Of a stretch of DNA of 64,000 nt, positions 1 through 64,000 are shown in pieces; within the stretch, counting starts at the first letter, position 1; each line of letters opens with the position of its first letter. This DNA is from Sediminibacterium soli (lineage in GTDB: Bacteria > Bacteroidota > Bacteroidia > Chitinophagales > Chitinophagaceae): NCBI RefSeq assembly GCF_009939225.1, contig NZ_JAACJR010000008.1, positions 803,107 to 867,106 of the forward strand. Reading direction: 5' to 3'. Made by a program: the position numbers and the translations under genes. Below the pieces are notes generated by a model, which had not been told where the DNA came from, did no database searches, and saw only the letters and a list, made by a program, of their open reading frames with translations.

Positions 1-969
1 GTAAATGCCGATCTCACCGAACGCGGCGTGCGTTTTTTACAGGACACCTACGGCAAACAACTGATCCCTTTTGATGAGCTGACTGCGGATGATGTGGTGA
101 TCATACCGGCGTTCGGCACTACGCTGGAAATAGAACAGTTGCTGGTGGGCAAAGGCATTACCGTATCCAGGTACAATACCACCTGTCCTTTTGTGGAGAA
201 AGTATGGAACCGCAGCGAACAGATCGCAAAAAAAGGATACAGCATCGTAGTGCACGGCAAACCCAGGCACGAAGAAACCAGGGCCACCTTCTCGCATGCC
301 TCTTCACATACACCTACGGTTGTGGTGAACGATATGGCAGAAGCGATTGAACTGGCCGGGTACATAACAGGTGAAAAAAACGCCGAACAGTTTTACACCG
401 AATTCAGGGGCCGTTATTCCGAAGGCTTTGATGTTACACGAGATCTGCAGAAGATAGGCGTGGTAAACCAGACCACGCAGCTGGCCAGCGACACGCAGGC
501 TATTTCCGATTACCTGAAACAGGTCATGATCGATCTGTATGGACTTACCCCCTCCCATACCGGTGATCGTTTTGCAGACACGCGCGACACGCTCTGTTAT
601 GCCACCAACGATAACCAGACTGCCGTAACCGGTATGCTGCAGACAGATGCCGACCTGGCCCTGATCATCGGCGGACATAACAGCAGCAACAGCTCGCACC
701 TGGTTGAGCTGTGTGAAGAAAAACTGCCGAGTTATTTTATCGATTCGGCGGAGAGACTGATCGATGCGCAGACGATAGAGAACCGTAACTGGCGAACAAA
801 AGAACTGACCAGGGTCACCGGTTATCTTCCGGCAAAAACACCTGTGCGCATACTCGTTACCAGCGGCGCAAGCTGCCCCGATGCGGTTGTTGAATCTGTG
901 ATCCGCAAACTTGCCTCGCTGTATGGTGTGGCGGAGAAATTAGATGAAGTGCAGGCTGTATACGCATAA
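1..969 (+). CDS. ispH: 4-hydroxy-3-methylbut-2-enyl diphosphate reductase (IspH/LytB), 5' end missing
   Basis: The reading frame is open from the first base, so the true start lies before the window. IspH is the last enzyme of the MEP isoprenoid pathway and reduces HMBPP to IPP and DMAPP on a [4Fe-4S] cluster. Two cluster cysteines are visible, in NTTCPFVEKVW (codon 62 from the window edge) and DTLCYATNDNQ (codon 199); the first cluster cysteine of the family would lie upstream. HGKPRHEETRATFSHA and GGHNSSNSSHL are family substrate-pocket segments. The spacing suggests the long form of about 400 residues, so roughly 80 N-terminal residues are outside the window. An OsmC-like gene follows 9 bp later. 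Confidence 0.95.
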   Translation, partial: VNADLTERGVRFLQDTYGKQLIPFDELTADDVVIIPAFGTTLEIEQLLVGKGITVSRYNTTCPFVEKVWNRSEQIAKKGYSIVVHGKPRHEETRATFSHASSHTPTVVVNDMAEAIELAGYITGEKNAEQFYTEFRGRYSEGFDVTRDLQKIGVVNQTTQLASDTQAISDYLKQVMIDLYGLTPSHTGDRFADTRDTLCYATNDNQTAVTGMLQTDADLALIIGGHNSSNSSHLVELCEEKLPSYFIDSAERLIDAQTIENRNWRTKELTRVTGYLPAKTPVRILVTSGASCPDAVVESVIRKLASLYGVAEKLDEVQAVYA

Positions 970-978
970 TCCCCGTGT

Positions 979-1452
979 ATGAAAACACATCAATACCGGT
1001 TACAGATCGAATGGACGGGCAACAAAGGCAGCGGCACTTCGGCCTACACCGCCTATGAAAGAGCGCATGAGATAAGCGTTGATGGCAAACCCGGTATCCC
1101 CGCATCATCCGATCCTTCTTTCCGCGGAGATAAAACGCGTTATAATCCCGAAGAACTGCTGGTGGCATCGCTTTCATCCTGTCATATGTTGTGGTACCTG
1201 CATTTATGCGCCCAGGCCGGGGTAACGGTTGTTGCCTATGAAGACCTTGCAAAAGGCACTATGACAGAAACCGACGACGGCGGCGGGCATTTCACCGAGG
1301 TGATGCTATGCCCCGTGGTTACCGTTTCCGAAGAACAAATGATCGGTAAAGCGATGGAGCTGCATGGCAGCGCACATTCGCTGTGCTTTATTGCGCGGTC
1401 CGTTAATTTCCCCGTGCGGCACCAGCCGCAAATAAAACTGCCCAACGGATAA
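979..1452 (+). CDS. OsmC/Ohr-family peroxide-resistance protein
   Basis: This 157-residue protein belongs to the OsmC/Ohr family, thiol peroxidases that reduce organic hydroperoxides in the cytoplasm. The two redox cysteines are present at C68 (in LSSCHMLW) and C136 (in HSLCFIARS), and the NPEELLVASLSSCH segment is the usual core helix. The length is normal. It starts 9 bp after ispH and is probably co-transcribed; placing a peroxidase beside an oxygen-sensitive Fe-S enzyme is plausible but could be chance. Whether it is OsmC-, Ohr- or YhfA-like cannot be settled by eye. Confidence 0.9.
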   Translation: MKTHQYRLQIEWTGNKGSGTSAYTAYERAHEISVDGKPGIPASSDPSFRGDKTRYNPEELLVASLSSCHMLWYLHLCAQAGVTVVAYEDLAKGTMTETDDGGGHFTEVMLCPVVTVSEEQMIGKAMELHGSAHSLCFIARSVNFPVRHQPQIKLPNG

Positions 1453-1461
1453 ACGGGTTTG

Positions 1462-1469
1462 TATCTTTA
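1462..1469 (+). promoter_or_regulatory. Possible -7 box for the PH-domain gene
   Basis: TATCTTTA matches the Bacteroidota -7 consensus TAnnTTTG at all fixed positions but the last and lies 8 bp before the ATG at 1478. No convincing -33 element was found, so this is weak. Confidence 0.25.
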
Positions 1470-1477
1470 CCTGAACC

Positions 1478-1987
1478 ATGAAATACCGGGCATCCCTGGA
1501 CAAAGCAGCTATGATCATAACGATCAGCGTTACGGTGATGTTTGCCGGGGGCATCGTATTGCAATACGCTGTAGTGCAGGAAACCGCCGTTCCTTCGATC
1601 GTATCCTTACTGCTGCTGGGCATTTATATCACCACCTATGTTTTTCGCCCCCTGTATTATGTACTGACTGTCCACGCGCTTATCATTCACAGACCGCTGG
1701 GCAAGGTGGTGATAGAACGCAGCAGGATCAGGTCCGTGGGCTTGCTGGATGACCAAAACACGAACGGAACCATCCGTACGTTTGGCGTAGGCGGCGTGTT
1801 CGGTTACTTCGGAAGGTTCAGCAATGTCAGTATCGGCAATATGACCTGGTATGCCACGCGCAGAAAAAAACTGGTGCTGGTTCTTACGCAGGATAACCAG
1901 AAGATCATCATCACACCCGACGAGGCGGAAACATTCCTTGCAGCTTTTCACCAGCCAACAACCGAAGCAACGCCTGTTCCCGGATAA
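1478..1987 (+). CDS. Membrane-anchored bacterial PH-domain protein
   Basis: The product has 169 residues. Two hydrophobic segments (about residues 9-30 and 38-58) are followed by a soluble part with the pattern of bacterial PH domains: a YVLT strand near residue 62, the HRPLGKVVIERSRIRSV strand pair, and a final helix around DEAETFLAAFHQ. Bacterial PH domains of this type are usually fused to membrane hairpins; their ligands are mostly unknown. The ATG at 1478 is chosen because the hydrophobic segment follows directly. There is no functional clue from the neighbours. Confidence 0.7.
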   Translation: MKYRASLDKAAMIITISVTVMFAGGIVLQYAVVQETAVPSIVSLLLLGIYITTYVFRPLYYVLTVHALIIHRPLGKVVIERSRIRSVGLLDDQNTNGTIRTFGVGGVFGYFGRFSNVSIGNMTWYATRRKKLVLVLTQDNQKIIITPDEAETFLAAFHQPTTEATPVPG

Positions 1988-2135
1988 GCCGCCTGAAGAA
2001 AACAACAGACCGGTTCCCGAAAACAGCTGCCTGGCCTGATTTTTTTACAGGCAAACTGGTTTATAGCGAATTGAGTACATTCGTATAAGCTCCACTCCTC
2101 CTCTCCCAGATTGTTTACATCCAACCGATTCAAAC

Positions 2136-4811
2136 ATGAACCGCAGCCATCATCAATTGCCGGTGGAAGAACTGGTTAGTCAGCTTGACACCAGCCTGCA
2201 GACGGGTTTGTCGGCAAAACAGGTTGCTGAAAGGGTTGCGCAGTATGGAAAGAACCGGATACCGGAGCCCAGGTCAAAAACGCTGGCCGGTATTTTTTTA
2301 CACCAGTTCCTGAACCCGCTGATCTATGTGCTGATCGCAGCAGCCATCATTTCCGTAATCACCGGAGATAAGGAAGACGCTGTTTTTATTACCGCGATCA
2401 TCCTGATCAATGCCATACTGGGCGCCTACCAGGAATGGCGTGCCGAGAACAGCGCACAGGCGCTGCGCGATATGGTAAAAGTGCGCGCGCGTGTGAAAAG
2501 AGAGAACCAGCTGGTTGAAATAGACTCGGAAGATATTGTTCCGGGAGACATCGTTTTGCTTGGGTCGGGCATCAGGATACCGGCAGATATGCGTCTAGCG
2601 GAAACCAACGGTCTTTCTGTTGAAGAAGCATTACTGACGGGAGAATCGGTTGCCGTACTGAAAAACACGGAGCCGATCGCGGGCGGGGAAGAGTTATCGC
2701 TTGGCGACAGGCTCAATATGGTCTTTGCCGCCACCGCGGTGCAGAAAGGAAGGGCCACAGGTATCGTGGTAAGCACCGCGGCAGATACGCAGATAGGTAA
2801 GATAGCCGATTCGCTGCGTACGACCGCCCCGGAAAAACCTCCGCTTGAAAGGCGAATGGAATCTTTTTCGAAAAAGATCAGCGTGATCGTGTTGGTTGTT
2901 TGCGCAGCACTCGGTGTGATCGGTTATCTCGAAGGCTCATCGGTGCGTGATATTTTCTTTTTAATGGTGGCCGTAGGTGTGTCTGCCATTCCCGAAGGAC
3001 TGCCGGTGGCACTTACCGTTGCCTTGTCTATCGGAACCAGGAGGATGGCCAAACGAAATGTGATCGTCAGAAAGCTGCCCGCGGTGGAAGGACTGGGCAG
3101 CTGCACGCTGATCGCATCCGACAAAACGGGAACGCTGACCATGGATGAACAGTCTGTAAAAAAAATATACCTCCCCGACGGAAAATATTACGGTATCAGT
3201 GGCCAGGGGTACAATGGCGATGGCGAGATCCTGGATGGCGAGACAAGCGTTACCGAACCCCGCGAACAGCTGCTGCGTTTTCTCGTTGCCGCTATGCTCT
3301 CGAATGAAGGCGTACTTCGAAAAACAGGAACAGGCTGGGAACATTCGGGCGATGCGGTTGATGTGGCCATCAACGCGCTGGCGTATAAATCCGGCAGGGA
3401 TCCCGGTTATTTCAGGCAGCAGGGCGAGATCGTTCAGGTGATTCCCTACGAATCGGAAAGAAAATTCTCCGCCGTCTATTTCAGGCAGGATAACCGTTTG
3501 CATTTTGCCATGAAAGGCGCTGTTGAAACAGTGCTGAAAAAAATTCCGGAGCAGGAGCAGCAAACATTCCATGCGGTTGCCGAACAGATGGCGGCCGAAG
3601 GCTATCGCGTACTGGCCGTTGCCGGTTCGCCGGTAAACGATACTGACCTGGCTGCACTGCCTGCCTTACAGGTGCTGGGACTGATCGGTATGATCGATCC
3701 GCTGCGGCCGGAGGCTAAGGATGCGGTAAACGAATGCCGTAAGGCAGGTATCGGTGTGGTAATGGTAACAGGCGATCACCCGGCAACCGCTTTATCGATC
3801 GCCAGGGCGCTGGGTATTGCCGATAAACCCGAAGAAGTGATTGCCGGAACGGAACTTTCCGCAATGGAGCAGCTGGCTGCGCAGGAACTGGGTGAAAAGA
3901 TCCGCGATAAAAAAGTATTCGCACGCGTGGCGCCGCTGCAAAAACAAAAGATCGTGGAAGCGATGAAAGCCATCGGCCATTTTATTGCCGTTACGGGTGA
4001 TGGCGCCAACGATGCGCCTGCGCTCAAATCGGCGCATATCGGCGTGGCCATGGGCAGTGGCACCGACCTGGCCAAAGAGGCGGCGTCTATCATTGTTACC
4101 GATAACAATTTTGCCTCCATTGCCGCGGGTGTGGAAGAAGGAAGGTTCACCTTCGAAAATCTCCGCAAGATCATCTATCTGCTTATCTCCACAGGCGCGG
4201 CAGAACTGCTTACCATCGGCATCGCCATCATACTGAATATGCCGCTGCCGTTTATTGCCGTGCAGTTGCTGTGGCTGAACCTTGTTACCAACGGCATACA
4301 GGATATAGCCCTCTCCTTTGAAAAAGGCGACCCGACCGTAATGACCAGGCCGCCCCGCAAACCCGGCGAAAGTATTTTTGACGCGCTGATGAACAGCCAG
4401 ATGATCGTGTCGGGATTATTTATCGCAGCATTGGTGCTGGGTATCTGGCAATACCTGCTCAGCACGGGATTCAACGAAAAACATGCGCGCACCATGGTGA
4501 TGATGCTGATGGTGCTGGTGCAGAATTTTCACGCGCTGAACTGCCGTTCAGAAACCAAAAGCCTGTTCCAGGTGCCCGTCGGCAATAACTATATTTTGGT
4601 GGCGGGTATTGTGATCGCACAACTGGTGCATATTTCGGCCGCATACATTCCCCGGCTCAACACCATACTGCAGCTGGAGCCCGTGAAGTTGCAGGAGTGG
4701 TTCCTGTTACTGCCCGCGGCAGCGTCTATTTTTGCGGTGATGGAACTGTTCAAATGGCTATGGCGCCGCCGGACAAGCAGCAAAACGCCACAGGCTGACG
4801 GCAGCCACTGA
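2136..4811 (+). CDS. P-type cation-transporting ATPase (P2 type)
   Basis: This 891-residue P2-type ATPase has the full set of motifs: an N-terminal cation-ATPase domain, TGES at 168-171, the phosphorylated aspartate D329 in DKTGTLT, and the hinge GDGANDAP around 621-628. About ten membrane helices are visible. TM4 carries PEGLP, the canonical Ca2+-site motif. In TM6 the SERCA-like NLVTDG reads NLVTNG, with an Asp four residues on (IQDIAL), and in TM8 the SERCA EMCNALN reads QNFHALN. Two Ca2+ ligands are therefore changed from acid to amide, so the ion (Ca2+, Na+, K+ or other) is uncertain. The gene stands alone, with a 148-bp upstream gap. Confidence 0.93.
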   Translation: MNRSHHQLPVEELVSQLDTSLQTGLSAKQVAERVAQYGKNRIPEPRSKTLAGIFLHQFLNPLIYVLIAAAIISVITGDKEDAVFITAIILINAILGAYQEWRAENSAQALRDMVKVRARVKRENQLVEIDSEDIVPGDIVLLGSGIRIPADMRLAETNGLSVEEALLTGESVAVLKNTEPIAGGEELSLGDRLNMVFAATAVQKGRATGIVVSTAADTQIGKIADSLRTTAPEKPPLERRMESFSKKISVIVLVVCAALGVIGYLEGSSVRDIFFLMVAVGVSAIPEGLPVALTVALSIGTRRMAKRNVIVRKLPAVEGLGSCTLIASDKTGTLTMDEQSVKKIYLPDGKYYGISGQGYNGDGEILDGETSVTEPREQLLRFLVAAMLSNEGVLRKTGTGWEHSGDAVDVAINALAYKSGRDPGYFRQQGEIVQVIPYESERKFSAVYFRQDNRLHFAMKGAVETVLKKIPEQEQQTFHAVAEQMAAEGYRVLAVAGSPVNDTDLAALPALQVLGLIGMIDPLRPEAKDAVNECRKAGIGVVMVTGDHPATALSIARALGIADKPEEVIAGTELSAMEQLAAQELGEKIRDKKVFARVAPLQKQKIVEAMKAIGHFIAVTGDGANDAPALKSAHIGVAMGSGTDLAKEAASIIVTDNNFASIAAGVEEGRFTFENLRKIIYLLISTGAAELLTIGIAIILNMPLPFIAVQLLWLNLVTNGIQDIALSFEKGDPTVMTRPPRKPGESIFDALMNSQMIVSGLFIAALVLGIWQYLLSTGFNEKHARTMVMMLMVLVQNFHALNCRSETKSLFQVPVGNNYILVAGIVIAQLVHISAAYIPRLNTILQLEPVKLQEWFLLLPAAASIFAVMELFKWLWRRRTSSKTPQADGSH

Positions 4812-4875
4812 GCCTGGCATGCAGTATATTTAACCTGGCAAACCAATCTTTATCTCTTACCCTTATATCCACTTT

Positions 4876-5334
4876 ATGCGAACCTCCTGCCTGGTCTTTT
4901 TTTTATTTGTCACCGGTTTCAGCGCCGGCGCGCAAACCGCCAATCCTGTTTATAACAAACCCCTCGCCGACTCCTTGGGCGCGGATGAATACGGTATGAA
5001 GATGTATGTGCTGGTGATCCTCAAAACCGGCCCGGCGCAGATCACGGAGAAAAAGACCAGCGACAGTTTGTTTGCAGGACATATGGCCAATATCGGCCGG
5101 CTTGCCAAAGAAGGCAAGCTGACCGTTGCGGGACCGCTGCAGAAGAACGAACGCAACTATCGCGGCATATTTATTTTTAATGTGCACAGCATCGAAGAAG
5201 CCAAAACGATCGTACAGACCGATCCGGCGGTTAAAGCCGGTATTTTCGATACGGAATTATATGGCTGGTACGGTTCGGCGGCATTGCCCATGTACCTTCC
5301 CTACACCGAAAAAGTAAGCAGGCAATCATTTTAA
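4876..5334 (+). CDS. Secreted YciI-like (YCII domain) protein
   Basis: The 152-residue product starts with a cleavable signal peptide (FVTGFSAGAQ, cleavage probably before QTANP). The mature part resembles the YCII/dimeric alpha-beta barrel family: MYVLVILKTGP strand, AGHMANIGRLAKEGKLTVAGPL, then IFIFNVHSIEEAKTIVQTDPAVKAGIF. Members of this family are small, mostly uncharacterised putative enzymes; secreted versions are common in Bacteroidota. It precedes a GNAT acetyltransferase by 10 bp and may share its transcript. Confidence 0.8.
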   Translation: MRTSCLVFFLFVTGFSAGAQTANPVYNKPLADSLGADEYGMKMYVLVILKTGPAQITEKKTSDSLFAGHMANIGRLAKEGKLTVAGPLQKNERNYRGIFIFNVHSIEEAKTIVQTDPAVKAGIFDTELYGWYGSAALPMYLPYTEKVSRQSF

Positions 5335-5344
5335 ACGACGTGTT

Positions 5345-5803
5345 GTGACAGTAAAAAGAACGGATTCGACTGATCAAGACTTTATACGGCTGGTGTCTTT
5401 GCTCGATGTATTTCTGGCAGAAATAGATGGCGAGGACCATGCCTTTTATGCGCAGTTCAACAAACTGGATGCACTCAGATACGCCGTGGTAGTATATGAA
5501 GGAGAAACGCCCGTTGCGTGCGGTGCCTTCAAACCGTTCGGCGATCATGCTGTTGAGATAAAACGCATGTATGTATCGCCCGATCACCGCCGCAAAGGGT
5601 TGGCCATTACCATGCTCGATGAACTGGAAAAATGGGCCGCGGAACTGGGCTACCTGCATTGCGTACTGGAAACAGGCATACGCCAGTCCGAAGCCATTGC
5701 CCTGTATCAAAAAACGGGTTACCGGCAGACCGAAAATTACGGCCAATATGCCGGTGTGAAAACGAGCGTATGTTTTGAAAAGAAATTATCCCCCACTACC
5801 TGA
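5345..5803 (+). CDS. GNAT-family N-acetyltransferase
   Basis: This 152-residue cytoplasmic acetyltransferase has the GNAT acetyl-CoA loop in YVSPDHRRKGLAITML (R-x-x-G-x-A type) and the C-terminal ALYQKTGYRQTENYG strand-helix unit typical of the family. The start is GTG at 5345; no ATG lies near it in frame and the GTG leaves a 10-bp gap to the previous stop. The substrate is unknown. It sits between a YciI-like gene and a DinB-fold gene, all closely spaced on the same strand. Confidence 0.85.
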   Translation: MTVKRTDSTDQDFIRLVSLLDVFLAEIDGEDHAFYAQFNKLDALRYAVVVYEGETPVACGAFKPFGDHAVEIKRMYVSPDHRRKGLAITMLDELEKWAAELGYLHCVLETGIRQSEAIALYQKTGYRQTENYGQYAGVKTSVCFEKKLSPTT

Positions 5804-5814
5804 ACCTGCCTGAT

Positions 5815-6648
5815 ATGACACAAGCAATACCACCGATAGACACCGTACACCTGCTTCCCGTGCTGGATGATATGTTACTGTCTTTGTTACGGTCGCTGAA
5901 GAAAGAAGAATGGGAACTGCCCACGGTTGCCCGGCAATGGCGTGTAAAAGAGGTGGCGACACACCTGCTCGACGGCAATATCCGCATCCTGTCGATGCTG
6001 CGCGATGGTTATGCCGGAGAGAAAGCGGATATACAGTCGTACGGGCAATTGGTGGAATACCTCAACGGACTGAATGCCGACTGGGTAAAAGCCATGAAAC
6101 GGGTAAGTCCGGAAATGCTGATCCTGCTGCATGAAATAACAGGTCCGCTTTTTTGTCGTTATTACGCGTCGCTTGATCCATTCGAGAAAGCCGTTTTTCC
6201 GGTTGCCTGGGCGGGCGAGGCTGAAAGCCGTAACTGGATGCATATCGGTCGCGAATACACCGAAAAATTCCTGCACCAGCAGCAGATCAGAGATGCCGTG
6301 GGTAAACCGGGTTTGCTGGTATCGAGGTTCCATCATCCCTTTATGCATGTTTTCATGCAGGCGCTGCCTTACATCTATCGCGCTGTTGATGCCCCGGCCG
6401 GCAGCTGTCTGGAAATCAACATCACGGGGAATGCGGGAGGCAAATGGTGGCTGGTGCGCGAAAACGAAAAATGGGTGCCTGGCAACAATGCCACAGCAGT
6501 TACAACCCGTGTCAGCATACCCCAGGAAGAAGCATGGAAGCTCTTCTCAAAAAGCATACGTGCCGATGCTATTGCCGGTAAGATCAGGATACAGGGCGAC
6601 AAACAGCTTGCCGAACCCGCGCTTAACATGGTTTCGGTAATGGCATGA
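5815..6648 (+). CDS. Maleylpyruvate-isomerase-like DinB-fold protein
   Basis: The 277-residue protein matches the MDMPI_N/DinB-like four-helix family of thiol-dependent, metal-binding transferases. A putative metal ligand lies in VKEVATHLLDGN, and a second pair in the E-x3-H of REYTEKFLHQQQ; this spacing is the family's usual His/Glu/His triad. The C-terminal domain (about residues 190-275) contains GKWWLV and resembles the sterol-carrier-like domain found in these proteins. Actinobacterial members use mycothiol; the thiol used here is unknown. It is the last gene before a bidirectional terminator. Confidence 0.75.
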   Translation: MTQAIPPIDTVHLLPVLDDMLLSLLRSLKKEEWELPTVARQWRVKEVATHLLDGNIRILSMLRDGYAGEKADIQSYGQLVEYLNGLNADWVKAMKRVSPEMLILLHEITGPLFCRYYASLDPFEKAVFPVAWAGEAESRNWMHIGREYTEKFLHQQQIRDAVGKPGLLVSRFHHPFMHVFMQALPYIYRAVDAPAGSCLEINITGNAGGKWWLVRENEKWVPGNNATAVTTRVSIPQEEAWKLFSKSIRADAIAGKIRIQGDKQLAEPALNMVSVMA

Positions 6649-6683
6649 TGCCATCAATCATCAAGGCGCCCCGGTGTTATTTA

Positions 6684-6742
6684 CCGCCCTGTGCTGAATC
6701 CGGTTCCGCTTCAGGAACAAGATGCGGCACAGGGCAGTTTTT
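6684..6742. terminator. Bidirectional hairpin terminator between convergent genes
   Basis: A perfect 9-bp arm GCCCTGTGC (6686-6694) pairs with GCACAGGGC (6727-6735) and is followed by AGTTTTTATT on the + strand. A small inner hairpin, GTTCC/GGAAC, lies in the loop. It sits between the + gene ending at 6648 and the - gene ending at 6759. Confidence 0.75.
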
Positions 6743-6758
6743 ATTGAGGGTAGCGTTA

Positions 6759-8135
6759 TCAGACCAGCTTCATCGTAACCGGATCCCAGTCGATGGCTTT
6801 TTTCTTTTCTGCGCTGAGGTTACAGATCAGCGCGGGAGCCGCGGCACGGAGACCGAATGACCCATCTTCAAGCGTTGGTTTGCCTGTACGCACGCTCTCG
6901 AAGAAATTGATCATATGATCCAACCTGGAATCATATCCTTTCGGCGCTTCAAATACGATCTCGTCGGCCCATTTGGTTTTGCGGTCGTCGGCGCTGTATT
7001 TCTGGTCGTATTCCTTCAGCAGTTGCTCCTGCATGGCTTTGGGAAAACTTTCCATTGAATCGTATCCGCCGATGCCGGGTGCAACAGGGCGTTTAAAATG
7101 TTTGATCGTAATGGTATTGCCTCTCAGGTCTATCACCCCTTCCGTACCGATCAGCCTGGTGCTTGATCCGCCGCCGGCCCCGTCTGCAAGGTTTACACGC
7201 GTAAAGAACTGGAAGGCATTATGGTTTTCTGTTTTGGGATACTGGGAAATACCCGTAACGATATCATAGGCATCGCGTCCATCTTTCCAGTAGTTCAGCG
7301 CGCCCAGTGCGTATACCTGTTTGGGACCGAGCGAACTGGTGATGGTATGCAGTCCGGTAAAACTGTGTACGAACAGGTCTCCGGCCACGCCTGTGCCATA
7401 TGCTTTGTAATTACGCCAGTGAAAGAACCGAACCGGATCAAAGGGCAGTTTCGGCGCATCGCCGAGGAACATATCCCAATCGATAGTTTTGGGACTCGCA
7501 TCGTTCGGAATGGTGTACAGCCATGCACCGTTGGCGGAGTTACGATCGGTAAACGCCTCTGCATATGTCACGTCGCCGATCAGTCCCTGTTTGAAATATT
7601 TCTGCGCCTCAAGGAATACCAACGAGCTGGCACTCTGGCTTCCTATCTGCAATACTTTACCGCTGGCTTTTTGCGCGGCCACCACGGCCTGGCCTTCATC
7701 CACATGATGCACCATGGGTTTCTCACAGTATACATGCTTGCCCGCTTTCAATGCATCTATAGTAATATGGTCATGCCAGTGATCGCAGGTACAGACCAGC
7801 ACGGCATCGATGTCTTTTCTTGCCAGTATCTCCTTGTAATTTCTTGTTACGAACAAATGGTTGCCCCATTTCTCTTTCGCCCTGTCGAGACGCCCCTGGT
7901 ACAGGTCGCAGACAGCCACCAGTTCCACACCCGGAACTTTCATAGCCGCTGCGGTATCATAATGCCCGATAATTCCGGAGCCGATCAGGGCAATCCTTAC
8001 TTTGTCGTTGGCCGTGACCCTTACTTTCGATAACAATGTCTGAACCTGTGTTGCATCGGCAAGCGCCGGTAATCCAAATAACAGCGATCCCGAGGTCCCC
8101 AATGTACGGATGAACTTTCTCCTGGTAGTTGCCAT
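6759..8135 (-). CDS. Gfo/Idh/MocA-family oxidoreductase with Tat-type signal
   Basis: The 458-residue protein begins with TTRRKFIRTLGTSG, a twin-arginine-like export signal, so it probably works in the periplasm. A Rossmann NAD(P) domain follows (RIALIGSGIIGHYDTAAA), and then the Gfo/Idh signature region CEKPMVHHVDEGQAV with the usual EKP. The C-terminal half is the alpha/beta substrate domain. Members oxidise or epimerise sugars, and some secreted relatives are NAD-dependent glycosidases (GH109 and similar). It lies 55 bp downstream of a GH20 hexosaminidase gene and is the last gene of the run, so an amino-sugar substrate is a reasonable guess. Confidence 0.88.
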   Translation of the reverse strand: MATTRRKFIRTLGTSGSLLFGLPALADATQVQTLLSKVRVTANDKVRIALIGSGIIGHYDTAAAMKVPGVELVAVCDLYQGRLDRAKEKWGNHLFVTRNYKEILARKDIDAVLVCTCDHWHDHITIDALKAGKHVYCEKPMVHHVDEGQAVVAAQKASGKVLQIGSQSASSLVFLEAQKYFKQGLIGDVTYAEAFTDRNSANGAWLYTIPNDASPKTIDWDMFLGDAPKLPFDPVRFFHWRNYKAYGTGVAGDLFVHSFTGLHTITSSLGPKQVYALGALNYWKDGRDAYDIVTGISQYPKTENHNAFQFFTRVNLADGAGGGSSTRLIGTEGVIDLRGNTITIKHFKRPVAPGIGGYDSMESFPKAMQEQLLKEYDQKYSADDRKTKWADEIVFEAPKGYDSRLDHMINFFESVRTGKPTLEDGSFGLRAAAPALICNLSAEKKKAIDWDPVTMKLV

Positions 8136-8190
8136 ATAGATTGTTTTTAGTTGTTACAATAGGATAGAGAATCAACATACGAAACCGGTA

Positions 8191-10104
8191 TCAGCGTCGC
8201 ACCCTGTCGGCCCTGGCCGCCATTTCCGATATCGGCATGGCAATCATCCTGCCCACCGGTTGCTTTCCCTTATAGCTGATCACTTTCAGCATCACCGCAT
8301 CTTTGGGCGGCACCAAGGCACCGGCATATTTCGGATAATAATTGTCGGGGAACGAATTATCAAAAGAATAGTACAGGTCCAGCCCCTTCACCTCCGTTTC
8401 CATTTCTATTTTTAATTGTCTGTCGGCCGTTCTGGAAGATTTGAAAATAGGATCGTATACGCTTGGTGCATATTTTATTTCGGCCATATTCAGCCGGCCA
8501 AAATGGTTCTCCACTTTCGTGAAAAAACGATCCCAGTTCTTTTTCTCCTTAGGGGACCATACCGTTTCCGCTATCGCAAAACCGCGGGGCCATGTCATGT
8601 ATTCCGCATGCCGCATATTGTACACCTGCTCTGTCCACAGGTTAGCCTGGCCACCTTTGATGAACCTGGCATCCACACTGTCGGGAGCGGGTTCAAACTC
8701 ATAGGTCTTGTTTAACCTGAGCGATGCATAGATCCTTGGCTCTATGATCTGGTCTCCCTGCATATAATCGAGGTAGGCATAGGTGGTAGGGCTCATCACC
8801 ACTTCGTGTCCCATCTTCGCGGCGTGGATACCGCCTTTCATTCCCTGCCAGCTCATCACCGCAGCACTCGGAGCAATACCGCCTTCAAGTATTTCATCCC
8901 AGCCAAGGAATTTTTTCCCTTTTGACAAAACGATTTTTTCGAGTCGTTTTTCAAAATAAGCCTGCACCTCGTCCATCGTCTTCAATCCTTCACGCTGCAT
9001 CAATGCCTTGATCTGGTCGCTTTTCTGCCAGAAATTTTTAGGGCACTCATCGCCGCCCACATGAATATATTCAAAAGGAAACAGCTCCGCAACCTGTGTC
9101 ATCACCTTATCAAGAAAATCGTATACCTTTTCGTTCGCAGGGCAAAGCGTATTATCCACCAGCGCTGTGGGCGGGTTGCCTTTTGACCAGTCCATGATCT
9201 CTTCGCCGGAACGAACCCGGTATTTGTCCGCCCCCTCCGTACAGGATAATTCCGGATAGGATACCACGGCCGCAAGACTATGACCGGGTACATCAATCTC
9301 GGGCATGATGTTCACAAAACGCTCTTTGGCGTACTGCACCAGTTCCCTGATATCATCCTGTGTATAAAAGCCGCCATAGTCTTTTGGTTCATCGGGCGCA
9401 GGCGGAGAAAACGTTCCGAAATAGCCTGTTTTGTTCACGCGCCATGCGCCCACTTCTGTCAGTTTTGGCAGACCTTTGATCTCGATACGCCATCCCTCGT
9501 CATCGGTAAGATGCAGATGCAGCAGGTTGTATTTATAGCGCACCATGTTGTCGATGAATTTCTTTACATCTGATTTGGTAAAGAAATGCCGCGATACATC
9601 AAACATCAGTCCTCTCCACCCAAAACGCGGGTAGTCGGTGATCTCGGTCACGGGCGCTGTCCAGGCGATGTTGCCAACCTGCGTGGTACTTTCTATTTCC
9701 TTGGGGAAAAGCTGCATCATTGTCTGCACGCCATAATACAAACCGGCGGGCTGGTTGGCTTTGATGGTGATACCCTTAGTGGTCACCGAGAGCCGGTAGC
9801 CTTCGTTCCCGAGTTTCTTATCAGCGGTTTTGTTCAGCAGGAAACTGATGACCGGGTTAGGCAATGCATTGTTGAGGGTGATGGTACTGCCCGTTGACCT
9901 TGCCATGCGCTGCCGAAGCACGCCCAATACCTCTTTCATTTCGGTATGCAGGGGCGCATGAACGATCACATTCCTGGGAAGTGTAAAGGTTCCGGTTCCT
10001 GTTTTCAGGGAAACGGGTTCGGGAATAATGGCAATCGTTGGTTTGTTCTGTGCGCCGGCAGCCAGGCAGAGACACAGACTGAATACGGTGAGCAATTGTT
10101 TCAT
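8191..10104 (-). CDS. Beta-N-acetylhexosaminidase, GH20
   Basis: I chose the ATG at 10104, because it begins a clean signal peptide (MKQLLTVFSLCLCLAAGAQ); a longer frame would overlap the upstream gene. A GH20b-like domain (about 25-150) precedes the GH20 barrel. The catalytic Asp-Glu pair is D352-E353 in HVGGDECPKNFW, and HLHLTDDEGWRIEI is the conserved strand before it. GH20 enzymes release terminal GlcNAc or GalNAc by substrate-assisted catalysis. The 637-residue length is normal. The gene follows the haloperoxidase by 37 bp on the same strand and gives the best clue that the locus handles amino sugars. Confidence 0.93.
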   Translation of the reverse strand: MKQLLTVFSLCLCLAAGAQNKPTIAIIPEPVSLKTGTGTFTLPRNVIVHAPLHTEMKEVLGVLRQRMARSTGSTITLNNALPNPVISFLLNKTADKKLGNEGYRLSVTTKGITIKANQPAGLYYGVQTMMQLFPKEIESTTQVGNIAWTAPVTEITDYPRFGWRGLMFDVSRHFFTKSDVKKFIDNMVRYKYNLLHLHLTDDEGWRIEIKGLPKLTEVGAWRVNKTGYFGTFSPPAPDEPKDYGGFYTQDDIRELVQYAKERFVNIMPEIDVPGHSLAAVVSYPELSCTEGADKYRVRSGEEIMDWSKGNPPTALVDNTLCPANEKVYDFLDKVMTQVAELFPFEYIHVGGDECPKNFWQKSDQIKALMQREGLKTMDEVQAYFEKRLEKIVLSKGKKFLGWDEILEGGIAPSAAVMSWQGMKGGIHAAKMGHEVVMSPTTYAYLDYMQGDQIIEPRIYASLRLNKTYEFEPAPDSVDARFIKGGQANLWTEQVYNMRHAEYMTWPRGFAIAETVWSPKEKKNWDRFFTKVENHFGRLNMAEIKYAPSVYDPIFKSSRTADRQLKIEMETEVKGLDLYYSFDNSFPDNYYPKYAGALVPPKDAVMLKVISYKGKQPVGRMIAMPISEMAARADRVRR

Positions 10105-10141
10105 AGGTGATGGTTGTATGTGCAATGATGTATAGTTACGG

Positions 10142-11449
10142 TTATTCAAGTATTTTTTTTACGATCAGGTCACCCACTTTTTTTCCCTGTATGGCGCCCT
10201 GGTCTACGCTGTTACGGTAATGGATGCCTCCGTATACCCTGCTGATCGATGCCTCTGCAGCCGCTTCGTGAAAAGAATTGAAATGTCGCTGCATACCGAT
10301 ATACCGCAGATCGCTGGTGTCCTGGAAGGCAAACCTGTTTCCGTACAGTTTTGTGAGTACGGTTGCCGCAGCGGCGGTGATGGCGCTGTGTCCGCTTGGA
10401 TATTCGGGGAAAGGCGGCGTTTGTAAAAAAGGCTGCCAGTTTTTGTCGCGCATCTCGTTGATCACGGTTACAGGTCTTACGATATTGCTCCGGTATTTTT
10501 CATCCCAGCATACGATAAACGCATCATACAGTGCCACGGCCGTTAATGCATAGCTCTGCGCAGTCTTCACGGGGTCGGCATTGGTCTGTCTTGCGGCAAT
10601 GGCCGTAATACCCATCCAGTGCCCGCCGGGTGTGATCTTTTTGTTGCCGAACATCATGTGCCCGGAATGTTCTATCACAAAGGGATTGTCGTCCCAGTAA
10701 CGGGCGATGGTTTTCTGTTCCTCTGTCAGCGAGTCGCCGATATGCTGTACCGCTATCGCCTGCTTCATAAAGAAACTGTTGGTATCTGTGCTGTAAACAG
10801 GGGGGCGCGGAAGCAGGAATTGTGCACAGGTATCCAGGGTCATCGACTTCATCGTATTCCAGCACCATTCCACGCCATCCAGGTAATCGGGGGGCGTAGG
10901 GCGCCACATACCGGGGTTGGTGCTGCCGAGGTGTTTGGGTTTGCCGCGCGACAAGGCATAGCCATCGGTTTTTGCCCTCACCAAAATCCGTTTCGCCACT
11001 TCCTCCCCGAAAGCCACCGAGCGCGCATAAACAGAATCGTCGAGCGACTCTTTAAAATCGCCATACACTTTGTTCTCGTAGGCATCCAGCGAATCCACCG
11101 AGAACACTTTTATATTCCTTGCAACATGAAAAAAAGCTTTTGTTGCCGCCAGCGTATAGTTGTATTCTTTTCCCTTTTCCGGTTCGGGCATTTTGTCGAA
11201 CCTGTTCAGCTTATCGGTGATCGAGGGCATTCCCTTCTTATCAAAACGGATCGCCTCGTACGAAGCAAGCGATGCGTAAACATAGATACGGCTTGCCACC
11301 GGCGGGGTAAATACGTCGTAAATAATGATCTGCGTTAGCAGGTCCTGGTTCTGGTGCAGTATCTCCGCATCGGCCATGCGTTCCTTTTTGGCATGACGGC
11401 AGCCTGCAAAGATCATTACAAATAATAGTAGCGTTCCTGTATATCTCAT
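10142..11449 (-). CDS. Vanadium-dependent haloperoxidase / PAP2-superfamily lipoprotein
   Basis: The 435-residue protein starts with a lipoprotein signal (FVMIFAGC, lipobox cysteine at residue 17). The VHPO/PAP2 active site is visible: EYPSGHSAI with H354, and SRVYGGIHYRNSVDQG with R404, H410 and D416. The conserved W-R-P-T-P-P segment near the centre is typical of the bacterial VHPO group. Characterised members oxidise halides with H2O2 on vanadate; PAP2 phosphatases share the fold, so phosphatase activity is not excluded. It lies 21 bp downstream of a cytochrome-c/FG-GAP gene. A surface or periplasmic site is inferred from the lipobox. Confidence 0.85.
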   Translation of the reverse strand: MRYTGTLLLFVMIFAGCRHAKKERMADAEILHQNQDLLTQIIIYDVFTPPVASRIYVYASLASYEAIRFDKKGMPSITDKLNRFDKMPEPEKGKEYNYTLAATKAFFHVARNIKVFSVDSLDAYENKVYGDFKESLDDSVYARSVAFGEEVAKRILVRAKTDGYALSRGKPKHLGSTNPGMWRPTPPDYLDGVEWCWNTMKSMTLDTCAQFLLPRPPVYSTDTNSFFMKQAIAVQHIGDSLTEEQKTIARYWDDNPFVIEHSGHMMFGNKKITPGGHWMGITAIAARQTNADPVKTAQSYALTAVALYDAFIVCWDEKYRSNIVRPVTVINEMRDKNWQPFLQTPPFPEYPSGHSAITAAAATVLTKLYGNRFAFQDTSDLRYIGMQRHFNSFHEAAAEASISRVYGGIHYRNSVDQGAIQGKKVGDLIVKKILE

Positions 11450-11470
11450 AGCACTGAATTGTTCTCTTCG

Positions 11471-13060
11471 TTACTTATGTATGTTCTTCAACACCATAAA
11501 CGGCGGGCCCTGCGTCCAGTCGAGCTTCGGTTTCACCGTGGTTGGCCGGATAGAGAAATTACCCAGCACAATATCGGGTTTACCGTCGCCGTCCAGGTCG
11601 CCCGCATCCATGGTCAGCCACCTGCCTGCATTGGTTGCCGGCAACGTATGCGGCGAAAACTGCAGCCCGCCCTCGTTCTGCAGGTATACGAAGCCCTCTT
11701 CCGGCGAACCGGCATAGTCAGCAAAAAAAGCGATCGTGGCAATATCCAGATCGCCATCGCTATCGTAATCCCTGGCCATCGCCTTATAACATCCATTGAT
11801 CGGGAAAAAATAAGCCTGCTTAAAGCGGTTGCCGCCTTCGTTCAGGTAAATGTATACACCGTGGTAAGGCTTCAGCACCAGCGAGTAATCTGCGTTATCG
11901 CCGCAGGTATAGATAATATCCTTTTTTCCGTCATTGTTGATATCGGCAAATTCAAAATACGTGGAGCCATATAAGGCCGGAAAACGAAGTACTGCCTGCT
12001 GGTCAAACTGGCCGTTGCCTTTGTTGGTGAACAGGTGAATGCCCTCGTTGCCCTGAGAGAACAATGCCCATACATCCTGCAGACCGTCATGATTTACATC
12101 CTCCACATAGGTTTTCAGCACACCCGGCTCCGCCAGTAAGGTATGGTGTTCGTATTTACCGTTGCCTTTGTTCTCCATCCAGGCAAGTCCCCCTGTTAAA
12201 TGGCCGAACTCGCATACCAGGTAATCCGTTCTGCCATCGTTATTCAGATCACAGGAAACCATTTGCACCGGACGTGCCAGGCTGTCGAACAGCGGCTTCG
12301 TATCCAGCGACAGTCTGCCGCCTGCATTCTTCCTGATCAGCTGTCCCTTTCCGTATTTACCGTTATTGGGATTGATGATGTTCACATTGCATGCAAGCAG
12401 ATCATTGCCGTGAAAATCAACATCGGTAATGGTTGCATCGGAACGGAATGTGTCGAGCAACTGCAACTGGTGATCATAGCGGAACATTTTCTGCGCCACC
12501 AGATCAAACAAAAACAGCTGTCTCGAAGTGGCCGTCGTATCCAGTTTGGTTAAACAGATGCCGGCCGCAGGATAGTTAAGCGCAGGTGTTTGCACCGCAA
12601 ACAATCCAAGATCGGGCCGTATGGGCTGCCTTTTCGCCTTTGGCAGCGAATCGGGCGACACAGAAGTGTAATAATCTATGATATGCTGCCAGTCGTCGTT
12701 GCTGATCACGGGTTTATCCGGATAAAAATTTGCCGGCAGGTCTTTGTCCGTTTTATAGGAAGGGTAACGCGCAAATCCATAACTGAAGATACCCAGCCTG
12801 GGACCCATGGCCGGCAACGCACCGGTTTCCCATGTTTTGGAATCGAGCTCGGAGGGATCGGGTAAAAGATGGCAGGACTGGCAATACGTTATTGCAAGCT
12901 GTTTGCCTTTTTCGATACGCTCGTCCGGAACATCTTTGTGCGATTGATTTTTTCTGATGGCCGGCTTGCAGGAAAAAAGGGATAGCCCCCCGATCACCAT
13001 GATCAGTATGGCGGTGCTGTTGAATGCTGGTCTGTTTTTCATCTGTCGTTGCTTACTCAT
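11471..13060 (-). CDS. Lipoprotein with one c-type heme motif fused to FG-GAP repeats
   Basis: The 529-residue product has a lipobox (LSLFSC, C31), then a single heme-c attachment motif C60-Q-S-C-H64 in a short cytochrome-like segment (KGKQLAITYC through SKTWETGALPAMGPRLG). Residues from about 165 form a beta-propeller of FG-GAP/VCBS repeats with calcium-type loops: DLNNDGRTD, DVNHDGLQD, DINNDGKKD, DYDSDGDLD and DLDGDGKPD. The ATG at 13060 overlaps the previous stop (ATGA), which fixes the start; an ATG at 13042 is the alternative. Function unknown; an electron-transfer or binding role at the cell surface is inferred from the heme motif and neighbours. Confidence 0.85.
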   Translation of the reverse strand: MSKQRQMKNRPAFNSTAILIMVIGGLSLFSCKPAIRKNQSHKDVPDERIEKGKQLAITYCQSCHLLPDPSELDSKTWETGALPAMGPRLGIFSYGFARYPSYKTDKDLPANFYPDKPVISNDDWQHIIDYYTSVSPDSLPKAKRQPIRPDLGLFAVQTPALNYPAAGICLTKLDTTATSRQLFLFDLVAQKMFRYDHQLQLLDTFRSDATITDVDFHGNDLLACNVNIINPNNGKYGKGQLIRKNAGGRLSLDTKPLFDSLARPVQMVSCDLNNDGRTDYLVCEFGHLTGGLAWMENKGNGKYEHHTLLAEPGVLKTYVEDVNHDGLQDVWALFSQGNEGIHLFTNKGNGQFDQQAVLRFPALYGSTYFEFADINNDGKKDIIYTCGDNADYSLVLKPYHGVYIYLNEGGNRFKQAYFFPINGCYKAMARDYDSDGDLDIATIAFFADYAGSPEEGFVYLQNEGGLQFSPHTLPATNAGRWLTMDAGDLDGDGKPDIVLGNFSIRPTTVKPKLDWTQGPPFMVLKNIHK

Positions 13061-13548
13061 TTTCTGCTGTTTGCCTGTTTGATCTGTCCTGATATCGATA
13101 ATACATGCTTCACGCCATTGGAAGTATTGGTGGTAACGATGATCGTTTTATGCACGGTTCCCGGCTGGTTATGTGTATTGAAATTCACTTTCATCACGCT
13201 CTCTTTCCCGGGCATGACCGCAGCCTCGGGGTATTTGGCTATCGTACAGCCGCAGGACGGTTTCACACCCGATATGAACAAAGGATGCGACCCGGTGTTT
13301 CGGAAACGGAAATCAAACACCACGCTGTCGCCCTCGTTTACCAGACCAAAATTCCGGTCGGGCTCCAGCCATTCCACCGTGGTAAAATGCACTGTATCTA
13401 TCTGCGCCAGTCTGGCCGGTTTGATGCCAAGGTTGTTCGCATAGGGCTGGGCCGGACTTTCTTCGTTTGTACAGGCGTTCATCAGCAGGCAAACGATGGC
13501 TATTCCGAAAAAACAAACTGTCCGTATGGTTGTATGTATCGTTTGCAT
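13057..13548 (-). CDS. DUF1573 lipoprotein
   Basis: This 163-residue protein has a lipoprotein signal ending MNAC with acidic residues just after it (TNEES), which in Bacteroidota favours surface export. The rest is one DUF1573 Ig-like domain (ASPM-SPD-2-Hydin type), with FDFRFRNTGSHPLFI, the conserved PSCGCTIAKYP and KVNFNTHNQPG. No enzymatic residues are seen; it is probably a structural or adaptor module. It overlaps the cytochrome/FG-GAP gene by 4 bp and lies 1 bp after the giant FG-GAP gene, so all three are clearly one transcript. Confidence 0.88.
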   Translation of the reverse strand: MQTIHTTIRTVCFFGIAIVCLLMNACTNEESPAQPYANNLGIKPARLAQIDTVHFTTVEWLEPDRNFGLVNEGDSVVFDFRFRNTGSHPLFISGVKPSCGCTIAKYPEAAVMPGKESVMKVNFNTHNQPGTVHKTIIVTTNTSNGVKHVLSISGQIKQANSRK

Positions 13549-13549
13549 G

Positions 13550-16500
13550 TTACCTGATCTTTCTTTGCTTACCTTCTTTATCGGTGATGGTGACCGCCGA
13601 TATGTTATCGCCGGTTACCAGGAACCGCGCCGACTGCGACAGGAAAGAACTGCCCCAGTAAAACTCGCATGCCTGCGCTGTGCCATCCCTGTATTGTATG
13701 GTAGCACGTACATCATTGGCGCCCACGGGAACAGAACCAACCGTTTTTTTCAGCGCCAGTATTTTCATCGGTCCCCTGTTCTGCGCAGCGGCCAGCAGGT
13801 ATTTTCCGTTCGCGCCCCGCAGTTTTACCAGCGATTTGCCATTGCCCGGAATGTATACGCCGCTCTCGAGTATCGACAGGGGTGTAAAGTTTCCTTTACC
13901 GTCTCCCTTTAACAGAAGCCCGTTCAATGCATCGTAGCGGCCAACCGAGACTTCCGTTCCGTAATCGTTGCCATTGATCAGCACATCGGGTTTTCCATCG
14001 CCTGTAAAATCGTCCACCACCATACCGTTCAGCACAGAGAACTGGGCCTGTACGGGCAAAGGCTGCAGGGTAAATTTCCCATTGCCATCGTTGCGGAGAT
14101 AGGATGATACCAGGTTATTCGCCTTCAGCACCAGCGCGTCTTTCATCTGCTCTTTCGAAAACAGCTGGTCTATGGTGGCGGTTGCATAGGATGTAAAGTT
14201 CTGGTATCTGGATCGCATACCGATCACCTGTTTCACAATATCCTCCCTTGTCTGCGCAGGAAACAGTTTACGCGTCGAATCCTGGAAACTGACCGTATGA
14301 TAGAGGGCAGGGAACGCATCGTAGCTGCCGTTGTTATCAAAATCTTTTGCGTAAATAGCCACCGGATACTGATCTGAAGCACGGTAGAGCGAGTTCTTTC
14401 CCAGGTTGCCAACAATGTAATCGATGTCTCCATCGTTGTCAAAGTCGCCCGGCGCAATGGTATTCCACCAGCCCACCTGGCTGGCGATACCGGTTTGTTC
14501 CGTACTGTTTTTGAACACGCCTTTTTCATTCCGGAAAAAACGCAGCGGCATCCATTCGCCCGCAAGGATCATATCCACCCAGCCGTCATTGTCAAAATCG
14601 GTAAATACCATATCGCAGACAAGACCGATGTTTGAAAGCTCATTGGCCACCTGCGCCGTAACATCGGTGAACTGAACCTTGCCGTTGCGGGAATCGTTAC
14701 GGTAAATAAAACTGGACACGGGTTTGGGATAGTTCCAGGGTTCCACCCTTCCCGCAATAAAGAGATCGAGATCGCCATCTTTATCGTAGTCGGCCGCGCG
14801 AACGCAAAACTTGCTTGTGGTATTGAAAGGCAATGCCAGCGAATCGCGGCGATAATTTCCTTTGCCGTCGTTCAGGTACAGGCGATCGAGGTAGGCATTG
14901 CTTTGGGGCGCGTGTTCATAACCGCCGCCGGCAATGTACAGGTCGAGGTCATTATCACCGTCTGCATCAAACAGCAGCAATCCCGCGTCCTCGCCCGGTT
15001 TGGCAGCCAGCTGTGCCGGAGGGATCAGCGGTCTTTGCCGGAATTTACCATCGGGCTGCTGCAGGAAGATCTGTGCGCTGTAACCGAATGCGCCTCCTAC
15101 GATAATGTCATCCTGTCCGTTGCCATCGATATCGCCCGCCGCCATCGCCGGGCCATATTCCGACAGTTTATGCGGGAGCAATTTCTGGATATTGAAATCG
15201 ATGAAATCTTGCTCTTCGTGCAGGTAACGGATGCCCACCGAATCAGACACTTCCCGAAACAGGGAAGCGGTATTGAACAATGGCTGCTCAAACGAGGCGC
15301 CCTGCCTGGCATCCGCCAGTTTTACCGTCAGTACCTGGTCTGCTTTTACCTTGCGCAGCGTTTGTCTGGTATGATCGGGCCATACGATCACCACAGAATC
15401 GATATCGGTGACGGCCCCCAGGCCAAAATGCGCACCGGCCTGGTTGGTTGAGAGGTACCCGCGGTAAGGCGTATTCTCCCATACCTGTTTCTTATTGCGG
15501 TCATAGCATATCTCCGCCCAGGCGCCGATACCGTTTTTATTGTACCGGCCGCCTTCAAATTTCAGGTCAAGGTAATGATCGCTCTTTACTTTATCACGGA
15601 GCGTGTTGCGGTATACAAATGCTTTGTCGTTGATATTGTTGACCACAAAATCGAGATCGCCGTCGTTGTCAAGGTCGGCATAGGCGGCGCCGTTGGAGAA
15701 ACTGGGTTCATCGATGCCCCAGGCTTTTGTGGTATTGCGGAACTGAAGGTTGCCCTGGTTGCTGAAAGCATAGTTGGCTATTTTCACCTCGGGAACCTGG
15801 TCGAGTATCTCTTTCTTGCTGGCCACCGCAAAAGCCTTGTTGCGGAATGAAATAAAATCATGATCTGTCACATCTTTGGGAAACCCGTTGGTTACAATGA
15901 TATCGCGGAAACCGTTGTTATCGAAATCAACCACCAGCGGCGTCCAGCTCCAGTCTGTTTCGGCAATACCTGTTAAAAAACCGATATCGCTGAACACCGG
16001 TGCGCCGATGGAATCGTTCTGTCCTACCCTTGGCCCCTGGTTCAGCTGTACAACATTGCGCACATACTGGTACTGGTAACCGTAGTAGTCCATGTTCATG
16101 TACAACTGGTAGCTGTTGGGCATGAGCATCATCTTCTTCCGGTAATTGTCTTCCGGATCCATATCCAGTTCGATCACATCTTCCAGTCCGTCGTTGTTGA
16201 TATCCACCACATCCTGTCCCATCGAATTGGCGGAAGTGTGTTTGAAATAGGTTCTTACCTGGTCGGTGAATGTACCGTTGCCGTTATTGATATAAAGAAT
16301 GTTGTTGGGAAGAAAATCGTTGGTCACATAAATATCCTTCCACCCGTCTTTATTGATATCGCAGATATTGACTCCATGACCGTAGCCTTCAATGGTGATA
16401 CCCGCTTCTTTCGAAACATCGGTGAATACAGGATGCTTCAGGGCCTCGTTCCAGTCGTTGCGGAACAGTTTATCTGTATTGGGATTCTCGCTGTTTACCA

Positions 16501-17119
16501 GTATCGGCCTGAACTTATTGGGGTAATCCGTTTTCTTGATCTCGTTCACCAGCAGGTACATATCCAGATCGCCGTCGTTGTCATAATCAAAGAAAGCAGC
16601 CATGGTGGAATGCACGGTTGCCTTCAAGCCGTATTCGGCCGCTTTTTCCGAAAAACTGGGAACGCCTGTTTTGCCGGGGCCGTTGTTGATGAACAAAAGG
16701 TTTTCTCTTTTGGCGGGATCTTTAAGCAGGGTGGCACAGACATAAATATCCATCCATCCGTCGTTGTTGATATCAACAACACTTACGCCCCGGTACCAGT
16801 AACCTTTTCCGGCCACGCCGGCTTCTGCGGTGATATCGTCGAATTTGAAATCGCCTTTGTTGAGGTATAGTTTATTGGGAACTCCGTTGCCTGTAAAATA
16901 AATATCCTGCAGGCCATCGTTGTTAAAATCGCCGATACCCACACCGCCGCCGTTGTAGATATTTTCCATCTCGAGTACATTCAGCGAATCATTATCCACG
17001 ATGTTATTGGCGAAATGGATACCCGATCTGTCAGGATCTATTTTCTGGAAAAGTGTTGGCTTTCTGCATCCAAACAACAACAGTATAACCGCCAGCAGCG
17101 GCAATAGTATTCTTTTCAT
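13550..17119 (-). CDS. Giant FG-GAP/VCBS lipoprotein with ASPIC-UnbV domain (CRTAC1-like)
   Basis: The 1189-residue lipoprotein (LLLFGC lipobox, C18) contains two long blocks of FG-GAP/VCBS repeats, with many calcium-type loops such as DFNNDGLQD, DINNDGWMD, DYDNDGDLD and DIDGNGQDD. The blocks are separated by an ASPIC/UnbV domain at about residues 520-600 (GIGAWAEICYD through SVVIVWPDHTRQTL). The architecture is that of bacterial CRTAC1-like proteins, whose role is unknown but is generally taken to be binding or adhesion through beta-propellers. It is the first gene after the SusD terminator and leads a six-gene run ending with a Gfo/Idh oxidoreductase. Confidence 0.9.
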   Translation of the reverse strand: MKRILLPLLAVILLLFGCRKPTLFQKIDPDRSGIHFANNIVDNDSLNVLEMENIYNGGGVGIGDFNNDGLQDIYFTGNGVPNKLYLNKGDFKFDDITAEAGVAGKGYWYRGVSVVDINNDGWMDIYVCATLLKDPAKRENLLFINNGPGKTGVPSFSEKAAEYGLKATVHSTMAAFFDYDNDGDLDMYLLVNEIKKTDYPNKFRPILVNSENPNTDKLFRNDWNEALKHPVFTDVSKEAGITIEGYGHGVNICDINKDGWKDIYVTNDFLPNNILYINNGNGTFTDQVRTYFKHTSANSMGQDVVDINNDGLEDVIELDMDPEDNYRKKMMLMPNSYQLYMNMDYYGYQYQYVRNVVQLNQGPRVGQNDSIGAPVFSDIGFLTGIAETDWSWTPLVVDFDNNGFRDIIVTNGFPKDVTDHDFISFRNKAFAVASKKEILDQVPEVKIANYAFSNQGNLQFRNTTKAWGIDEPSFSNGAAYADLDNDGDLDFVVNNINDKAFVYRNTLRDKVKSDHYLDLKFEGGRYNKNGIGAWAEICYDRNKKQVWENTPYRGYLSTNQAGAHFGLGAVTDIDSVVIVWPDHTRQTLRKVKADQVLTVKLADARQGASFEQPLFNTASLFREVSDSVGIRYLHEEQDFIDFNIQKLLPHKLSEYGPAMAAGDIDGNGQDDIIVGGAFGYSAQIFLQQPDGKFRQRPLIPPAQLAAKPGEDAGLLLFDADGDNDLDLYIAGGGYEHAPQSNAYLDRLYLNDGKGNYRRDSLALPFNTTSKFCVRAADYDKDGDLDLFIAGRVEPWNYPKPVSSFIYRNDSRNGKVQFTDVTAQVANELSNIGLVCDMVFTDFDNDGWVDMILAGEWMPLRFFRNEKGVFKNSTEQTGIASQVGWWNTIAPGDFDNDGDIDYIVGNLGKNSLYRASDQYPVAIYAKDFDNNGSYDAFPALYHTVSFQDSTRKLFPAQTREDIVKQVIGMRSRYQNFTSYATATIDQLFSKEQMKDALVLKANNLVSSYLRNDGNGKFTLQPLPVQAQFSVLNGMVVDDFTGDGKPDVLINGNDYGTEVSVGRYDALNGLLLKGDGKGNFTPLSILESGVYIPGNGKSLVKLRGANGKYLLAAAQNRGPMKILALKKTVGSVPVGANDVRATIQYRDGTAQACEFYWGSSFLSQSARFLVTGDNISAVTITDKEGKQRKIR

Positions 17120-17197
17120 ACAGAAGCAGCAGGTTTATCGAAATAAATATGCCTGAAAATACGGTTTCCCACGCATAAATATTCAGGAACGCGGGAT

Positions 17198-17232
17198 AAA
17201 AAAAGGGCTGTCCGATATTTCAGGACAGCCCC
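17198..17232 (-). terminator. Intrinsic terminator after the SusCD pair
   Basis: On the - strand, GGGCTGTCC (17223-17231 complement) and GGACAGCCC (17205-17213 complement) form a perfect 9-bp stem with a 9-nt loop, followed by seven T (17198-17204). It lies 34 bp after the SusD stop and 79 bp before the giant FG-GAP gene start, so it should reduce transcription into the downstream genes. Confidence 0.9.
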
Positions 17233-17265
17233 GGCTTAAATTATGACAAGCATTGCTATCGGCTA

Positions 17266-19002
17266 TTAATAGCCCGGGTTCTGTTTCAGTGTAGGAGCAC
17301 CGTCTTTGATGCTGTTGGTCACTGCAAATTCAGGAATCGGCAGCAGCTCGTGTTTTCCTTTGGTAAAATTGGATCCGCCCAGCGCTTCCACTCTCCTGGT
17401 GCCTTCTTTGGGGAAGTACTCGGTGTTCAGGAATACATCGGCAACACCCCAGCGAACCAGGTCAAAGAAGCGATGTCCTTCCATACCCAGTTCCAGTCTT
17501 CTTTCAAAGCGAACGGCAGTCTGTGCTTCGGCTTTTGAAACAAAGGGAACAGCATAGGTGTTACAAAGGTAGTTGGCAGCTGTGGCGGCGCCGTTCATTA
17601 CAGGCGAATTGGCGGCCCTTGTTCTTACCATGTTGATATAGGTACGTGCCACTTCGAGGCTTCCCACTTCTATTTCAGCTTCGGCGGCAAGCAGCAGCAC
17701 ATCGGCAAAACGCATAGGCGTGTAGTTAAGCGCATTGTTCGCAAAACCCCAGCCCACGGTACCTGCCAGTGTTCCGATATCTGCTTTGTAGTAAGTGTTC
17801 TTCTTGGGTGAATAGGGTCCGCCATAATCCACTTTACGGATCCAGTCACGTCCCGGGTGAATACCCCAGTCGTAATAAGGAATACCCCTGCGGCCCACTG
17901 TCCAGTCAAGCCTTGGATCCAGGGTACCTGCATAAGGCGTAAATGGCTGAAGTGAAGTAACCGTTTCGTCGCTGGTTACATCCAGGTCGTTGTATGTGGT
18001 GGGCAGTGGCAGTCCAAGCACGCTTGTACGGAACGCGTTCACCATGTTCTGCGAAGGCTGGAAGAATCCGCAGCAGGCGCCGGGTTTGTCGTTGGCGCTA
18101 CCGTTGTGCGGGTAATTCAGCGTGTTGTCATAGTTACCATTGGTATTGGCGCCATCACCATAAGAGGCCTGGATAGAAAATACGGTTTCCGTATTGTTCT
18201 CTGTCAGCGCACGGAAATTTGTCTGGTACGTAGCGGTCAGCTGGTATTTCTGTCCCTGGCTGTTCTTGCCATTGGTGATGATGGCATCAAACAACGCTTT
18301 GGCTTCTGTAAACTTATTCTGGAACATATAGGCTTTTGCCAGGAATGCGGCGGCAGCCCATTTGTTTACACGGCCTTTGTGTTGTTTTGTTTCATCCAGG
18401 TTGGCATAGGCAAACTGAAGATCCGACTCGATCTGGGGCCAGATATTCACATAAGCAGCGCCCGAAAAATTGGCCTGTTTGAAATCCTTTACTTTTTCAT
18501 CGATAAAAGGAACGTTGCCAAATGCTTTCTTTCCTTCAAATAACTGGAAAGCACGGATGAATTTGGCTTCTGCCTCTATCTGTTTTGCATCGGCGGCGGT
18601 TAGGTCCTTAACGTTCGGTAAAACAGACAGTACCTGGTTTGCGGCACCTACGCCGTCCCATATACCGTTCCATTTATTGTTCATCTGGCCGTTGCTGGGC
18701 GTAAGCTCAAAACGCATGATGGGATTGGCTTCCGACATATCCGATGGCTCGGTGCCTTTATAGGCTTCACCGCCGCGGATACTGCCCCATAGCCAGTTAC
18801 TGGCGCCGCCGTTCTGCTGGCCCTGGATACCGTCCAGTGTTGCATATGCATTGATCAGCATACCGTCTATGCCTTTTTTATTGGTAAGACTCGCCAGGTC
18901 GTATACACCCTGTGGCGGCTGGTCAAGGAATGCTTTTTTGCAGGAATATATTACCACTGTCAAACCGATAGTGGATAATATGATGACTATTCTCTTTTTC
19001 AT
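17266..19002 (-). CDS. SusD/RagB-family nutrient-binding lipoprotein
   Basis: The 578-residue protein has a lipobox at VIYSC (C21) followed by KKAFLDQPPQG, the usual SusD start. SusD hallmarks are the N-terminal AQAxxIRAxxYF-like helix seen here as EAEAKFIRAFQLF, NNKWNGIWDGVGAANQVL, and the C-terminal RFERRLELGMEGHRFFDLVRWG. These proteins form the lid on the SusC channel and bind oligomeric substrates at the cell surface. It starts 26 bp after susC and ends at a strong terminator. The substrate cannot be told from sequence; the neighbouring GH20 gene suggests an amino-sugar glycan. Confidence 0.95.
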   Translation of the reverse strand: MKKRIVIILSTIGLTVVIYSCKKAFLDQPPQGVYDLASLTNKKGIDGMLINAYATLDGIQGQQNGGASNWLWGSIRGGEAYKGTEPSDMSEANPIMRFELTPSNGQMNNKWNGIWDGVGAANQVLSVLPNVKDLTAADAKQIEAEAKFIRAFQLFEGKKAFGNVPFIDEKVKDFKQANFSGAAYVNIWPQIESDLQFAYANLDETKQHKGRVNKWAAAAFLAKAYMFQNKFTEAKALFDAIITNGKNSQGQKYQLTATYQTNFRALTENNTETVFSIQASYGDGANTNGNYDNTLNYPHNGSANDKPGACCGFFQPSQNMVNAFRTSVLGLPLPTTYNDLDVTSDETVTSLQPFTPYAGTLDPRLDWTVGRRGIPYYDWGIHPGRDWIRKVDYGGPYSPKKNTYYKADIGTLAGTVGWGFANNALNYTPMRFADVLLLAAEAEIEVGSLEVARTYINMVRTRAANSPVMNGAATAANYLCNTYAVPFVSKAEAQTAVRFERRLELGMEGHRFFDLVRWGVADVFLNTEYFPKEGTRRVEALGGSNFTKGKHELLPIPEFAVTNSIKDGAPTLKQNPGY

Positions 19003-19028
19003 ATCGTTCTATTTCAGACTGTTTTTAA

Positions 19029-22000
19029 TTAGAATGTTACATTCAAACCAAACAGGTATTGTTTAGGATTGGGGAAACCGCCCAGATCAACACCCAGATA
19101 GTAGTCACGTGCACCAAACGGATCGCGTGAGAGCAGGTTCATGTCCGGATCTGCACCCTTGTATTTGGTGATGGTGAACAGGTTCTGTGCCTGTACGTAC
19201 AGTTTTACACCCTGCAGTTTTACTTTGTTTACGATGCTCTTGGGAAGCGTGTAAGAAAGCTGCATTGTTTTAGCACGCAGGTAAGAACCGTCTTCTACAT
19301 AGTAGCTGTTGGAAGTGGTGGTGGTATACGAAGTGTATCCGTTTGCAGCACCGGGCGCCAGCAATGGCAGTTTGGCGTTGGGATTGCCCGCTGTCCAGCT
19401 GTCTGTCAGTACCCTTGTGCTTACACCGCCCACGAACACACGCATGTCTGTGTAGTACTTGGTGTAGTTGAATATTTCGTTACCCTGGTTCCAGAAGAAG
19501 AACGCTGTCAGGTTCCAGGCCTTGTAGTTCAGGCCTACATTCAGACCCATCTGGAAATCGGGGTGCGGGTTACCAAGATAGGTCCTGTCGGCATCGGTGA
19601 TCTTTTTGTCGCCGTTCAGGTCTTTGTAACGCCAGCTGCCGATTACAGCTCCCGGCATGGAAAGCGCGGCGAGGTCTGCAGCAGAGTTATAAAATCCGTC
19701 AAGGATAAATCCATGGAAAGAAGAGATCGGCTGACCCACATCGGTCCTGATCGCACTGGCCAGTCGCTCCAGACCGATCACCCTCGGAGAACCTTCGTTA
19801 TTGAGTTTGGTCATCACGTTCTTGTAATGAGAGAAGGTTACACCCAGGTCGTAAGAGAAATCGCCCCTTGTTCCGCCATGGTAATTGATCGCCAGGTCAA
19901 AACCGGTGTTACGCATGGTACCGATGTTTACCCTTGGCTTGGTAAGCTGGGGTTCAAGACCGTTTCTTACCGCATCCACCAGCAGGTCTTTGGTGTCTTT
20001 TTTATAGATATCCAAAGTGAAATCAACCTTACCGTTAAAGAGTGTCGCGTCTACACCGAAGTTGGTGCTTTCGAGTGTCTCCCATTTGGTGTTCAGGTTA
20101 CCCTCGCGGTCGTTGCGGTAACCCTGCGCGGAGGAAGTGTTGTTACCGTTGATATCGTAGTTGGTTCGTTCAGGATTGGAGATATACGTAAAGAACTGGT
20201 TATTGGGATCCACGTTCGATGTACTACCCATCTGGCCCCAGCCACCGCGGAGTTTCAGGTCGGTGATCCAGGAAACGGATTTCATGAAGTTCTCTTCAGA
20301 CACCCTCCAGGCAAGACCGATAGACGGGAAGTTCGCATAACGCACATTGGGTCCGAATACAGAGCTACCATCCCTTCTGAATGTTGCGGTCAGCAGGTAA
20401 CGGTTCTTGTAGATATAATCCAGTCTTCCGAAATAGGAGAACAAAGTGCTTCTGCCCACATTGTAGTTGGAGATCGTCCTGTCGCTCAGGCTACCTGCGG
20501 TAGCTGTGTTCAGCGACACGAAATCAGGTGTTTCAAAATCGAAGTTCTGTCCGAAAGCACGTACGCCTCTTGAGTAGTTCTTGATGGCTTCGGTACCGGC
20601 CAGCACTTTCACATTATGGTCTTTGAATGTTTTTTCAAAGGTGAGGGTGTTGGTCCATGTCCAGTTGGCATAGTACCAGCCGTCTTCTGTTAACTGGGTA
20701 GTGGCCTGGTTCTCTGAACGCTCGTAAGTTTTACGGGTGATGGACCTGGTGAACTGTGTTCCCATATCCACACCGAAGGAAGAACGCGCAGACAGCCAGC
20801 TGGTGAAAGGCACTTCCGCATAGATATTACCAAACAACCTGGTGAATTTGTTCGTATTGTCTCTTGCACGGGTAAGGTTGGCGATGGGGTTGCTGCCGTT
20901 ACCGGACTCACCCACACCGTTACCGCCAAATCCGCCCTTGATATCGTATACGGGAATATACGGCACCATCCTGAAAGCAGATGCCCATGCATCGCCCTCG
21001 CCGCGGTTGCTACCGCCCAGACGCTCTTCGTAGCTGATCTGCAGGTTCTCACCGATCTTCAGGAAGCTCACCGGCTTGAAAGAAGTGTTGGCCCTTACAG
21101 AATAGCGTTTGAAATAAGTATAAAGAAAAGAACCTTCCTGGTTAAAGTAGTTGGCGCCCAGCGAATACTGCGCTTTGTCGGTACCGCCGGAAGCAGATAT
21201 CTGGTGGCTCATGATCAGGGCATTCCTGGTAAGCTCGTCAAACCAGTTGGTACCGCTGCTTGTTTTGGAGATCTGGTACAGGGGACTGATCGAATACAAA
21301 GCAGGATTTGCTCTCGGATCCGAAGCAGCCACACCGCCTTTGAAAGCGGCGCTGGTGATATAATAATCGGGGATTTTAAAAGAACCGTTCGCGCCGAACA
21401 CGGGGTGCGTATAAGTGGAACCTGTAGTTCGCTGCAGGTAGTCCATATACTGCGATGTATTCAGCATCTTGGGCATCATGCCATCGGTTACCACCTGTGA
21501 GCCGATATAGGCATCATAGGTAAAGCTGGGGCGACCCGCTTTACCCTGTTTAGTGGTAACGATGATCACACCGTTGGAAGCGCGGGAACCGTAGATAGAA
21601 GCGGCAGAGGCATCTTTCAGCACCTGCAGCGATTCGATATCGTTCGGGTTGAGTTTGGAACCGTCCGTAGTGGGCACTCCGTCGATCACATACAGCGGAT
21701 CGTTGTTACCGGCAGAGGCAAAACCCCTGATACGAACCACGGCACCTGCACCGGGCTCACCGGCAGAACTCACCACCACACCGGCTGCACGGCCCTGCAG
21801 CTGAACGGCCATGTTGGAAGCAGGCGTGGCCTGCAGGTCCTTGGTGCTCACCACCGATACCGCACCGATGATGTCTTTTTTCTTCTGCGCCGTATAACCG
21901 GTCACCACAATCTCATCGAGAGCAGTGGCCACTTCGGTAAGCGCAAAATCGAGTGAGGTGTTGGAACCTACCAGTCTTTCCATAGACTGGAAGCCAACCA

Positions 22001-22238
22001 CGGTTACCACCAGGGAGCTCTTCTCGGAAGCGTTGATGGTAAAAGTACCTTCCGAATTGGTAATGGTGGTGGCAGTGGTTCCCTTAACCTGAACAGTTGC
22101 ACCGGCAATGGGCTGGCCATTGGCTTTGTTAGTGATCTTACCACTAACTCTTTTTTGGGCAAAGCTGGTTAAGGCAAAGACGGAAAAGGCTAAAACAAGC
22201 AAGGCATTTCTCGCAAGCAGCGAATAAGTTTTTGGCAT
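19029..22238 (-). CDS. SusC/RagA TonB-linked outer-membrane transporter
   Basis: The 1069-residue protein has a signal peptide (LTSFAQ cleavage near 28), a carboxypeptidase-regulatory-like domain (about 30-115, VSGKITNKANGQPIAGATV), a TonB plug with the SusC signature SIYGSRASNGVIIVTTKQG near residue 215, and a 22-strand barrel ending in YLFGLNVTF. It imports large substrates with energy from TonB-ExbBD. There is no N-terminal STN domain, so sigma/anti-sigma signalling through this protein is not expected. Control by the divergent AraC-type gene and by the two palindromes upstream is more likely. Confidence 0.96.
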   Translation of the reverse strand: MPKTYSLLARNALLVLAFSVFALTSFAQKRVSGKITNKANGQPIAGATVQVKGTTATTITNSEGTFTINASEKSSLVVTVVGFQSMERLVGSNTSLDFALTEVATALDEIVVTGYTAQKKKDIIGAVSVVSTKDLQATPASNMAVQLQGRAAGVVVSSAGEPGAGAVVRIRGFASAGNNDPLYVIDGVPTTDGSKLNPNDIESLQVLKDASAASIYGSRASNGVIIVTTKQGKAGRPSFTYDAYIGSQVVTDGMMPKMLNTSQYMDYLQRTTGSTYTHPVFGANGSFKIPDYYITSAAFKGGVAASDPRANPALYSISPLYQISKTSSGTNWFDELTRNALIMSHQISASGGTDKAQYSLGANYFNQEGSFLYTYFKRYSVRANTSFKPVSFLKIGENLQISYEERLGGSNRGEGDAWASAFRMVPYIPVYDIKGGFGGNGVGESGNGSNPIANLTRARDNTNKFTRLFGNIYAEVPFTSWLSARSSFGVDMGTQFTRSITRKTYERSENQATTQLTEDGWYYANWTWTNTLTFEKTFKDHNVKVLAGTEAIKNYSRGVRAFGQNFDFETPDFVSLNTATAGSLSDRTISNYNVGRSTLFSYFGRLDYIYKNRYLLTATFRRDGSSVFGPNVRYANFPSIGLAWRVSEENFMKSVSWITDLKLRGGWGQMGSTSNVDPNNQFFTYISNPERTNYDINGNNTSSAQGYRNDREGNLNTKWETLESTNFGVDATLFNGKVDFTLDIYKKDTKDLLVDAVRNGLEPQLTKPRVNIGTMRNTGFDLAINYHGGTRGDFSYDLGVTFSHYKNVMTKLNNEGSPRVIGLERLASAIRTDVGQPISSFHGFILDGFYNSAADLAALSMPGAVIGSWRYKDLNGDKKITDADRTYLGNPHPDFQMGLNVGLNYKAWNLTAFFFWNQGNEIFNYTKYYTDMRVFVGGVSTRVLTDSWTAGNPNAKLPLLAPGAANGYTSYTTTTSNSYYVEDGSYLRAKTMQLSYTLPKSIVNKVKLQGVKLYVQAQNLFTITKYKGADPDMNLLSRDPFGARDYYLGVDLGGFPNPKQYLFGLNVTF

Positions 22239-22512
22239 AGCAATTTGATTGATAGTTAGTAAAAACTGAATCGTTAATAAAAGTATAACAGATCGGCAAG
22301 CACCTTTAATCCTATTTTAACAATTTCTTGTACTTTTTTGACTTTTGTAATATGTAATTCATACACGAAAGCGATTTCCCGGGTTAAAAAGGGTAAAAAA
22401 TGCCAAGTTTTCGGCAAGACCGGCCGCGCAAGCCTGCGCAATATGTAAGGGACTATAAATGATGGGCTTACAAGGGCTATTCTTTGAACGAAAACTAACA
22501 ACTGTTATTTAC

Positions 22513-22524
22513 GAAAACGTTTGC
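22513..22524. promoter_or_regulatory. Palindromic operator-like site 1
   Basis: GAAAACGTTTGC matches GnAAACGTTTGC, an almost perfect palindrome centred on CG and similar in form to LacI-family operators. A second copy lies 169 bp away, close to 16 helical turns. Which regulator would bind is unknown; no LacI-type gene is in the window. Confidence 0.45.
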
Positions 22525-22681
22525 ACAGATTTGCGAAGGAAAAAAAATGCCATGTACAGGCATCTATTGCCTGGTATGGTAATTTTTTAACCCTGTTTGC
22601 GGTGTTTCCGCGGGTTTAGGGAGAAAATTTTTTCCACTATACATTACAAAAAATATCTATATAACAAAGTCCGGCTGTTGC

Positions 22682-22693
22682 GGAAACGTTTGC
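22682..22693. promoter_or_regulatory. Palindromic operator-like site 2
   Basis: GGAAACGTTTGC is identical to site 1 except at one position. It lies 185 bp upstream of the AraC-type start codon, while site 1 lies nearer susC. Confidence 0.45.
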
Positions 22694-22877
22694 GCTGTAA
22701 ATCATAGGTTTGTGCGGGCCCGCCGGGGCGGGGTCAACGGCAAAAACAGGGATTTCGCCGGTACTGTGGCCGGTCATCCTGAATAAGTTATTCGTTAGAA
22801 GTCTTTCATACATACAAAATAGTTTGTATTTTGATTACAGGTACCACCGTACCGGTTTAACGCGAATTGCTTGTCAC

Positions 22878-23765
22878 ATGCAGAAAAAAGTGCATCTCCT
22901 CAGGGAGATTACGCCCCTGACATCCGCTGATTGCTTTGCTATTTTTTCCCGTACCAAATCGGGACTGGAATACCCGCTGCATTACCACGAAGAATTCGAG
23001 CTGAACTTTATCCGCAATGCCAAGGGCGCCAAACGGGTGGTGGGCGATCATGTGGACGAGATCGGCGAATACGAGCTGGTTCTGCTGGGGCCCAACCTGC
23101 ACCATGCCTGGCATACACACAGGTGCCAGAGTCTCGAGATCACCGAAGTCACCATCCAGTTTCACAAAGACCTGTTCGACGAAAAATTCCTGCGGCGCAA
23201 CCAGCTCAGTTTTATGCGCTCCATGCTGGAGAATTCGCTGCGCGGAGTATTGTTCTCCTACGAAACGGCTTCTCTCCTGGCCTATCGCATCATGCGACTC
23301 AATAAGAAAGATGGTTTTGATTCTGTTTTTGAGTTGATGTCGATACTCCATGAACTGTCTATCTCGCGTCATACACGCATTCTCTCCAACTCCACTTTCA
23401 ACAATAACCAGCATATCGCCTACAACAGCCGGCGGATAGAGCGGGTGATGGAATACATGAACGAGAACTTCAACAAACCCATCTCACTTTCCGAAGTGGC
23501 CTCGTTTACGAATATGGCGGACTCCGCTTTCAGCAGGTTCTTCAAGGCGAGAACGGGTATGACTTTTATCGACAGCCTTACAGAGATTCGCCTGGGCCAC
23601 GCTTCGCGTCTGCTGATCGATACCACGCAGTCCATCTCGGAGATCGCCTATGAAACAGGGTTCAACAATATCTCCAACTTCAACCGCATCTTCAAGAAGA
23701 AAAAAGGCTGTACGCCCAAGGAATTCAAAAAAAGCTATTCGGCGGAAGAGCGGTTGTTCTTCTGA
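22878..23765 (+). CDS. AraC-family transcriptional regulator with cupin-like sensor
   Basis: The ATG at 22878 gives a 295-residue protein; a longer upstream frame has no family similarity. The N-terminal half is an AraC-type cupin-like domain (GLEYPLHYHEEFELNFI, LLGPNLHHAWHT). The C-terminal hundred residues hold two helix-turn-helix units, SLSEVASFTNMADSAFSRFF and SISEIAYETGFNNISNFNRI, ending in the family KKGCTPKEFKK. Such regulators respond to sugars. It is divergent from susC, so it is the best candidate controller of the SusCD locus (inference). Confidence 0.92.
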   Translation: MQKKVHLLREITPLTSADCFAIFSRTKSGLEYPLHYHEEFELNFIRNAKGAKRVVGDHVDEIGEYELVLLGPNLHHAWHTHRCQSLEITEVTIQFHKDLFDEKFLRRNQLSFMRSMLENSLRGVLFSYETASLLAYRIMRLNKKDGFDSVFELMSILHELSISRHTRILSNSTFNNNQHIAYNSRRIERVMEYMNENFNKPISLSEVASFTNMADSAFSRFFKARTGMTFIDSLTEIRLGHASRLLIDTTQSISEIAYETGFNNISNFNRIFKKKKGCTPKEFKKSYSAEERLFF

Positions 23766-23772
23766 CTGAAGG

Positions 23773-23855
23773 CTCTGTGTTGACAAGGGCCTCACAACTG
23801 CAGGACAGTCGATTTTCAAAGTTTTTTTTAACACAGAGACACGGTGACACGGAGG
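23773..23855. repeat. CACAGAG-word intergenic repeat, copy 1
   Basis: The junction between two convergent genes holds CTCTGTGTT (23773-23781) and its exact reverse complement AACACAGAG (23830-23838). The latter continues as ACACGGTGACACGGAGG. The same word family recurs at 40014-40066 and 40117-40146. An eight-T run (23822-23829) precedes the right arm. Confidence 0.65.
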
Positions 23856-23878
23856 TACACTGAGAGGATTATATCCGA

Positions 23879-24262
23879 TTACAAAACCAGTTGTTCAAAA
23901 AGTTTCTGAAGCGTAGTTTTTGCATCTATGCACAGGCCGGGGTGTACCTGGGAGGTTTGTATGATGGTGCTCCTGTTGGCGGTGAGCCAGCGGAACCGGG
24001 ATGCGGTATCGAGTTTTGCGATCGGCCCGCCATCTGCAGATCCTTTACATATTTTTTCGAATGAGCACAGCCTTTCCTGGAGGTCATTCATATCCAGTGC
24101 CCCGCAAAATAACACCAGTCTTTTTTCCTCAATTGAAAACAATACCTCCAGGAATTGCTGGTCGCGGCAATAGAGTATCACCCCCACATTCAGGAACTCC
24201 TCGCGCTCTACGCGGGGCACAATGCGGATGACCGCGTACTCAAACAATTTCCGCTCTTGCAT
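23879..24262 (-). CDS. DUF3037 protein, partner of the HipA-like kinase
   Basis: This 127-residue cytoplasmic protein matches DUF3037: the N-terminal FEYAVIRIVPRVEREEFLNVGVILYC segment is the family's main feature. It has no known catalytic residues. It overlaps the HipA-like kinase gene by 23 bp and follows it, a pairing common in bacterial genomes. Function is unknown; a regulatory or partner role to the kinase is inferred from the overlap. Confidence 0.85.
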   Translation of the reverse strand: MQERKLFEYAVIRIVPRVEREEFLNVGVILYCRDQQFLEVLFSIEEKRLVLFCGALDMNDLQERLCSFEKICKGSADGGPIAKLDTASRFRWLTANRSTIIQTSQVHPGLCIDAKTTLQKLFEQLVL

Positions 24263-25037
24263 CGTTTGCTGCTTTTACAAAAACGCCTGATGAAGCCAGT
24301 CGCGTGGTGATGAATTGGGTATACACTTCTCTCCGCTCCGCCTCGTCCGCTTCTTCCCTGTCTGTCTGCAGCCAGGCATCCGGCAACAGGCGCATGATAT
24401 TTTCCAGTGCCTGTTTTGTCAGCCGGGGCTTCAACAGTTTATCTGCCTGTGCAAGTTCTGTTGCCCAGGGCAGCAGTACATGGTCTTTTGCCTGTACAAA
24501 AGGCTTTACCGCCTGCTCCTGCCAGCCCAGCCAGTTATGATGAAAATACAGCGAAGCCCCGTGATCGATCAGCCATAGCTCCCTGTTCCAGTTGAGCATA
24601 TTGGTATTGCGCGCCGTTCTGTCTACGTTCATCAGCAGGCAATCCAGCCACACGATCTTCGAGGCCAGCAAAGGATCGATCCTTGTTACCGCGGGATCGA
24701 ACATTACGGAGCCCGACAGGTAATGCACACCCAGGTTGGTGCCCACGCTTGCCTTTAGCAGGTCCTGTATCTCTTCGTCCGGTTCGGTGCGGCCGAATGC
24801 GGTATCGAGTTCTGCGATCACCAGTTCGGGTACTTTCAATCCGCATACCCTTGCTATCTCCGCGCCGATCAGATCGGCCACCAGTGCCTTGGGGCCCTGG
24901 CCCGCACCGCGGAATTTCAGGACATACAAAAATCCGTCATCCGCCTCTGCCAGGGCCGGCAGCGAGCCGCCTTCGCGCAGTGGCGTGATATACCTTGTAA
25001 CGTTTACGGTTCTTATTTCCAATGCCTGCCGAATCAT
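24240..25037 (-). CDS. HipA-like kinase-domain protein (HipA_2 type)
   Basis: This 265-residue protein looks like a stand-alone HipA-type kinase domain. Visible features are a putative ATP-binding lysine K41 in FLYVLKFRGAGQGPK, the catalytic loop NVDRTARN with D139 and N144, and an activation-segment start LIDHG with D158. HipA kinases phosphorylate proteins such as GltX; the target here is unknown. There is no HipB-like DNA-binding antitoxin beside it, so it is not a canonical hipBA module. Its ATG overlaps the GH3 stop codon by one base (TAATG), and its 3' end overlaps the DUF3037 gene. Confidence 0.85.
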   Translation of the reverse strand: MIRQALEIRTVNVTRYITPLREGGSLPALAEADDGFLYVLKFRGAGQGPKALVADLIGAEIARVCGLKVPELVIAELDTAFGRTEPDEEIQDLLKASVGTNLGVHYLSGSVMFDPAVTRIDPLLASKIVWLDCLLMNVDRTARNTNMLNWNRELWLIDHGASLYFHHNWLGWQEQAVKPFVQAKDHVLLPWATELAQADKLLKPRLTKQALENIMRLLPDAWLQTDREEADEAERREVYTQFITTRLASSGVFVKAANDARAEIV

Positions 25038-27325
25038 TATTTACCCGCGTTAAAATCGAACTCCGCCGTCTGCGCCGAGCTGGTTCCGATAAAAGCTTTG
25101 TATTTGCCCGGTTCAAACACCCATGCCAGGTCTTTGTTATAAAATTTCAGGTCGTTTGCCGAAAGACTGAACACCACATCCCTGCTCTCGCCTTTTTTCA
25201 GGAATATTTTACGGAACGCCTTCAGTTCTTTTACCGGTCTTGCGATACTGCCCTCCATCTGTCTTGTGTACAGCTGCACCGTTTCCTCTCCGTCGTAGTT
25301 GCCGTTATTGGTAACACGCACGGTCAATTCGAGTTTCCCGTTACCTGAAATACCTGTTTTGTTGCCGGTAATGGCGCTGTACGCAAACGTGGTGTAGCTA
25401 AGACCATAACCAAACGGGTACAGCGGCTCATTGGGTATATCCAGGTAATCGGATTTGAATTTTGACCAGTCGCCCGGCGCAAAAGGACGCCCGGTATTGA
25501 GGTGGTTGTAATACACTGGCACCTGCCCAACGCTGTAAGGGAACGATGCGGTGAGTTTACCCGACGGGTTGTGATCGCCGAAAACCACATCTGCTATTGC
25601 ATTACCGGCCTCCGTTCCGCCGAACCATACGTCGAGGATGGCGGGCAGGTGCTGGTTTTCCCAGTTCAATGTCAGCGGTCTGCCGTTGAAGAGTACCAGT
25701 ACGATTTTCTTACCTGTTCTGGCCAGCGCCTGCAAAAGATTGCGCTGGCTTTCCGGTATATCGATCGATGCGCGGCTGGATGATTCGCCGCTCATATCCG
25801 CGGCCTCCCCCACCACGGCGATCACCACATCCGATTCTTTGGCCATATCCACGGCTTCTTTCAGCATATCGGCAGGTGTTCTTTTTTCAGTGGTATCGAT
25901 CTCCATTCCGAGCATGTTGGATCTTCTTACAAAGAACGGATCGTCTGCTATGTTGGCGCCTTTTGCGTAAGACACCGTTGCCCCGCTGCCCACCGCATTC
26001 CGTATGCCTTCTATCACCGTTACAGACTGCTGCCAGTCGCCCGATACACTCCAGGTGCCCAGCATATTCCGCCTGCTGTCGGCCAGGGGGCCGATCACTG
26101 CTATCCTGCCCGATTTTTTCAGCGGCAGTAACTGGCCGTCGTTTTTCAGCAGCACAAAAGAACGCGCCGCTGCCTCCCTTGCTGCCGCGCGATTGGCGGG
26201 GGTGAGTATCTCCGAGGCGCGTGATGCACTGATGCCGCGGTAAGGATCGTCGAACAGACCCAGTTTGTATTTTGCTTCGAGTATGCGCCTGCAGGCATCA
26301 TCGATCTGCTTTTGTGTGACCTTGCCTTCCTGCAGGGACTTTTTCAAAGTGGTCAGCATTCCTTCGCCAACCATATCCATATCCAGTCCGGCTTTGAGCG
26401 CCAGTGCAGACACGGTCTGCAGATCGCCCATACCATGCGGGATCATTTCATTCAGGGAAGTATAGTCGGATACCACAAAACCGCCGAAGCCCCATTGTTT
26501 GCGCAGCAGATCTGTCAGCAGCCATTGGTTGCCAGTGGCGGGAATGCCGTCGATCACATTGAAGGAGCTCATAACGCTGCCCACACCGGCTTCAACGGCG
26601 GCCTTATAAGGCGGCAGGTATTCGTTGTACATACGTACGCGGCTCATGTCTGCCGTATTGTAATCGCGACCGCCTTCTGCGGCGCCGTACAACGCAAAAT
26701 GTTTCACGCAGGCCATGAGTCTGCTGATGTCTTTCAGGTCGTTGCTCCTGCCCTGGTAACCGCGCACCATGGCTTTGGCCACCTGCGATCCGAGAAAAGC
26801 ATCCTCGCCCGAACCTTCGGCGATCCTTCCCCAGCGCGGATCGCGGGCAATATCAACCATTGGCGAAAAAGCCCAGTTGATGCCGTCTGCGGTAGCTTCC
26901 CTGGCCGCGATCTGCGCCGTTCTTTCAATAAGCGCCGTATCCCAGCTGCATGACAGGCCCAGTGGAATGGGGAACGTGGTTTTGTGGCCGTGTATCACAT
27001 CCATACCAAAGATCATCGGTATTTTAAGACGGCTTTGCGACACGGCGATCTCCTGCGCCCTGCGGATCCTTTCAGCGCCGATAATGCCAAACAGCCCCCC
27101 CACATTGCCGTTCTTGATTTTTGTTTCCACATCCGTGCTCACAACGGAACCTGTTACGGCGGCACCGCCCGGTATGAGCAGGTTCAGCTGGCCGATTTTT
27201 TCTTCGGTTGTCATTCGCTGCATCAGTCCGTTCACGAACCGGCGCATTTTCTCTGTATCGGTATGCTGCGCCGTCAATTGCAGGGTGGCGACGCAAAAAA
27301 AAGCAAGCATTGTTTTCTTCAGCAT
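25037..27325 (-). CDS. bglX: GH3 beta-glucosidase, BglX-like, secreted
   Basis: The ATG at 27325 is preferred because it opens a signal peptide (AFFCVATLQLTAQ). The 762-residue length fits BglX. The order is GH3 N-terminal barrel with nucleophile D287 in FVVSDYTS, the KHFALYGAAEGGRDYN loop, GH3 C-terminal domain (SFVLLKNDGQLLPLK, IDIPESQRNLLQAL) and a C-terminal fibronectin-III-like domain (LELTVRVTNNGNYDGEE). It hydrolyses beta-glucosides in the periplasm, or releases other sugars, since GH3 specificity is broad. It is the first gene of an unusual tightly linked run with the HipA-like kinase and DUF3037. Confidence 0.93.
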   Translation of the reverse strand: MLKKTMLAFFCVATLQLTAQHTDTEKMRRFVNGLMQRMTTEEKIGQLNLLIPGGAAVTGSVVSTDVETKIKNGNVGGLFGIIGAERIRRAQEIAVSQSRLKIPMIFGMDVIHGHKTTFPIPLGLSCSWDTALIERTAQIAAREATADGINWAFSPMVDIARDPRWGRIAEGSGEDAFLGSQVAKAMVRGYQGRSNDLKDISRLMACVKHFALYGAAEGGRDYNTADMSRVRMYNEYLPPYKAAVEAGVGSVMSSFNVIDGIPATGNQWLLTDLLRKQWGFGGFVVSDYTSLNEMIPHGMGDLQTVSALALKAGLDMDMVGEGMLTTLKKSLQEGKVTQKQIDDACRRILEAKYKLGLFDDPYRGISASRASEILTPANRAAAREAAARSFVLLKNDGQLLPLKKSGRIAVIGPLADSRRNMLGTWSVSGDWQQSVTVIEGIRNAVGSGATVSYAKGANIADDPFFVRRSNMLGMEIDTTEKRTPADMLKEAVDMAKESDVVIAVVGEAADMSGESSSRASIDIPESQRNLLQALARTGKKIVLVLFNGRPLTLNWENQHLPAILDVWFGGTEAGNAIADVVFGDHNPSGKLTASFPYSVGQVPVYYNHLNTGRPFAPGDWSKFKSDYLDIPNEPLYPFGYGLSYTTFAYSAITGNKTGISGNGKLELTVRVTNNGNYDGEETVQLYTRQMEGSIARPVKELKAFRKIFLKKGESRDVVFSLSANDLKFYNKDLAWVFEPGKYKAFIGTSSAQTAEFDFNAGK

Positions 27326-27406
27326 GGTAGTAGGTTGTATGATCAATCAAAAAAGTTTGGGTTTACGGAGTGGGGTTATCGCGTTCGGACGGCAACAGCG
27401 TCTGCA

Positions 27407-27706
27407 CTATAATCGCCTGATGACCTTTGAAAAATCGGGCGACACTTTTGCCTTCATAATGCCGGTGGTATCGGTATTCCCTCTTTTCATTTCAACCGTG
27501 AATTCGCATTCATAAAATTCCCTGGCCGGGTAATAGGTAACATCTTTCACGACGAAACTTGTTCCGGCGGCATTGTTTTCCGGTGAATGATTGAGGTATT
27601 CGCTCATGCTTTCCTTCAGTTTCTGCTCAATCTCTTCGGGTTTGAGGGCTTTGTTACAGGCGAACAGGGTCAGCAGCAGCAACAGTGTTACGAAAACGTT
27701 TTTCAT
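27407..27706 (-). CDS. Small lipoprotein of unknown function
   Basis: The 99-residue product begins MKNVFVTLLLLLTLFAC, a clear lipoprotein signal with the cysteine at residue 17. I chose the ATG at 27706 over an upstream start because the signal begins there. The mature part has a short amphipathic helix (KPEEIEQKLKESMSEYL) and a beta-rich region (FYECEFTVEMKRG). I do not recognise a family; the layout recalls small DUF4333-like lipoproteins but this is not certain. It lies 81 bp upstream of the GH3 gene on the same strand. Confidence 0.7.
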   Translation of the reverse strand: MKNVFVTLLLLLTLFACNKALKPEEIEQKLKESMSEYLNHSPENNAAGTSFVVKDVTYYPAREFYECEFTVEMKRGNTDTTGIMKAKVSPDFSKVIRRL

Positions 27707-27832
27707 ACGGCAAAATTGAGTGCAAAAGGTACGCTTTTCCACCGATTTGCATCCTGCAGGACACGCTGTAACCTGAACTTATGTAACTTCATTTGCATGG
27801 CGGCAAGCCATCATACCCTAACAAACAAAGCC

Positions 27833-28963
27833 ATGAAAGAAAAATCACTCGACCGCAGAAAATTCCTGAACAAAGCTGCGGCTGCATCAGGATTGATGAT
27901 CCTGTCTAATTTACCCAAGAAAACCCTGGCAACGCCTTATGCCGAACCGAAGATCCGTTTTTCGGTGATCAACATTAACCACGGCCATATCTACGGCATG
28001 GTTGAAGCGGTGACAAGAGGCGGCGGGCAGCTCGTATCCTTCTACGCAAAAGAACCGGATCTTGTGGCGGCCTTCCAGAAAAGATACCCCAATGCAAAAA
28101 AAGCAGGATCGGAAAAAGAGATACTGGACGATGCCTCCATTCAGGTGGTATTGAGTTCGGGCATACCCGATGAGCGCGGACCGCTGGGCGTACGTGTGAT
28201 GAGGGCCGGCAAGGATTACCTGGTTGACAAACCCGGCATTACCACGCTGGAACAGCTGACCGAAGTGAGAAAAGTGCAGAAAGAAACCAAACGCATCTAT
28301 TCGATCATGTACAGCGAACGTTTTGAGAACAGGGCCACGGTAAAAGCAGGCGAGCTGGTGAAAGCAGGCGCCATAGGCAAAGTGATACAGACCATCGGCC
28401 TGGGGCCGCATCGTATGAGCACACCGACAAGACCGGAATGGTTCTTTGACAAAAAAAGATACGGCGGAATCATCACCGATATCGCTTCGCACCAGTTTGA
28501 CCAGTACCTGTTCTTCACCGGGTCTACCAAAGCCGAAGTGGTAGCCTCGCAGGTAGGCAATACCAACCACCCGCAATACCCCAAGTTTGAGGATTTTGGC
28601 GATGTGATGCTAAGGGGTAACGGCGGCACGGGTTATATACGTGTTGACTGGTTTACGCCCGACGGGCTCGCTTCCTGGGGCGATGGAAGACTGACGATAC
28701 TGGGCACCGAAGGGTATATAGAGATACGTAAGAACATCGATATCGCATCGGCGCACAGCGGTGGCAATCATCTGTATCTCGTAACCCAGAAAGAGACAAA
28801 ATATATCGACTGCAATAAAGAACCGCTGCCCTTTGGTGAGCAGTTTGTAAACGATGTGCTGAACCGTACCGAGACCGCCATGTCGCAGGAACACTGCCTG
28901 CTGGCAACGGAACTGGCACTGAAAGCACAGAAGTTTGCGAAAGACATCACACCCAAGAAATAA
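27833..28963 (+). CDS. Gfo/Idh/MocA-family oxidoreductase with Tat signal
   Basis: The ATG at 27833 starts a Tat-type signal (SLDRRKFLNKAAAASG). The 376-residue protein has a Rossmann-like N-terminal domain (IRFSVININHGHIYGMV), in which the usual glycine motif is degenerate, and VDKPGITTLEQL in place of the EKP signature. The second domain contains YGGIITDIASHQFDQYL with a conserved His typical of the family. The substrate is unknown. The upstream small lipoprotein gene is divergent. An MBL-fold hydrolase follows after 10 bp. Confidence 0.87.
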   Translation: MKEKSLDRRKFLNKAAAASGLMILSNLPKKTLATPYAEPKIRFSVININHGHIYGMVEAVTRGGGQLVSFYAKEPDLVAAFQKRYPNAKKAGSEKEILDDASIQVVLSSGIPDERGPLGVRVMRAGKDYLVDKPGITTLEQLTEVRKVQKETKRIYSIMYSERFENRATVKAGELVKAGAIGKVIQTIGLGPHRMSTPTRPEWFFDKKRYGGIITDIASHQFDQYLFFTGSTKAEVVASQVGNTNHPQYPKFEDFGDVMLRGNGGTGYIRVDWFTPDGLASWGDGRLTILGTEGYIEIRKNIDIASAHSGGNHLYLVTQKETKYIDCNKEPLPFGEQFVNDVLNRTETAMSQEHCLLATELALKAQKFAKDITPKK

Positions 28964-28973
28964 ACCATAAGCA

Positions 28974-30074
28974 TTGTTTATTGCGCTTGTCATTGTTGCG
29001 TTGCTGGTTGCTTCCGGATGGCTGTTTATGCGCGGCGAATCGTTTGGTGCGCTGGCAACAGGCGAACGGCTGAAACGTATACAGTCATCACCGCAATACC
29101 GCGAAGGACGTTTTCAGAACCTGCACCCTACGCCCAACCTTGCAGAAGGCGCGGGCATGGTGAAGATTATGTTTACGTTCTTCTTCGGTAAAGACAAGCG
29201 CAATAAACCTTCGCAAAAACTGCCCTCTGAAAAAACAGATCTGCTTCGGCTCGATCCCTCGGAGGATATACTGGTATGGTTCGGGCACTCTTCTTATTTT
29301 CTGCAGGTGAACGGTAAAAAGATACTGGTAGACCCGGTGTTCAGCGGACATGCATCGCCGGTGCGTTTTACAACAGGAAGTTACAAAGGCAGCGACAACT
29401 ACACGCCGCAGGACATGCCGGGGATCGATTACCTGGTCATCACCCATGACCACTGGGATCATCTTGACCGCGCAACGGTTGCCGCGCTGCAACCGAAAGT
29501 GCAACGGGTGATCACAGGTATCGGCACCGGCGCCCACCTGGAACGATGGGGTTATGCACCTGCTGTTATTACGGAGCTCGACTGGCAACAGTCCTATATG
29601 CCTCAACAGGGTTTTACTTTTATCTCACTGCCGGCACGCCATTTCTCGGGAAGAGGATTTACGCGCGACCAGTCGCTATGGATGTCGTTTGCCTTCCTGA
29701 CACCTTCCTACCGGCTGTACCTTGGCGGAGACTCCGGTTACGACACCCATTTTGCGGCCATCGGTGAACAATACGGTCCTTTCGACCTGGCTATCCTCGA
29801 ATGCGGGCAATACAATCTCTCCTGGCCCTATATACATATGCAGCCGGAAGAAGTGGTGAAAGCGGCAAAAGATCTTACCGCAAAAAAATTGTTACCCGTA
29901 CACTGGGCCAAATTCAGCCTGGGACTGCATGCCTGGGATGAGCCGATTGAGCGTTTGACCAGGGAAGCGGGAAAACAGGGAATGGCGGTTGCGCACCCGA
30001 TGATCGGGGCGAAAATGTTATTGAAAGAATCGCAGTTGTTTGACAGATGGTGGCTGTTTGAAAATCGGCCCTGA
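28974..30074 (+). CDS. Membrane-anchored MBL-fold metallo-hydrolase (UlaG/NAPE-PLD-like)
   Basis: The frame starts at TTG 28974, 10 bp after the previous stop, and gives an N-terminal membrane helix (FIALVIVALLVASGWLF); the next ATG (29029) would lose it. The metallo-beta-lactamase motif is THDHWDHLD (H-x-H-x-D-H), preceded by WFGHSSYFLQVNGKKILVDP and followed by YLGGDSGYDTHF. This set matches the UlaG/NAPE-PLD branch, which binds two metal ions and hydrolyses lactones or phosphodiesters. The substrate is not known. The mature domain probably faces the periplasm. Confidence 0.86.
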   Translation: MFIALVIVALLVASGWLFMRGESFGALATGERLKRIQSSPQYREGRFQNLHPTPNLAEGAGMVKIMFTFFFGKDKRNKPSQKLPSEKTDLLRLDPSEDILVWFGHSSYFLQVNGKKILVDPVFSGHASPVRFTTGSYKGSDNYTPQDMPGIDYLVITHDHWDHLDRATVAALQPKVQRVITGIGTGAHLERWGYAPAVITELDWQQSYMPQQGFTFISLPARHFSGRGFTRDQSLWMSFAFLTPSYRLYLGGDSGYDTHFAAIGEQYGPFDLAILECGQYNLSWPYIHMQPEEVVKAAKDLTAKKLLPVHWAKFSLGLHAWDEPIERLTREAGKQGMAVAHPMIGAKMLLKESQLFDRWWLFENRP

Positions 30075-30114
30075 TACCGGTCGGTTTCTTTGGTGCTGTA
30101 AAAAAACGCCTCTT

Positions 30115-30789
30115 TTATTCCATCCGTTCCTTTGCCCATCCCAACGCCAGCGATAACTGTTCGTCTCTTGTAAGATTGGAATTATCGAGTACGATGGCAT
30201 CGTCTGCTTTGCGCAGGGGACTGAATTCGCGGTTGCTGTCGATATAATCGCGCATTTCGAGATTGGCGCGCACTTCTTCGAGTGTGATGGCGGGGTTCTT
30301 GGCATAGAGTTCCCTGAAACGTCTTTCCACGCGTATGGCGGGATCGGCCACAACGAATATCTTGAGTTCCGCATGCGGGAACACGGTGGTGCCGATATCG
30401 CGGCCGTCCATAACGATGCTTTTTTTCTCCCCCATTTTCTGCTGCTGTGCCACGGCAAACTCGCGTACCTCCTTTATCGCAGACACTTCGCTTACGTGCT
30501 CGCTCACCAGCATATCGCGGATAAGGGCTTCCACATCTTCGTCGTTCAGCAGCATATCACTTTGTCCGGTTTGCGGGTTATACGCAAATTCGAGGGAGAT
30601 TTCGGTAAGCGCCTGTCTTACCTGTTCGGGTTTGTTCCAGTCGATATGCTGACGCAGAAAATACAGTGTGATGGCACGGTACATGGCGCCGCTGTCGATG
30701 AATACATAGTTGAGTTCATTGGCGAGCTGCCTGGCCAGTGTACTTTTTCCGCAGGACGAAAAGCCGTCTAAAGTGATGATGATTGACAT
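30115..30789 (-). CDS. cmk: Cytidylate kinase
   Basis: Cmk phosphorylates CMP and dCMP in the cytoplasm. The ATG at 30789 gives 224 residues, a normal length, with the P-loop GFSSCGKST at 9-17, the IDSGAMYRA substrate segment, and DGRDIGTTVFP. The lid region VERRFRELYAK is also present. It is followed by a convergent hydrolase gene. An upstream 15-bp inverted repeat (30849-30902) separates it from the fasciclin gene. Confidence 0.95.
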   Translation of the reverse strand: MSIIITLDGFSSCGKSTLARQLANELNYVFIDSGAMYRAITLYFLRQHIDWNKPEQVRQALTEISLEFAYNPQTGQSDMLLNDEDVEALIRDMLVSEHVSEVSAIKEVREFAVAQQQKMGEKKSIVMDGRDIGTTVFPHAELKIFVVADPAIRVERRFRELYAKNPAITLEEVRANLEMRDYIDSNREFSPLRKADDAIVLDNSNLTRDEQLSLALGWAKERME

Positions 30790-30848
30790 ACCTGAGCGCA
30801 ATGCGGCGAAGGTAGGATAAAAGCCGGCTGAGGGGAGCGAAAATATTA

Positions 30849-30902
30849 CCGCGGATTGTATGGCCCTACACAGACATTCGTGTTATCCCATACAGTCCGC
30901 GG
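30849..30902. repeat. 15-bp inverted repeat with nested stem
   Basis: The arm at 30849-30863 (CCGCGGATTGTATGG) pairs with 30888-30902, with a single G-T wobble. A nested ACAC/GTGT stem lies in the loop. It sits between the fasciclin stop and cmk start on the - strand. No T-run follows, so it is not a classical terminator. Confidence 0.75.
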
Positions 30903-30933
30903 CAATACATTTGGTTCAGGTGCTGAACGGAGA

Positions 30934-31476
30934 TCAGTTGGGCATCAATACCGTATCGATCACATGGATCACACCGTTGCTCTGGAAAACATTGCCGATG
31001 GTAACCATTGCCATACCGCCTTTTTCGTCGGTGAGCATCAGTTTATCGCCTTTCATCCAGGCTGTGAGTGTACCTCCTTCCACGGTTTTGATAGAAGCTT
31101 TGCCGCCTCCATCGTGGATCATTTTGGCAATGCCCGCAGCATCCCATTTACCGGCCACCACATGATACGTAAGCACTTTGGTCAATGTAGGTTTGTTCTC
31201 GGGTTTCAGCAGGGAACTCACTGTGCCCTTGGGCAGTTTTTCAAATGCCGCATTGGTCGGCGCAAATACAGTAAAGGGGCCGTTGCCTTCGAGTGTAGAC
31301 ACCAGTCCTGCCGCCTTTACAGCCGCCACCAGCGTGGTATGGTCTGCAGAATTAACAGCATTCTGGATGATGTTTTTTGTAGCATACATGGGTGCGCCAC
31401 CCACTTCTACCGGCTTTTGTGCATTGGCCGCCGTAACAACCAGTGCCGACGCGAGGATAACGAAGATCTTTTTCAT
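30934..31476 (-). CDS. Secreted fasciclin (FAS1) domain protein
   Basis: The 180-residue product has a Sec signal (LVVTAANAQ) and one FAS1 domain: TTLVAAVKAAGLVSTLEG, the H1 motif FTVFAPTNAAFEKLP, LTYHVVAGKWD, and the H2 end VIHVIDTVLMP. FAS1 domains mediate adhesion or binding in envelopes. The length is normal for a single-domain secreted protein. It is on the same strand as cmk but separated by a structured spacer. Confidence 0.93.
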   Translation of the reverse strand: MKKIFVILASALVVTAANAQKPVEVGGAPMYATKNIIQNAVNSADHTTLVAAVKAAGLVSTLEGNGPFTVFAPTNAAFEKLPKGTVSSLLKPENKPTLTKVLTYHVVAGKWDAAGIAKMIHDGGGKASIKTVEGGTLTAWMKGDKLMLTDEKGGMAMVTIGNVFQSNGVIHVIDTVLMPN

Positions 31477-31567
31477 AGCTGATGATTTTTTGTTTCCATC
31501 ATATACGACAAGCGGCAGCGGATGGATTTGATCATGGGTATTTTCTTAAAAAATCATACCCGATCGC

Positions 31568-32200
31568 TCAGAGCGGGAACAATGCCTGTTTTCTTTTGCG
31601 CATTTCTGCAGCAATGTATTGTGCATCGGCATTGCCTGCGTTCAGTTTCTCTATGATGTTATCGAAGCTTTTCTCATCGCGGTTCTGGCTCAGTTTGAAA
31701 ACATGTTCCACTGATGCCAGTTTTATTTCAAATGCCAGGATCGCTTTCAGCATACTGCTGATATATGCCTCGGGAATATGCCGGTACAGGGCGGGTGAGC
31801 CGGGATCGTTCTCGAAATGAGCGGTAAGATCATCCAATAACTGCCGCAGATCCGTCTCGGGCAGAAAACACATTTCGCCGTGCGCGTGCACCGACATATA
31901 ATTCCAGGTTGACCCCTGCTGTTTATTCTCATACCAGCTTGCACTTACATAAGTATGCGGGCCGGAAAATATGGCGAGCACCTGTTTGTTTTGTTCAAAT
32001 GCGCGGTGATGATCGTTGTTGCGCATGATATGTCCGCGCAGGTACAATACACCATCCCGTTCCTGCAGGAGCACCGGCACCTGTGTGGCCACCGGTCTTT
32101 GCCGGTCGTCGACACCGGTTAACAGTACGAAAGGATGTTCTTTCATGAACCTGAGAACGACAGCCGCATCTTTCTCTTTAAAATAAGGCAGGTTATACAT
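31568..32200 (-). CDS. paiB: PaiB-like FMN-binding negative transcriptional regulator
   Basis: The 210-residue protein matches the PaiB family (FMN-binding split-barrel): the start MYNLPYFKEKDAAVVLRFM, then RPVATQVPVLLQE, ILYLRGHIMRNNDH-like strand-helix, and YVSASWYENKQQGSTWNY. B. subtilis PaiB represses sporulation and protease genes with PaiA; elsewhere the family is annotated as regulators or flavin reductase-like enzymes. No paiA-like acetyltransferase is adjacent, so the regulatory role is uncertain. Confidence 0.85.
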   Translation of the reverse strand: MYNLPYFKEKDAAVVLRFMKEHPFVLLTGVDDRQRPVATQVPVLLQERDGVLYLRGHIMRNNDHHRAFEQNKQVLAIFSGPHTYVSASWYENKQQGSTWNYMSVHAHGEMCFLPETDLRQLLDDLTAHFENDPGSPALYRHIPEAYISSMLKAILAFEIKLASVEHVFKLSQNRDEKSFDNIIEKLNAGNADAQYIAAEMRKRKQALFPL

Positions 32201-32233
32201 GCACCGAAGGTAACAGAAAAACTGCGGGGGAAG

Positions 32234-32432
32234 AATTAGCGGATTAGTGGATTATGGATTAGCGGATGGCGGATTTTTTGTTTGGCGATGGTTGATCGCT
32301 GCTCTTTGTTACTATTTGTTGCTCTCCCCCGCCATGATTGACGGATCATCCACACTTCCATGATCCGCAATCCACAAATTCATAATCCGCTAATTCGCTA
32401 ATTCGCAATCCACCAATCCAAATCCACCGTTC
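32234..32432. repeat. GGATTAGCGG-word inverted repeat, 242-bp intergenic region
   Basis: AATTAGCGGATTA (32234-32246) pairs exactly with TAATCCGCTAATT (32383-32395). Both arms continue as imperfect copies of the same word: GGATTATGGATTAGCGGATGGCGG on the left is broken here into its pieces GGATTATGGATTAGCGG and ATGGCGG, and the right arm carries AATCCACC/AATCCGC variants. The loop is about 136 nt. No gene is seen in 32201-32442. A shorter member lies at 34719-34771. Confidence 0.7.
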
Positions 32433-32442
32433 CCTCATCCGG

Positions 32443-32766
32443 CTACATCGCCGCGCAGAGACTGGCGCAGCTCCTGCAGGCTTCGGCGCATTCGCGGCAG
32501 TGCTCGTTGTCGTGTTTAGCACATTCATCCGCGCAGGCATTGCAGATATTGGCGCAGATGGCGCAGAGTTCTGCAGCAGATTCACCTCCCAGGCTCATCA
32601 CCTGCGCGGCGGTATAGCAAATGGCGGCGCATTCCATATCGAGGCGGATGCAGGCGGCCATCATATGTATATTTTCTTCCTGTGTGCAGGATGCCGCGCA
32701 GTGGTTACAGAGGGCGGCGCAGGAAAGACAGGCATCGATGCATTGCTTATAATCGTGATAGTTCAT
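32443..32766 (-). CDS. Four-helix-bundle copper-binding protein (DUF326/Csp-like)
   Basis: The 107-residue protein has 19 cysteines spaced mostly i, i+3, i+4, i+7 (C9, C13, C16, C20, C23, C27 and so on to C104), as in the DUF326 copper-storage proteins, where cysteines line the core of a four-helix bundle and hold many Cu(I) ions. There is no signal peptide, so it is a cytosolic (Csp3-like) form. The start codon directly abuts the T-run of an upstream hairpin (32771-32802), which suggests unusual control of this gene. Confidence 0.9.
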   Translation of the reverse strand: MNYHDYKQCIDACLSCAALCNHCAASCTQEENIHMMAACIRLDMECAAICYTAAQVMSLGGESAAELCAICANICNACADECAKHDNEHCRECAEACRSCASLCAAM

Positions 32767-32802
32767 AAAAAAGGTTTGAAGTGGGCAATGACTTCAAACC
32801 TT
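32767..32802 (-). terminator. Hairpin terminator or attenuator abutting the next start codon
   Basis: On the - strand, AAGGTTTGAAGT and ACTTCAAACCTT form a perfect 12-bp stem (32791-32802 with 32771-32782) and an 8-nt loop, followed at once by T's and the ATG of the copper-binding gene at 32766. It lies 31 bp after the mrp stop. It can end mrp transcription, but readthrough is needed for the next gene unless another promoter exists. Confidence 0.8.
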
Positions 32803-32833
32803 AATTATTATGCCATCAGGCCTGTACAGTAAA

Positions 32834-33928
32834 TTACACAGTGACTGTCACCGGTTTGCTGGCCGGCGATGCCGCATTGCGGATAGCGATATTCCGCACC
32901 GCCATGGCCGTAAACTGCCGGAAAGCCTCTTTGCTGGGAGCATCTTCACCTGCCATGGCCGGCACACCCGCATCGCCGCCTTCGCGGATGGATTGTACCA
33001 GCGGGATCTGCCCCAGGAACGGCAGCTCGTATTCTTCCGCCAGTTTTCTGCCGCCTTCCTTCCCGAAAATATAGTATTTGTTTTCCGGCAATTCCGCCGG
33101 TGTAAAATAGGCCATGTTCTCCACCAGCCCGATGATCGGCACATTGATCTGCGCCTGCCCGAACATGGCAATGCCTTTTTTTGCATCGGCCAGCGCCACA
33201 TTCTGCGGCGTGGTAACGATCACCACGCCGGTTACCGGCACGGTCTGCAAAAGCGTGAGGTGTATATCACCGGTGCCCGGCGGCATATCGATTACGAGGT
33301 AATCCAGTTCTCCCCAGTCAACATCGGTCACAAATTGCTTGATGGCGCTGCTGGCCATGGGACCGCGCCATACCACGGCATTTTTTTCATCCACCAGCAG
33401 ACCGATACTCATCAGCCTGATGCCGTATTTTTCAAGCGGTACAATTATCCCTTTACCGTCTTTTTCACGCATCATGGGGCGCTGGCCACGTACGCCGAAC
33501 ATGATCGGCACACTGGGGCCATAGATATCCGCATCCATCAGTCCCACCGATGCGCCGCCTTCGGCAAGCGCCAGGGCCAGGTTGGCAGACACCGTGCTTT
33601 TACCCACACCGCCTTTGCCGCTGACAACTGCTATGATATTTTTCACACCCGATAATACCTGCTGACCGTCTTTGCGTTTGGTGGAAGTATTGGCGGTGAA
33701 ATCAACGGTTACCTTTGCGTTCTTATTCACCAGTAATTTTACCGCGTTCTCGCTTGCCGTACGCATCATGTCTTTCATCGGGCAGGCGGGTGTGGTCAGC
33801 ACAATCGTAAAACGCACTTCATCCCCGGATATCTGGATGTTTTTTACCATATCAAGCGTAACCAGGTCTTTGCCAAGATCAGGCTCCTGCACATTGCTCA
33901 ACGCCTTGAGAATCTCTGCTTCTGTCAT
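32834..33928 (-). CDS. mrp: Mrp/NBP35-family ATP-binding Fe-S carrier
   Basis: This 364-residue protein has a MIP18/DUF59 N-terminal domain (about 1-90, LSNVQEPDLGKDLVTL) and an Mrp P-loop ATPase domain with the deviant Walker A SGKGGVGKSTVSANLA, the DADIYGPSVP switch and VIDMPPGTGD. It carries Fe-S clusters to target proteins. The usual C-terminal CxxC is absent; the corresponding place reads ENMAYFTPAELPENKYY, so cluster binding must differ or rely on other residues. The start follows a -7 box at 33963. Confidence 0.92.
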   Translation of the reverse strand: MTEAEILKALSNVQEPDLGKDLVTLDMVKNIQISGDEVRFTIVLTTPACPMKDMMRTASENAVKLLVNKNAKVTVDFTANTSTKRKDGQQVLSGVKNIIAVVSGKGGVGKSTVSANLALALAEGGASVGLMDADIYGPSVPIMFGVRGQRPMMREKDGKGIIVPLEKYGIRLMSIGLLVDEKNAVVWRGPMASSAIKQFVTDVDWGELDYLVIDMPPGTGDIHLTLLQTVPVTGVVIVTTPQNVALADAKKGIAMFGQAQINVPIIGLVENMAYFTPAELPENKYYIFGKEGGRKLAEEYELPFLGQIPLVQSIREGGDAGVPAMAGEDAPSKEAFRQFTAMAVRNIAIRNAASPASKPVTVTV

Positions 33929-33962
33929 CCCGAAAGTTTTTGTTAAAAAAGAATTCCGGCTG

Positions 33963-33970
33963 CAAAGTTA
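33963..33970 (-). promoter_or_regulatory. -7 promoter box for mrp
   Basis: Read on the - strand, the sequence is TAACTTTG, a full match to TAnnTTTG, 34 bp before the mrp ATG. A correctly spaced -33 TTTG was not found. Confidence 0.4.
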
Positions 33971-34048
33971 GCCCCTTGCAACCTTACTTTGTTGAAAATA
34001 GAAAGGAATAGCCCGCATTTTTTGTGCCTAAGGCATGTATTTTTACCG

Positions 34049-34711
34049 ATGATGAGACTGCTACGATACCTGTTTTTACTGCTTTCCCTGTCATGCCTGC
34101 AAAAGGGCTGGTCTCAACAGCCGCAACAGGCCAATCAAAACCCTTACCGGGATTCTGTTGTGCAACTGTACGGCGTGGTAATGACGGCAGACAGTCTCCA
34201 GGGTATTCCTTCCTGCAGTGTGATCGTGGAGGGGAAGGGCCGGGGTACCATTACCAGCTATGACGGTGTATTTTCGATCGCCGTATTAAAGGGCGACAGG
34301 ATTACTTTTTCAAGCGTTGGCTATAAGGACAGAAGTATTCTTATCCCCAGGGATCTTGTGGGTAACCAGTACAGCGTGATCCAGCTGCTGATCAGCGATA
34401 CCACTTATCTGCCCGCCACCATTCTCAAACCAAGACCCACCCGGGAGCAGTTTGAGCGTGATTTTGTGAACAACAAGGTGGCGGATGATATGTACGAGAC
34501 CGCCCGGAAAAATACCAATGAAGCCACCCTGCGCGAACTGATCAAGGCGATGCCTGCGGATGGACGCGAGGCCGTAAATTACCAGATACGCCAGCAGGCC
34601 AATAAAGCCTACTACAGCGGCCAGCTGCCACCGATGAACATCCTCAATCCGGCAGCCTGGGCAGAGTTCATCCGCGCATGGAAGCGGGGGGATTTTAAGA
34701 AGAAGGGGTAG
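34049..34711 (+). CDS. Secreted protein with carboxypeptidase-regulatory-like domain
   Basis: I chose the ATG at 34049, which opens a signal peptide (YLFLLLSLSCLQKGWSQ). The 220-residue product then has a CarboxypepD_reg-like Ig domain, about residues 35-115: VQLYGVVMTADSLQGIPSCS, TITSYDGVFSIAVLKGDRI, FSSVGYKDRSI. Such domains occur at the N terminus of TonB receptors and in small envelope proteins. The C-terminal part (NPAAWAEFIRAWKRG) is typical of a small Bacteroidota family that lacks a known function. No partner gene is adjacent. Confidence 0.82.
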   Translation: MMRLLRYLFLLLSLSCLQKGWSQQPQQANQNPYRDSVVQLYGVVMTADSLQGIPSCSVIVEGKGRGTITSYDGVFSIAVLKGDRITFSSVGYKDRSILIPRDLVGNQYSVIQLLISDTTYLPATILKPRPTREQFERDFVNNKVADDMYETARKNTNEATLRELIKAMPADGREAVNYQIRQQANKAYYSGQLPPMNILNPAAWAEFIRAWKRGDFKKKG

Positions 34712-34718
34712 TTAGCTG

Positions 34719-34771
34719 CATCCGCCAATCCAGAATGGCGGATGATGGATTCGCGGATTTTTTCGGCCGAC
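34719..34771. repeat. GGATTAGCGG-word repeat, short copy
   Basis: CATCCGCC (34719-34726) pairs with GGCGGATG (34737-34744), followed by ATGGATTCGCGGATTTTTTC. This shares its words and T-run with the left arm at 32234-32280, and it could end the transcript of the upstream secreted protein. Confidence 0.6.
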
Positions 34772-34851
34772 ACTGCCAGCTATTTCAACTGAAAAATCTG
34801 CTGTTTTGCACCGGCGTCCGCCTGGGGGGAATTATTTCAGCAGGCAAGGCT

Positions 34852-34859
34852 TACCTTTG
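34852..34859 (+). promoter_or_regulatory. -7 promoter box for the hydroxyacyl-CoA dehydrogenase gene
   Basis: TACCTTTG is a full match to TAnnTTTG, 27 bp before the ATG at 34887. No correctly spaced -33 box is seen. Confidence 0.4.
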
Positions 34860-34886
34860 TCTGTCCTATCATCCAAAACTCGAGTC

Positions 34887-35783
34887 ATGTCTTCCATCAA
34901 ACAGGTAACGGTCATAGGTGCGGGCACTATGGGCAATGGTATTGCACATGTGTTTGCGCAGTCAGGTTTTCGGGTAACGCTTGTGGATATCCATGCAACG
35001 CAGCTTGCAAAAGCGATAGAAACCATTGAAAAAAACCTCGACCGCCAGGTGGGGAAAGCGGTTCTGACCGAAGAACAGAAACAGTCTGCCCTGGCAAACC
35101 TTGCTACAAACACCGATCTGATCAAGGGAGTTGCCAATGCAGACCTGGTAGTGGAAGCCGCCACCGAAAATGTGGATCTGAAACTGAAATTGTTCAAACA
35201 GCTTGACGAGTTTGCGCCTGCAGGTGCGTTGCTGGCCACCAACACCTCTTCTATCTCTATCACCCGGATGGCGGCTGCAACCAACAGACCGGGATCGGTG
35301 ATCGGTATGCATTTCATGAATCCCGTACCGGTGATGAAACTGGTGGAAATCATCAACGGTTATGCCACACGAAAAGAAGTTACGGATACCATTGTGGCGC
35401 TTTCAACACAATTGGGCAAACTGCCCTGTGTTGTGAACGACTACCCCGGCTTTATCGCCAACCGCATACTGATGCCGATGATCAACGAAGCAATCTGCAG
35501 CCTGTACGAAGGTGTGGCCGGAGTGGAAGCCATCGATACCATCATGAAAACAGGAATGGCGCACCCCATGGGGCCCCTACAACTGGCGGATTTTATCGGG
35601 CTGGATGTTTGCCTCAGTATCCTGAACGTATTACACGAAGGATTCGGTAATCCGAAATATGCACCCTGTCCTTTACTGGTGAATATGGTTACCGCAGGCA
35701 AACTGGGGGTAAAAAGCGGGGAAGGATTTTACCAGTATGTTGCGGGCAGCAAGGAACTGGTGGTAAGCGAAAGGTTTCGATAA
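34887..35783 (+). CDS. 3-hydroxyacyl-CoA (3-hydroxybutyryl-CoA) dehydrogenase
   Basis: The ATG at 34887 gives 298 residues with the NAD motif VIGAGTMGNGIAHVF at 9-23, the 3HCDH N domain signature (EAATENVDLKLKLFKQLDE, NTSSISITRMA), the HFMNPVPVMKLVEI catalytic segment with its His, and the C-terminal dimerisation domain (PGFIANRILMPMINEA, HPMGPLQLADFIGLD). This is a short, monofunctional Hbd-type enzyme that interconverts 3-hydroxyacyl-CoA and 3-oxoacyl-CoA in fatty-acid or butyryl-CoA metabolism. It is not linked to thiolase or crotonase genes here. Confidence 0.94.
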   Translation: MSSIKQVTVIGAGTMGNGIAHVFAQSGFRVTLVDIHATQLAKAIETIEKNLDRQVGKAVLTEEQKQSALANLATNTDLIKGVANADLVVEAATENVDLKLKLFKQLDEFAPAGALLATNTSSISITRMAAATNRPGSVIGMHFMNPVPVMKLVEIINGYATRKEVTDTIVALSTQLGKLPCVVNDYPGFIANRILMPMINEAICSLYEGVAGVEAIDTIMKTGMAHPMGPLQLADFIGLDVCLSILNVLHEGFGNPKYAPCPLLVNMVTAGKLGVKSGEGFYQYVAGSKELVVSERFR

Positions 35784-35797
35784 AACAATCCATCCCT

Positions 35798-36553
35798 ATG
35801 TTTTTCATACTCTCCAAAATACTGTTGTTCGTACTTGTACCGGTTTGCTGGGTGATCGTACTTTTTATATGGTCGCTTCTTACCAAAAAAGAAAGAAGAA
35901 GAAAACGGCTGCGGATAGCGATACTGGTTATTTTCCTGGTGTTTAGCAACCCGCTGCTGTACCGGTCACTTATGCTGGCCTGGCAGCCCACACCGCCGGC
36001 GCCAATGAACAGGCAGTACGAGGTAGGAATATTACTGGGCGGGATGGCAGGTTACGATACCAACGACAGGGGCTATTTCGGCGCAGCTTCCGATCGGTTT
36101 ATACAGACAGCTAATTTATACCATTCGGGAACGATCAAAAAAATCATAGTCACGGGCGGCACGGGATCGCTCACGCAGAACGAACCGCCGGAAGCGTTTT
36201 TTCTCAGGCAGTCATTTATTGCCAACGGGATACCCGACAGCGTCATCATCGTCGAAAGCAGATCAAGGAATACTTATGAAAACGGTGTGTATACAAAAAC
36301 AATGATCGATTCCATAAAAGCCAGACCGCCTTTTGTACTGATCACTTCGGCCATGCATATGCCAAGATCGGCCAGCGTATTCAGAAAAGCCGGCTATGAT
36401 TTTGTTGCCTATCCCTGCAATTACGAGGTGTATCCTTCTAAATTCTCTTTGTACGATACCATCATACCCGATATGGCGCTGATGAATAAATGGGCGATGT
36501 TTCTGAAAGAGGTCGTAGGACTGGCCGCCTACAGACTCACAGGCAAGGCCTGA
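35798..36553 (+). CDS. YdcF/ElyC-like membrane protein (DUF218)
   Basis: The 251-residue protein has two N-terminal membrane helices (about 2-27 and 40-55) and a DUF218 domain with VGILLGGMAGYD, ASDRFIQTANLYHSG, KKIIVTGGTGS, ESRSRNTYENGVY and LITSAMHMPRS. Characterised relatives (ElyC, SanA) affect envelope integrity and peptidoglycan or lipid-carrier metabolism; the biochemical activity of this one is not known. It starts 14 bp after the dehydrogenase gene and ends 2 bp from a convergent gene. Confidence 0.9.
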   Translation: MFFILSKILLFVLVPVCWVIVLFIWSLLTKKERRRKRLRIAILVIFLVFSNPLLYRSLMLAWQPTPPAPMNRQYEVGILLGGMAGYDTNDRGYFGAASDRFIQTANLYHSGTIKKIIVTGGTGSLTQNEPPEAFFLRQSFIANGIPDSVIIVESRSRNTYENGVYTKTMIDSIKARPPFVLITSAMHMPRSASVFRKAGYDFVAYPCNYEVYPSKFSLYDTIIPDMALMNKWAMFLKEVVGLAAYRLTGKA

Positions 36554-36555
36554 CA

Positions 36556-37167
36556 CTACCTGTCGGTTTTTTTGATATCCAGCGTATGCATCTGGCGGAA
36601 TTTGTACAGTGCTTCCTCCATCCTTGCCTTGGGGATGCCGATGGTGAGTAGACAGAACAATTGCATTTCCTGGGATTGAATGGAGCAGTTATACTGTTTA
36701 ACGATGTTCATCACATCGTTCACCTGTGTATAATCGAACTGCAGGTGGTAATAGGCCTCGATCGGTTTCTGCACCACGGGTATAAGCTGCAGCGCCATGG
36801 CTGCCGCAGAACGGTAAGCCTGTATCAGTCCGGGCACACCAAGCAGGGTTCCCCCGAAATACCGCACCACAATGATCATCACATCGGTCAGTTGTCTGCT
36901 GTCTATCTGTCCCAGTATGGGTTTGCCTGCCGTTCCCGAAGGTTCACCATCATCGCTTTGCCTGAACTGGTTGCCATCGTAACCGATGCGCCAGGCAAAA
37001 CAATGGTGCACCGCTTTGGGATGTTCTTTCCTGGACCGCTGCAGCAGCGCCTTGCAGTCGTCGGCAGAACTAACCGGGTAGGCATACGCCAGGAAACGGC
37101 TGCCTCTGTCTTTGTATTCGGCAAAGGATTCTTTGTCTATTGTCTGAAAGTAAACAGCTTCACTCAT
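36556..37167 (-). CDS. yigZ: YigZ/IMPACT-family protein
   Basis: The ATG at 37167 overlaps the upstream gene's stop codon (ATGA), which sets the start. The 203-residue protein has an IMPACT N domain with KDRGSRFLAYAYPV, HHCFAWRIG, SDDGEPSGTAGKPIL and VRYFGGTLLGVPGL, and a short C-terminal DUF1949 domain. Eukaryotic IMPACT regulates GCN2; bacterial YigZ has no settled role. It appears co-transcribed with the EamA transporter and ribD. Confidence 0.9.
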   Translation of the reverse strand: MSEAVYFQTIDKESFAEYKDRGSRFLAYAYPVSSADDCKALLQRSRKEHPKAVHHCFAWRIGYDGNQFRQSDDGEPSGTAGKPILGQIDSRQLTDVMIIVVRYFGGTLLGVPGLIQAYRSAAAMALQLIPVVQKPIEAYYHLQFDYTQVNDVMNIVKQYNCSIQSQEMQLFCLLTIGIPKARMEEALYKFRQMHTLDIKKTDR

Positions 37168-38048
37168 AATGTATCTCCAAAAGCGATCAGGTAAATGGCA
37201 ATCACCGATAATACGATCCCCGTCCAATTGGTCTTCGACAGCCGTTCCCCAAACAGGAGCCAGGCAACCAGGGTACTGAACAGCACGATTCCCATATTAT
37301 TTACCGGTATACTGGCGCTGCTCTGCCAGGGGCTGGTTTTTAAAAACCGCACCAGGCACCAAATCGAAAAATAATTGGGTATGCCGATGAGAATCCCGGC
37401 GATAAGGTCTTTGATGGAAAAAGGTATTCGTCCGGTGATATACTGAAACAGCAGCAATACGGTACCGATTGTTGCCGCAGAAAGAAAGCCGCTGATCAGG
37501 TAAGCGTTCTTGTTTGTTTCGGTAACATACAACTGCTGTACATGGTTGATCAGTGCATCGAGTAAACCGCTCCCGATAAAAAGCAGGAAAGGCAGCACCA
37601 GCGTCCATCGCCCCCCTTGTCGTTTTTTTGCATCGGACGCATTTGGGTAGCAGGTAAGTGTCACCGCCGCCAATGCCAGCAATACACCGGCCAGTTTCCA
37701 GCCTTCCACGGTTTCGTTATAGAGATATACTGACAGTACGACCGGTATGACCAGTGATAATTTATTGGCAACGGAAGCCACGGCCACACCGATACGCTGC
37801 GTGGTGAGTGCAACGATATTGAAGATCGAGATGAATAATACGCCCATCAGGCAGGCCCATCTGAACCAGGGCGTCTGCATGGTTTCGGCATTAACCGGAA
37901 AAGATCCGTTGACAACAGAACCCGTGATCACACAGGTGATGTAATTGAAGATGATCGCGGGAAAAATACGGATATGGTACTGCTCGCACAGCTTGAATGC
38001 AAGCGTGAGGTAACTCGTCAGAACAATACTGCCGGCCAGGTACATCAT
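37164..38048 (-). CDS. EamA-family (DMT superfamily) transporter
   Basis: The 294-residue protein is made of about ten short hydrophobic helices in two halves, as in EamA/DMT permeases, with the family segment GVLLALAAVTL ending the first half and LLFGERLSKTNWTGIVLSVIAIYLIAF closing the second; these are within 20-residue limits only when read as LLFGERLSKTNWTGIVL then SVIAIYLIAF. The substrate is unknown. It overlaps ribD by 4 bp on its 5' side and yigZ by 4 bp on its 3' side, so the three are one translational unit. Confidence 0.85.
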   Translation of the reverse strand: MMYLAGSIVLTSYLTLAFKLCEQYHIRIFPAIIFNYITCVITGSVVNGSFPVNAETMQTPWFRWACLMGVLFISIFNIVALTTQRIGVAVASVANKLSLVIPVVLSVYLYNETVEGWKLAGVLLALAAVTLTCYPNASDAKKRQGGRWTLVLPFLLFIGSGLLDALINHVQQLYVTETNKNAYLISGFLSAATIGTVLLLFQYITGRIPFSIKDLIAGILIGIPNYFSIWCLVRFLKTSPWQSSASIPVNNMGIVLFSTLVAWLLFGERLSKTNWTGIVLSVIAIYLIAFGDTL

Positions 38049-39103
38049 GCACTGACCCGTTTATAATAATGAATGGAATCTGTTTCTATCATTTCTTCCC
38101 GAACGGCTATTGCCTCCCGCAGAACAGGTGATGAAAGGCCTGCGCCTGTTGTCAGCTGTGTATTGGTGATCACCCTTGCCTCATCCCAGAGCCCCGCATC
38201 GATAAACGACTGCAGCAGTTTTGCCCCGCCTTCCACCAGCACACTCTGCAGCGAAAGTTCGTAACATGCCTGCAACAGCGCGCTGATCGTATCGTTCCCC
38301 TGCGCAAGCCGGTGGTATTCTATATGGCCCCTGCTTTCTGTTTTCCGCAGGTTTAATACGATCGTCCGGGCCGCATCATCAAACACCTGCAGGCTATCGG
38401 GCAGGCGAAGTGAAGGATCCAGTACCAGTCTTACGGGCTGGCGTCCCGTCCAGTAGCGGTTGGTCAGCGAGGGGTTATCCATCAAAGCCGTGTTGGCGCC
38501 AACCAGTATCGCCGCTTCCTCGCTGCGCCATTTATGCACTTCCCTGTTGGTGGATTGCCCCGTTATCAGCAGCCTGCCGGAAAACTGCGCCGGGTCATGG
38601 GCTATCCTGTGGTCGGCGGTCTGCGCCCATTTCAGCACCACATAGGGTCTGCGCTGCCGGTTCCAGGTAAAAAAACGGCGGTTGCATTCGATGCATCCGG
38701 TCTTCAGAATGCCTGTGGTCACTTCAATACCCGCCTGCTGCAGTCTTTCAATTCCTCTCCCGTTCACCTGCTCAAAAGGATCCCGGCAGCCGATCACCAC
38801 CCGGGGTATTTTCTTCCGGACAATCAGGTCAGCGCAGGGTGGCGTTTTTCCGAAATGCGCACAGGGCTCGAGCGAAACGTAGAGCGTAGCGAGCGGAATA
38901 AGCGGTTCGTCATCGGGCGATACACTGTTTATACAGTTCACTTCTGCATGCGCTTCTCCGTATTGCCTGTGAAACCCCTCTCCTATGATCCGGTTTTCGT
39001 AAACCAATACGGCGCCCACCATCGGGTTGGGTGCTGTATATCCAACGCCCAGCGATGCCAGTTCAATACAGCGCTGCATATATGTTTCGTGGGAATGGGA
39101 CAT
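38045..39103 (-). CDS. ribD: Bifunctional riboflavin biosynthesis protein RibD
   Basis: RibD carries out the deamination and reduction steps after GTP cyclohydrolase II in riboflavin synthesis. The ATG at 39103 gives 352 residues. The deaminase domain has the zinc motif H52-A-E54 and C81...C90 (PCAHFGKTPPC). The reductase domain begins near residue 145 (RPYVVLKWAQTADHRIA) and has LVEGGAKLLQSFID. The long frame upstream is not used, because the deaminase fold starts at MSHSHETYMQRC. It is divergent from prmC, with a 44-bp gap, and leads the ribD-EamA-yigZ run. Confidence 0.95.
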   Translation of the reverse strand: MSHSHETYMQRCIELASLGVGYTAPNPMVGAVLVYENRIIGEGFHRQYGEAHAEVNCINSVSPDDEPLIPLATLYVSLEPCAHFGKTPPCADLIVRKKIPRVVIGCRDPFEQVNGRGIERLQQAGIEVTTGILKTGCIECNRRFFTWNRQRRPYVVLKWAQTADHRIAHDPAQFSGRLLITGQSTNREVHKWRSEEAAILVGANTALMDNPSLTNRYWTGRQPVRLVLDPSLRLPDSLQVFDDAARTIVLNLRKTESRGHIEYHRLAQGNDTISALLQACYELSLQSVLVEGGAKLLQSFIDAGLWDEARVITNTQLTTGAGLSSPVLREAIAVREEMIETDSIHYYKRVSA

Positions 39104-39114
39104 AACAGAATTGG

Positions 39115-39122
39115 CAAAAATA
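39115..39122 (-). promoter_or_regulatory. -7 promoter box for ribD
   Basis: On the - strand this reads TATTTTTG, a full match to TAnnTTTG, 11 bp before the ribD ATG. The leader would be only a few bases. No -33 box is clear. Confidence 0.4.
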
Positions 39123-39147
39123 ACCAAATGGTGCTTAACATTGCAGC

Positions 39148-40005
39148 ATGACCCTCCGATCCGCACAACAGGCGCTTGTAACTCAGCTGGAGGCTTTGTA
39201 TGATGCACGCGAAGCAGCCAATATCGCCGATTGGGTGCTGGAACATATTACGGGAAAAAAGAAAATAGACAGGCTGCTGGTCAGAGACGAACCCATTGGC
39301 CCCGACCGGGAGCTGGAACTGCAGAAGATCAGCGCCGCGCTTGCCCTGAACAAACCCGTGCAATACGTCTTACACGAAGCCTGGTTTGACGGGATGCCAT
39401 TCTACGTGGACGAAAACGTGCTGATACCACGACCTGAAACAGAGGAACTGGTGCATTGGGTGGCAGAAACAGCCTGCGACAATGCCAGCCCCACGATTCT
39501 CGATATTGGAACAGGCAGTGGCTGTATACCGGTCAGCCTGGCCAAAAGACTGCCCGGTGCGGCCATTACGGGCATCGATATCAGCAGCGGGGCGCTGTCG
39601 GTAGCCAAAAGAAACGCCCTGACACAAAAAACAGCCGTTACTTTTTTGCAGCTCGATTTCCTCGGAGAAAAAGATTGGCAGCAATTGCCCGTGTACAATA
39701 CCATCGTAAGCAACCCGCCCTATATACGCCAGACCGAATCTGCATCGATGCATCCGAATGTGCTGGAACATGAGCCGCATATCGCACTGTTCGTACCCGA
39801 TGATGATCCGCTGCTGTTCTATAGAAAAATCGCGGCGTTTGCAAAAGCGCATCTTGCGGATGGGGGAAATATTTTCCTGGAGATCAATGAGGCGCTGGGA
39901 GCGGACACCGTTGCCATTTTCAGCGCTGCCGGCTATCAGACAGAATTGAGAAAAGATATGCAGGGGAAAGAGAGAATGTTGCGTGTGTCGTTTACCGGGC
40001 TTTAG
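39148..40005 (+). CDS. prmC: Peptide chain release factor N5-glutamine methyltransferase
   Basis: PrmC methylates the GGQ glutamine of release factors RF1/RF2. The 285-residue protein has the N-terminal helical domain (to about 85, with NKPVQYVLHEAWFDG), the PRPETEELV motif, the SAM loop ILDIGTGSGCIPVSLA, and the catalytic N189-P-P-Y192. The length is normal. It starts 44 bp from divergent ribD. A CACAGAG-word inverted repeat follows its stop codon. Confidence 0.95.
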   Translation: MTLRSAQQALVTQLEALYDAREAANIADWVLEHITGKKKIDRLLVRDEPIGPDRELELQKISAALALNKPVQYVLHEAWFDGMPFYVDENVLIPRPETEELVHWVAETACDNASPTILDIGTGSGCIPVSLAKRLPGAAITGIDISSGALSVAKRNALTQKTAVTFLQLDFLGEKDWQQLPVYNTIVSNPPYIRQTESASMHPNVLEHEPHIALFVPDDDPLLFYRKIAAFAKAHLADGGNIFLEINEALGADTVAIFSAAGYQTELRKDMQGKERMLRVSFTGL

Positions 40006-40013
40006 CCGGCGAG

Positions 40014-40146
40014 GAGTCACGGAGAAAAACCTCTGTTCAACTCCGTATCTCCGTGACTCTGTGTTGAAAAAAATCCGGCCAGCGGGTTACTGAAACCGGA
40101 GGCAACTGAGACACAGTTTCAACACAGAGCCACAGGGGCACGGAGG
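40014..40146. repeat. CACAGAG-word repeats, two opposed copies with perfect 12-bp inverted arms
   Basis: GAGTCACGGAGA (40014-40025) pairs exactly with TCTCCGTGACTC (40048-40059). The latter continues on the opposite strand as AACACAGAGTCACGG, while a direct-strand copy AACACAGAGCCACAGGGG lies at 40121. The region fills the space between convergent prmC and exbD and holds no gene. The same family occurs at 23773. Confidence 0.75.
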
Positions 40147-40192
40147 AGAGAGAGTTGTTTGCGTAATTCGGTGTTGCTGTGCTTCCCGGCCC

Positions 40193-40597
40193 TTATTTCT
40201 GTCCGTTGTTATCGACGGCCATGACGGGTGTTGCACCTAATTTTTTGATCACCTGCATTACGCGGATGGCGGTTCCGAGATGGGAAGTGCTGTCGCCATT
40301 GATGACCACAGACGGTTTATCGGTTTCTTTGGCGAGGTAGGCCTGCAGTTCAGTTTCCAGCTGCTCCATGGCAACCGGTTTCTGGGCCAGGAAAATATGC
40401 TGGTCCTTATCAACGGTGATCACCACCGTCTGTTTCGATTTGGTATCGCTTTTGGCCTTGGGATTGGATACCTTGATCACATTCGGGTTGGCCAGCGTGG
40501 AAACGATCAGGAAGAACAACAGCAGGATGAACAGGATATCGTTCAACGCGCCTGTATGCACTTCGGGATGGGCTCTTAATCGTTTCCGGATGTTCAT
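40193..40597 (-). CDS. exbD: ExbD/TolR-family biopolymer transport protein
   Basis: The 134-residue protein has one membrane helix near its N terminus with the family's acidic residue just before it (GALNDILFILLLFFLIVST), and a C-terminal periplasmic domain (KPSVVINGDSTSHLGTAIRVM) as in ExbD/TolR. With ExbB it forms the proton-driven motor that energises TonB. It is the third gene after exbB and a 40-codon gene. The partner TonB is not in the window; the SusC protein is a likely client. Confidence 0.92.
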   Translation of the reverse strand: MNIRKRLRAHPEVHTGALNDILFILLLFFLIVSTLANPNVIKVSNPKAKSDTKSKQTVVITVDKDQHIFLAQKPVAMEQLETELQAYLAKETDKPSVVINGDSTSHLGTAIRVMQVIKKLGATPVMAVDNNGQK

Positions 40598-40624
40598 GGA
40601 AGGTTACTGGTTAGCGGGTAAGCA

Positions 40625-40747
40625 CTAATAATTTCTCTTACTGGGATGGTTGTTCTTTGCTTTAACGGGTACGGGAACAGGACGCAATTTGGGCGCAACC
40701 GGTACGGGTTTCAATAATCGTTTGATAAATTCTCCAATCTTCTTCAT
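40625..40747 (-). CDS. Small basic proline-valine-rich protein between exbB and exbD
   Basis: A 40-codon frame runs from ATG 40747 to TAG 40625 on the - strand. It has 51 bp to exbB and 27 bp to exbD on either side, so it fits the operon spacing. The product starts with an amphipathic basic segment (MKKIGEFIKRLLK) followed by PVPVAPKLRPVPVPVK, a Pro-Val-Lys stretch, and ends KNNHPSKRNY. It has no signal peptide or membrane helix. An AAGG sequence lies five bases before the ATG. No known family; conservation in related operons would be needed to call it certain. Confidence 0.6.
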   Translation of the reverse strand: MKKIGEFIKRLLKPVPVAPKLRPVPVPVKAKNNHPSKRNY

Positions 40748-40798
40748 AACCTTATTTTTTATTGATCAATTATTCTATCCATTCGGCAACCACTATTG

Positions 40799-41479
40799 TT
40801 ATCGCGTTGGCTCCTGCAGAATATCGATGAATTCCGCGCTTGCCGCTTCCATTTTATTGGCAGTCTTGTCGATCTGCGTGGTCAGCGCATTATGCCCGAT
40901 ATAGGCCAGCAGACCGATGATCAGACCTGTACCGGATGTAATCATTTTTACATAGATACCTCCGGCGATATCGTTCAGCGTAAACTGGCCCGAGCTGGCG
41001 ATACCATAGAACAGCTGGATCATACCGATGATGGTTCCCAAAAAACCGAACATCGGTGCAATACCGGCGATCAGGGAGAGAATGGAGAGGTTGCGTTCCA
41101 TATTGTACATCTCCAGCTTACCTACATTCTCCATGCTTTTTTCGATGGCATCGATCGGCTTGCCGATACGCTGAAGACCTTTGTCGATCATCCGGCCAAC
41201 CGGGTTATTGGTATTCCTGGCCAGGTTACGGGCCGCGCTTACATTACCGCTGAGGATATTGTCGCGGATGATGTTCATGAAATTGCCTTCTATCCTGGAT
41301 GCCCTGCGGATAGCCAGCAGCCTTTCGATAAAGACAAATATGGCGATGACCAGCAAAAGATACAGCGGATACATGATCCAGCCGCCCTTTTCGAGTAAAG
41401 ACCATAAGGAAATTTTCTCGGGGGCGGGCAAAACAGCCGTTGCTTTTTGCAGGGTATCGATCTGCAGCAATTGAAACAT
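40799..41479 (-). CDS. exbB: ExbB/TolQ/MotA-family proton channel protein
   Basis: The 226-residue protein has the three-helix layout of ExbB: TM1 (IMYPLYLLLVIAIFVFIERL, 35-54), a cytoplasmic loop rich in charged helices (MENVGKLEMYNMERNL), then TM2-TM3 with LIAGIAPMFGFLGTIIGMI and GGIYVKMITSGTGLIIGL. The Thr-Gly pair in TM3 is the conserved proton-channel region. It starts the exbB-small gene-exbD transcript. Confidence 0.93.
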   Translation of the reverse strand: MFQLLQIDTLQKATAVLPAPEKISLWSLLEKGGWIMYPLYLLLVIAIFVFIERLLAIRRASRIEGNFMNIIRDNILSGNVSAARNLARNTNNPVGRMIDKGLQRIGKPIDAIEKSMENVGKLEMYNMERNLSILSLIAGIAPMFGFLGTIIGMIQLFYGIASSGQFTLNDIAGGIYVKMITSGTGLIIGLLAYIGHNALTTQIDKTANKMEAASAEFIDILQEPTR

Positions 41480-41801
41480 CTCTGTGATTTTGGGTTACGC
41501 TAAAGTTAGATGCTTCTACAAAAGAACAGCCGGACTGTTAATAAAAATGTTATCAGGGGTATTTTTAGGAAAGCTTTTGCACATCGCCCCCTCTCATGAG
41601 GCGTCAAACCCAACCACAAGCCCAAAAACCATACCTTGCGCGTCGATTCTCATGTCTCACGTCTCACGTCTCACGTCTCACGTCTCACGTCTCACGTCTC
41701 ACGTCTCACGTCTCACGTCTCACGTCTCACGTCTCACGTCTCACGTCTCACGTCTCACGTCTCACGTCTCACGTCTCACGTCAACTCACGATTCGACCTT
41801 C
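41480..41801. other. 322-bp non-coding region holding a heptamer array
   Basis: Apart from the (GTCTCAC) array at 41654-41782 I see no gene, promoter or terminator here. An open + frame that runs through the array is an artefact of its period. Confidence 0.7.
41654..41782. repeat. (GTCTCAC) tandem array, 18 copies
   Basis: From 41654, the 7-bp unit GTCTCAC repeats without interruption for 18 copies to 41779, plus a final GTC. It is perfect in every copy. It lies between the slipin stop (41802) and the exbB start (41479) on the - strand, where it reads as GTGAGAC repeats. Confidence 0.97.
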
Positions 41802-42737
41802 TCACCCCTGAAGCTTCTGCTCCTTCATCCTCACCATCGCCATGATCTGGCGCATATTGTTTTCCATGCCTTCGGGACTTCCGTCGAGGAAAATCACATT
41901 GCCTTTGCCTACCTCGGCAAAATTCTTGATGGCTTCGGTCCACATACTGAAGAGGATCACATTGGTATCGAGGTTGGCCTGTTTCATCTGTTCTGCCGCC
42001 TGCGTCATACCCTTGGCCACTTCCTCGCGGAACAGGGCCACACCCTGGCCACGCAGTCTTGCGGCTTCTTTTTCCGCATTGGCGGAGATCATAATGGCAT
42101 TACCCTCCGCTTCGGCCGCTTTTGTTTTGGTGATCAGCAATGCCTGTCCCTCGTTCTCCGCAGCCGCTTTCAGGTTATTGCTTGCCACCACTTTGCTCAT
42201 GCTGTCCATGATGGCCTGGTCGAAGGTGATATCGTTGATCTGGAGATCCTGCAGGTGGTAGCCCCAGCTTTCGAGCGACTGGTCTATCTGGTCCTTTACA
42301 AACTCAACGATCTCCCGGCGCAGCACCAGTATTTCGGCCTGTTTCTTTGTGGCCACAAATCCCCTGATACTGCCTTCCACGGTGCGCACCAGCGCCTGCA
42401 TCAGGTCGCGGTCGCTGATGAATTTAAATGCCACGTTTTTTATCGTCTGCTCTTCCTGGTTAAGCACCGAATACAGCAGCATGCTCTTGAAATAGACATT
42501 GGCCTGGTCGAGTGTAACGGCCTGGAATTCGAGCTCAACGGAACGGTTCTGTATGCTGATGGTTTTATACACCCTTTCAACAAACGGTATCTTGAAATTA
42601 AGACCGGGGTGAAGGATGCGCCGGTATTTTCCAAACATGGTCACAACGGCAATGGTACCCTGGCTAACGGTTACCAGTCCTGTCAGGACAATGATAAGCA
42701 GCAGCAGCACCCACCAGAATTGTACTAAGAAGTTCAT
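41802..42737 (-). CDS. SPFH/Band 7 (slipin/QmcA-like) membrane protein
   Basis: The 311-residue protein has an N-terminal membrane helix ([18 protein letters not shown]), an SPFH domain ([38 protein letters not shown]) and a helical coiled-coil C-terminal part rich in Ala-Glu ([21 protein letters not shown]). This matches stomatin/slipin/QmcA proteins, which oligomerise at membranes, often with an NfeD protease partner; no nfeD gene is adjacent. Start at 42737 is fixed by the membrane segment. Confidence 0.9.
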
Positions 42738-42812
42738 GGCATTTATTTTTAGTAAGATACTATGTTAGTAGCAGAGTTTACCTATTTCTTACAGCCTGTG
42801 CGGGCAGGTGGG

Positions 42813-44534
42813 CTACAAATTTTTCCGGAGGGCTAAGGTCTTATCTTCCACCGCCTTCTGCGCTGCTTCGATGGCTTTTTTGACCCTTGCCGAATTACCG
42901 CCTGGCTGCAGGTTGTCCATTTTACCCAACGCATCGCGGTAATAATTGCCCCATACCTCCAGTATATGCGTTTCCGTTTCTTTGCTGCCAGCTTTTGCAA
43001 TGGCTTCGCGACTGAGTGCGTATTCCGCTCTGAGCCGTCTGAATGCGGTCTGTTTGCATTCTTCCACAAGGAACAGCGCCGTTTTTTCATTGAGCGACAC
43101 CAGTGTCATCGCCGATACCAGGGCCGATACACCCACGTTTTTCATCTCCCGGGCAGATACGTTTTCGAGTCTGTCTGCATCGGTATGATAAAACACATCG
43201 GTAAAGTGCCACATCAGCAGGCCGGGCAGTTTTGCATCGAGAAAGGGGGTATGGTCCGAGCCGCCTTCGAACGGGTTGGTGTGCACCACCCAGCCATTTG
43301 TCTTTGCCTGGTCCAGACAGCGGTTAAGGATATAATCGTTGAAATAATGCGGTGTAATGGCCGATTCCGGTAATGCGCTGCCGCCCCATTCAGTATGTTT
43401 TTCGTCGCCTCTTGTCCATACGGCAGAAGGATCCGGCATTTTTTCGATCAGGAAGGTGCCGCCGGTTTTCCTCGTGTCCTCGCCTACCATATCCAGACTC
43501 ATTCCCCACTGGATGTTCTTTGCACGCTCCCTGTCTTCGGTAACATATCTCCTCGTAGAAACAATTTCATCGCCCCAGATAAAGCTGATGCTGCGCTGCG
43601 GCGAAAATTTTTTCTGCCTGACCAATTGCGCGGTTACCCTGGCCATCTCGGCAAGTGTTCCCACACCGGTGGCATTGTCGTTTGCGCCGGGTTCCTGCAC
43701 ATGCGCAGAAAAAACAAAACGCTGCTCGGGCGCCCTGTTCCCTTTTACATCCGCAATGATCGTCAGCTCCTCCGATGTATACCTGTTGGCCAGGGTTTTG
43801 ATCCGAAGCCGGACCTTTCCTTTCGACAACGCCTGCTTCAGCCTGTCCTTTGCGTAGGTCGATAACAGAATGCCAAATGTTTTGCCGGCAGTATCCGGAT
43901 TCTGTATCGATGAAAATTGTATCGAATGGATATGTTTCTGCGGCTGTGTGTACGGCGGCAGGGCATACCCGAGGGCGCCCAGCGCCCCTTTTGTCATGGC
44001 ATTGCGGTAAACGGTTGAAACGGGCTGTTCCGCAAAAAAGAATTTCCCTTTCAGGTCAAGCTGGTCCAATACTTCCTTGCCTGTTTTTTCGGCGTACACC
44101 AGCTCCGCTTCAATGCCTTCCGCAGGCGTGCTGCCCGAGTTAATGGCCAGCATATTTCGGTTGGTCTGAAAAAGCAGCAGGGGTACCGGATCGCCTACGA
44201 TCTCCACCCATGCATCAACAGGCTCCCAGGTGGGCCTGGACATGGGGCGTTTTTCGATGCGGTAGGTAAGCCGGTCTTCCGGCGCAGCATTTTTTTCGTT
44301 GGTATAGCCTGCGTTTTTGAGGATCTCCTCCACATACCCTATGCTCTCGTTAAACCCTTTGTTGCCGGCAATACGCCAGCGTTGTTCTACAAAAGCAACG
44401 GTTTTGTAGGCATTGTTCTCATTGAAAGCCGTACGCACATTGGCGTAGTATTTTTTTAGCAAGGGATCCGCCTGTGCCGCAGCGCACAGAGAAACCGCTG
44501 CAAATGCGATCAACGCGAGTTGTTTTGTGAACAT
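42813..44534 (-). CDS. M28-family secreted metallopeptidase
   Basis: The 573-residue product has a signal peptide (ALIAFAAVSLCAAAQA). The zinc peptidase domain starts near residue 265: HVQEPGANDNATGVG gives the first His and Asp, WGDEIVST the Glu acid/base, and GMSLDMVGED, GSDHTPFLD the next ligands. A PA-like insert seems present before it (about 130-230). Family members are aminopeptidases or carboxypeptidases in the periplasm. It follows the pepT gene by 32 bp, so two peptidases are together. Confidence 0.9.
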   Translation of the reverse strand: MFTKQLALIAFAAVSLCAAAQADPLLKKYYANVRTAFNENNAYKTVAFVEQRWRIAGNKGFNESIGYVEEILKNAGYTNEKNAAPEDRLTYRIEKRPMSRPTWEPVDAWVEIVGDPVPLLLFQTNRNMLAINSGSTPAEGIEAELVYAEKTGKEVLDQLDLKGKFFFAEQPVSTVYRNAMTKGALGALGYALPPYTQPQKHIHSIQFSSIQNPDTAGKTFGILLSTYAKDRLKQALSKGKVRLRIKTLANRYTSEELTIIADVKGNRAPEQRFVFSAHVQEPGANDNATGVGTLAEMARVTAQLVRQKKFSPQRSISFIWGDEIVSTRRYVTEDRERAKNIQWGMSLDMVGEDTRKTGGTFLIEKMPDPSAVWTRGDEKHTEWGGSALPESAITPHYFNDYILNRCLDQAKTNGWVVHTNPFEGGSDHTPFLDAKLPGLLMWHFTDVFYHTDADRLENVSAREMKNVGVSALVSAMTLVSLNEKTALFLVEECKQTAFRRLRAEYALSREAIAKAGSKETETHILEVWGNYYRDALGKMDNLQPGGNSARVKKAIEAAQKAVEDKTLALRKNL

Positions 44535-44566
44535 GCTTTTGTTTTTTTATCGCCGGATAACTTATT

Positions 44567-45808
44567 TTATGCAGTTCTTTCCTCCCAAACCTGCACCAGT
44601 TCCACCAGTGTATCCACCGCCTTCTGCATATCGGATACACCTATCCACTCGTGTTTGCTGTGTATATTCTGCATACCTGTAAAAATATTGGGACAGGGCA
44701 GTCCCATAAAACTCAGCCGGCTGCCATCGGTGCCGCCGCGTATCGGCTCTTTGGTAACAGTAAGTCCGGCGCGGCGATACGCTTCTGCTGCACAGGCAGC
44801 CACATCAGGGTGTTGATCAAGCACCTCTTTCATGTTGCGGTATTGTTCCACCACTTCAAATTCCATTCTTGCTTTGGGGTAATTGGCCACCACCTGTGTT
44901 GCCAGTTGGCGCAGCCTGGTTTCATAAACAGCCAGTTTAGCGGTATCAAAATCGCGGACGATGAATTCCAGTTCGGCTTTTTCGGCCAGACCGTTTATTC
45001 TTACCGGATGCACAAAACCCTCCCTTCCTTCTGTCGTTTCAGGACTCCATTCTTCTGTTGGCAACGCTGCCAGTATTTCGCCGGCGATCTTCATCGCGTT
45101 CACCAGCTTGTTTTTTGCATACCCAGGGTGCGCAATCACTCCGTGAATGGTGATCGTAACGCCGTCGGCGCTGAAGGTTTCGTCTTCAAAACTGCCCCGT
45201 TCTCCGCCGTCGAGCGTATAACCAAAAGCTGCGCCCAGCTGCTGCATATCCAGTTTGGCAGTGCCTTTGCCCACTTCCTCATCGGGTGTGAACAGCAAAC
45301 GGATAGCACCGTGCCTGATCTCGGGGTGCTGCACCAGGTAGGTGGCCATATCCATGATGATGGCAACGCCGGCTTTGTCGTCGGCGCCCAGTAATGTCAG
45401 TCCGCTGGCCGTAATGATGTCCTTACCGATCTGGGTCTTCAGATACGGGTATTCGTTCACGCTGATCACCTGCGCCGGATCGTCGGGGAGGATGATATCG
45501 CTGCCGTTGTATTGCGTATGCAGAATGGGTTTTACCTGGTTGCCGCTGCAGTCGGGGGCTGTGTCGATATGGCTGCAGAAGCAAATAACAGGCACCTGTT
45601 TTGTGGTATTGGAAGGGATCGTTGCATATACATACCCAAAAGCATCCGCCTGCGCATCCGTTATGCCCATGGCCACCAGTTCCGCTGCCAGCAATACCGA
45701 CAGTTGTTTCTGCTTTTCCGTACTTGGAAAAGTATCGCTCTGGGGATCACTCTGGGTGTCTATCTGCACATAACGCATGAACCTGTCTGCAACGGTATAC
45801 TGTTTCAT
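44567..45808 (-). CDS. pepT: Peptidase T (tripeptide aminopeptidase)
   Basis: The ATG at 45808 gives 413 residues, the usual PepT length; the upstream extension is not family-like. Metal and catalytic motifs of M20 peptidases are seen: SHIDTAPDCSG, GADDKAGVAIIMD, PDEEVGKG with the catalytic Glu, and the end segment GGTDGSRLSFMGLPCPNIF. PepT removes N-terminal residues from tripeptides in the cytoplasm. It lies on the same strand as the M28 gene. Confidence 0.95.
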   Translation of the reverse strand: MKQYTVADRFMRYVQIDTQSDPQSDTFPSTEKQKQLSVLLAAELVAMGITDAQADAFGYVYATIPSNTTKQVPVICFCSHIDTAPDCSGNQVKPILHTQYNGSDIILPDDPAQVISVNEYPYLKTQIGKDIITASGLTLLGADDKAGVAIIMDMATYLVQHPEIRHGAIRLLFTPDEEVGKGTAKLDMQQLGAAFGYTLDGGERGSFEDETFSADGVTITIHGVIAHPGYAKNKLVNAMKIAGEILAALPTEEWSPETTEGREGFVHPVRINGLAEKAELEFIVRDFDTAKLAVYETRLRQLATQVVANYPKARMEFEVVEQYRNMKEVLDQHPDVAACAAEAYRRAGLTVTKEPIRGGTDGSRLSFMGLPCPNIFTGMQNIHSKHEWIGVSDMQKAVDTLVELVQVWEERTA

Positions 45809-45937
45809 AACTGTTTCATTCTCCTGCCAAAGTTTCAAAAAGGAACCAATATTCCCCGATCCTGCACCGTCTTTTTTCCAACAACTATTGCAAAAGCAGC
45901 GGAGGGGTATTATTTTGTTGCAAACAAAACCCTTCTT

Positions 45938-46486
45938 ATGAAGAAAATCATCGTAGGAGCGCTGGTAGGCGGATTGCTGATCTTTATCTGGCAATTCCTG
46001 TCCTGGACCGTGCTCGATCTCCACCGTCCTGCCATGGAGCATACCACCAAGCAGGACACCCTGCTCAGTGTACTCAGCAGTAATCTCACCGAAGGCGGTT
46101 ACCTGCTACCCAATCTTCCCAAGGGCGCCAGTATGGAAGAACACGAGAAACTGGGAACAGCGATGTCGGGAAAACCCTGGGCCATGATCCAGTACCATGC
46201 TTCGTTTCAGAATATGAGCGACATGTACATGAATATGACCCGGAGCCTGCTGTCGAGTATGGTAATGATCGCACTGCTTTGCTGGATACTGGCCAGATGG
46301 GAGAAGAAAAATTTCGGGAGCATTTTGCTCGCCAGCCTGTTCACGGGGCTGATCGTATTCATCAATGCGCCCTATAGCCAGCATATCTGGTACCATTCCT
46401 TCGATATCCGTGCACATTTGATCGATGCCATTGCGGCCTGGGGACTTACGGGAATCTGGCTGGGATGGTGGATGAAGAGAGCGTAA
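45938..46486 (+). CDS. Membrane protein of unknown function
   Basis: The ATG at 45938 gives 182 residues with an N-terminal membrane helix (IIVGALVGGLLIFIWQFLSW), a periplasmic loop (about 25-105) and two or three C-terminal helices (LLSSMVMIALLCWILARW, ILLASLFTGLIVFI, LIDAIAAWGLTGIWLGWW). I do not recognise a named family, though the architecture is common among short Bacteroidota inner-membrane proteins. It is divergent from pepT and ends at a long A/T-rich hairpin. Confidence 0.75.
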   Translation: MKKIIVGALVGGLLIFIWQFLSWTVLDLHRPAMEHTTKQDTLLSVLSSNLTEGGYLLPNLPKGASMEEHEKLGTAMSGKPWAMIQYHASFQNMSDMYMNMTRSLLSSMVMIALLCWILARWEKKNFGSILLASLFTGLIVFINAPYSQHIWYHSFDIRAHLIDAIAAWGLTGIWLGWWMKRA

Positions 46487-46487
46487 T

Positions 46488-46575
46488 AAGTAAAAAAATC
46501 AAAAGTCAAAAATCAAAAGAAGGATGGCCATAATGCTTTCCTTTTTTTGATTTTTGACTTTTTACTTTTTACTTA
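46488..46575. repeat. GTCAAAAATCAAAAG-word hairpin between convergent genes
   Basis: The arm 46501-46524 pairs over 24 bp with 46539-46562, with one G-T wobble and a 14-nt loop. Both arms extend outwards as AAGTAAAAA and TTTTTACTT words. It sits between convergent genes (46486 and 46578), and T-runs on both strands make it a plausible bidirectional terminator. Confidence 0.85.
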
Positions 46576-46577
46576 GT

Positions 46578-47030
46578 TTATGGTGTGATGATCAGCGATT
46601 TTCCTTTGATATCGACCAGTTCGAGATCAAAAGTGAGGTCTTCGCCTGCCAGGGGATGATTGGCGTCGAGTATCACCGTTTCGTCCTGCACTTCTACGAT
46701 CACTACGGGAAAATTCTGTCCTGAGCCATTGCTCATATTGAGCTGCATGCCAACCTCGGGTACCATATCTTCGGGAAAACGGTCGCGCGGGAATTCCATG
46801 ATCATTTCATCATTCTTGGGGCCATAGGCTTCATCGGCAGGGATGGTGACGGTCTTTTTCTCACCCACGGTCATACCGGTAACGCCGTCGTCGAAGCCGG
46901 GTATAACCATTCCGGAACCCACTTCAAATTCCAGCGGCTCGCGGCCGTCTGAAGAATCGAAAGTAGTGCCGTCGGTCAGGCGTCCGTGATAATGTACTTT
47001 TACCGTATCGCCTTTTTTTACTTGTTGCAT
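46578..47030 (-). CDS. FKBP-type peptidyl-prolyl isomerase, SlyD-like
   Basis: The ATG at 47030 gives 150 residues. The FKBP domain is split around an insert as in SlyD: VKVHYHGRLTDGTTFDSS and GSGMVIPGFDDGVTGM, then an insert-in-flap region (about 65-120, PKNDEMIMEFPRDRFP) and LDANHPLAGEDLTFDLELV closing the FKBP. It is a cytosolic folding catalyst. A His-rich nickel tail, found in E. coli SlyD, is absent. Confidence 0.92.
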   Translation of the reverse strand: MQQVKKGDTVKVHYHGRLTDGTTFDSSDGREPLEFEVGSGMVIPGFDDGVTGMTVGEKKTVTIPADEAYGPKNDEMIMEFPRDRFPEDMVPEVGMQLNMSNGSGQNFPVVIVEVQDETVILDANHPLAGEDLTFDLELVDIKGKSLIITP

Positions 47031-47288
47031 ATATTGGTTTTGAATTGAAACAATCGGGCCGCTAACGCCTTTTCCCACGAAGTCTGTAAAAGAAAAAGAG
47101 TGTCGGAGGTATTAAAGGGCCAAAAGTAAGGCTATAAATCAAGAGCCGGCGCCCTATTTTCAGCTAACTTACCCACACCACGGCTATCCAAAAAAACTGT
47201 GCCCGGCGATAGGTATGGCAGGATCGGTTACCCATCCGGCTGTTTTTTGAATAGTTGAATCGCATCACCGATCTCGCCCTCCTTCAAT

Positions 47289-47296
47289 TACCTTTG
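47289..47296 (+). promoter_or_regulatory. -7 promoter box for fmt
   Basis: TACCTTTG is a full match to TAnnTTTG and lies only 4 bp before the ATG at 47301, so the mRNA would be nearly leaderless. No correctly spaced -33 box. Confidence 0.4.
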
Positions 47297-47300
47297 CCGC

Positions 47301-48254
47301 ATGATTTATCCCAGGATCGTTTTTATGGGTACGCCTGAATTTGCCGTGGCTTCGCTGGATGCCCTGGTGCAGGCAGGATTCCCTGTGGTGGGTGTGGTTA
47401 CTGCGCCCGATAAACCGGCAGGACGCGGGATGAAACTTACAGAGAGCGCTGTGAAGAAATATGCGCTGGAAAAAGGATTGCCTACACTTCAACCTGAAAA
47501 ATTAAAATCGCCTGTTTTTCTTGCCGAACTGGCGGAACTGAAAGCAGACCTGCAGATCGTGGTGGCATTCCGTATGCTTCCCGAGCTGGTCTGGAGCATG
47601 CCTCCGATGGGAACCGTAAACCTTCACGGCTCGCTGTTACCGCAATACCGCGGCGCAGCGCCGATACACTGGGCAGTGATCAACGGGGAAAAAGAAACCG
47701 GCGTAACCACTTTTCAATTGCGGCACGAGATCGATACAGGCAATATACTGCTGCAGGAAAGTTTTCCGATAGGAGCCGATGAAACCACCGGCGAGGTGCA
47801 CGACAGAATGAAAACGATCGGCGCCGCATTGCTGGTGAGAACCGTTAAAGGACTGGCATCAGGAACCTTAGGCGGAAAAGAACAGGATTCGGTTGCCACA
47901 GATGCCGCCACCCTCAAACATGCACCGAAACTGTTTACCGAAACCTGCGAAATACACTGGGAGAATACCGCAGACAGCATCCATAACCTGGTACGGGGCC
48001 TATCTCCTTTTCCCGGCGCATTTACAAAACTCGACGGAAAGACATTGAAGATATTCAGAAGCAGCAAGGAAAAAGCAACTCCTGCATCCCAACCCGGCAT
48101 ACCCTTCTCCGACGGCAGGAGCTTTCTCAAATTCTCCTGCGCCGATGGCTATATACAGGTTCTCGATCTGCAGCTGGAAGGAAAAAAACGTATGCCGGTG
48201 GGTGATTTTTTAAGAGGCTATAAGTTAGGTGAACCGGGGGGAGAAGGTCTGTAG
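47301..48254 (+). CDS. fmt: Methionyl-tRNA formyltransferase
   Basis: Fmt formylates initiator Met-tRNA with 10-formyl-THF. The 317-residue protein has the FMGTPEFAVASLDAL start, the folate-site motif NLHGSLLPQYRGAAPIHWA with catalytic residues, and a C-terminal OB-like domain (IHNLVRGLSPFPGAFTKL, YIQVLDLQLEGKKRM). The length is normal. Its stop codon lies inside a hairpin (48246-48284) that also closes the convergent rhodanese gene. Confidence 0.96.
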   Translation: MIYPRIVFMGTPEFAVASLDALVQAGFPVVGVVTAPDKPAGRGMKLTESAVKKYALEKGLPTLQPEKLKSPVFLAELAELKADLQIVVAFRMLPELVWSMPPMGTVNLHGSLLPQYRGAAPIHWAVINGEKETGVTTFQLRHEIDTGNILLQESFPIGADETTGEVHDRMKTIGAALLVRTVKGLASGTLGGKEQDSVATDAATLKHAPKLFTETCEIHWENTADSIHNLVRGLSPFPGAFTKLDGKTLKIFRSSKEKATPASQPGIPFSDGRSFLKFSCADGYIQVLDLQLEGKKRMPVGDFLRGYKLGEPGGEGL

Positions 48255-48284
48255 TTTGTATCTATTAACCACAGACTATAAACC
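48246..48284. repeat. GTCTGTAGTTTGT-word hairpin spanning the fmt stop codon
   Basis: GGTCTGTAGTTTGT (48246-48259) pairs with ACAGACTATAAACC (48271-48284): 14 bp with one mismatch and two G-T wobbles. The left arm includes the fmt TAG stop; the right arm ends 4 bp before the 3' end of the convergent gene. Confidence 0.7.
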
Positions 48285-48288
48285 ATCC

Positions 48289-48978
48289 CTATTTACCCAC
48301 CTGTTTGCGCAATTCTTCGATGGTTACCAGTCCCTGCTTTCTCCATGTTTCCCGGCCGTTTTTATAGACGATGAAGGTGGGGATGCCTTCCACTTTTTCG
48401 GCGTTCATGATATCGATATCGATGCCTGCTTCTACCTGTAACAGCAACAGTTTGGGTGTTTCGTTCAGTAACTGCCTGATCACCGGTTCCATTTTGCGGC
48501 AGGGCGGGCACCATGGAGCACCCACATCCACCAGTACCAGCGAGGAAGATTTGATTTTTGCCTGGTAGCTGTCGAGTGTAAAAAGAGATTTCGTGCCCTC
48601 TTCCCGAACGGCTACGGGCTTGCCCGATTTCCGCCAGGCGATCATGCCGCCTTCCATATTGCTTACGTCTTTGAATCCCTGCTGCTGCAGCCATTTGGCC
48701 GCTTCCGCGCTGCGCATACCCGACGCACAAAACACAAGCAGGGGTTTGTTTTTATCCAGGTAACCGGTCCTGTCTGAAAACTCTTTGCTGTTGAGCCAGT
48801 CGGCCTGCAAAGCGGTTTCCAGAGAACCGGTCTGGTATTCCTTTATCGTTCTTACATCGAGCAGCTGCACATTTCCCGATTGCATTTTTTTCTCGAACTG
48901 TGCGGGCAGCAATGATTGCTGTGCGCTGCTGAAAAACACGGCGAAGAAACAAAACAGCAGAAAAAAAATCTTTTGCAT
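48289..48978 (-). CDS. Periplasmic rhodanese-thioredoxin fusion
   Basis: The 229-residue product has a signal peptide (CFFAVFFSSAQ). The N-terminal part is a rhodanese-like domain with active C84 in LLVFCASGMRSAEAAKWL; the C-terminal part is a thioredoxin-like domain with C157-P-P-C160 (GAPWCPPCRKM) and the cis-Pro segment EGIPTFIVYKNG. Such a fusion can transfer sulfur or reduce disulfides in the periplasm; the exact role is unknown. It is convergent with fmt; the LysM gene lies 11 bp upstream on the same strand. Confidence 0.88.
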   Translation of the reverse strand: MQKIFFLLFCFFAVFFSSAQQSLLPAQFEKKMQSGNVQLLDVRTIKEYQTGSLETALQADWLNSKEFSDRTGYLDKNKPLLVFCASGMRSAEAAKWLQQQGFKDVSNMEGGMIAWRKSGKPVAVREEGTKSLFTLDSYQAKIKSSSLVLVDVGAPWCPPCRKMEPVIRQLLNETPKLLLLQVEAGIDIDIMNAEKVEGIPTFIVYKNGRETWRKQGLVTIEELRKQVGK

Positions 48979-48989
48979 ACCCGGAAATT

Positions 48990-50003
48990 TTATTCAAAGT
49001 AAGTGACTGTAACGGTAAATTTCGGATCGGTGAAGCCGAGCGCCGAAGCGGCTGAATTGCTCATACGCAGCAATAAGCCCGAACCGCCTTTTGTTTCCTG
49101 CAGGGGACCAAGCACTTTGGCACAGATGCTTTTGTTATTGGGTGCGGTGATACGCACGATCGTTTCCGGCGCCACATCGTTGATCAATACATAATATTTG
49201 TGATCGCTCCAGCCGCTGATGGTCTTGAAGGTAGCGGCATCGCCCGAATGAAACTGCTTGTTCTGGTCGTTCGCCGGCTGTGCATATGCAGAAGCAAAAT
49301 AGCCTTCATCGCCTTCGCGGGGTGTATAGCCCGTATTATCGGTCTGCGAAACCGAAGCTGCTGCCGTATTAACCGCTGCCGGCTTAGCAGTTACCGTATT
49401 CTCCTGCGGTGTTTTTTCAGCGATGACGGGCTCTTTCCTGCCTGCCGGCTTCTCTTCCGTTTTTGCAACGATGGTCTCTTCAGTTGTTTTTGGTCCGGCT
49501 ACCGGCGTTGTTTTGGTTTCTTCCCTCACGGTAACCGGCGCGGCCGGCTCAGGAGTTTCCTCCGTTTTTGCATTCACCATATACCCTACGATCACCAGGT
49601 CACCGATCTTTACCGCATCGGCTTTCAGGCCATTCCATTGTTTCAATGTCGCCAATGGCACTTTGCTGTCCTTACTTAGGCGGTACAGGTTATCGCCTTT
49701 TGCGATTTTATGAAACAGGGGTGCACTGCTGCGGTCTGTTTTTGCATGAACAAGGTTGTACTGGGTAAGCGGGATTTTCACCTGCGTTCCCTTCGCCAGT
49801 TTTTTATTGGGGCTGATGCGGTTATAGGCCGCCAGTTTGGTAACCGACTGACCGAACTGGTTACTGACGGTCTGTAAAGAGGTTTCGGATTTCACCGTAT
49901 GCACCACATACCGGTTGGGTTCCCTGCCCATGATCACCAGTTTCTCCTGCGCGGAAACGCGCAACATTACGGCACAGGCAAGCAATAGAAAAGCACACTT
50001 CAT
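48990..50003 (-). CDS. LysM protein with C-terminal RlpA-like domain
   Basis: The 337-residue product has a signal peptide (ACAVMLRVSAQ), a first LysM (YVVHTVKSETSLQTVSNQFG, about 33-80), a second LysM (HKIAKGDNLYRLSKDSKVP, about 100-145), a Thr/Glu/Ala/Pro-rich linker (about 160-230) and a C-terminal domain with EGYFASAYAQ and ITAPNNKSICAKVLGPL, similar to the DPBB fold of RlpA-like proteins. LysM binds peptidoglycan; RlpA-type domains can be lytic transglycosylases, but the catalytic Asp is not clearly present. It lies 11 bp before the rhodanese-Trx gene. Confidence 0.85.
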   Translation of the reverse strand: MKCAFLLLACAVMLRVSAQEKLVIMGREPNRYVVHTVKSETSLQTVSNQFGQSVTKLAAYNRISPNKKLAKGTQVKIPLTQYNLVHAKTDRSSAPLFHKIAKGDNLYRLSKDSKVPLATLKQWNGLKADAVKIGDLVIVGYMVNAKTEETPEPAAPVTVREETKTTPVAGPKTTEETIVAKTEEKPAGRKEPVIAEKTPQENTVTAKPAAVNTAAASVSQTDNTGYTPREGDEGYFASAYAQPANDQNKQFHSGDAATFKTISGWSDHKYYVLINDVAPETIVRITAPNNKSICAKVLGPLQETKGGSGLLLRMSNSAASALGFTDPKFTVTVTYFE

Positions 50004-50027
50004 AGGTCTCGGGTTTCTCTCGTAAAA

Positions 50028-51380
50028 TTACTCTTTTAAAATTCTCCATTCCGCCGGATAATAGTTATTGACGCGATTGGGCAAAACTTTTACCCAGCCC
50101 AGCGGTAATCCACAATAGCTTACCAGGTTCCATCCTTTGGCTGCCTCCGGAAAAATATCTCTGCGCTTAAGGTACAGCAGCGACTGCTCTTTATCGAGCG
50201 GAATAACGGGTAGGGATGCCAGAGGAATTTCGCCAAGGGCCAGCTCATGCGCGGGAATAATGTCTCTCCCTTTGATACTGCCTATCGCCGTTCCGGCTTT
50301 TTTGATGTAAAGACTGCCGGCAAGCATGTGCAGGTCTTCCATCCATTGCGAAGGGATCGCCCGGAAGGTATCTGCCGATCTGAACAGGGTATTCTGCTCA
50401 GGCAGGGGAATGGATGCATCGATCTGCTGCCATTCTTTTTTTGTAGCAAGCGGGATCTCTGCGCGTTTTGACCTGCCGGTACCGCCGGTATCCGACCGCT
50501 TTCTGAATGCTGCGATATAAAGCCCTTCGCCCTGCACAAGATGCGGGTAAAACCGGTATCCGTATGCCTGTTTACGGGGAGAGATCGTTTCTATGATATT
50601 CCATTCGGCCGCAAAAGGTATCCGGCAATTTTCCATCTCCATTTCCGCAACCAGCCAGTCCGCTATCTGTTCATCTTCCTCTTCCGAATAGGAGCAGGTG
50701 GAGTAGATCAGCAGGCCATCTTCCTTCAACGAAGGCAATATATCTGCCAGTATCCGTTGCTGCCGCTGGCTGCACAGCTGTACGCCCGCTTCGCTCCATT
50801 CCGCTATCGCCCCGGGATCTTTCCTGAACAATCCGCTGCCGCTGCAGGGTGCGTCTGCCACGATCACATCAAAATATCCTGGCAGCGACTGAAAATGCGC
50901 GGGGTCGTTATTCGTGACCACCGCATGCATGCTTCCCCATTTGGTCATATTTTCCGTAAGTATCGCCGCGCGTTGTTTGATCACTTCGTTTGCCACAAGC
51001 AACCCTTCGGAAAAATAACTCGCCAGCAAACTGCTTTTGCCGCCCGGCGCCGCACACAGGTCCAGCACTCTCTTATGTTTGTCTGTGCCGATCAGTTTTT
51101 CCAGCATATGCCAGAGAAACATACTGCTTGCCTCCTGCACATAATAAGCACCCGCGTGCAATAAAGGGTCCATCGTAAAAGAAGGGCGCTCGGCAATGTA
51201 TTTTCCGTAAGAGCACCAGGGTATGGGTGAAACAGGCCAGTCTGCATCCAATGCAGCCGGCTTGGCAGGGTTAACCCGCACAGAAGTAACCTGTTTGCCC
51301 GAATGATGCACGGCCAGGAACGCGTCTGCATCAAAACCAGGTTTCCCTTCCAGTGAACGCAATAATTTTTCGGGCAGCAT
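50028..51380 (-). CDS. RsmF-like rRNA m5C methyltransferase
   Basis: The 450-residue protein has the NOL1/NOP2/Sun core: SAM loop VLDLCAAPGGKSSLLA, VIVADAPCSGSGLF with one catalytic Cys, and LIYSTCSYSEEEDE with the other. The C-terminal part (about 300-450) ends with LPLGWVKVLPNRVNNYYP and has the PUA-like RsmF-B layout. It methylates cytosine-5 in 16S rRNA, the exact base being uncertain. The gene is on its own transcript or joined with the LysM gene 24 bp downstream. Confidence 0.92.
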   Translation of the reverse strand: MLPEKLLRSLEGKPGFDADAFLAVHHSGKQVTSVRVNPAKPAALDADWPVSPIPWCSYGKYIAERPSFTMDPLLHAGAYYVQEASSMFLWHMLEKLIGTDKHKRVLDLCAAPGGKSSLLASYFSEGLLVANEVIKQRAAILTENMTKWGSMHAVVTNNDPAHFQSLPGYFDVIVADAPCSGSGLFRKDPGAIAEWSEAGVQLCSQRQQRILADILPSLKEDGLLIYSTCSYSEEEDEQIADWLVAEMEMENCRIPFAAEWNIIETISPRKQAYGYRFYPHLVQGEGLYIAAFRKRSDTGGTGRSKRAEIPLATKKEWQQIDASIPLPEQNTLFRSADTFRAIPSQWMEDLHMLAGSLYIKKAGTAIGSIKGRDIIPAHELALGEIPLASLPVIPLDKEQSLLYLKRRDIFPEAAKGWNLVSYCGLPLGWVKVLPNRVNNYYPAEWRILKE

Positions 51381-51427
51381 ATATCAGTTTTCTTGTTCAA
51401 TAAACCCGGATGGACATTCTGTTCCTG

Positions 51428-52225
51428 TCAGAACCGGATCGTAAAATGCTGTTTCTCCCTGTTCTCCCTGCGGAAGAAAACGATGCCGATAAAAAACAGA
51501 TCGATCGTCAGTGTCACTTCCTGTTGCTGTTTGATGGTTTCCCATGCCTGTTCCATTTCCCTGCTCCAGTGAATATCATCAAACACCAGTATGCTGTGCT
51601 CGTGCAGGGCTGGCAACAGCTGCCTGTAGTACCGCAGCGTGGGTTCGTAACGGTGGTTGCCGTCCACAAAACAAAGATCGATCCTGCCCATAGCCTGCAC
51701 GGTATGCGCCAGGGTCTCGTCAAAATTACCCTGCGTAACCTGAATATTATCCAGCTGCAGTTTTGAAAAATTTTCGCGGGCCACCGCAGCCACGGCTGGT
51801 GCGCCTTCCATAGTGATCACTTTTGCCGCTTCATTTGCCGCTGCCAGGTAAGCCGTTGTGATACCCAGCGAGGTGCCCAGCTCAAGCATGTTTGCCGGCG
51901 CATACCGGTTCACCATGCGAAACAGCAACTGGCTGTACTTGCCGGGTTTTAACGAGGATGCGGCTATATCTTTTACGCTGCGTTCGTTTGTTTTTTTGAC
52001 ACGTGAGCCGGCGCCCATGTCCTCGATGGTAAGTACCCGTGTATCGTTCAGCAACAGCTTCCGCAGGTTTTCAATATGCCGGTAAGCATAAAAATGCCGG
52101 TCATCGTTCAACACTTTTGTAACAAATTCAAAAACAAACGGCGAATGAATACCATGTCCTTTTCCGTTGGAAGCTTTCAGGTAATATTGCAGGTAACGGA
52201 TACCAAGACGAAAAGGAGAATACAT
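51428..52225 (-). CDS. SAM-dependent methyltransferase (O-methyltransferase-like)
   Basis: The 265-residue protein has a Rossmann SAM domain: MLELGTSLGITTAYLA (motif I), KVITMEGAPAVAAVA, DLCFVDGNHRYEPTLRYY and ILVFDDIHWSREMEQAW. These match Methyltransf_24-type enzymes; the substrate is unknown. Its ATG shares one base with the stop of the upstream membrane-protein gene (TGATG), so the two are translationally coupled downstream of folA and thyA. Confidence 0.85.
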   Translation of the reverse strand: MYSPFRLGIRYLQYYLKASNGKGHGIHSPFVFEFVTKVLNDDRHFYAYRHIENLRKLLLNDTRVLTIEDMGAGSRVKKTNERSVKDIAASSLKPGKYSQLLFRMVNRYAPANMLELGTSLGITTAYLAAANEAAKVITMEGAPAVAAVARENFSKLQLDNIQVTQGNFDETLAHTVQAMGRIDLCFVDGNHRYEPTLRYYRQLLPALHEHSILVFDDIHWSREMEQAWETIKQQQEVTLTIDLFFIGIVFFRRENREKQHFTIRF

Positions 52226-52695
52226 CAGTGATTGGGTGATTGACAGGGTAATTGGTTACAAAGCCAAAGTAACGCATAAACACCGCAAAACAGGCAGGCA
52301 TATACGATCGCTTTGCTGAGGGAATCGAAAAAATTCCAGGTATACGGTGTATAGAACGAATAAAAAAGGACCAGCAACAGCAGGCTGAACCAGCGGTTAC
52401 GCCGTATACCCGCCACCAGAGACAATAAGGGCAGTAACAGTATCAGCCATAACCGCAACGACTGCCAGTAATCCGGTTCTACCGCGGGCGATGGTTCGAT
52501 ATGGACGACTCTGGCCAGCTCGTACAAGCCGTATAATTGCCGTCCCAAAAAAACGGTATTGCCTATCAGCAGCAGGTTACTCACCGCAACCAGGTTTACG
52601 GCAATTCCCCGCCATCTCGCGCCGGGCAGCAGGGAATACACCAGGAAAACCGGGGCGCTGATACAATAAGCGATCTTGATAAATTCGATTGGCAT
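52225..52695 (-). CDS. Small membrane protein of unknown function
   Basis: The 156-residue product has four hydrophobic helices (about 4-20, 30-50, 72-90, 96-112 and a C-terminal one), with an intervening polar loop. I do not recognise a family. It starts 3 bp after folA and overlaps the methyltransferase gene by one base, so it belongs to the thyA-folA run. Its location suggests no clear function. Confidence 0.65.
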   Translation of the reverse strand: MPIEFIKIAYCISAPVFLVYSLLPGARWRGIAVNLVAVSNLLLIGNTVFLGRQLYGLYELARVVHIEPSPAVEPDYWQSLRLWLILLLPLLSLVAGIRRNRWFSLLLLVLFYSFYTPYTWNFFDSLSKAIVYACLFCGVYALLWLCNQLPCQSPNH

Positions 52696-52698
52696 AGA

Positions 52699-53199
52699 TC
52701 AGGCATTCTTTCTTTCCCAGAGCTGGAAAGCATAGGCAAACGCATGTTTGGCATCGGCAGGACAATTACGCGCTGATTGCAGAACCCAGTTCTCGGCATC
52801 GAGTTCGGGAAAAAATGTATCCCCGTCGATAACGGTATCCACCCTTGTCAGGTATACCTTCTGAGAAACAGGCAAGGCCTCCCGGTAAATCTCACCGCCG
52901 CCAATCACATAACATTCCAGGTAATACCGCTCGGTTGCCGCCTGCACGGCTTCTGCCAGCGAATGAACAACGATCACACCCTCGGCCTGCCAGTCCTGCT
53001 GTCTTGTGATCACAATATTCAGCCGCCCGTTGAGCGGCTTGCCATTCAGAGAGGCAAAGGTTTTACGCCCCATGATCACCGGCATGGCCCAGGTGGTGTT
53101 CTTGAAAAATTTCATATCGTCCGGTAAATGCCATAATAACCGGTTATCCTTACCGATCGCATGGTTGGAGGAAGCGGCAACAACGAGTGAAATGATCAT
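52699..53199 (-). CDS. folA: Dihydrofolate reductase
   Basis: DHFR reduces dihydrofolate to tetrahydrofolate with NADPH. The ATG at 53199 gives 166 residues: ISLVVAASSNHAIGKDNRLLWHLPDDMKFFK includes the W-x-L-P-x-D motif with the catalytic Asp, MPVIMGRKTFASL the cofactor loop, and YVIGGGEIYREAL the GGG segment. (Pieces quoted are from a continuous stretch that is longer.) The gene follows thyA by 81 bp, a classical pairing because ThyA makes the dihydrofolate it recycles. Confidence 0.95.
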   Translation of the reverse strand: MIISLVVAASSNHAIGKDNRLLWHLPDDMKFFKNTTWAMPVIMGRKTFASLNGKPLNGRLNIVITRQQDWQAEGVIVVHSLAEAVQAATERYYLECYVIGGGEIYREALPVSQKVYLTRVDTVIDGDTFFPELDAENWVLQSARNCPADAKHAFAYAFQLWERKNA

Positions 53200-53280
53200 A
53201 CCTAAAGATAGTTGAATTACCATGTATGGCTAACGGGGTAAGACCATGATCCGCCCCGCATCTGCAAACCCAGCCGGCGC

Positions 53281-54075
53281 TTACACCGCCACCGGCGCCT
53301 TGATCGGCGGGTGGTGCTGGTAGTTTTGCAGTGTAAAGTCTTCATACCGGAAGCCGAAAATATCTTTTACATCGGGATTGATCTTCATCACCGGCAACGG
53401 GTAGGGTTCTCTTGTTAATTGCAGCTGCGCCTGTTCGAGGTGGTTGTTGTACAGATGCACATCGCCAAAGCTGTGCACAAAATCTCCGTAAGCAAGACCG
53501 CATACCTGCGCTACCATCATGGTAAGCAATGCATATGAGGCAATATTGAAAGGAACGCCGAGAAAAACATCCGCGCTGCGCTGGTATAACTGGCAGCTCA
53601 GTTTTCCTTCTGCCACGTAGAACTGGAACAGGGTATGACAGGGCATCAGGGCCATTTTAGGAAGATCGGCCACATTCCAGGCACTGATGATCAAACGGCG
53701 GCTGTCGGGATTTTTTTTGATCTGGCCGATCAGGTCGGATACCTGGTCTACCACCGTACCATCCGCACCCTCCCAGCTTCTCCACTGTTTGCCGTAAACC
53801 GGACCCAACTCTCCTTCCGCATCGGCCCACTCGTTCCAGATACTTACACCATGATCCGTGAGGTATTTGGTATTCGTTTCACCGCGGAGAAACCAGAGCA
53901 GTTCATAAATGATGCTCTTGGTATGCAGTTTTTTGGTGGTTACCATCGGAAAACCTTCCTGCAGATTAAAACGCATCTGGTAACCAAAACAGCTGGTTGT
54001 GCCGGTACCGGTACGATCGGTCTTGGACACCCCGTTTTCCAATATATGCCTGAGTAATTGCTGGTATTGCTGCAT
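53281..54075 (-). CDS. thyA: Thymidylate synthase
   Basis: ThyA methylates dUMP to dTMP using methylene-THF. The 264-residue protein is the same length as E. coli ThyA, and the nucleophile is C146 in [14 protein letters not shown], as in E. coli. [40 protein letters not shown] and the HLYNNHLEQ segment match the family. It leads the thyA-folA-membrane protein-methyltransferase run. Confidence 0.97.
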
Positions 54076-54098
54076 GCTGCAAATTACACCCGAAAACG

Positions 54099-55328
54099 CT
54101 ATTGCGATTCCTGTGGGGAGAAGCTGTGAATTGCTTTGCCCTCTCTTCCCTTACGGCGCGCCAGCTCTTTTTTGATCAGCGAAAGTTCTCGACCTGTCTG
54201 GCCGCTCACGCTGCTGTTCTCCTGTGCCCGGCGCATCAGGTAAGGAATTACGTCGCGGATAGGGCCGAAAGGCAGGTATTTGCTTACCGCAAACCCGTCT
54301 TTGGCAAGATTGAACGTGATATTATCGCTCATGCCGTACAGCTGTGAGAAATGGATATGCGGGTGTTTGTGCGACAATCCTTTTTCATTCAGCAGCTGCG
54401 CTGCAAGCAGGTTGCTTTTTTCGTTATGGGAAGCCACGATCACCGATATCTGTTCGATATGATCGATACAATAGGCGATGGCCGCATCGTAATCCCTGTC
54501 GGTAGCCGCTTTGTCGGCCTGGATGGGGCTGGGATATCCTTTTTCAACAGCCCTGGATCTTTCCTTTTCCATATAGGCGCCGCGAACCAGCTTCATGCCC
54601 AGCATAAAACCCTGCTGTTTGGCGATGGTATGCGACAGCTTCAGAAAATGAAGCCTGTCGTGCCGGTACAGCTGGATGGTATTGAACACGATCACTTTTT
54701 CCTTGTTGAAGATCTCCATCATTTCCATCGTAAGCCTGTCAACAGGATCCTGTATCCAGCTTTCTTCCGCGTCTATCAGTACCCCGATATTCTTCTGTGC
54801 CGCCACTTCGCATATCGCATACATTCTTTCCCGAACCCTGTCCCACTCGGCTATTTCTTCCTCATGATCGTGTATTCCGCTGCGCAAACGCGGCGCTTCG
54901 TTCAGCGTCTGCAAAAGACCGAAACGCGCAAGACCGGTTACCTTGATGCTGATAAAAGGGATATTGGTCTGGGTGGCCGCATAATTGATCACGCGGATGA
55001 ACTCGTCTGTGGCATGGTCAAAACTTCCCTCTCCTTCTTTTCCTTCCACACCGTAGTCCAGTATCACCTGCACGCCGTATTTGCCAAGGATATTGCCCAC
55101 GGCAGCGGTTTCTTCGAGGCTCTCTCCGCCCACAAACTGTTTGAAAATGGTTTTACGGATAATACCATGCACAGGCAGACCTGTTTTCATGACAAAAGGA
55201 GTGAGACGGGTACCTACCTGCACAAACCAGGGAAAACCCATTGTAGTGAACAGGAATTTCGCACCTTTCAGTTCCTTATCGCTTTTGTATGCAAACGCAT
55301 TCTCTGTATTGTCAAAAGAAATATTCAT
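54099..55328 (-). CDS. Proline dehydrogenase
   Basis: The ATG at 55328 gives 409 residues. It is a monofunctional FAD enzyme of the PRODH/PutA-PRODH family that oxidises proline to P5C. Seen are the beta-alpha barrel features [42 protein letters not shown]-like segment, [14 protein letters not shown] (substrate and FAD Arg-Lys) and the C-terminal [18 protein letters not shown]. It begins a region on the - strand and has no P5C dehydrogenase gene next to it. Confidence 0.93.
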
Positions 55329-55494
55329 GTTGCTTCCCCCTTCCATATGCGAATATCGGTAGGTATCCGGTAAGTAAAAAAAGCTTTTGACGGAATCTGG
55401 GAATTATGCAAAAAATCCCACCACATGCAGCGTTTTGCAACCGGATGCAGTCCCCCCGCAACGGATTCCGCATAAATACCGGAAATTCGCATCT

Positions 55495-56592
55495 ATGAAG
55501 ATCAGCCAGGTTGAGATATATAAATACAGCATACCCATGGTACCCTTCACCATTGCCACCGGAACCATGGAACAGGCGCAGAACCTGTTTATCCGGGTTC
55601 ATACGGATGGGGGTATCACCGGCGTGGGCGAATGCTCCGCGTTTCCGATGATCGCTGGCGAAACACAGGCCACCTGTTTTGCCATGGCCCGCGATTTTGC
55701 TGCGCTGTGGAAGCACAAAGACCCGCTGGCCATCGCGCAGCGCCTGGAAGAACTGGATCTTTTTACTGCCGGAAACTATACCGCCAAAAGCGCATTTGAC
55801 CTGGCCCTGTACGATATTGCTGCCAAAGCGGCGGGCCAGCCCCTATATGCCTACCTGGGCGGGAAGCAGAAACTGATTGAAAGCGACCTCACCATTGGGA
55901 TAGATACCCCTGAGAAAATGGCCGAAACAGCCGTTTCCTTCAGAGAAAAAAAAGTGAACATCATCAAAGTGAAACTGGGTAAAAAACCGGCGGACGATAT
56001 AGAGCGGATCAGGCAGATACGCACCGCGGCCGGCAGCGGTATCCGCCTGCGCATCGATGCCAACCAGGGATGGAGCTACGAGGATGCGCTGTTTGCGCTG
56101 CAGTCGCTCGAGCCATATGGCATCGAATTCTGCGAGCAGCCTATGCGTAAATGGAACGATGAGCTGCTTCCCGAATTATGCAGGCTTTCCCCCATACCCA
56201 TTATGGCAGACGAGAGCGTTTTTACCCACCATGATGCGGAAAGACTGATCCGCAACAGGGCCTGCGATTTTATCAATATCAAATTCGCCAAAAGCGGCGG
56301 TATACAGGAAGCGCGGAAGATCAATGCCGTGGCGGAAAAAAACAAGATCCCCTGTATGCTGGGCGGCATGCTCGAAAGCCGTGTGGCGCTGACGGCCAAG
56401 GTTCATTTTGCCATGGCCCACGACAATATCCGTTTTTACGATCTCGACACCTGTTTGCTGGGGCACCTGACAGACCCCGTAACCGGTGGCGTAACCTATT
56501 CGGGTATGCAATTACAGCTGGCAGATACCCCGGGCATTGGCGCCGATGTGGATGAGGCCTACCTGGCGAAACTGGAGAAAGCGGTTGTATAA
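55495..56592 (+). CDS. Enolase-superfamily dipeptide epimerase
   Basis: The ATG at 55495 gives 365 residues. The muconate-lactonising subgroup motifs are: K158-V-K160 (KxK base), RLRIDANQGWSYEDA with the first metal ligand, GIEFCEQPM and MADESVF with the next two, and NIKFAKSGG with the second base Lys. Members of this type (L-Ala-D/L-Glu epimerase, YcjG) recycle peptidoglycan peptides. The exact dipeptide specificity is a guess. It is divergent from proline dehydrogenase and followed by an acyl-CoA thioesterase gene. Confidence 0.9.
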   Translation: MKISQVEIYKYSIPMVPFTIATGTMEQAQNLFIRVHTDGGITGVGECSAFPMIAGETQATCFAMARDFAALWKHKDPLAIAQRLEELDLFTAGNYTAKSAFDLALYDIAAKAAGQPLYAYLGGKQKLIESDLTIGIDTPEKMAETAVSFREKKVNIIKVKLGKKPADDIERIRQIRTAAGSGIRLRIDANQGWSYEDALFALQSLEPYGIEFCEQPMRKWNDELLPELCRLSPIPIMADESVFTHHDAERLIRNRACDFINIKFAKSGGIQEARKINAVAEKNKIPCMLGGMLESRVALTAKVHFAMAHDNIRFYDLDTCLLGHLTDPVTGGVTYSGMQLQLADTPGIGADVDEAYLAKLEKAVV

Positions 56593-56692
56593 ATTTTGGA
56601 ACTGGGGATTGGGGAATTTTGAAATTGAGGGCAATGATTCGGCAATTTCAAAATTTCCCGATCCCCAATTCCCAATCCCTCCCCTGCTCTCC

Positions 56693-56700
56693 TATCTTTG
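56693..56700 (+). promoter_or_regulatory. -7 promoter box for the thioesterase gene
   Basis: TATCTTTG is a full match to TAnnTTTG, 14 bp before the ATG at 56715. A spaced -33 box was not found. Confidence 0.4.
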
Positions 56701-56714
56701 CGCAAACTTTTTTC

Positions 56715-57236
56715 ATGGAAACACGCAAGGCGTCGGACAGTTTTACCATTATGAATGAGCTGGTATTGCCGAACGATACGAATACATTTGGCAACCTGAT
56801 GGGTGGCAGGCTGATGTACTGGATGGATATCGCTGCAGGCATCGCCGCCGGCAAACACTGCAATGCGCCAAGTATGACAGCCTCGGTTGATAACCTGAGT
56901 TTTAAGAACCCCATCAAAATCGGCAACGTGGTGCATATCGAAGCCAAAGTATGCCGCGCGTTCACCACCTCCATGGAAATACATATCCGTGTATGGGGCG
57001 AAGACCTGCTGCACCAGTATACCTATGAAAGCAACGAAGCCTTCTTCACTTTTGTAGCCCTTGACCCCAACGGAAAACCCCGCACGGTTCCCCAGCTGGT
57101 ACCCGAAACAGAGGATGAAAAGAAACTCTACGAAGGCGCTTTACGCAGAAGACAGATACGCCTGATCCTGGCCGGCAAAATGAAACCAGATGATGCCAAT
57201 GAACTGAAGGCATTGTTTTTTACTAAGGGGGAGTAG
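56715..57236 (+). CDS. Acyl-CoA thioesterase (hotdog fold)
   Basis: The ATG at 56715 gives 173 residues, and the upstream extension is rejected as non-family. The hotdog core has NDTNTFGNLMGGRLMYWMD with the catalytic Asn/Asp/Gly pattern of the YciA/ACOT group, TASVDNLSFKNPIKIGNVV, and SMEIHIRVWGEDL. It hydrolyses acyl-CoA esters in the cytoplasm. It ends at a TTAAATGG-word repeat region, convergent with the PlsC-like gene. Confidence 0.9.
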   Translation: METRKASDSFTIMNELVLPNDTNTFGNLMGGRLMYWMDIAAGIAAGKHCNAPSMTASVDNLSFKNPIKIGNVVHIEAKVCRAFTTSMEIHIRVWGEDLLHQYTYESNEAFFTFVALDPNGKPRTVPQLVPETEDEKKLYEGALRRRQIRLILAGKMKPDDANELKALFFTKGE

Positions 57237-57238
57237 TT

Positions 57239-57375
57239 GGTTGAATGGTTGAATGAGTAAATTGTCAAATGGCTAAATGGTTAAATGGTTGGGTGGTTGA
57301 AGGGACCTGGATACCGAGCCCGGCATTGTTGCCGACCCGGGCCATTAGGCCATTAAACAATTCAGCCATTTAACC
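57239..57375. repeat. TTAAATGGTT-word repeat region with inner hairpin
   Basis: The left side has direct copies GGTTGAATGG, GGTTGAATGA, GGCTAAATGG, GGTTAAATGG; the right side has the reverse-complement words CCATTAAACAATT and CCATTTAACC. An inner stem GCCCGG/CCGGGC (57318-57323 with 57337-57342) lies at the centre. It occupies the junction between the thioesterase and the convergent acyltransferase. Confidence 0.7.
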
Positions 57376-57380
57376 CTCCC

Positions 57381-58154
57381 CTACTTCCCCAGCAGCTGCA
57401 TAAAATGATGCCTGCCGCGCAGCATATAGCTTTTGCTTTGTTCAATGGCTTCCATCACCTGGTCGAGTATTTCTTCAACGGGCTGGGTATAGTCGATAAC
57501 CATGGGTTCCTTGAAACGGATGGACAGCAGGGACCCTTTCTTTTTAAATCCGAGACCTGTTTTATTGAATGCGCGCCAGAAGCCGTTGATCACCACAGGT
57601 ATCACAACGGGCTGGTTGTGCTTGATGATATAGGCGGTGCCTTTTCTGCCCGGTGCAAAGGGTTTGGTGGTGCCCTGCGGGAAAGTGATCACCCAGCTCC
57701 TGCCCAGGGCTTTATCGATCTTCTGGGTATCTCTCTCCTCGCGGCTGCGTTGTATCTCCCGGCCGTTCTCGCGCCAGGTTCTTTTGATCGTCAGTGCACC
57801 GGCCATTTTGAAGAAACGGCTGATCCAGCTGCCGTTCATCGTTTCTTCCGCGGCAACAAAATAAACATTGGTAAAAGGGTTTAAAAGATAGTAGGGTACC
57901 CCAAGGCGGTTCTGCTTGCGCCATTTCACCGCGCAGAAAATATGGATGAATGCGATGACATCCGCAAAATAGGTCTGGTGATTGCTGACGAACAGCACAT
58001 TTTTTTTGGGCAGCCTGCGCAGGTTTTCCGTACCCTCTATCCGTATGCGGTTAAAAAACACCAGCCCGGGGTAGGTGAGCGCACCCACAATACTGTATAC
58101 CACCGAACGGAATAAACGGATGTATCGAAATCGTTCCAGAAGATTCATAGCCAT
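57381..58154 (-). CDS. 1-acyl-glycerol-3-phosphate acyltransferase-like protein (PlsC family)
   Basis: The ATG at 58154 gives 257 residues; an ATG at 58148 is possible. The PlsC fold is visible: VLFVSNHQTYFADVIAF, the FPQGTTKPFAPGRKGTAYI block and a conserved PVVIPVVINGFW strand. In the first motif the usual H-x4-D reads H59-x5-D65, one residue longer, and the FPEGTR motif is FPQGTT. It acylates lysophosphatidate or a related lipid at the inner membrane. The specific substrate is uncertain. Confidence 0.85.
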   Translation of the reverse strand: MAMNLLERFRYIRLFRSVVYSIVGALTYPGLVFFNRIRIEGTENLRRLPKKNVLFVSNHQTYFADVIAFIHIFCAVKWRKQNRLGVPYYLLNPFTNVYFVAAEETMNGSWISRFFKMAGALTIKRTWRENGREIQRSREERDTQKIDKALGRSWVITFPQGTTKPFAPGRKGTAYIIKHNQPVVIPVVINGFWRAFNKTGLGFKKKGSLLSIRFKEPMVIDYTQPVEEILDQVMEAIEQSKSYMLRGRHHFMQLLGK

Positions 58155-58243
58155 CAATCAGTTATAGCAAGCCTTGCAAATTACGCATTTCGTTACAAAC
58201 GCTCTCTCCGCAAAATTTGCTGCGCCGATCCGTTTACTACCGA

Positions 58244-58251
58244 TACTTTTG
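58244..58251 (+). promoter_or_regulatory. -7 promoter box for the hexitol phosphatase gene
   Basis: TACTTTTG is a full match to TAnnTTTG, 5 bp before the ATG at 58257. A TTTG at 58216-58219 lies 24 bp upstream of it, slightly longer than the common -33 spacing. Confidence 0.45.
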
Positions 58252-58256
58252 CATCC

Positions 58257-58922
58257 ATGCAATTAAATACGGTCATTTTTGATATCGATGGTTTACTGGT
58301 AGACAGCGAGCCGCTGTGGGGCGAAGCTGCTGCCGAAGTTTTTCAGCAGTACGGCGTGAGCCTTACAGAAGAACAATATGTAACCACAACCGGCTTACGT
58401 ACCAAAGAGTTCCTGCAATGGTGGTTCCGGCATTTCAATATAGGCGATGAAGAACTGGCGCGTGCAGAAAAAAACATCGTTTACGCGGTGCTGAACAAGA
58501 TCGAACGCAAGGGCCGTATCATGCCCAGTGTACCCTATATATTTGATTTCTTTACCCGGCAAAAGTTCCGCATCGGTCTGGCCACCTCTTCCCCGCCTGC
58601 GCTGATCGACCTGGTGGTGGGCCTGGCAGGTATCAAAGACTATGTAAAAGCTGCCTGCTCGGCAGAATCGCTTCCCTATGGCAAGCCCCATCCGCAGGTA
58701 TACCTGAACTGCGCCGAGAATCTGGGCGCACGCCCTTATGAGTGCATCTGTTTTGAAGACTCATTCAACGGCATGATCGCGGCAAAAGCGGCCAGGATGA
58801 AATGCGTGGTGGTACCTCATCATAGCCAGTCGAAAGAAGACCGCTGGGCCGCGGCGGACCTCAAGCTCTCCTCGCTGCAGAACTTTGGCGAACTGCATTT
58901 TAACCTGCTGGCAAACAGGTAG
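58257..58922 (+). CDS. hxpB: HAD phosphatase, hexitol phosphatase HxpB-like
   Basis: The 221-residue protein has HAD motif I at FDIDGLLVDSEP (nucleophile D9, acid D11), motif II at GLATSSPPALI, and motif III-IV at LPYGKPHPQVYLNCAENLG and CFEDSFNGMIAAKAARM. The segment SAESLPYGKPHPQVYL and its neighbours align very closely with E. coli HxpB, which dephosphorylates sugar and hexitol phosphates such as 2-deoxyglucose-6-P. The cellular substrate here is unknown. A perfect 23-bp hairpin follows the stop. Confidence 0.88.
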   Translation: MQLNTVIFDIDGLLVDSEPLWGEAAAEVFQQYGVSLTEEQYVTTTGLRTKEFLQWWFRHFNIGDEELARAEKNIVYAVLNKIERKGRIMPSVPYIFDFFTRQKFRIGLATSSPPALIDLVVGLAGIKDYVKAACSAESLPYGKPHPQVYLNCAENLGARPYECICFEDSFNGMIAAKAARMKCVVVPHHSQSKEDRWAAADLKLSSLQNFGELHFNLLANR

Positions 58923-58973
58923 GAGGTAAATGGGGGTATTGCCAAATAAGGGGCAGGAAGGTTACATTGACTG

Positions 58974-59039
58974 CATGGTTGCATTGTTAAATTGTTTAAT
59001 GGTTAAATAATCATTGAACAATTTAACAATGCAACCATG
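58974..59039. repeat. Perfect 23-bp inverted repeat
   Basis: Positions 58974-58996 pair exactly with 59017-59039, leaving a 20-nt loop. The arm contains the GCATTGTTAAATTG word, related to the TTAAATGG family at 57239. It lies between the convergent phosphatase and OmpA genes. Confidence 0.9.
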
Positions 59040-59083
59040 AAGCAATTTAACTGACACTACCCTTATCAATCTTCCTATAATGA

Positions 59084-59114
59084 CCAAAGCCCCCATTACG
59101 CATGGAGGCTTTGG
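59084..59114. terminator. 13-bp hairpin at the 3' end of the OmpA gene
   Basis: CCAAAGCC-CCAT (59084-59096) pairs with ATGG-GGCTTTGG (59102-59114) over 13 bp with one mismatch and a 5-nt loop. It lies 31 bp after the OmpA stop on the - strand. No T-run follows, so termination is less certain. Confidence 0.5.
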
Positions 59115-59144
59115 CGATTATCTGTTACGGTTTCCCGTGTTTGA

Positions 59145-60677
59145 TTATCCTTTTCTCAGGTTCGGATGCGGAGCAGGTACTGTGTTAGGACCTGTTTCTG
59201 TAGTGCCTTGCAGGTCTACCGTGTTTGCATCGCCGTCCTGACCGTATTGGAACAGCAATCTGCCTTCAGAGATACCTTGCTTTTCAGTCAGGTATTTGAT
59301 CACAGCGTTTACACGCTCCCAGCTCATCTGCTGTGCAGCTTTGCTTGAAGCACCGTAACCGATCACTTTTACATTACAGTTAGGGTTAGCCTTGATGGTA
59401 GCGGCAGCGCTTGCCAGTACTGATTCAGCAGCTTTGGTAAGCTTAGCGCTGTTCTTGGCGAACTGTACGCTTGGCAGGCTTCCGATAGTACAAACAGGAG
59501 TAGGTTCTTGTTTGCTGTTGGCCAGCAGGTCGCGCAGTTCTTTGCAGCAGGCTGGTTCAGGACAGGTACCAACACCGTCGGCATTTACAGGGAAGCATTT
59601 CAGTGAAGTCAGGATTTCTTTGTCCTTAAAGTCAGGTACACCGTCGCCATCTGTATCTTTTGCCACACCGTGTGAATCAACAGGTGCGCCTTTCGGAGTG
59701 TTTGGCTCCAGGTCGAACTGGTCGGTTACACCGTCACCATCGCCATCGGGCAGTACCACTTTAGGCAGTTTCATGTGACGGGGAACATTCAACTCGCTGT
59801 ACACGTAGTTGTTGGGGTTCAGCCACCACAATGGTTCAACGCGCTTAGCGGCGTTACCCAGGTTGATGTTAACACGGAAGCTGGTGAAACCGTAGAAATC
59901 ATTGCTGTTTCCACCTCTCCAGCCGTCAAGAAAATCGTATCCGTATACAGGGAACGTGAATTTGTGCTCCAGACCAACATTCACACGCTTGCTGGCTTTG
60001 ATCGCGATACCGAGACCGGCATCCAGACCATGGAACAGCGTATAAGCGTGACGGTTGTTGATGGTATTACCACCAAAAGTGGTGATCGTACCCGCCTGGC
60101 TGTTAGGCCAGCCCAGGCCGTAGAAATAGTTGTAACCACCTGGCTGAGCGCCGGGTGCGCCTTTATACTGAACCAGCGCAGCGTTCAGGCTGTAACCGCC
60201 GATCAGGTAAAGGTTTGTTTTGGGATTGCCGCGGTAGTGACTTGCCGCATTCAATGAATAGATCGCATCGATTCCCAACTGGTACGTGCGGTTTTTGTAG
60301 GCAGTCTGACCGATTGCCGCGCCATACGCATTGGGTTCACCGGTAGGCCACAGACCAGTCAGTGAAGTTCTGATAGACCATGCATTGTTGATGGCTTTAC
60401 GTAAAGACACGGTGGCACCGAAGCCGTATTTGCCTTTAACGTCGCCCTGGATTTTCACCAAACCAACACCCAGACCCAGTTCCCACATGTTGCGTGGTTT
60501 TGCAGGGTAGATGTACTGGTTGTTCAGGAACTCATTGTGCTGGGGCATGTGAGACACTGCTATCTTAGAAGTGTCCTTCCAATCCCAACCCCAATCAGTA
60601 CTTTGGGTTTGCGCCATAGCCACGGTCTGTACCAACAGTGCCATGGCCAGGATAAGGATGTACTTTTTGCTTGCCAT
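59145..60677 (-). CDS. OmpA-family outer-membrane protein with calcium-type repeats
   Basis: The 510-residue protein has a signal peptide (MALLVQTVAMAQ), an N-terminal beta-barrel (about 40-290), a thrombospondin-type-3-like calcium segment (DGDGDGVTDQFDLEPN, DTDGDGVPDFKDKEI, about 310-350) and a C-terminal OmpA peptidoglycan-binding domain (SVQFAKNSAKLTKAAESVL, and VKVIGYGASSKAAQQMS with conserved Asn-Arg helix after it). It anchors the outer membrane to peptidoglycan. A complete promoter lies upstream at 60728-60759. Confidence 0.93.
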   Translation of the reverse strand: MASKKYILILAMALLVQTVAMAQTQSTDWGWDWKDTSKIAVSHMPQHNEFLNNQYIYPAKPRNMWELGLGVGLVKIQGDVKGKYGFGATVSLRKAINNAWSIRTSLTGLWPTGEPNAYGAAIGQTAYKNRTYQLGIDAIYSLNAASHYRGNPKTNLYLIGGYSLNAALVQYKGAPGAQPGGYNYFYGLGWPNSQAGTITTFGGNTINNRHAYTLFHGLDAGLGIAIKASKRVNVGLEHKFTFPVYGYDFLDGWRGGNSNDFYGFTSFRVNINLGNAAKRVEPLWWLNPNNYVYSELNVPRHMKLPKVVLPDGDGDGVTDQFDLEPNTPKGAPVDSHGVAKDTDGDGVPDFKDKEILTSLKCFPVNADGVGTCPEPACCKELRDLLANSKQEPTPVCTIGSLPSVQFAKNSAKLTKAAESVLASAAATIKANPNCNVKVIGYGASSKAAQQMSWERVNAVIKYLTEKQGISEGRLLFQYGQDGDANTVDLQGTTETGPNTVPAPHPNLRKG

Positions 60678-60727
60678 AAAAAGTGTTGTTTATTGATTTT
60701 AATTAAAGAACTTGACGGAAAACATGG

Positions 60728-60759
60728 CAAAAATATGCTTTATGATGAAATTGTACAAT
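60728..60759 (-). promoter_or_regulatory. Bacteroidota promoter for the OmpA gene
   Basis: On the - strand the -33 element is ATTG (60756-60759), 20 bp before TATTTTTG (60728-60735), a full match to TAnnTTTG. Spacing is the known 19-21. Transcription would start near 60721, giving a leader of about 43 nt to the ATG at 60677. Confidence 0.75.
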
Positions 60760-60889
60760 TTTTACCAGTATTAAATACACTTATTTACTTCGGTTTTTCG
60801 CAAGTAAAGACCGCAGCAGTACCATTAACGCTGCTTTCGCCGGGGTTATTGTATAGCGCAAGTGTTATATTGCAGCATTATTTTGATCG

Positions 60890-61852
60890 ATGAATTTAGC
60901 AAAACAGGTTATCGCTGAAGAACTTAGGCTTTTTGAAAAACATTTTAAGGACGCAGTGCAAAGCAGGGTTGCCTTGCTTGACAGGATTATGCAATATATT
61001 GTCAAGCGCAAGGGTAAACAGATGCGTCCGATGTTTGTTTTACTGAGTGCACGGCTTGGCGGACCTGTAACCGACCGCACTTTTCGCGCGGCCTCGCTGG
61101 TGGAGCTGGTGCATACGGCCACATTGGTGCACGACGATGTAGTGGATGATTCGATGGAGCGTAGGGGATTCTTTTCAATCAATGCGCTCTGGAAGAACAA
61201 GATCGCCGTTCTGGTGGGCGATTATCTTTTGTCGAAAGGCCTGCTGCTTTCGCTGAGCAACCGCGATTACGATGTGCTGGAGATACTGACCGAAGCTTTT
61301 AAGCTGATGAGTGAGGGCGAACTGCTGCAGTTCGAGAAATCAAGAAAACTTAACCTGGACGAAGCCGTTTACTATGATATTATTAAAGGTAAGACCGCTT
61401 CGCTGCTGGCTTCTGCCTGCGCCGCAGGTGCTTCCACTACCATGGAAGACCCCGTTCTGGTGGAAAAAGTGCGTGTTTTTGGCGAAAAAGTGGGTATGGC
61501 CTTCCAGGTAAAAGACGATCTCTTTGATTACGGCATGTACAATGTAGGCAAGCCCACCGGCAACGATATCAAGGAAAAAAAATTAACCCTCCCCCTTATT
61601 TATACCCTGAATCAGTGCGATGCGGAGACCAGGAGAAAACTGATCTACATCGTAAAAAATGAAAACACCAAAAAGGAAAAGGTCAGCTGGCTGATGAAAA
61701 CCGTGGAAGAAAGCGGCGGTATCCGTTATGCGGAAGAAAAAATGAACAGGTTCCGGGACGAAGCCCTGCAGCTGCTGCATGAATTTCCGGATACCGAGAT
61801 CCGCGCTGCCCTGGAAGACCTGGTCCGGTATACGACCGACAGAAAATACTGA
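60890..61852 (+). CDS. Polyprenyl diphosphate synthase
   Basis: The 320-residue protein is a trans-isoprenyl diphosphate synthase that condenses IPP onto an allylic primer. The first aspartate-rich motif is D82-D-V-V-D86 in LVHDDVVDDSMERRG, and the second is D209-D-L-F-D213 in VKDDLFDYG. The KGKQMRPMFVLLSARLG segment holds the conserved IPP Lys/Arg. The product chain length (menaquinone side chain, C35-C40, being likely) is not decided. It is linked to recJ by a TGATG overlap. Confidence 0.93.
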   Translation: MNLAKQVIAEELRLFEKHFKDAVQSRVALLDRIMQYIVKRKGKQMRPMFVLLSARLGGPVTDRTFRAASLVELVHTATLVHDDVVDDSMERRGFFSINALWKNKIAVLVGDYLLSKGLLLSLSNRDYDVLEILTEAFKLMSEGELLQFEKSRKLNLDEAVYYDIIKGKTASLLASACAAGASTTMEDPVLVEKVRVFGEKVGMAFQVKDDLFDYGMYNVGKPTGNDIKEKKLTLPLIYTLNQCDAETRRKLIYIVKNENTKKEKVSWLMKTVEESGGIRYAEEKMNRFRDEALQLLHEFPDTEIRAALEDLVRYTTDRKY

Positions 61853-63552
61853 TGCAAAAAAGGTGGAAAATATTGTCTGCGGATACTGCCACGGTAACCG
61901 CTTTGCATGATTCGCTGAGGATCAACCGTACCCTTTGCCAGATCCTGGTGCAGAGAGGTATTGATGATTTTGACAAAGCCAAACAATATTTCCGCCCCCG
62001 GCTTTCGGACCTGCACGATCCCTGGCTGATGAAAGACATGCGCAAAGCCGTTGACAGGCTGCTGACCGCTTTTGCCGGCAGGGAAAAAATACTCGTATTC
62101 GGGGATTACGATGTGGACGGCACCACCTCGGTGGCCAGCATGTTTGGTTTTCTTTCATCGGTATACGACCAGGTTGATTTTTACATACCCCACCGCTACC
62201 GCGAGGGTTATGGCGTTTCCCGGATGGGTATCGACTATGCAAAGGAGACCGGCGTTACCCTGATCGTTTCCCTCGACTGCGGCATCAAATCGGTTGAACT
62301 GATCGGCTATGCAAAGGAACAGGGCATCGATTTTATTGTTTGCGACCACCATTTGCCGGGCAAAGACCTCCCCGATGCAGTGGCCATACTGAACCCGAAA
62401 CAGGCTGATTGCGCTTATCCCTACAAAGAACTCTGCGGCTGCGGCGTAGGTTTTAAACTGATGATGGCGATGGCACAGGAGATCGGGCTGCCCGATACGG
62501 CTTACCTTGTTTACCTGGACCTGGTGGCCACGGCCATCGCTGCGGATATCGTTCCCATTACCGGCGAAAACCGGACGCTGGCCTATTACGGCCTGATCAA
62601 AGTGAACGAAGACCCCTGCCCCGGTATCAAAGCGCTGATGCAGCTGGCGGGCATCAAAAAAAAGATGCATGTCAGCAGTCTTGTCTTCGTGATAGCCCCG
62701 CGCGTGAATGCTGCGGGCAGAATGGACGATGCCAGAAAAGCCGTGCAGTTGTTTATCGAAAAAGATTACGACAAAGCCCTGGCTTTTGCAGAAATGCTGC
62801 ACAGCGATAACATGGACCGCAAAGAAGCCGATTCCAGTATCACCGAAGAGGCCCTGGCGCTGATACGCGGCGACGAAAACCATCTTACACGAAAAACAAC
62901 CGTGGTATTCCAGGAACACTGGCACAAAGGCGTGGTGGGTATTGTTGCCTCGAGACTGATCGAAAGTTTTTACCGGCCTACCATCGTACTTACACGCAGC
63001 GGAGATTATATAGCCGGCAGTGCAAGAAGTGTGGCAGGTTTCAATTTATACGAGGCCATTTATGCCTGCCGCGAACACCTGCTGGGGTATGGCGGGCATT
63101 TTGCCGCGGCCGGCATGACGCTGCTGCCCGAGAAAGTGCAGGCATTCTCCGACGCATTTGAAAAAGAAGTGGGCCTGCTGATCACCGAAGAGCAACTGAT
63201 CCCCGAGATCGTCGTCGACGCGGAGATAGGCCTCAACGAGATCAACCCGAATTTTTACAGCATACTCTCGCAGATGGAACCGTTCGGGCCCGAAAACATG
63301 CGACCTGTCTTTATTGTACGAAAAGCAAAAGATACCGGCGCTTCCAAGATCGTAAAGGAGCAGCATCTCCGTTTTGTGGTAAGACAGAACAATACCACCC
63401 TAACCGGGATCGGGTTTAATATGGCCGCCAGTATGGAGCTGCTGCGGTGCGGCCAGCCGGTAGATATCCTGTTCACGATCGATGAAAACGAATGGAACGG
63501 TGAAAAAAGTCTGCAGATGAAGGTGGTGGACTGCCGGCTATCTGTTGACTGA
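61852..63552 (+). CDS. recJ: Single-stranded-DNA-specific exonuclease RecJ
   Basis: RecJ degrades single-stranded DNA 5'->3' in recombination and repair. The 566-residue protein has the DHH motifs: FGDYDVDGTT with D85, D87, D89, VSLDCG, and D165-H-H167 in VCDHHLPGKDLP, then a DHHA1 domain with HWHKGVVGIVASRL and GYGGHFAAAGMTL and the OB-like C terminus. The ATG shares a base with the synthase stop codon. It ends 14 bp before a convergent 2Fe-2S gene. Confidence 0.96.
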   Translation: MQKRWKILSADTATVTALHDSLRINRTLCQILVQRGIDDFDKAKQYFRPRLSDLHDPWLMKDMRKAVDRLLTAFAGREKILVFGDYDVDGTTSVASMFGFLSSVYDQVDFYIPHRYREGYGVSRMGIDYAKETGVTLIVSLDCGIKSVELIGYAKEQGIDFIVCDHHLPGKDLPDAVAILNPKQADCAYPYKELCGCGVGFKLMMAMAQEIGLPDTAYLVYLDLVATAIAADIVPITGENRTLAYYGLIKVNEDPCPGIKALMQLAGIKKKMHVSSLVFVIAPRVNAAGRMDDARKAVQLFIEKDYDKALAFAEMLHSDNMDRKEADSSITEEALALIRGDENHLTRKTTVVFQEHWHKGVVGIVASRLIESFYRPTIVLTRSGDYIAGSARSVAGFNLYEAIYACREHLLGYGGHFAAAGMTLLPEKVQAFSDAFEKEVGLLITEEQLIPEIVVDAEIGLNEINPNFYSILSQMEPFGPENMRPVFIVRKAKDTGASKIVKEQHLRFVVRQNNTTLTGIGFNMAASMELLRCGQPVDILFTIDENEWNGEKSLQMKVVDCRLSVD

Positions 63553-63566
63553 TCCAGCCGATCGCT

Positions 63567-64000
63567 TCATATCCTCAGCTGTACATCCCCGCCCACAGGA
63601 TAACCCGTGCAGGTCAGTACCCGACCGTTGTTTATTTCATCCTGCAGCAACACATCGTTATGCCACATCCACACCTTACCCGAAACACAGGTGGCCGAGC
63701 AGGTGCCGCACTGACCCGCCTCGCAGCTGTATGGCAAAGGGATTCCCAGTGATTTTGCTGTTTGCAGAATAGTGGCGGGGTATTGTACCTCGAAGCGAAA
63801 CAACTGTTCCTTCATCGATACCTCTACCATATGCGGCAGCGCATCGGGAGGCAATTCTTTAACAGGTGGTTTTTCTATATGAAATATTTCCCTGCGGATA
63901 TGCTGCTCGGGTACACCTTCCGTTTTTAGAACGATGGTGATGGTGCGCATGTATTCCAATGGCCCGCACAGAAAAAACAAAGCATGTTGTTTATACCGGC
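63567..64000 (-). CDS. 2Fe-2S ferredoxin-domain reductase, 5' end missing
   Basis: The frame is open to the window edge on the - strand, so the start lies outside. The visible part begins with a ferredoxin-NADP reductase end (LFFLCGPLEYM) and continues into a plant-type 2Fe-2S domain with SCEAGQCGTCSATC, giving C-x4-C-x2-C plus the later LTCTG Cys. This matches the PaaE/HmpX-type flavin reductases, which pass electrons from NAD(P)H to an oxygenase or flavohaemoprotein. The partner gene is not visible. Confidence 0.9.
   Translation of the reverse strand, partial: RYKQHALFFLCGPLEYMRTITIVLKTEGVPEQHIRREIFHIEKPPVKELPPDALPHMVEVSMKEQLFRFEVQYPATILQTAKSLGIPLPYSCEAGQCGTCSATCVSGKVWMWHNDVLLQDEINNGRVLTCTGYPVGGDVQLRI

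Follow-up and report, generated by a model that had tools for sequence, protein, structure and literature searches.

A SusC-SusD transporter pair, a giant ASPIC/FG-GAP protein resembling CRTAC1, and a vanadium-haloperoxidase-like protein (VHPO), with a DUF1573-cytochrome c/FG-GAP cassette in some loci, constitute a real, conserved unit of linked genes. The unit was examined in a window of 64,000 nucleotides from Sediminibacterium soli (contig NZ_JAACJR010000008.1, positions 803,107 to 867,106 of the forward strand), meaning here the whole stretch of DNA that was analysed. The reading we prefer, at a probability of roughly 0.45, is that a SusCD system for the uptake of glycans or glycosides has been joined to a separately inherited couple of ASPIC and VHPO genes with a proposed oxidative role. 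The locus comprises the following features, in order of transcription, followed by the neighbouring regulator.

19029..22238, minus strand: SusC/RagA TonB-dependent outer-membrane transporter (TIGR04056, 833 bits; Plug and barrel domains)
17266..19002, minus strand: SusD/RagB lipoprotein, the partner of SusC (PF07980, E 7e-43)
17197..17232, minus strand: terminator-like hairpin with a T tract, separating the SusCD couple from the genes that follow (hairpin 17232-17204; RNA fold -20 kcal/mol, z -4.5)
13550..17119, minus strand: giant CRTAC1-like ASPIC/UnbV FG-GAP lipoprotein of 1189 aa (PF07593, 75.5 bits; PF13517, 227 bits)
13057..13548, minus strand: DUF1573 lipoprotein with a CGC motif (PF07610, E 3e-27)
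11471..13060, minus strand: cytochrome c/FG-GAP lipoprotein P0005 (CxxCH at residues 60-64, candidate Met ligand at 85)
10142..11449, minus strand: vanadium-haloperoxidase-like PAP2 lipoprotein P0006, the VHPO (PF01569; 4cit, E 2e-114)
8191..10104, minus strand: GH20 beta-N-acetylhexosaminidase with a signal peptide, a local add-on (PF00728, E 2e-113; nearest structure 6q63)
6759..8135, minus strand: Tat-type Gfo/Idh/MocA oxidoreductase, a local add-on (PF01408; nearest structures DgpA and 8tdf/8tdh)
22878..23765, plus strand: divergent AraC-type regulator upstream of the SusC run (PF12833)

An ORF check returned the eight minus-strand genes with the coordinates and order given in an earlier, sequence-only reading of the window, and TIGR04056 and Pfam matches bore out its domain calls for SusC, SusD, FG-GAP plus UnbV_ASPIC, DUF1573, GH20, and Gfo/Idh. 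Intergenic gaps from SusC to Gfo/Idh are, in order, 26, 146, 1, -4, 21, 37, and 55 bp. The genes had been described as tightly packed on one strand; they do share a strand, but the hairpin between SusD and ASPIC probably divides them into two transcription units. Translation of the GH20 gene probably starts at the ATG at 10104, which would give the protein an ordinary signal peptide, so that it is probably not a lipoprotein. Orthologues of the AraC regulator adjoin VHPO loci elsewhere (L040, L048, L050, L108, and L122). No match to the Bacteroidetes -33/-7 promoter motif lies upstream of the locus genes, with fewer matches than in shuffled sequence, and a sigma-70 scan gave as many matches as the shuffles did. 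In the gap between the 3' end of the Gfo/Idh gene and a convergent gene, positions 6640-6758 of the window fold into a hairpin of high stability (-47.7 kcal/mol, z -4.6) that is probably a bidirectional terminator. Beyond the AraC gene, positions 24240-30074 encode a HipA-like kinase, a GH3 glycosidase, a second Gfo/Idh protein, and a metallo-beta-lactamase-fold protein; of these, the GH3 and the second Gfo/Idh may share a sugar pathway with the locus.

Conservation was surveyed in 20-kb regions from genomes of the window's family, 80 of 149 of which have a VHPO, and in 80 further loci from named genomes. The orthologue clade used below consists of 81 distinct loci with VHPO identity of at least 52%; these were picked as the nearest VHPO relatives, and percentages therefore apply to that clade. 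Of the 73 loci with enough sequence, 67 have ASPIC one to four genes upstream of VHPO on the same strand; of the 63 testable for all three genes, 54 have SusC, SusD, and ASPIC upstream of VHPO. Carriers span several families and include Chitinophaga, Dyadobacter, Mucilaginibacter, Pedobacter, Sediminibacterium, Segetibacter, Flavihumibacter, Cnuella, and Paracnuella. The full block of six genes occurs in one other genome (L036), with 54-79% identity per gene, and ends there with an esterase where the window has GH20 and Gfo/Idh. The earlier proposal would have been undermined had other genomes carried these genes in unrelated contexts; instead, the linkage of SusCD, CRTAC1-like, heme-c/FG-GAP, and haloperoxidase genes recurs among them.

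The association of ASPIC with VHPO extends across the class. We drew 396 Bacteroidia genomes evenly and scored them for strong genes (those among the matches listed, with at most two ASPIC genes per genome); strong ASPIC was present in all 62 genomes with a strong VHPO versus 24 of the 334 others (Fisher p 5e-53, phylogeny ignored). A listed ASPIC was within 12 kb of 54 of the 103 strong VHPO genes, where about 1% would be expected. We examined 18 loci with no listed ASPIC nearby, and 10 have an ASPIC gene just upstream on the same strand, while one more has it as a divergent neighbour. In Zobellia's family, three tandem ASPIC genes precede a gene 99% identical to the crystallised iodoperoxidase zgVIPO, and ASPIC is directly upstream of VHPO in 14 of the 16 flavobacterial loci fetched. 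Because the linkage is found in this family as well, it spans VHPO clades that are about 40% identical. Conversely, 89 of 148 listed ASPIC genes had no listed VHPO within 12 kb, which indicates that ASPIC has other roles as well. In the flavobacterial loci (L175-L190), ASPIC genes stand two or three in tandem, with a GyrI-like protein downstream and often an adjoining YidK-type sodium:solute symporter (SSF).

The transporter and the ASPIC-VHPO genes have separable histories. Pairwise distances in the 54 complete loci correlate at 0.93 for SusC with SusD, 0.82 for ASPIC with VHPO, and 0.50 for SusC with VHPO, and the partial correlation of VHPO with SusC falls to 0.03 once ASPIC is taken into account. 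The simplest reading is that two couples, SusC-SusD and ASPIC-VHPO, recombine. The boundary between them coincides with the terminator-like hairpin, which was found in 51 of 61 SusD-ASPIC gaps (1.4 in shuffles) and, by the same search, in 0 of 53 SusC-SusD gaps and 0 of 20 ASPIC-VHPO gaps longer than 20 nt. Two of five other gaps 3' of SusD contain a hairpin too, so such hairpins may commonly follow susD. The SusD-ASPIC hairpin, a probable terminator or attenuator, keeps its structure between loci while its sequence changes. Somewhat more tentatively, the same data may point to a class-wide oxidative outer-membrane module, hitherto undescribed, in which the ASPIC-VHPO couple plugs into varied SusCD importers and would combine uptake with hypohalite chemistry. 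No description of ASPIC-VHPO-SusCD linkage was found in the literature searched, many subscription papers being outside its reach.

Sequence conservation of ASPIC equals that of VHPO and exceeds that of SusC and SusD, with mean p-distances of 0.40 (ASPIC), 0.41 (VHPO), 0.55 (SusC), and 0.53 (SusD). The best PDB fold match of its AlphaFold model (pLDDT 80, pTM 0.81) is CRTAC1 (9etn, E 2.6e-25, TM-score 0.75 by target length), which is also the only PDB sequence match. Both proteins have an FG-GAP propeller followed by an ASPIC domain. The window protein differs in being twice the size of CRTAC1, with a second FG-GAP part and a lipoprotein anchor, and a Pfam scan found no EGF domain in it. Since it lacks the C-terminal EGF-like domain of vertebrate CRTAC1, we regard it as an ASPIC-family protein rather than a CRTAC1 orthologue. 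A motif count gave 12 calcium-type DxDxDG loops. No catalytic role is evident for ASPIC, which we interpret as a platform for binding or docking.

The VHPO itself is related to haloperoxidases of known structure. P0006 has 13 PDB sequence matches, every one a haloperoxidase and none a phosphatase; the best is the Zobellia vanadium haloperoxidase 4cit, with 43% identity across 418 residues. Residues W315, K318, R325, P326, H354, R404, and H410 are invariant in an alignment of 78 VHPO orthologues, and the predicted vanadate pocket (Lys, Arg, Ser-Gly-His, Arg, and His) is complete in P0006. These conserved residues support vanadate binding, short of proof. The motifs W-x-x-K-x6-RP and PPFPxYxSGH are conserved and match zgVIPO (4cit and 4usz), a protein whose iodoperoxidase activity we take from citing papers and PDB titles. 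P0006 has every active-site residue of zgVIPO, and its gene likewise sits behind ASPIC. P0006 belongs to another clade, however, and its locus differs in having a single ASPIC, a cytochrome c cassette, and a direct SusCD partner. We know of no clear physiological role for the vanadium haloperoxidases of Bacteroidota.

The PAP2 superfamily, the sole above-cut-off Pfam match of P0006 (PF01569), also includes phosphatases, and phosphate and vanadate sites are interchangeable within it. P0006 could be a phosphatase in vivo, active outside the inner membrane on phosphoglycans, phospholipid head groups, or sugar phosphates, and SusCD would then import what is left after the phosphate has been removed. 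The loci are otherwise hydrolytic (GH3, GH2, GH20, and GH92), and Ser352, a vanadate contact by analogy, is replaced in 17 of the 78 orthologues (Ala in 15, Cys in 2); both observations are in keeping with a phosphatase. The complete absence of acid phosphatases among the PDB matches, the two motifs shared with zgVIPO, and the same ASPIC context around that tested member make this explanation unlikely, though it is the strongest of the competing ones.

The assignment of P0005 as a heme-c protein, made in the earlier reading, agrees with its homologues as far as sequence can indicate: CxxCH is kept in all 57 cytochrome/FG-GAP homologues near VHPO and a downstream P-x-M motif in 45 of them, and P0005 has both the heme motif and the candidate distal Met. 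Pfam recognises no cytochrome domain in P0005. The model (pLDDT 80) consists of a helical N-terminal domain around CxxCH and a beta-propeller whose best PDB match is again CRTAC1. The cytochrome gene is present in 38 of 73 testable loci of the orthologue clade and absent from about half, and the cassette is thus optional within the module. Its placement ahead of VHPO goes with that of two partner genes: a cytochrome gene precedes VHPO in 12 of 16 loci with a DUF1573 or thioredoxin-like gene versus 2 of 65 with neither (Fisher p 2e-9). DUF1573 is found in 11 loci of the clade, the thioredoxin-like gene in 5, and both together in none; the two may do the same job. Mucilaginibacter has one or two cytochrome/FG-GAP copies downstream of VHPO rather than ahead of it.

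Most VHPO and ASPIC proteins have lipoboxes. At least one acidic residue at positions +2 to +6 after the lipid cysteine occurs in 32% of VHPO versus 65% of SusD proteins, and the acidic export signal is weak in VHPO, ASPIC, and DUF1573 and moderate in SusD. VHPO may therefore face the periplasm; surface location of VHPO and ASPIC is an assumption, and a periplasmic face is possible for both judging from these signals.

If a SusCD uptake system has been joined to an ASPIC-VHPO couple, ASPIC, as a calcium-stabilised double beta-propeller, would dock the peroxidase or bind substrate at the outer membrane near the transporter. VHPO would use H2O2 to oxidise iodide or bromide, and either the hypohalite product or the removal of peroxide would act on incoming material. 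Targets might be glycans with aryl linkages or some other form of shielding, or the oxidative burst met at plant and algal debris. The optional cassette of DUF1573 or thioredoxin-like protein with cytochrome c/FG-GAP would probably take or give electrons for periplasmic or surface sugar oxidation, and GH20 and Gfo/Idh would process whichever sugar the Sediminibacterium soli strain imports. Like other PUL/SusCD systems, the locus has a SusC-SusD pair, accessory outer-membrane lipoproteins, a glycoside hydrolase, and a neighbouring regulator. It differs from them in that a haloperoxidase, a CRTAC1-like protein, and often a cytochrome c are conserved with no fixed set of glycosidases, and in the AraC regulator and the hairpin between the two couples.

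The same enzyme could instead serve defence, using up environmental H2O2 and directing hypohalite against competitors or against the oxidative burst of plants and algae, with SusCD co-located because it is useful on the same surfaces. Upregulation of Zobellia vIPO3 in response to the brown alga Ascophyllum nodosum (PMC9296495) fits this idea, as does the tie between VHPOs and oxidative stress in algae (PMC13198595). We consider it improbable, marginally more so than a phosphatase, as a defence gene standing on its own would not be linked so regularly to SusCD and glycoside hydrolases, and no catalase or other defence gene recurs among the annotated neighbours.

Co-location of carbohydrate-active enzymes with SusCD is apparent in the window, where GH20 is inside the gene run and the GH3 is at 25037-27346. 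The earlier reading had proposed an oxidative or halogenating system to attack, or to bind, a resistant amino-sugar polymer such as chitin or peptidoglycan, with import by SusCD. It was right that the SusCD locus carries an unusual redox element, and that linkage is recurrent; the amino-sugar part is weak. A GH20 is present in the window locus and near four others, and a GH2 nearest to exo-beta-D-glucosaminidase occurs in 12 of the 81 loci, but both enzyme types also act on N-glycans and other glycans, and no glycosidase is common to the clade. GH20 orthologues are near VHPO in only 5 of 81 loci and Gfo orthologues in 2 of 81, so neither gene is part of the conserved unit and both are local add-ons. 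The glycoside hydrolases near VHPO vary (GH3 in 23 loci, GH30 in 6, GH20 in 5, GH92 in 3, and GH38 as well). As other loci carry GH3, GH2, GH30, GH92, GH38, or GMC enzymes, a single amino-sugar polymer is unlikely, and it was rejected as a general substrate because GH20 and Gfo are not conserved neighbours; for an attack on one such polymer the odds appear poor. The module seems attached to differing glycan or glycoside loci. The window Gfo/Idh resembles glycoside 3-dehydrogenases, judging by its nearest structures. GMC dehydrogenases are near VHPO in 9 of 81 loci and PSD1 cytochromes in 2 of 81. The idea of the GMC neighbours as a source of H2O2 was not supported, their nearest structures being fructose/glucose dehydrogenases, not oxidases.

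Least probable of all is halogen capture, in which iodide would be oxidised outside and the oxidised iodine imported through SusCD or a neighbouring symporter: Arenibacter C-21 accumulates iodine, has five zgVIPO homologues, and has been proposed to use a haloperoxidase for this (PMC5064120), and an SSF symporter adjoins several flavobacterial loci, but that symporter is a YidK-type solute transporter and no identified iodide carrier, many carrier genera are non-marine, and the glycoside hydrolase neighbours point to glycans. Iodine uptake in C-21 needs glucose, oxygen, and calcium, with H2O2 and a haloperoxidase proposed to take part, which also speaks for the reading that we prefer. The glucose oxidase and haloperoxidase system proposed for C-21 (PMC5064120) resembles the present one in its zgVIPO-type enzymes, calcium requirement, and occurrence in Bacteroidota; it differs in that no genetics or locus is described there.

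If the more tentative reading of a class-wide oxidative module is correct, the bacterial ASPIC/CRTAC1-like family gains a function. A fixed genetic partner and a transporter context provide a testable framework for the VHPOs of Bacteroidota, one that predicts interaction between ASPIC and VHPO and the substrate of the neighbouring SusCD as the target of the chemistry. Should VHPO oxidise halides, the cycling of halogens and the formation of organohalogens would be coupled to nutrient uptake by marine, soil, and plant-associated Bacteroidota.

Two further gene arrangements were observed around VHPO. A second, distinct VHPO cluster is found in the Sediminibacterium soli genome itself (L054, C13:1131000-1150900) and in L062 and L064-L073. 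It consists of tandem ASPIC genes, a GH65-type enzyme, a conserved 190-aa protein, VHPO, and two uncharacterised envelope proteins, and many genomes add another VHPO of about 515 aa. In two Dyadobacter loci (L075 and L078), VHPO has downstream of it PSCyt1/DUF1549/DUF1553, DUF1501, and DUF2231-cytochrome genes, a combination more familiar from Planctomycetes.
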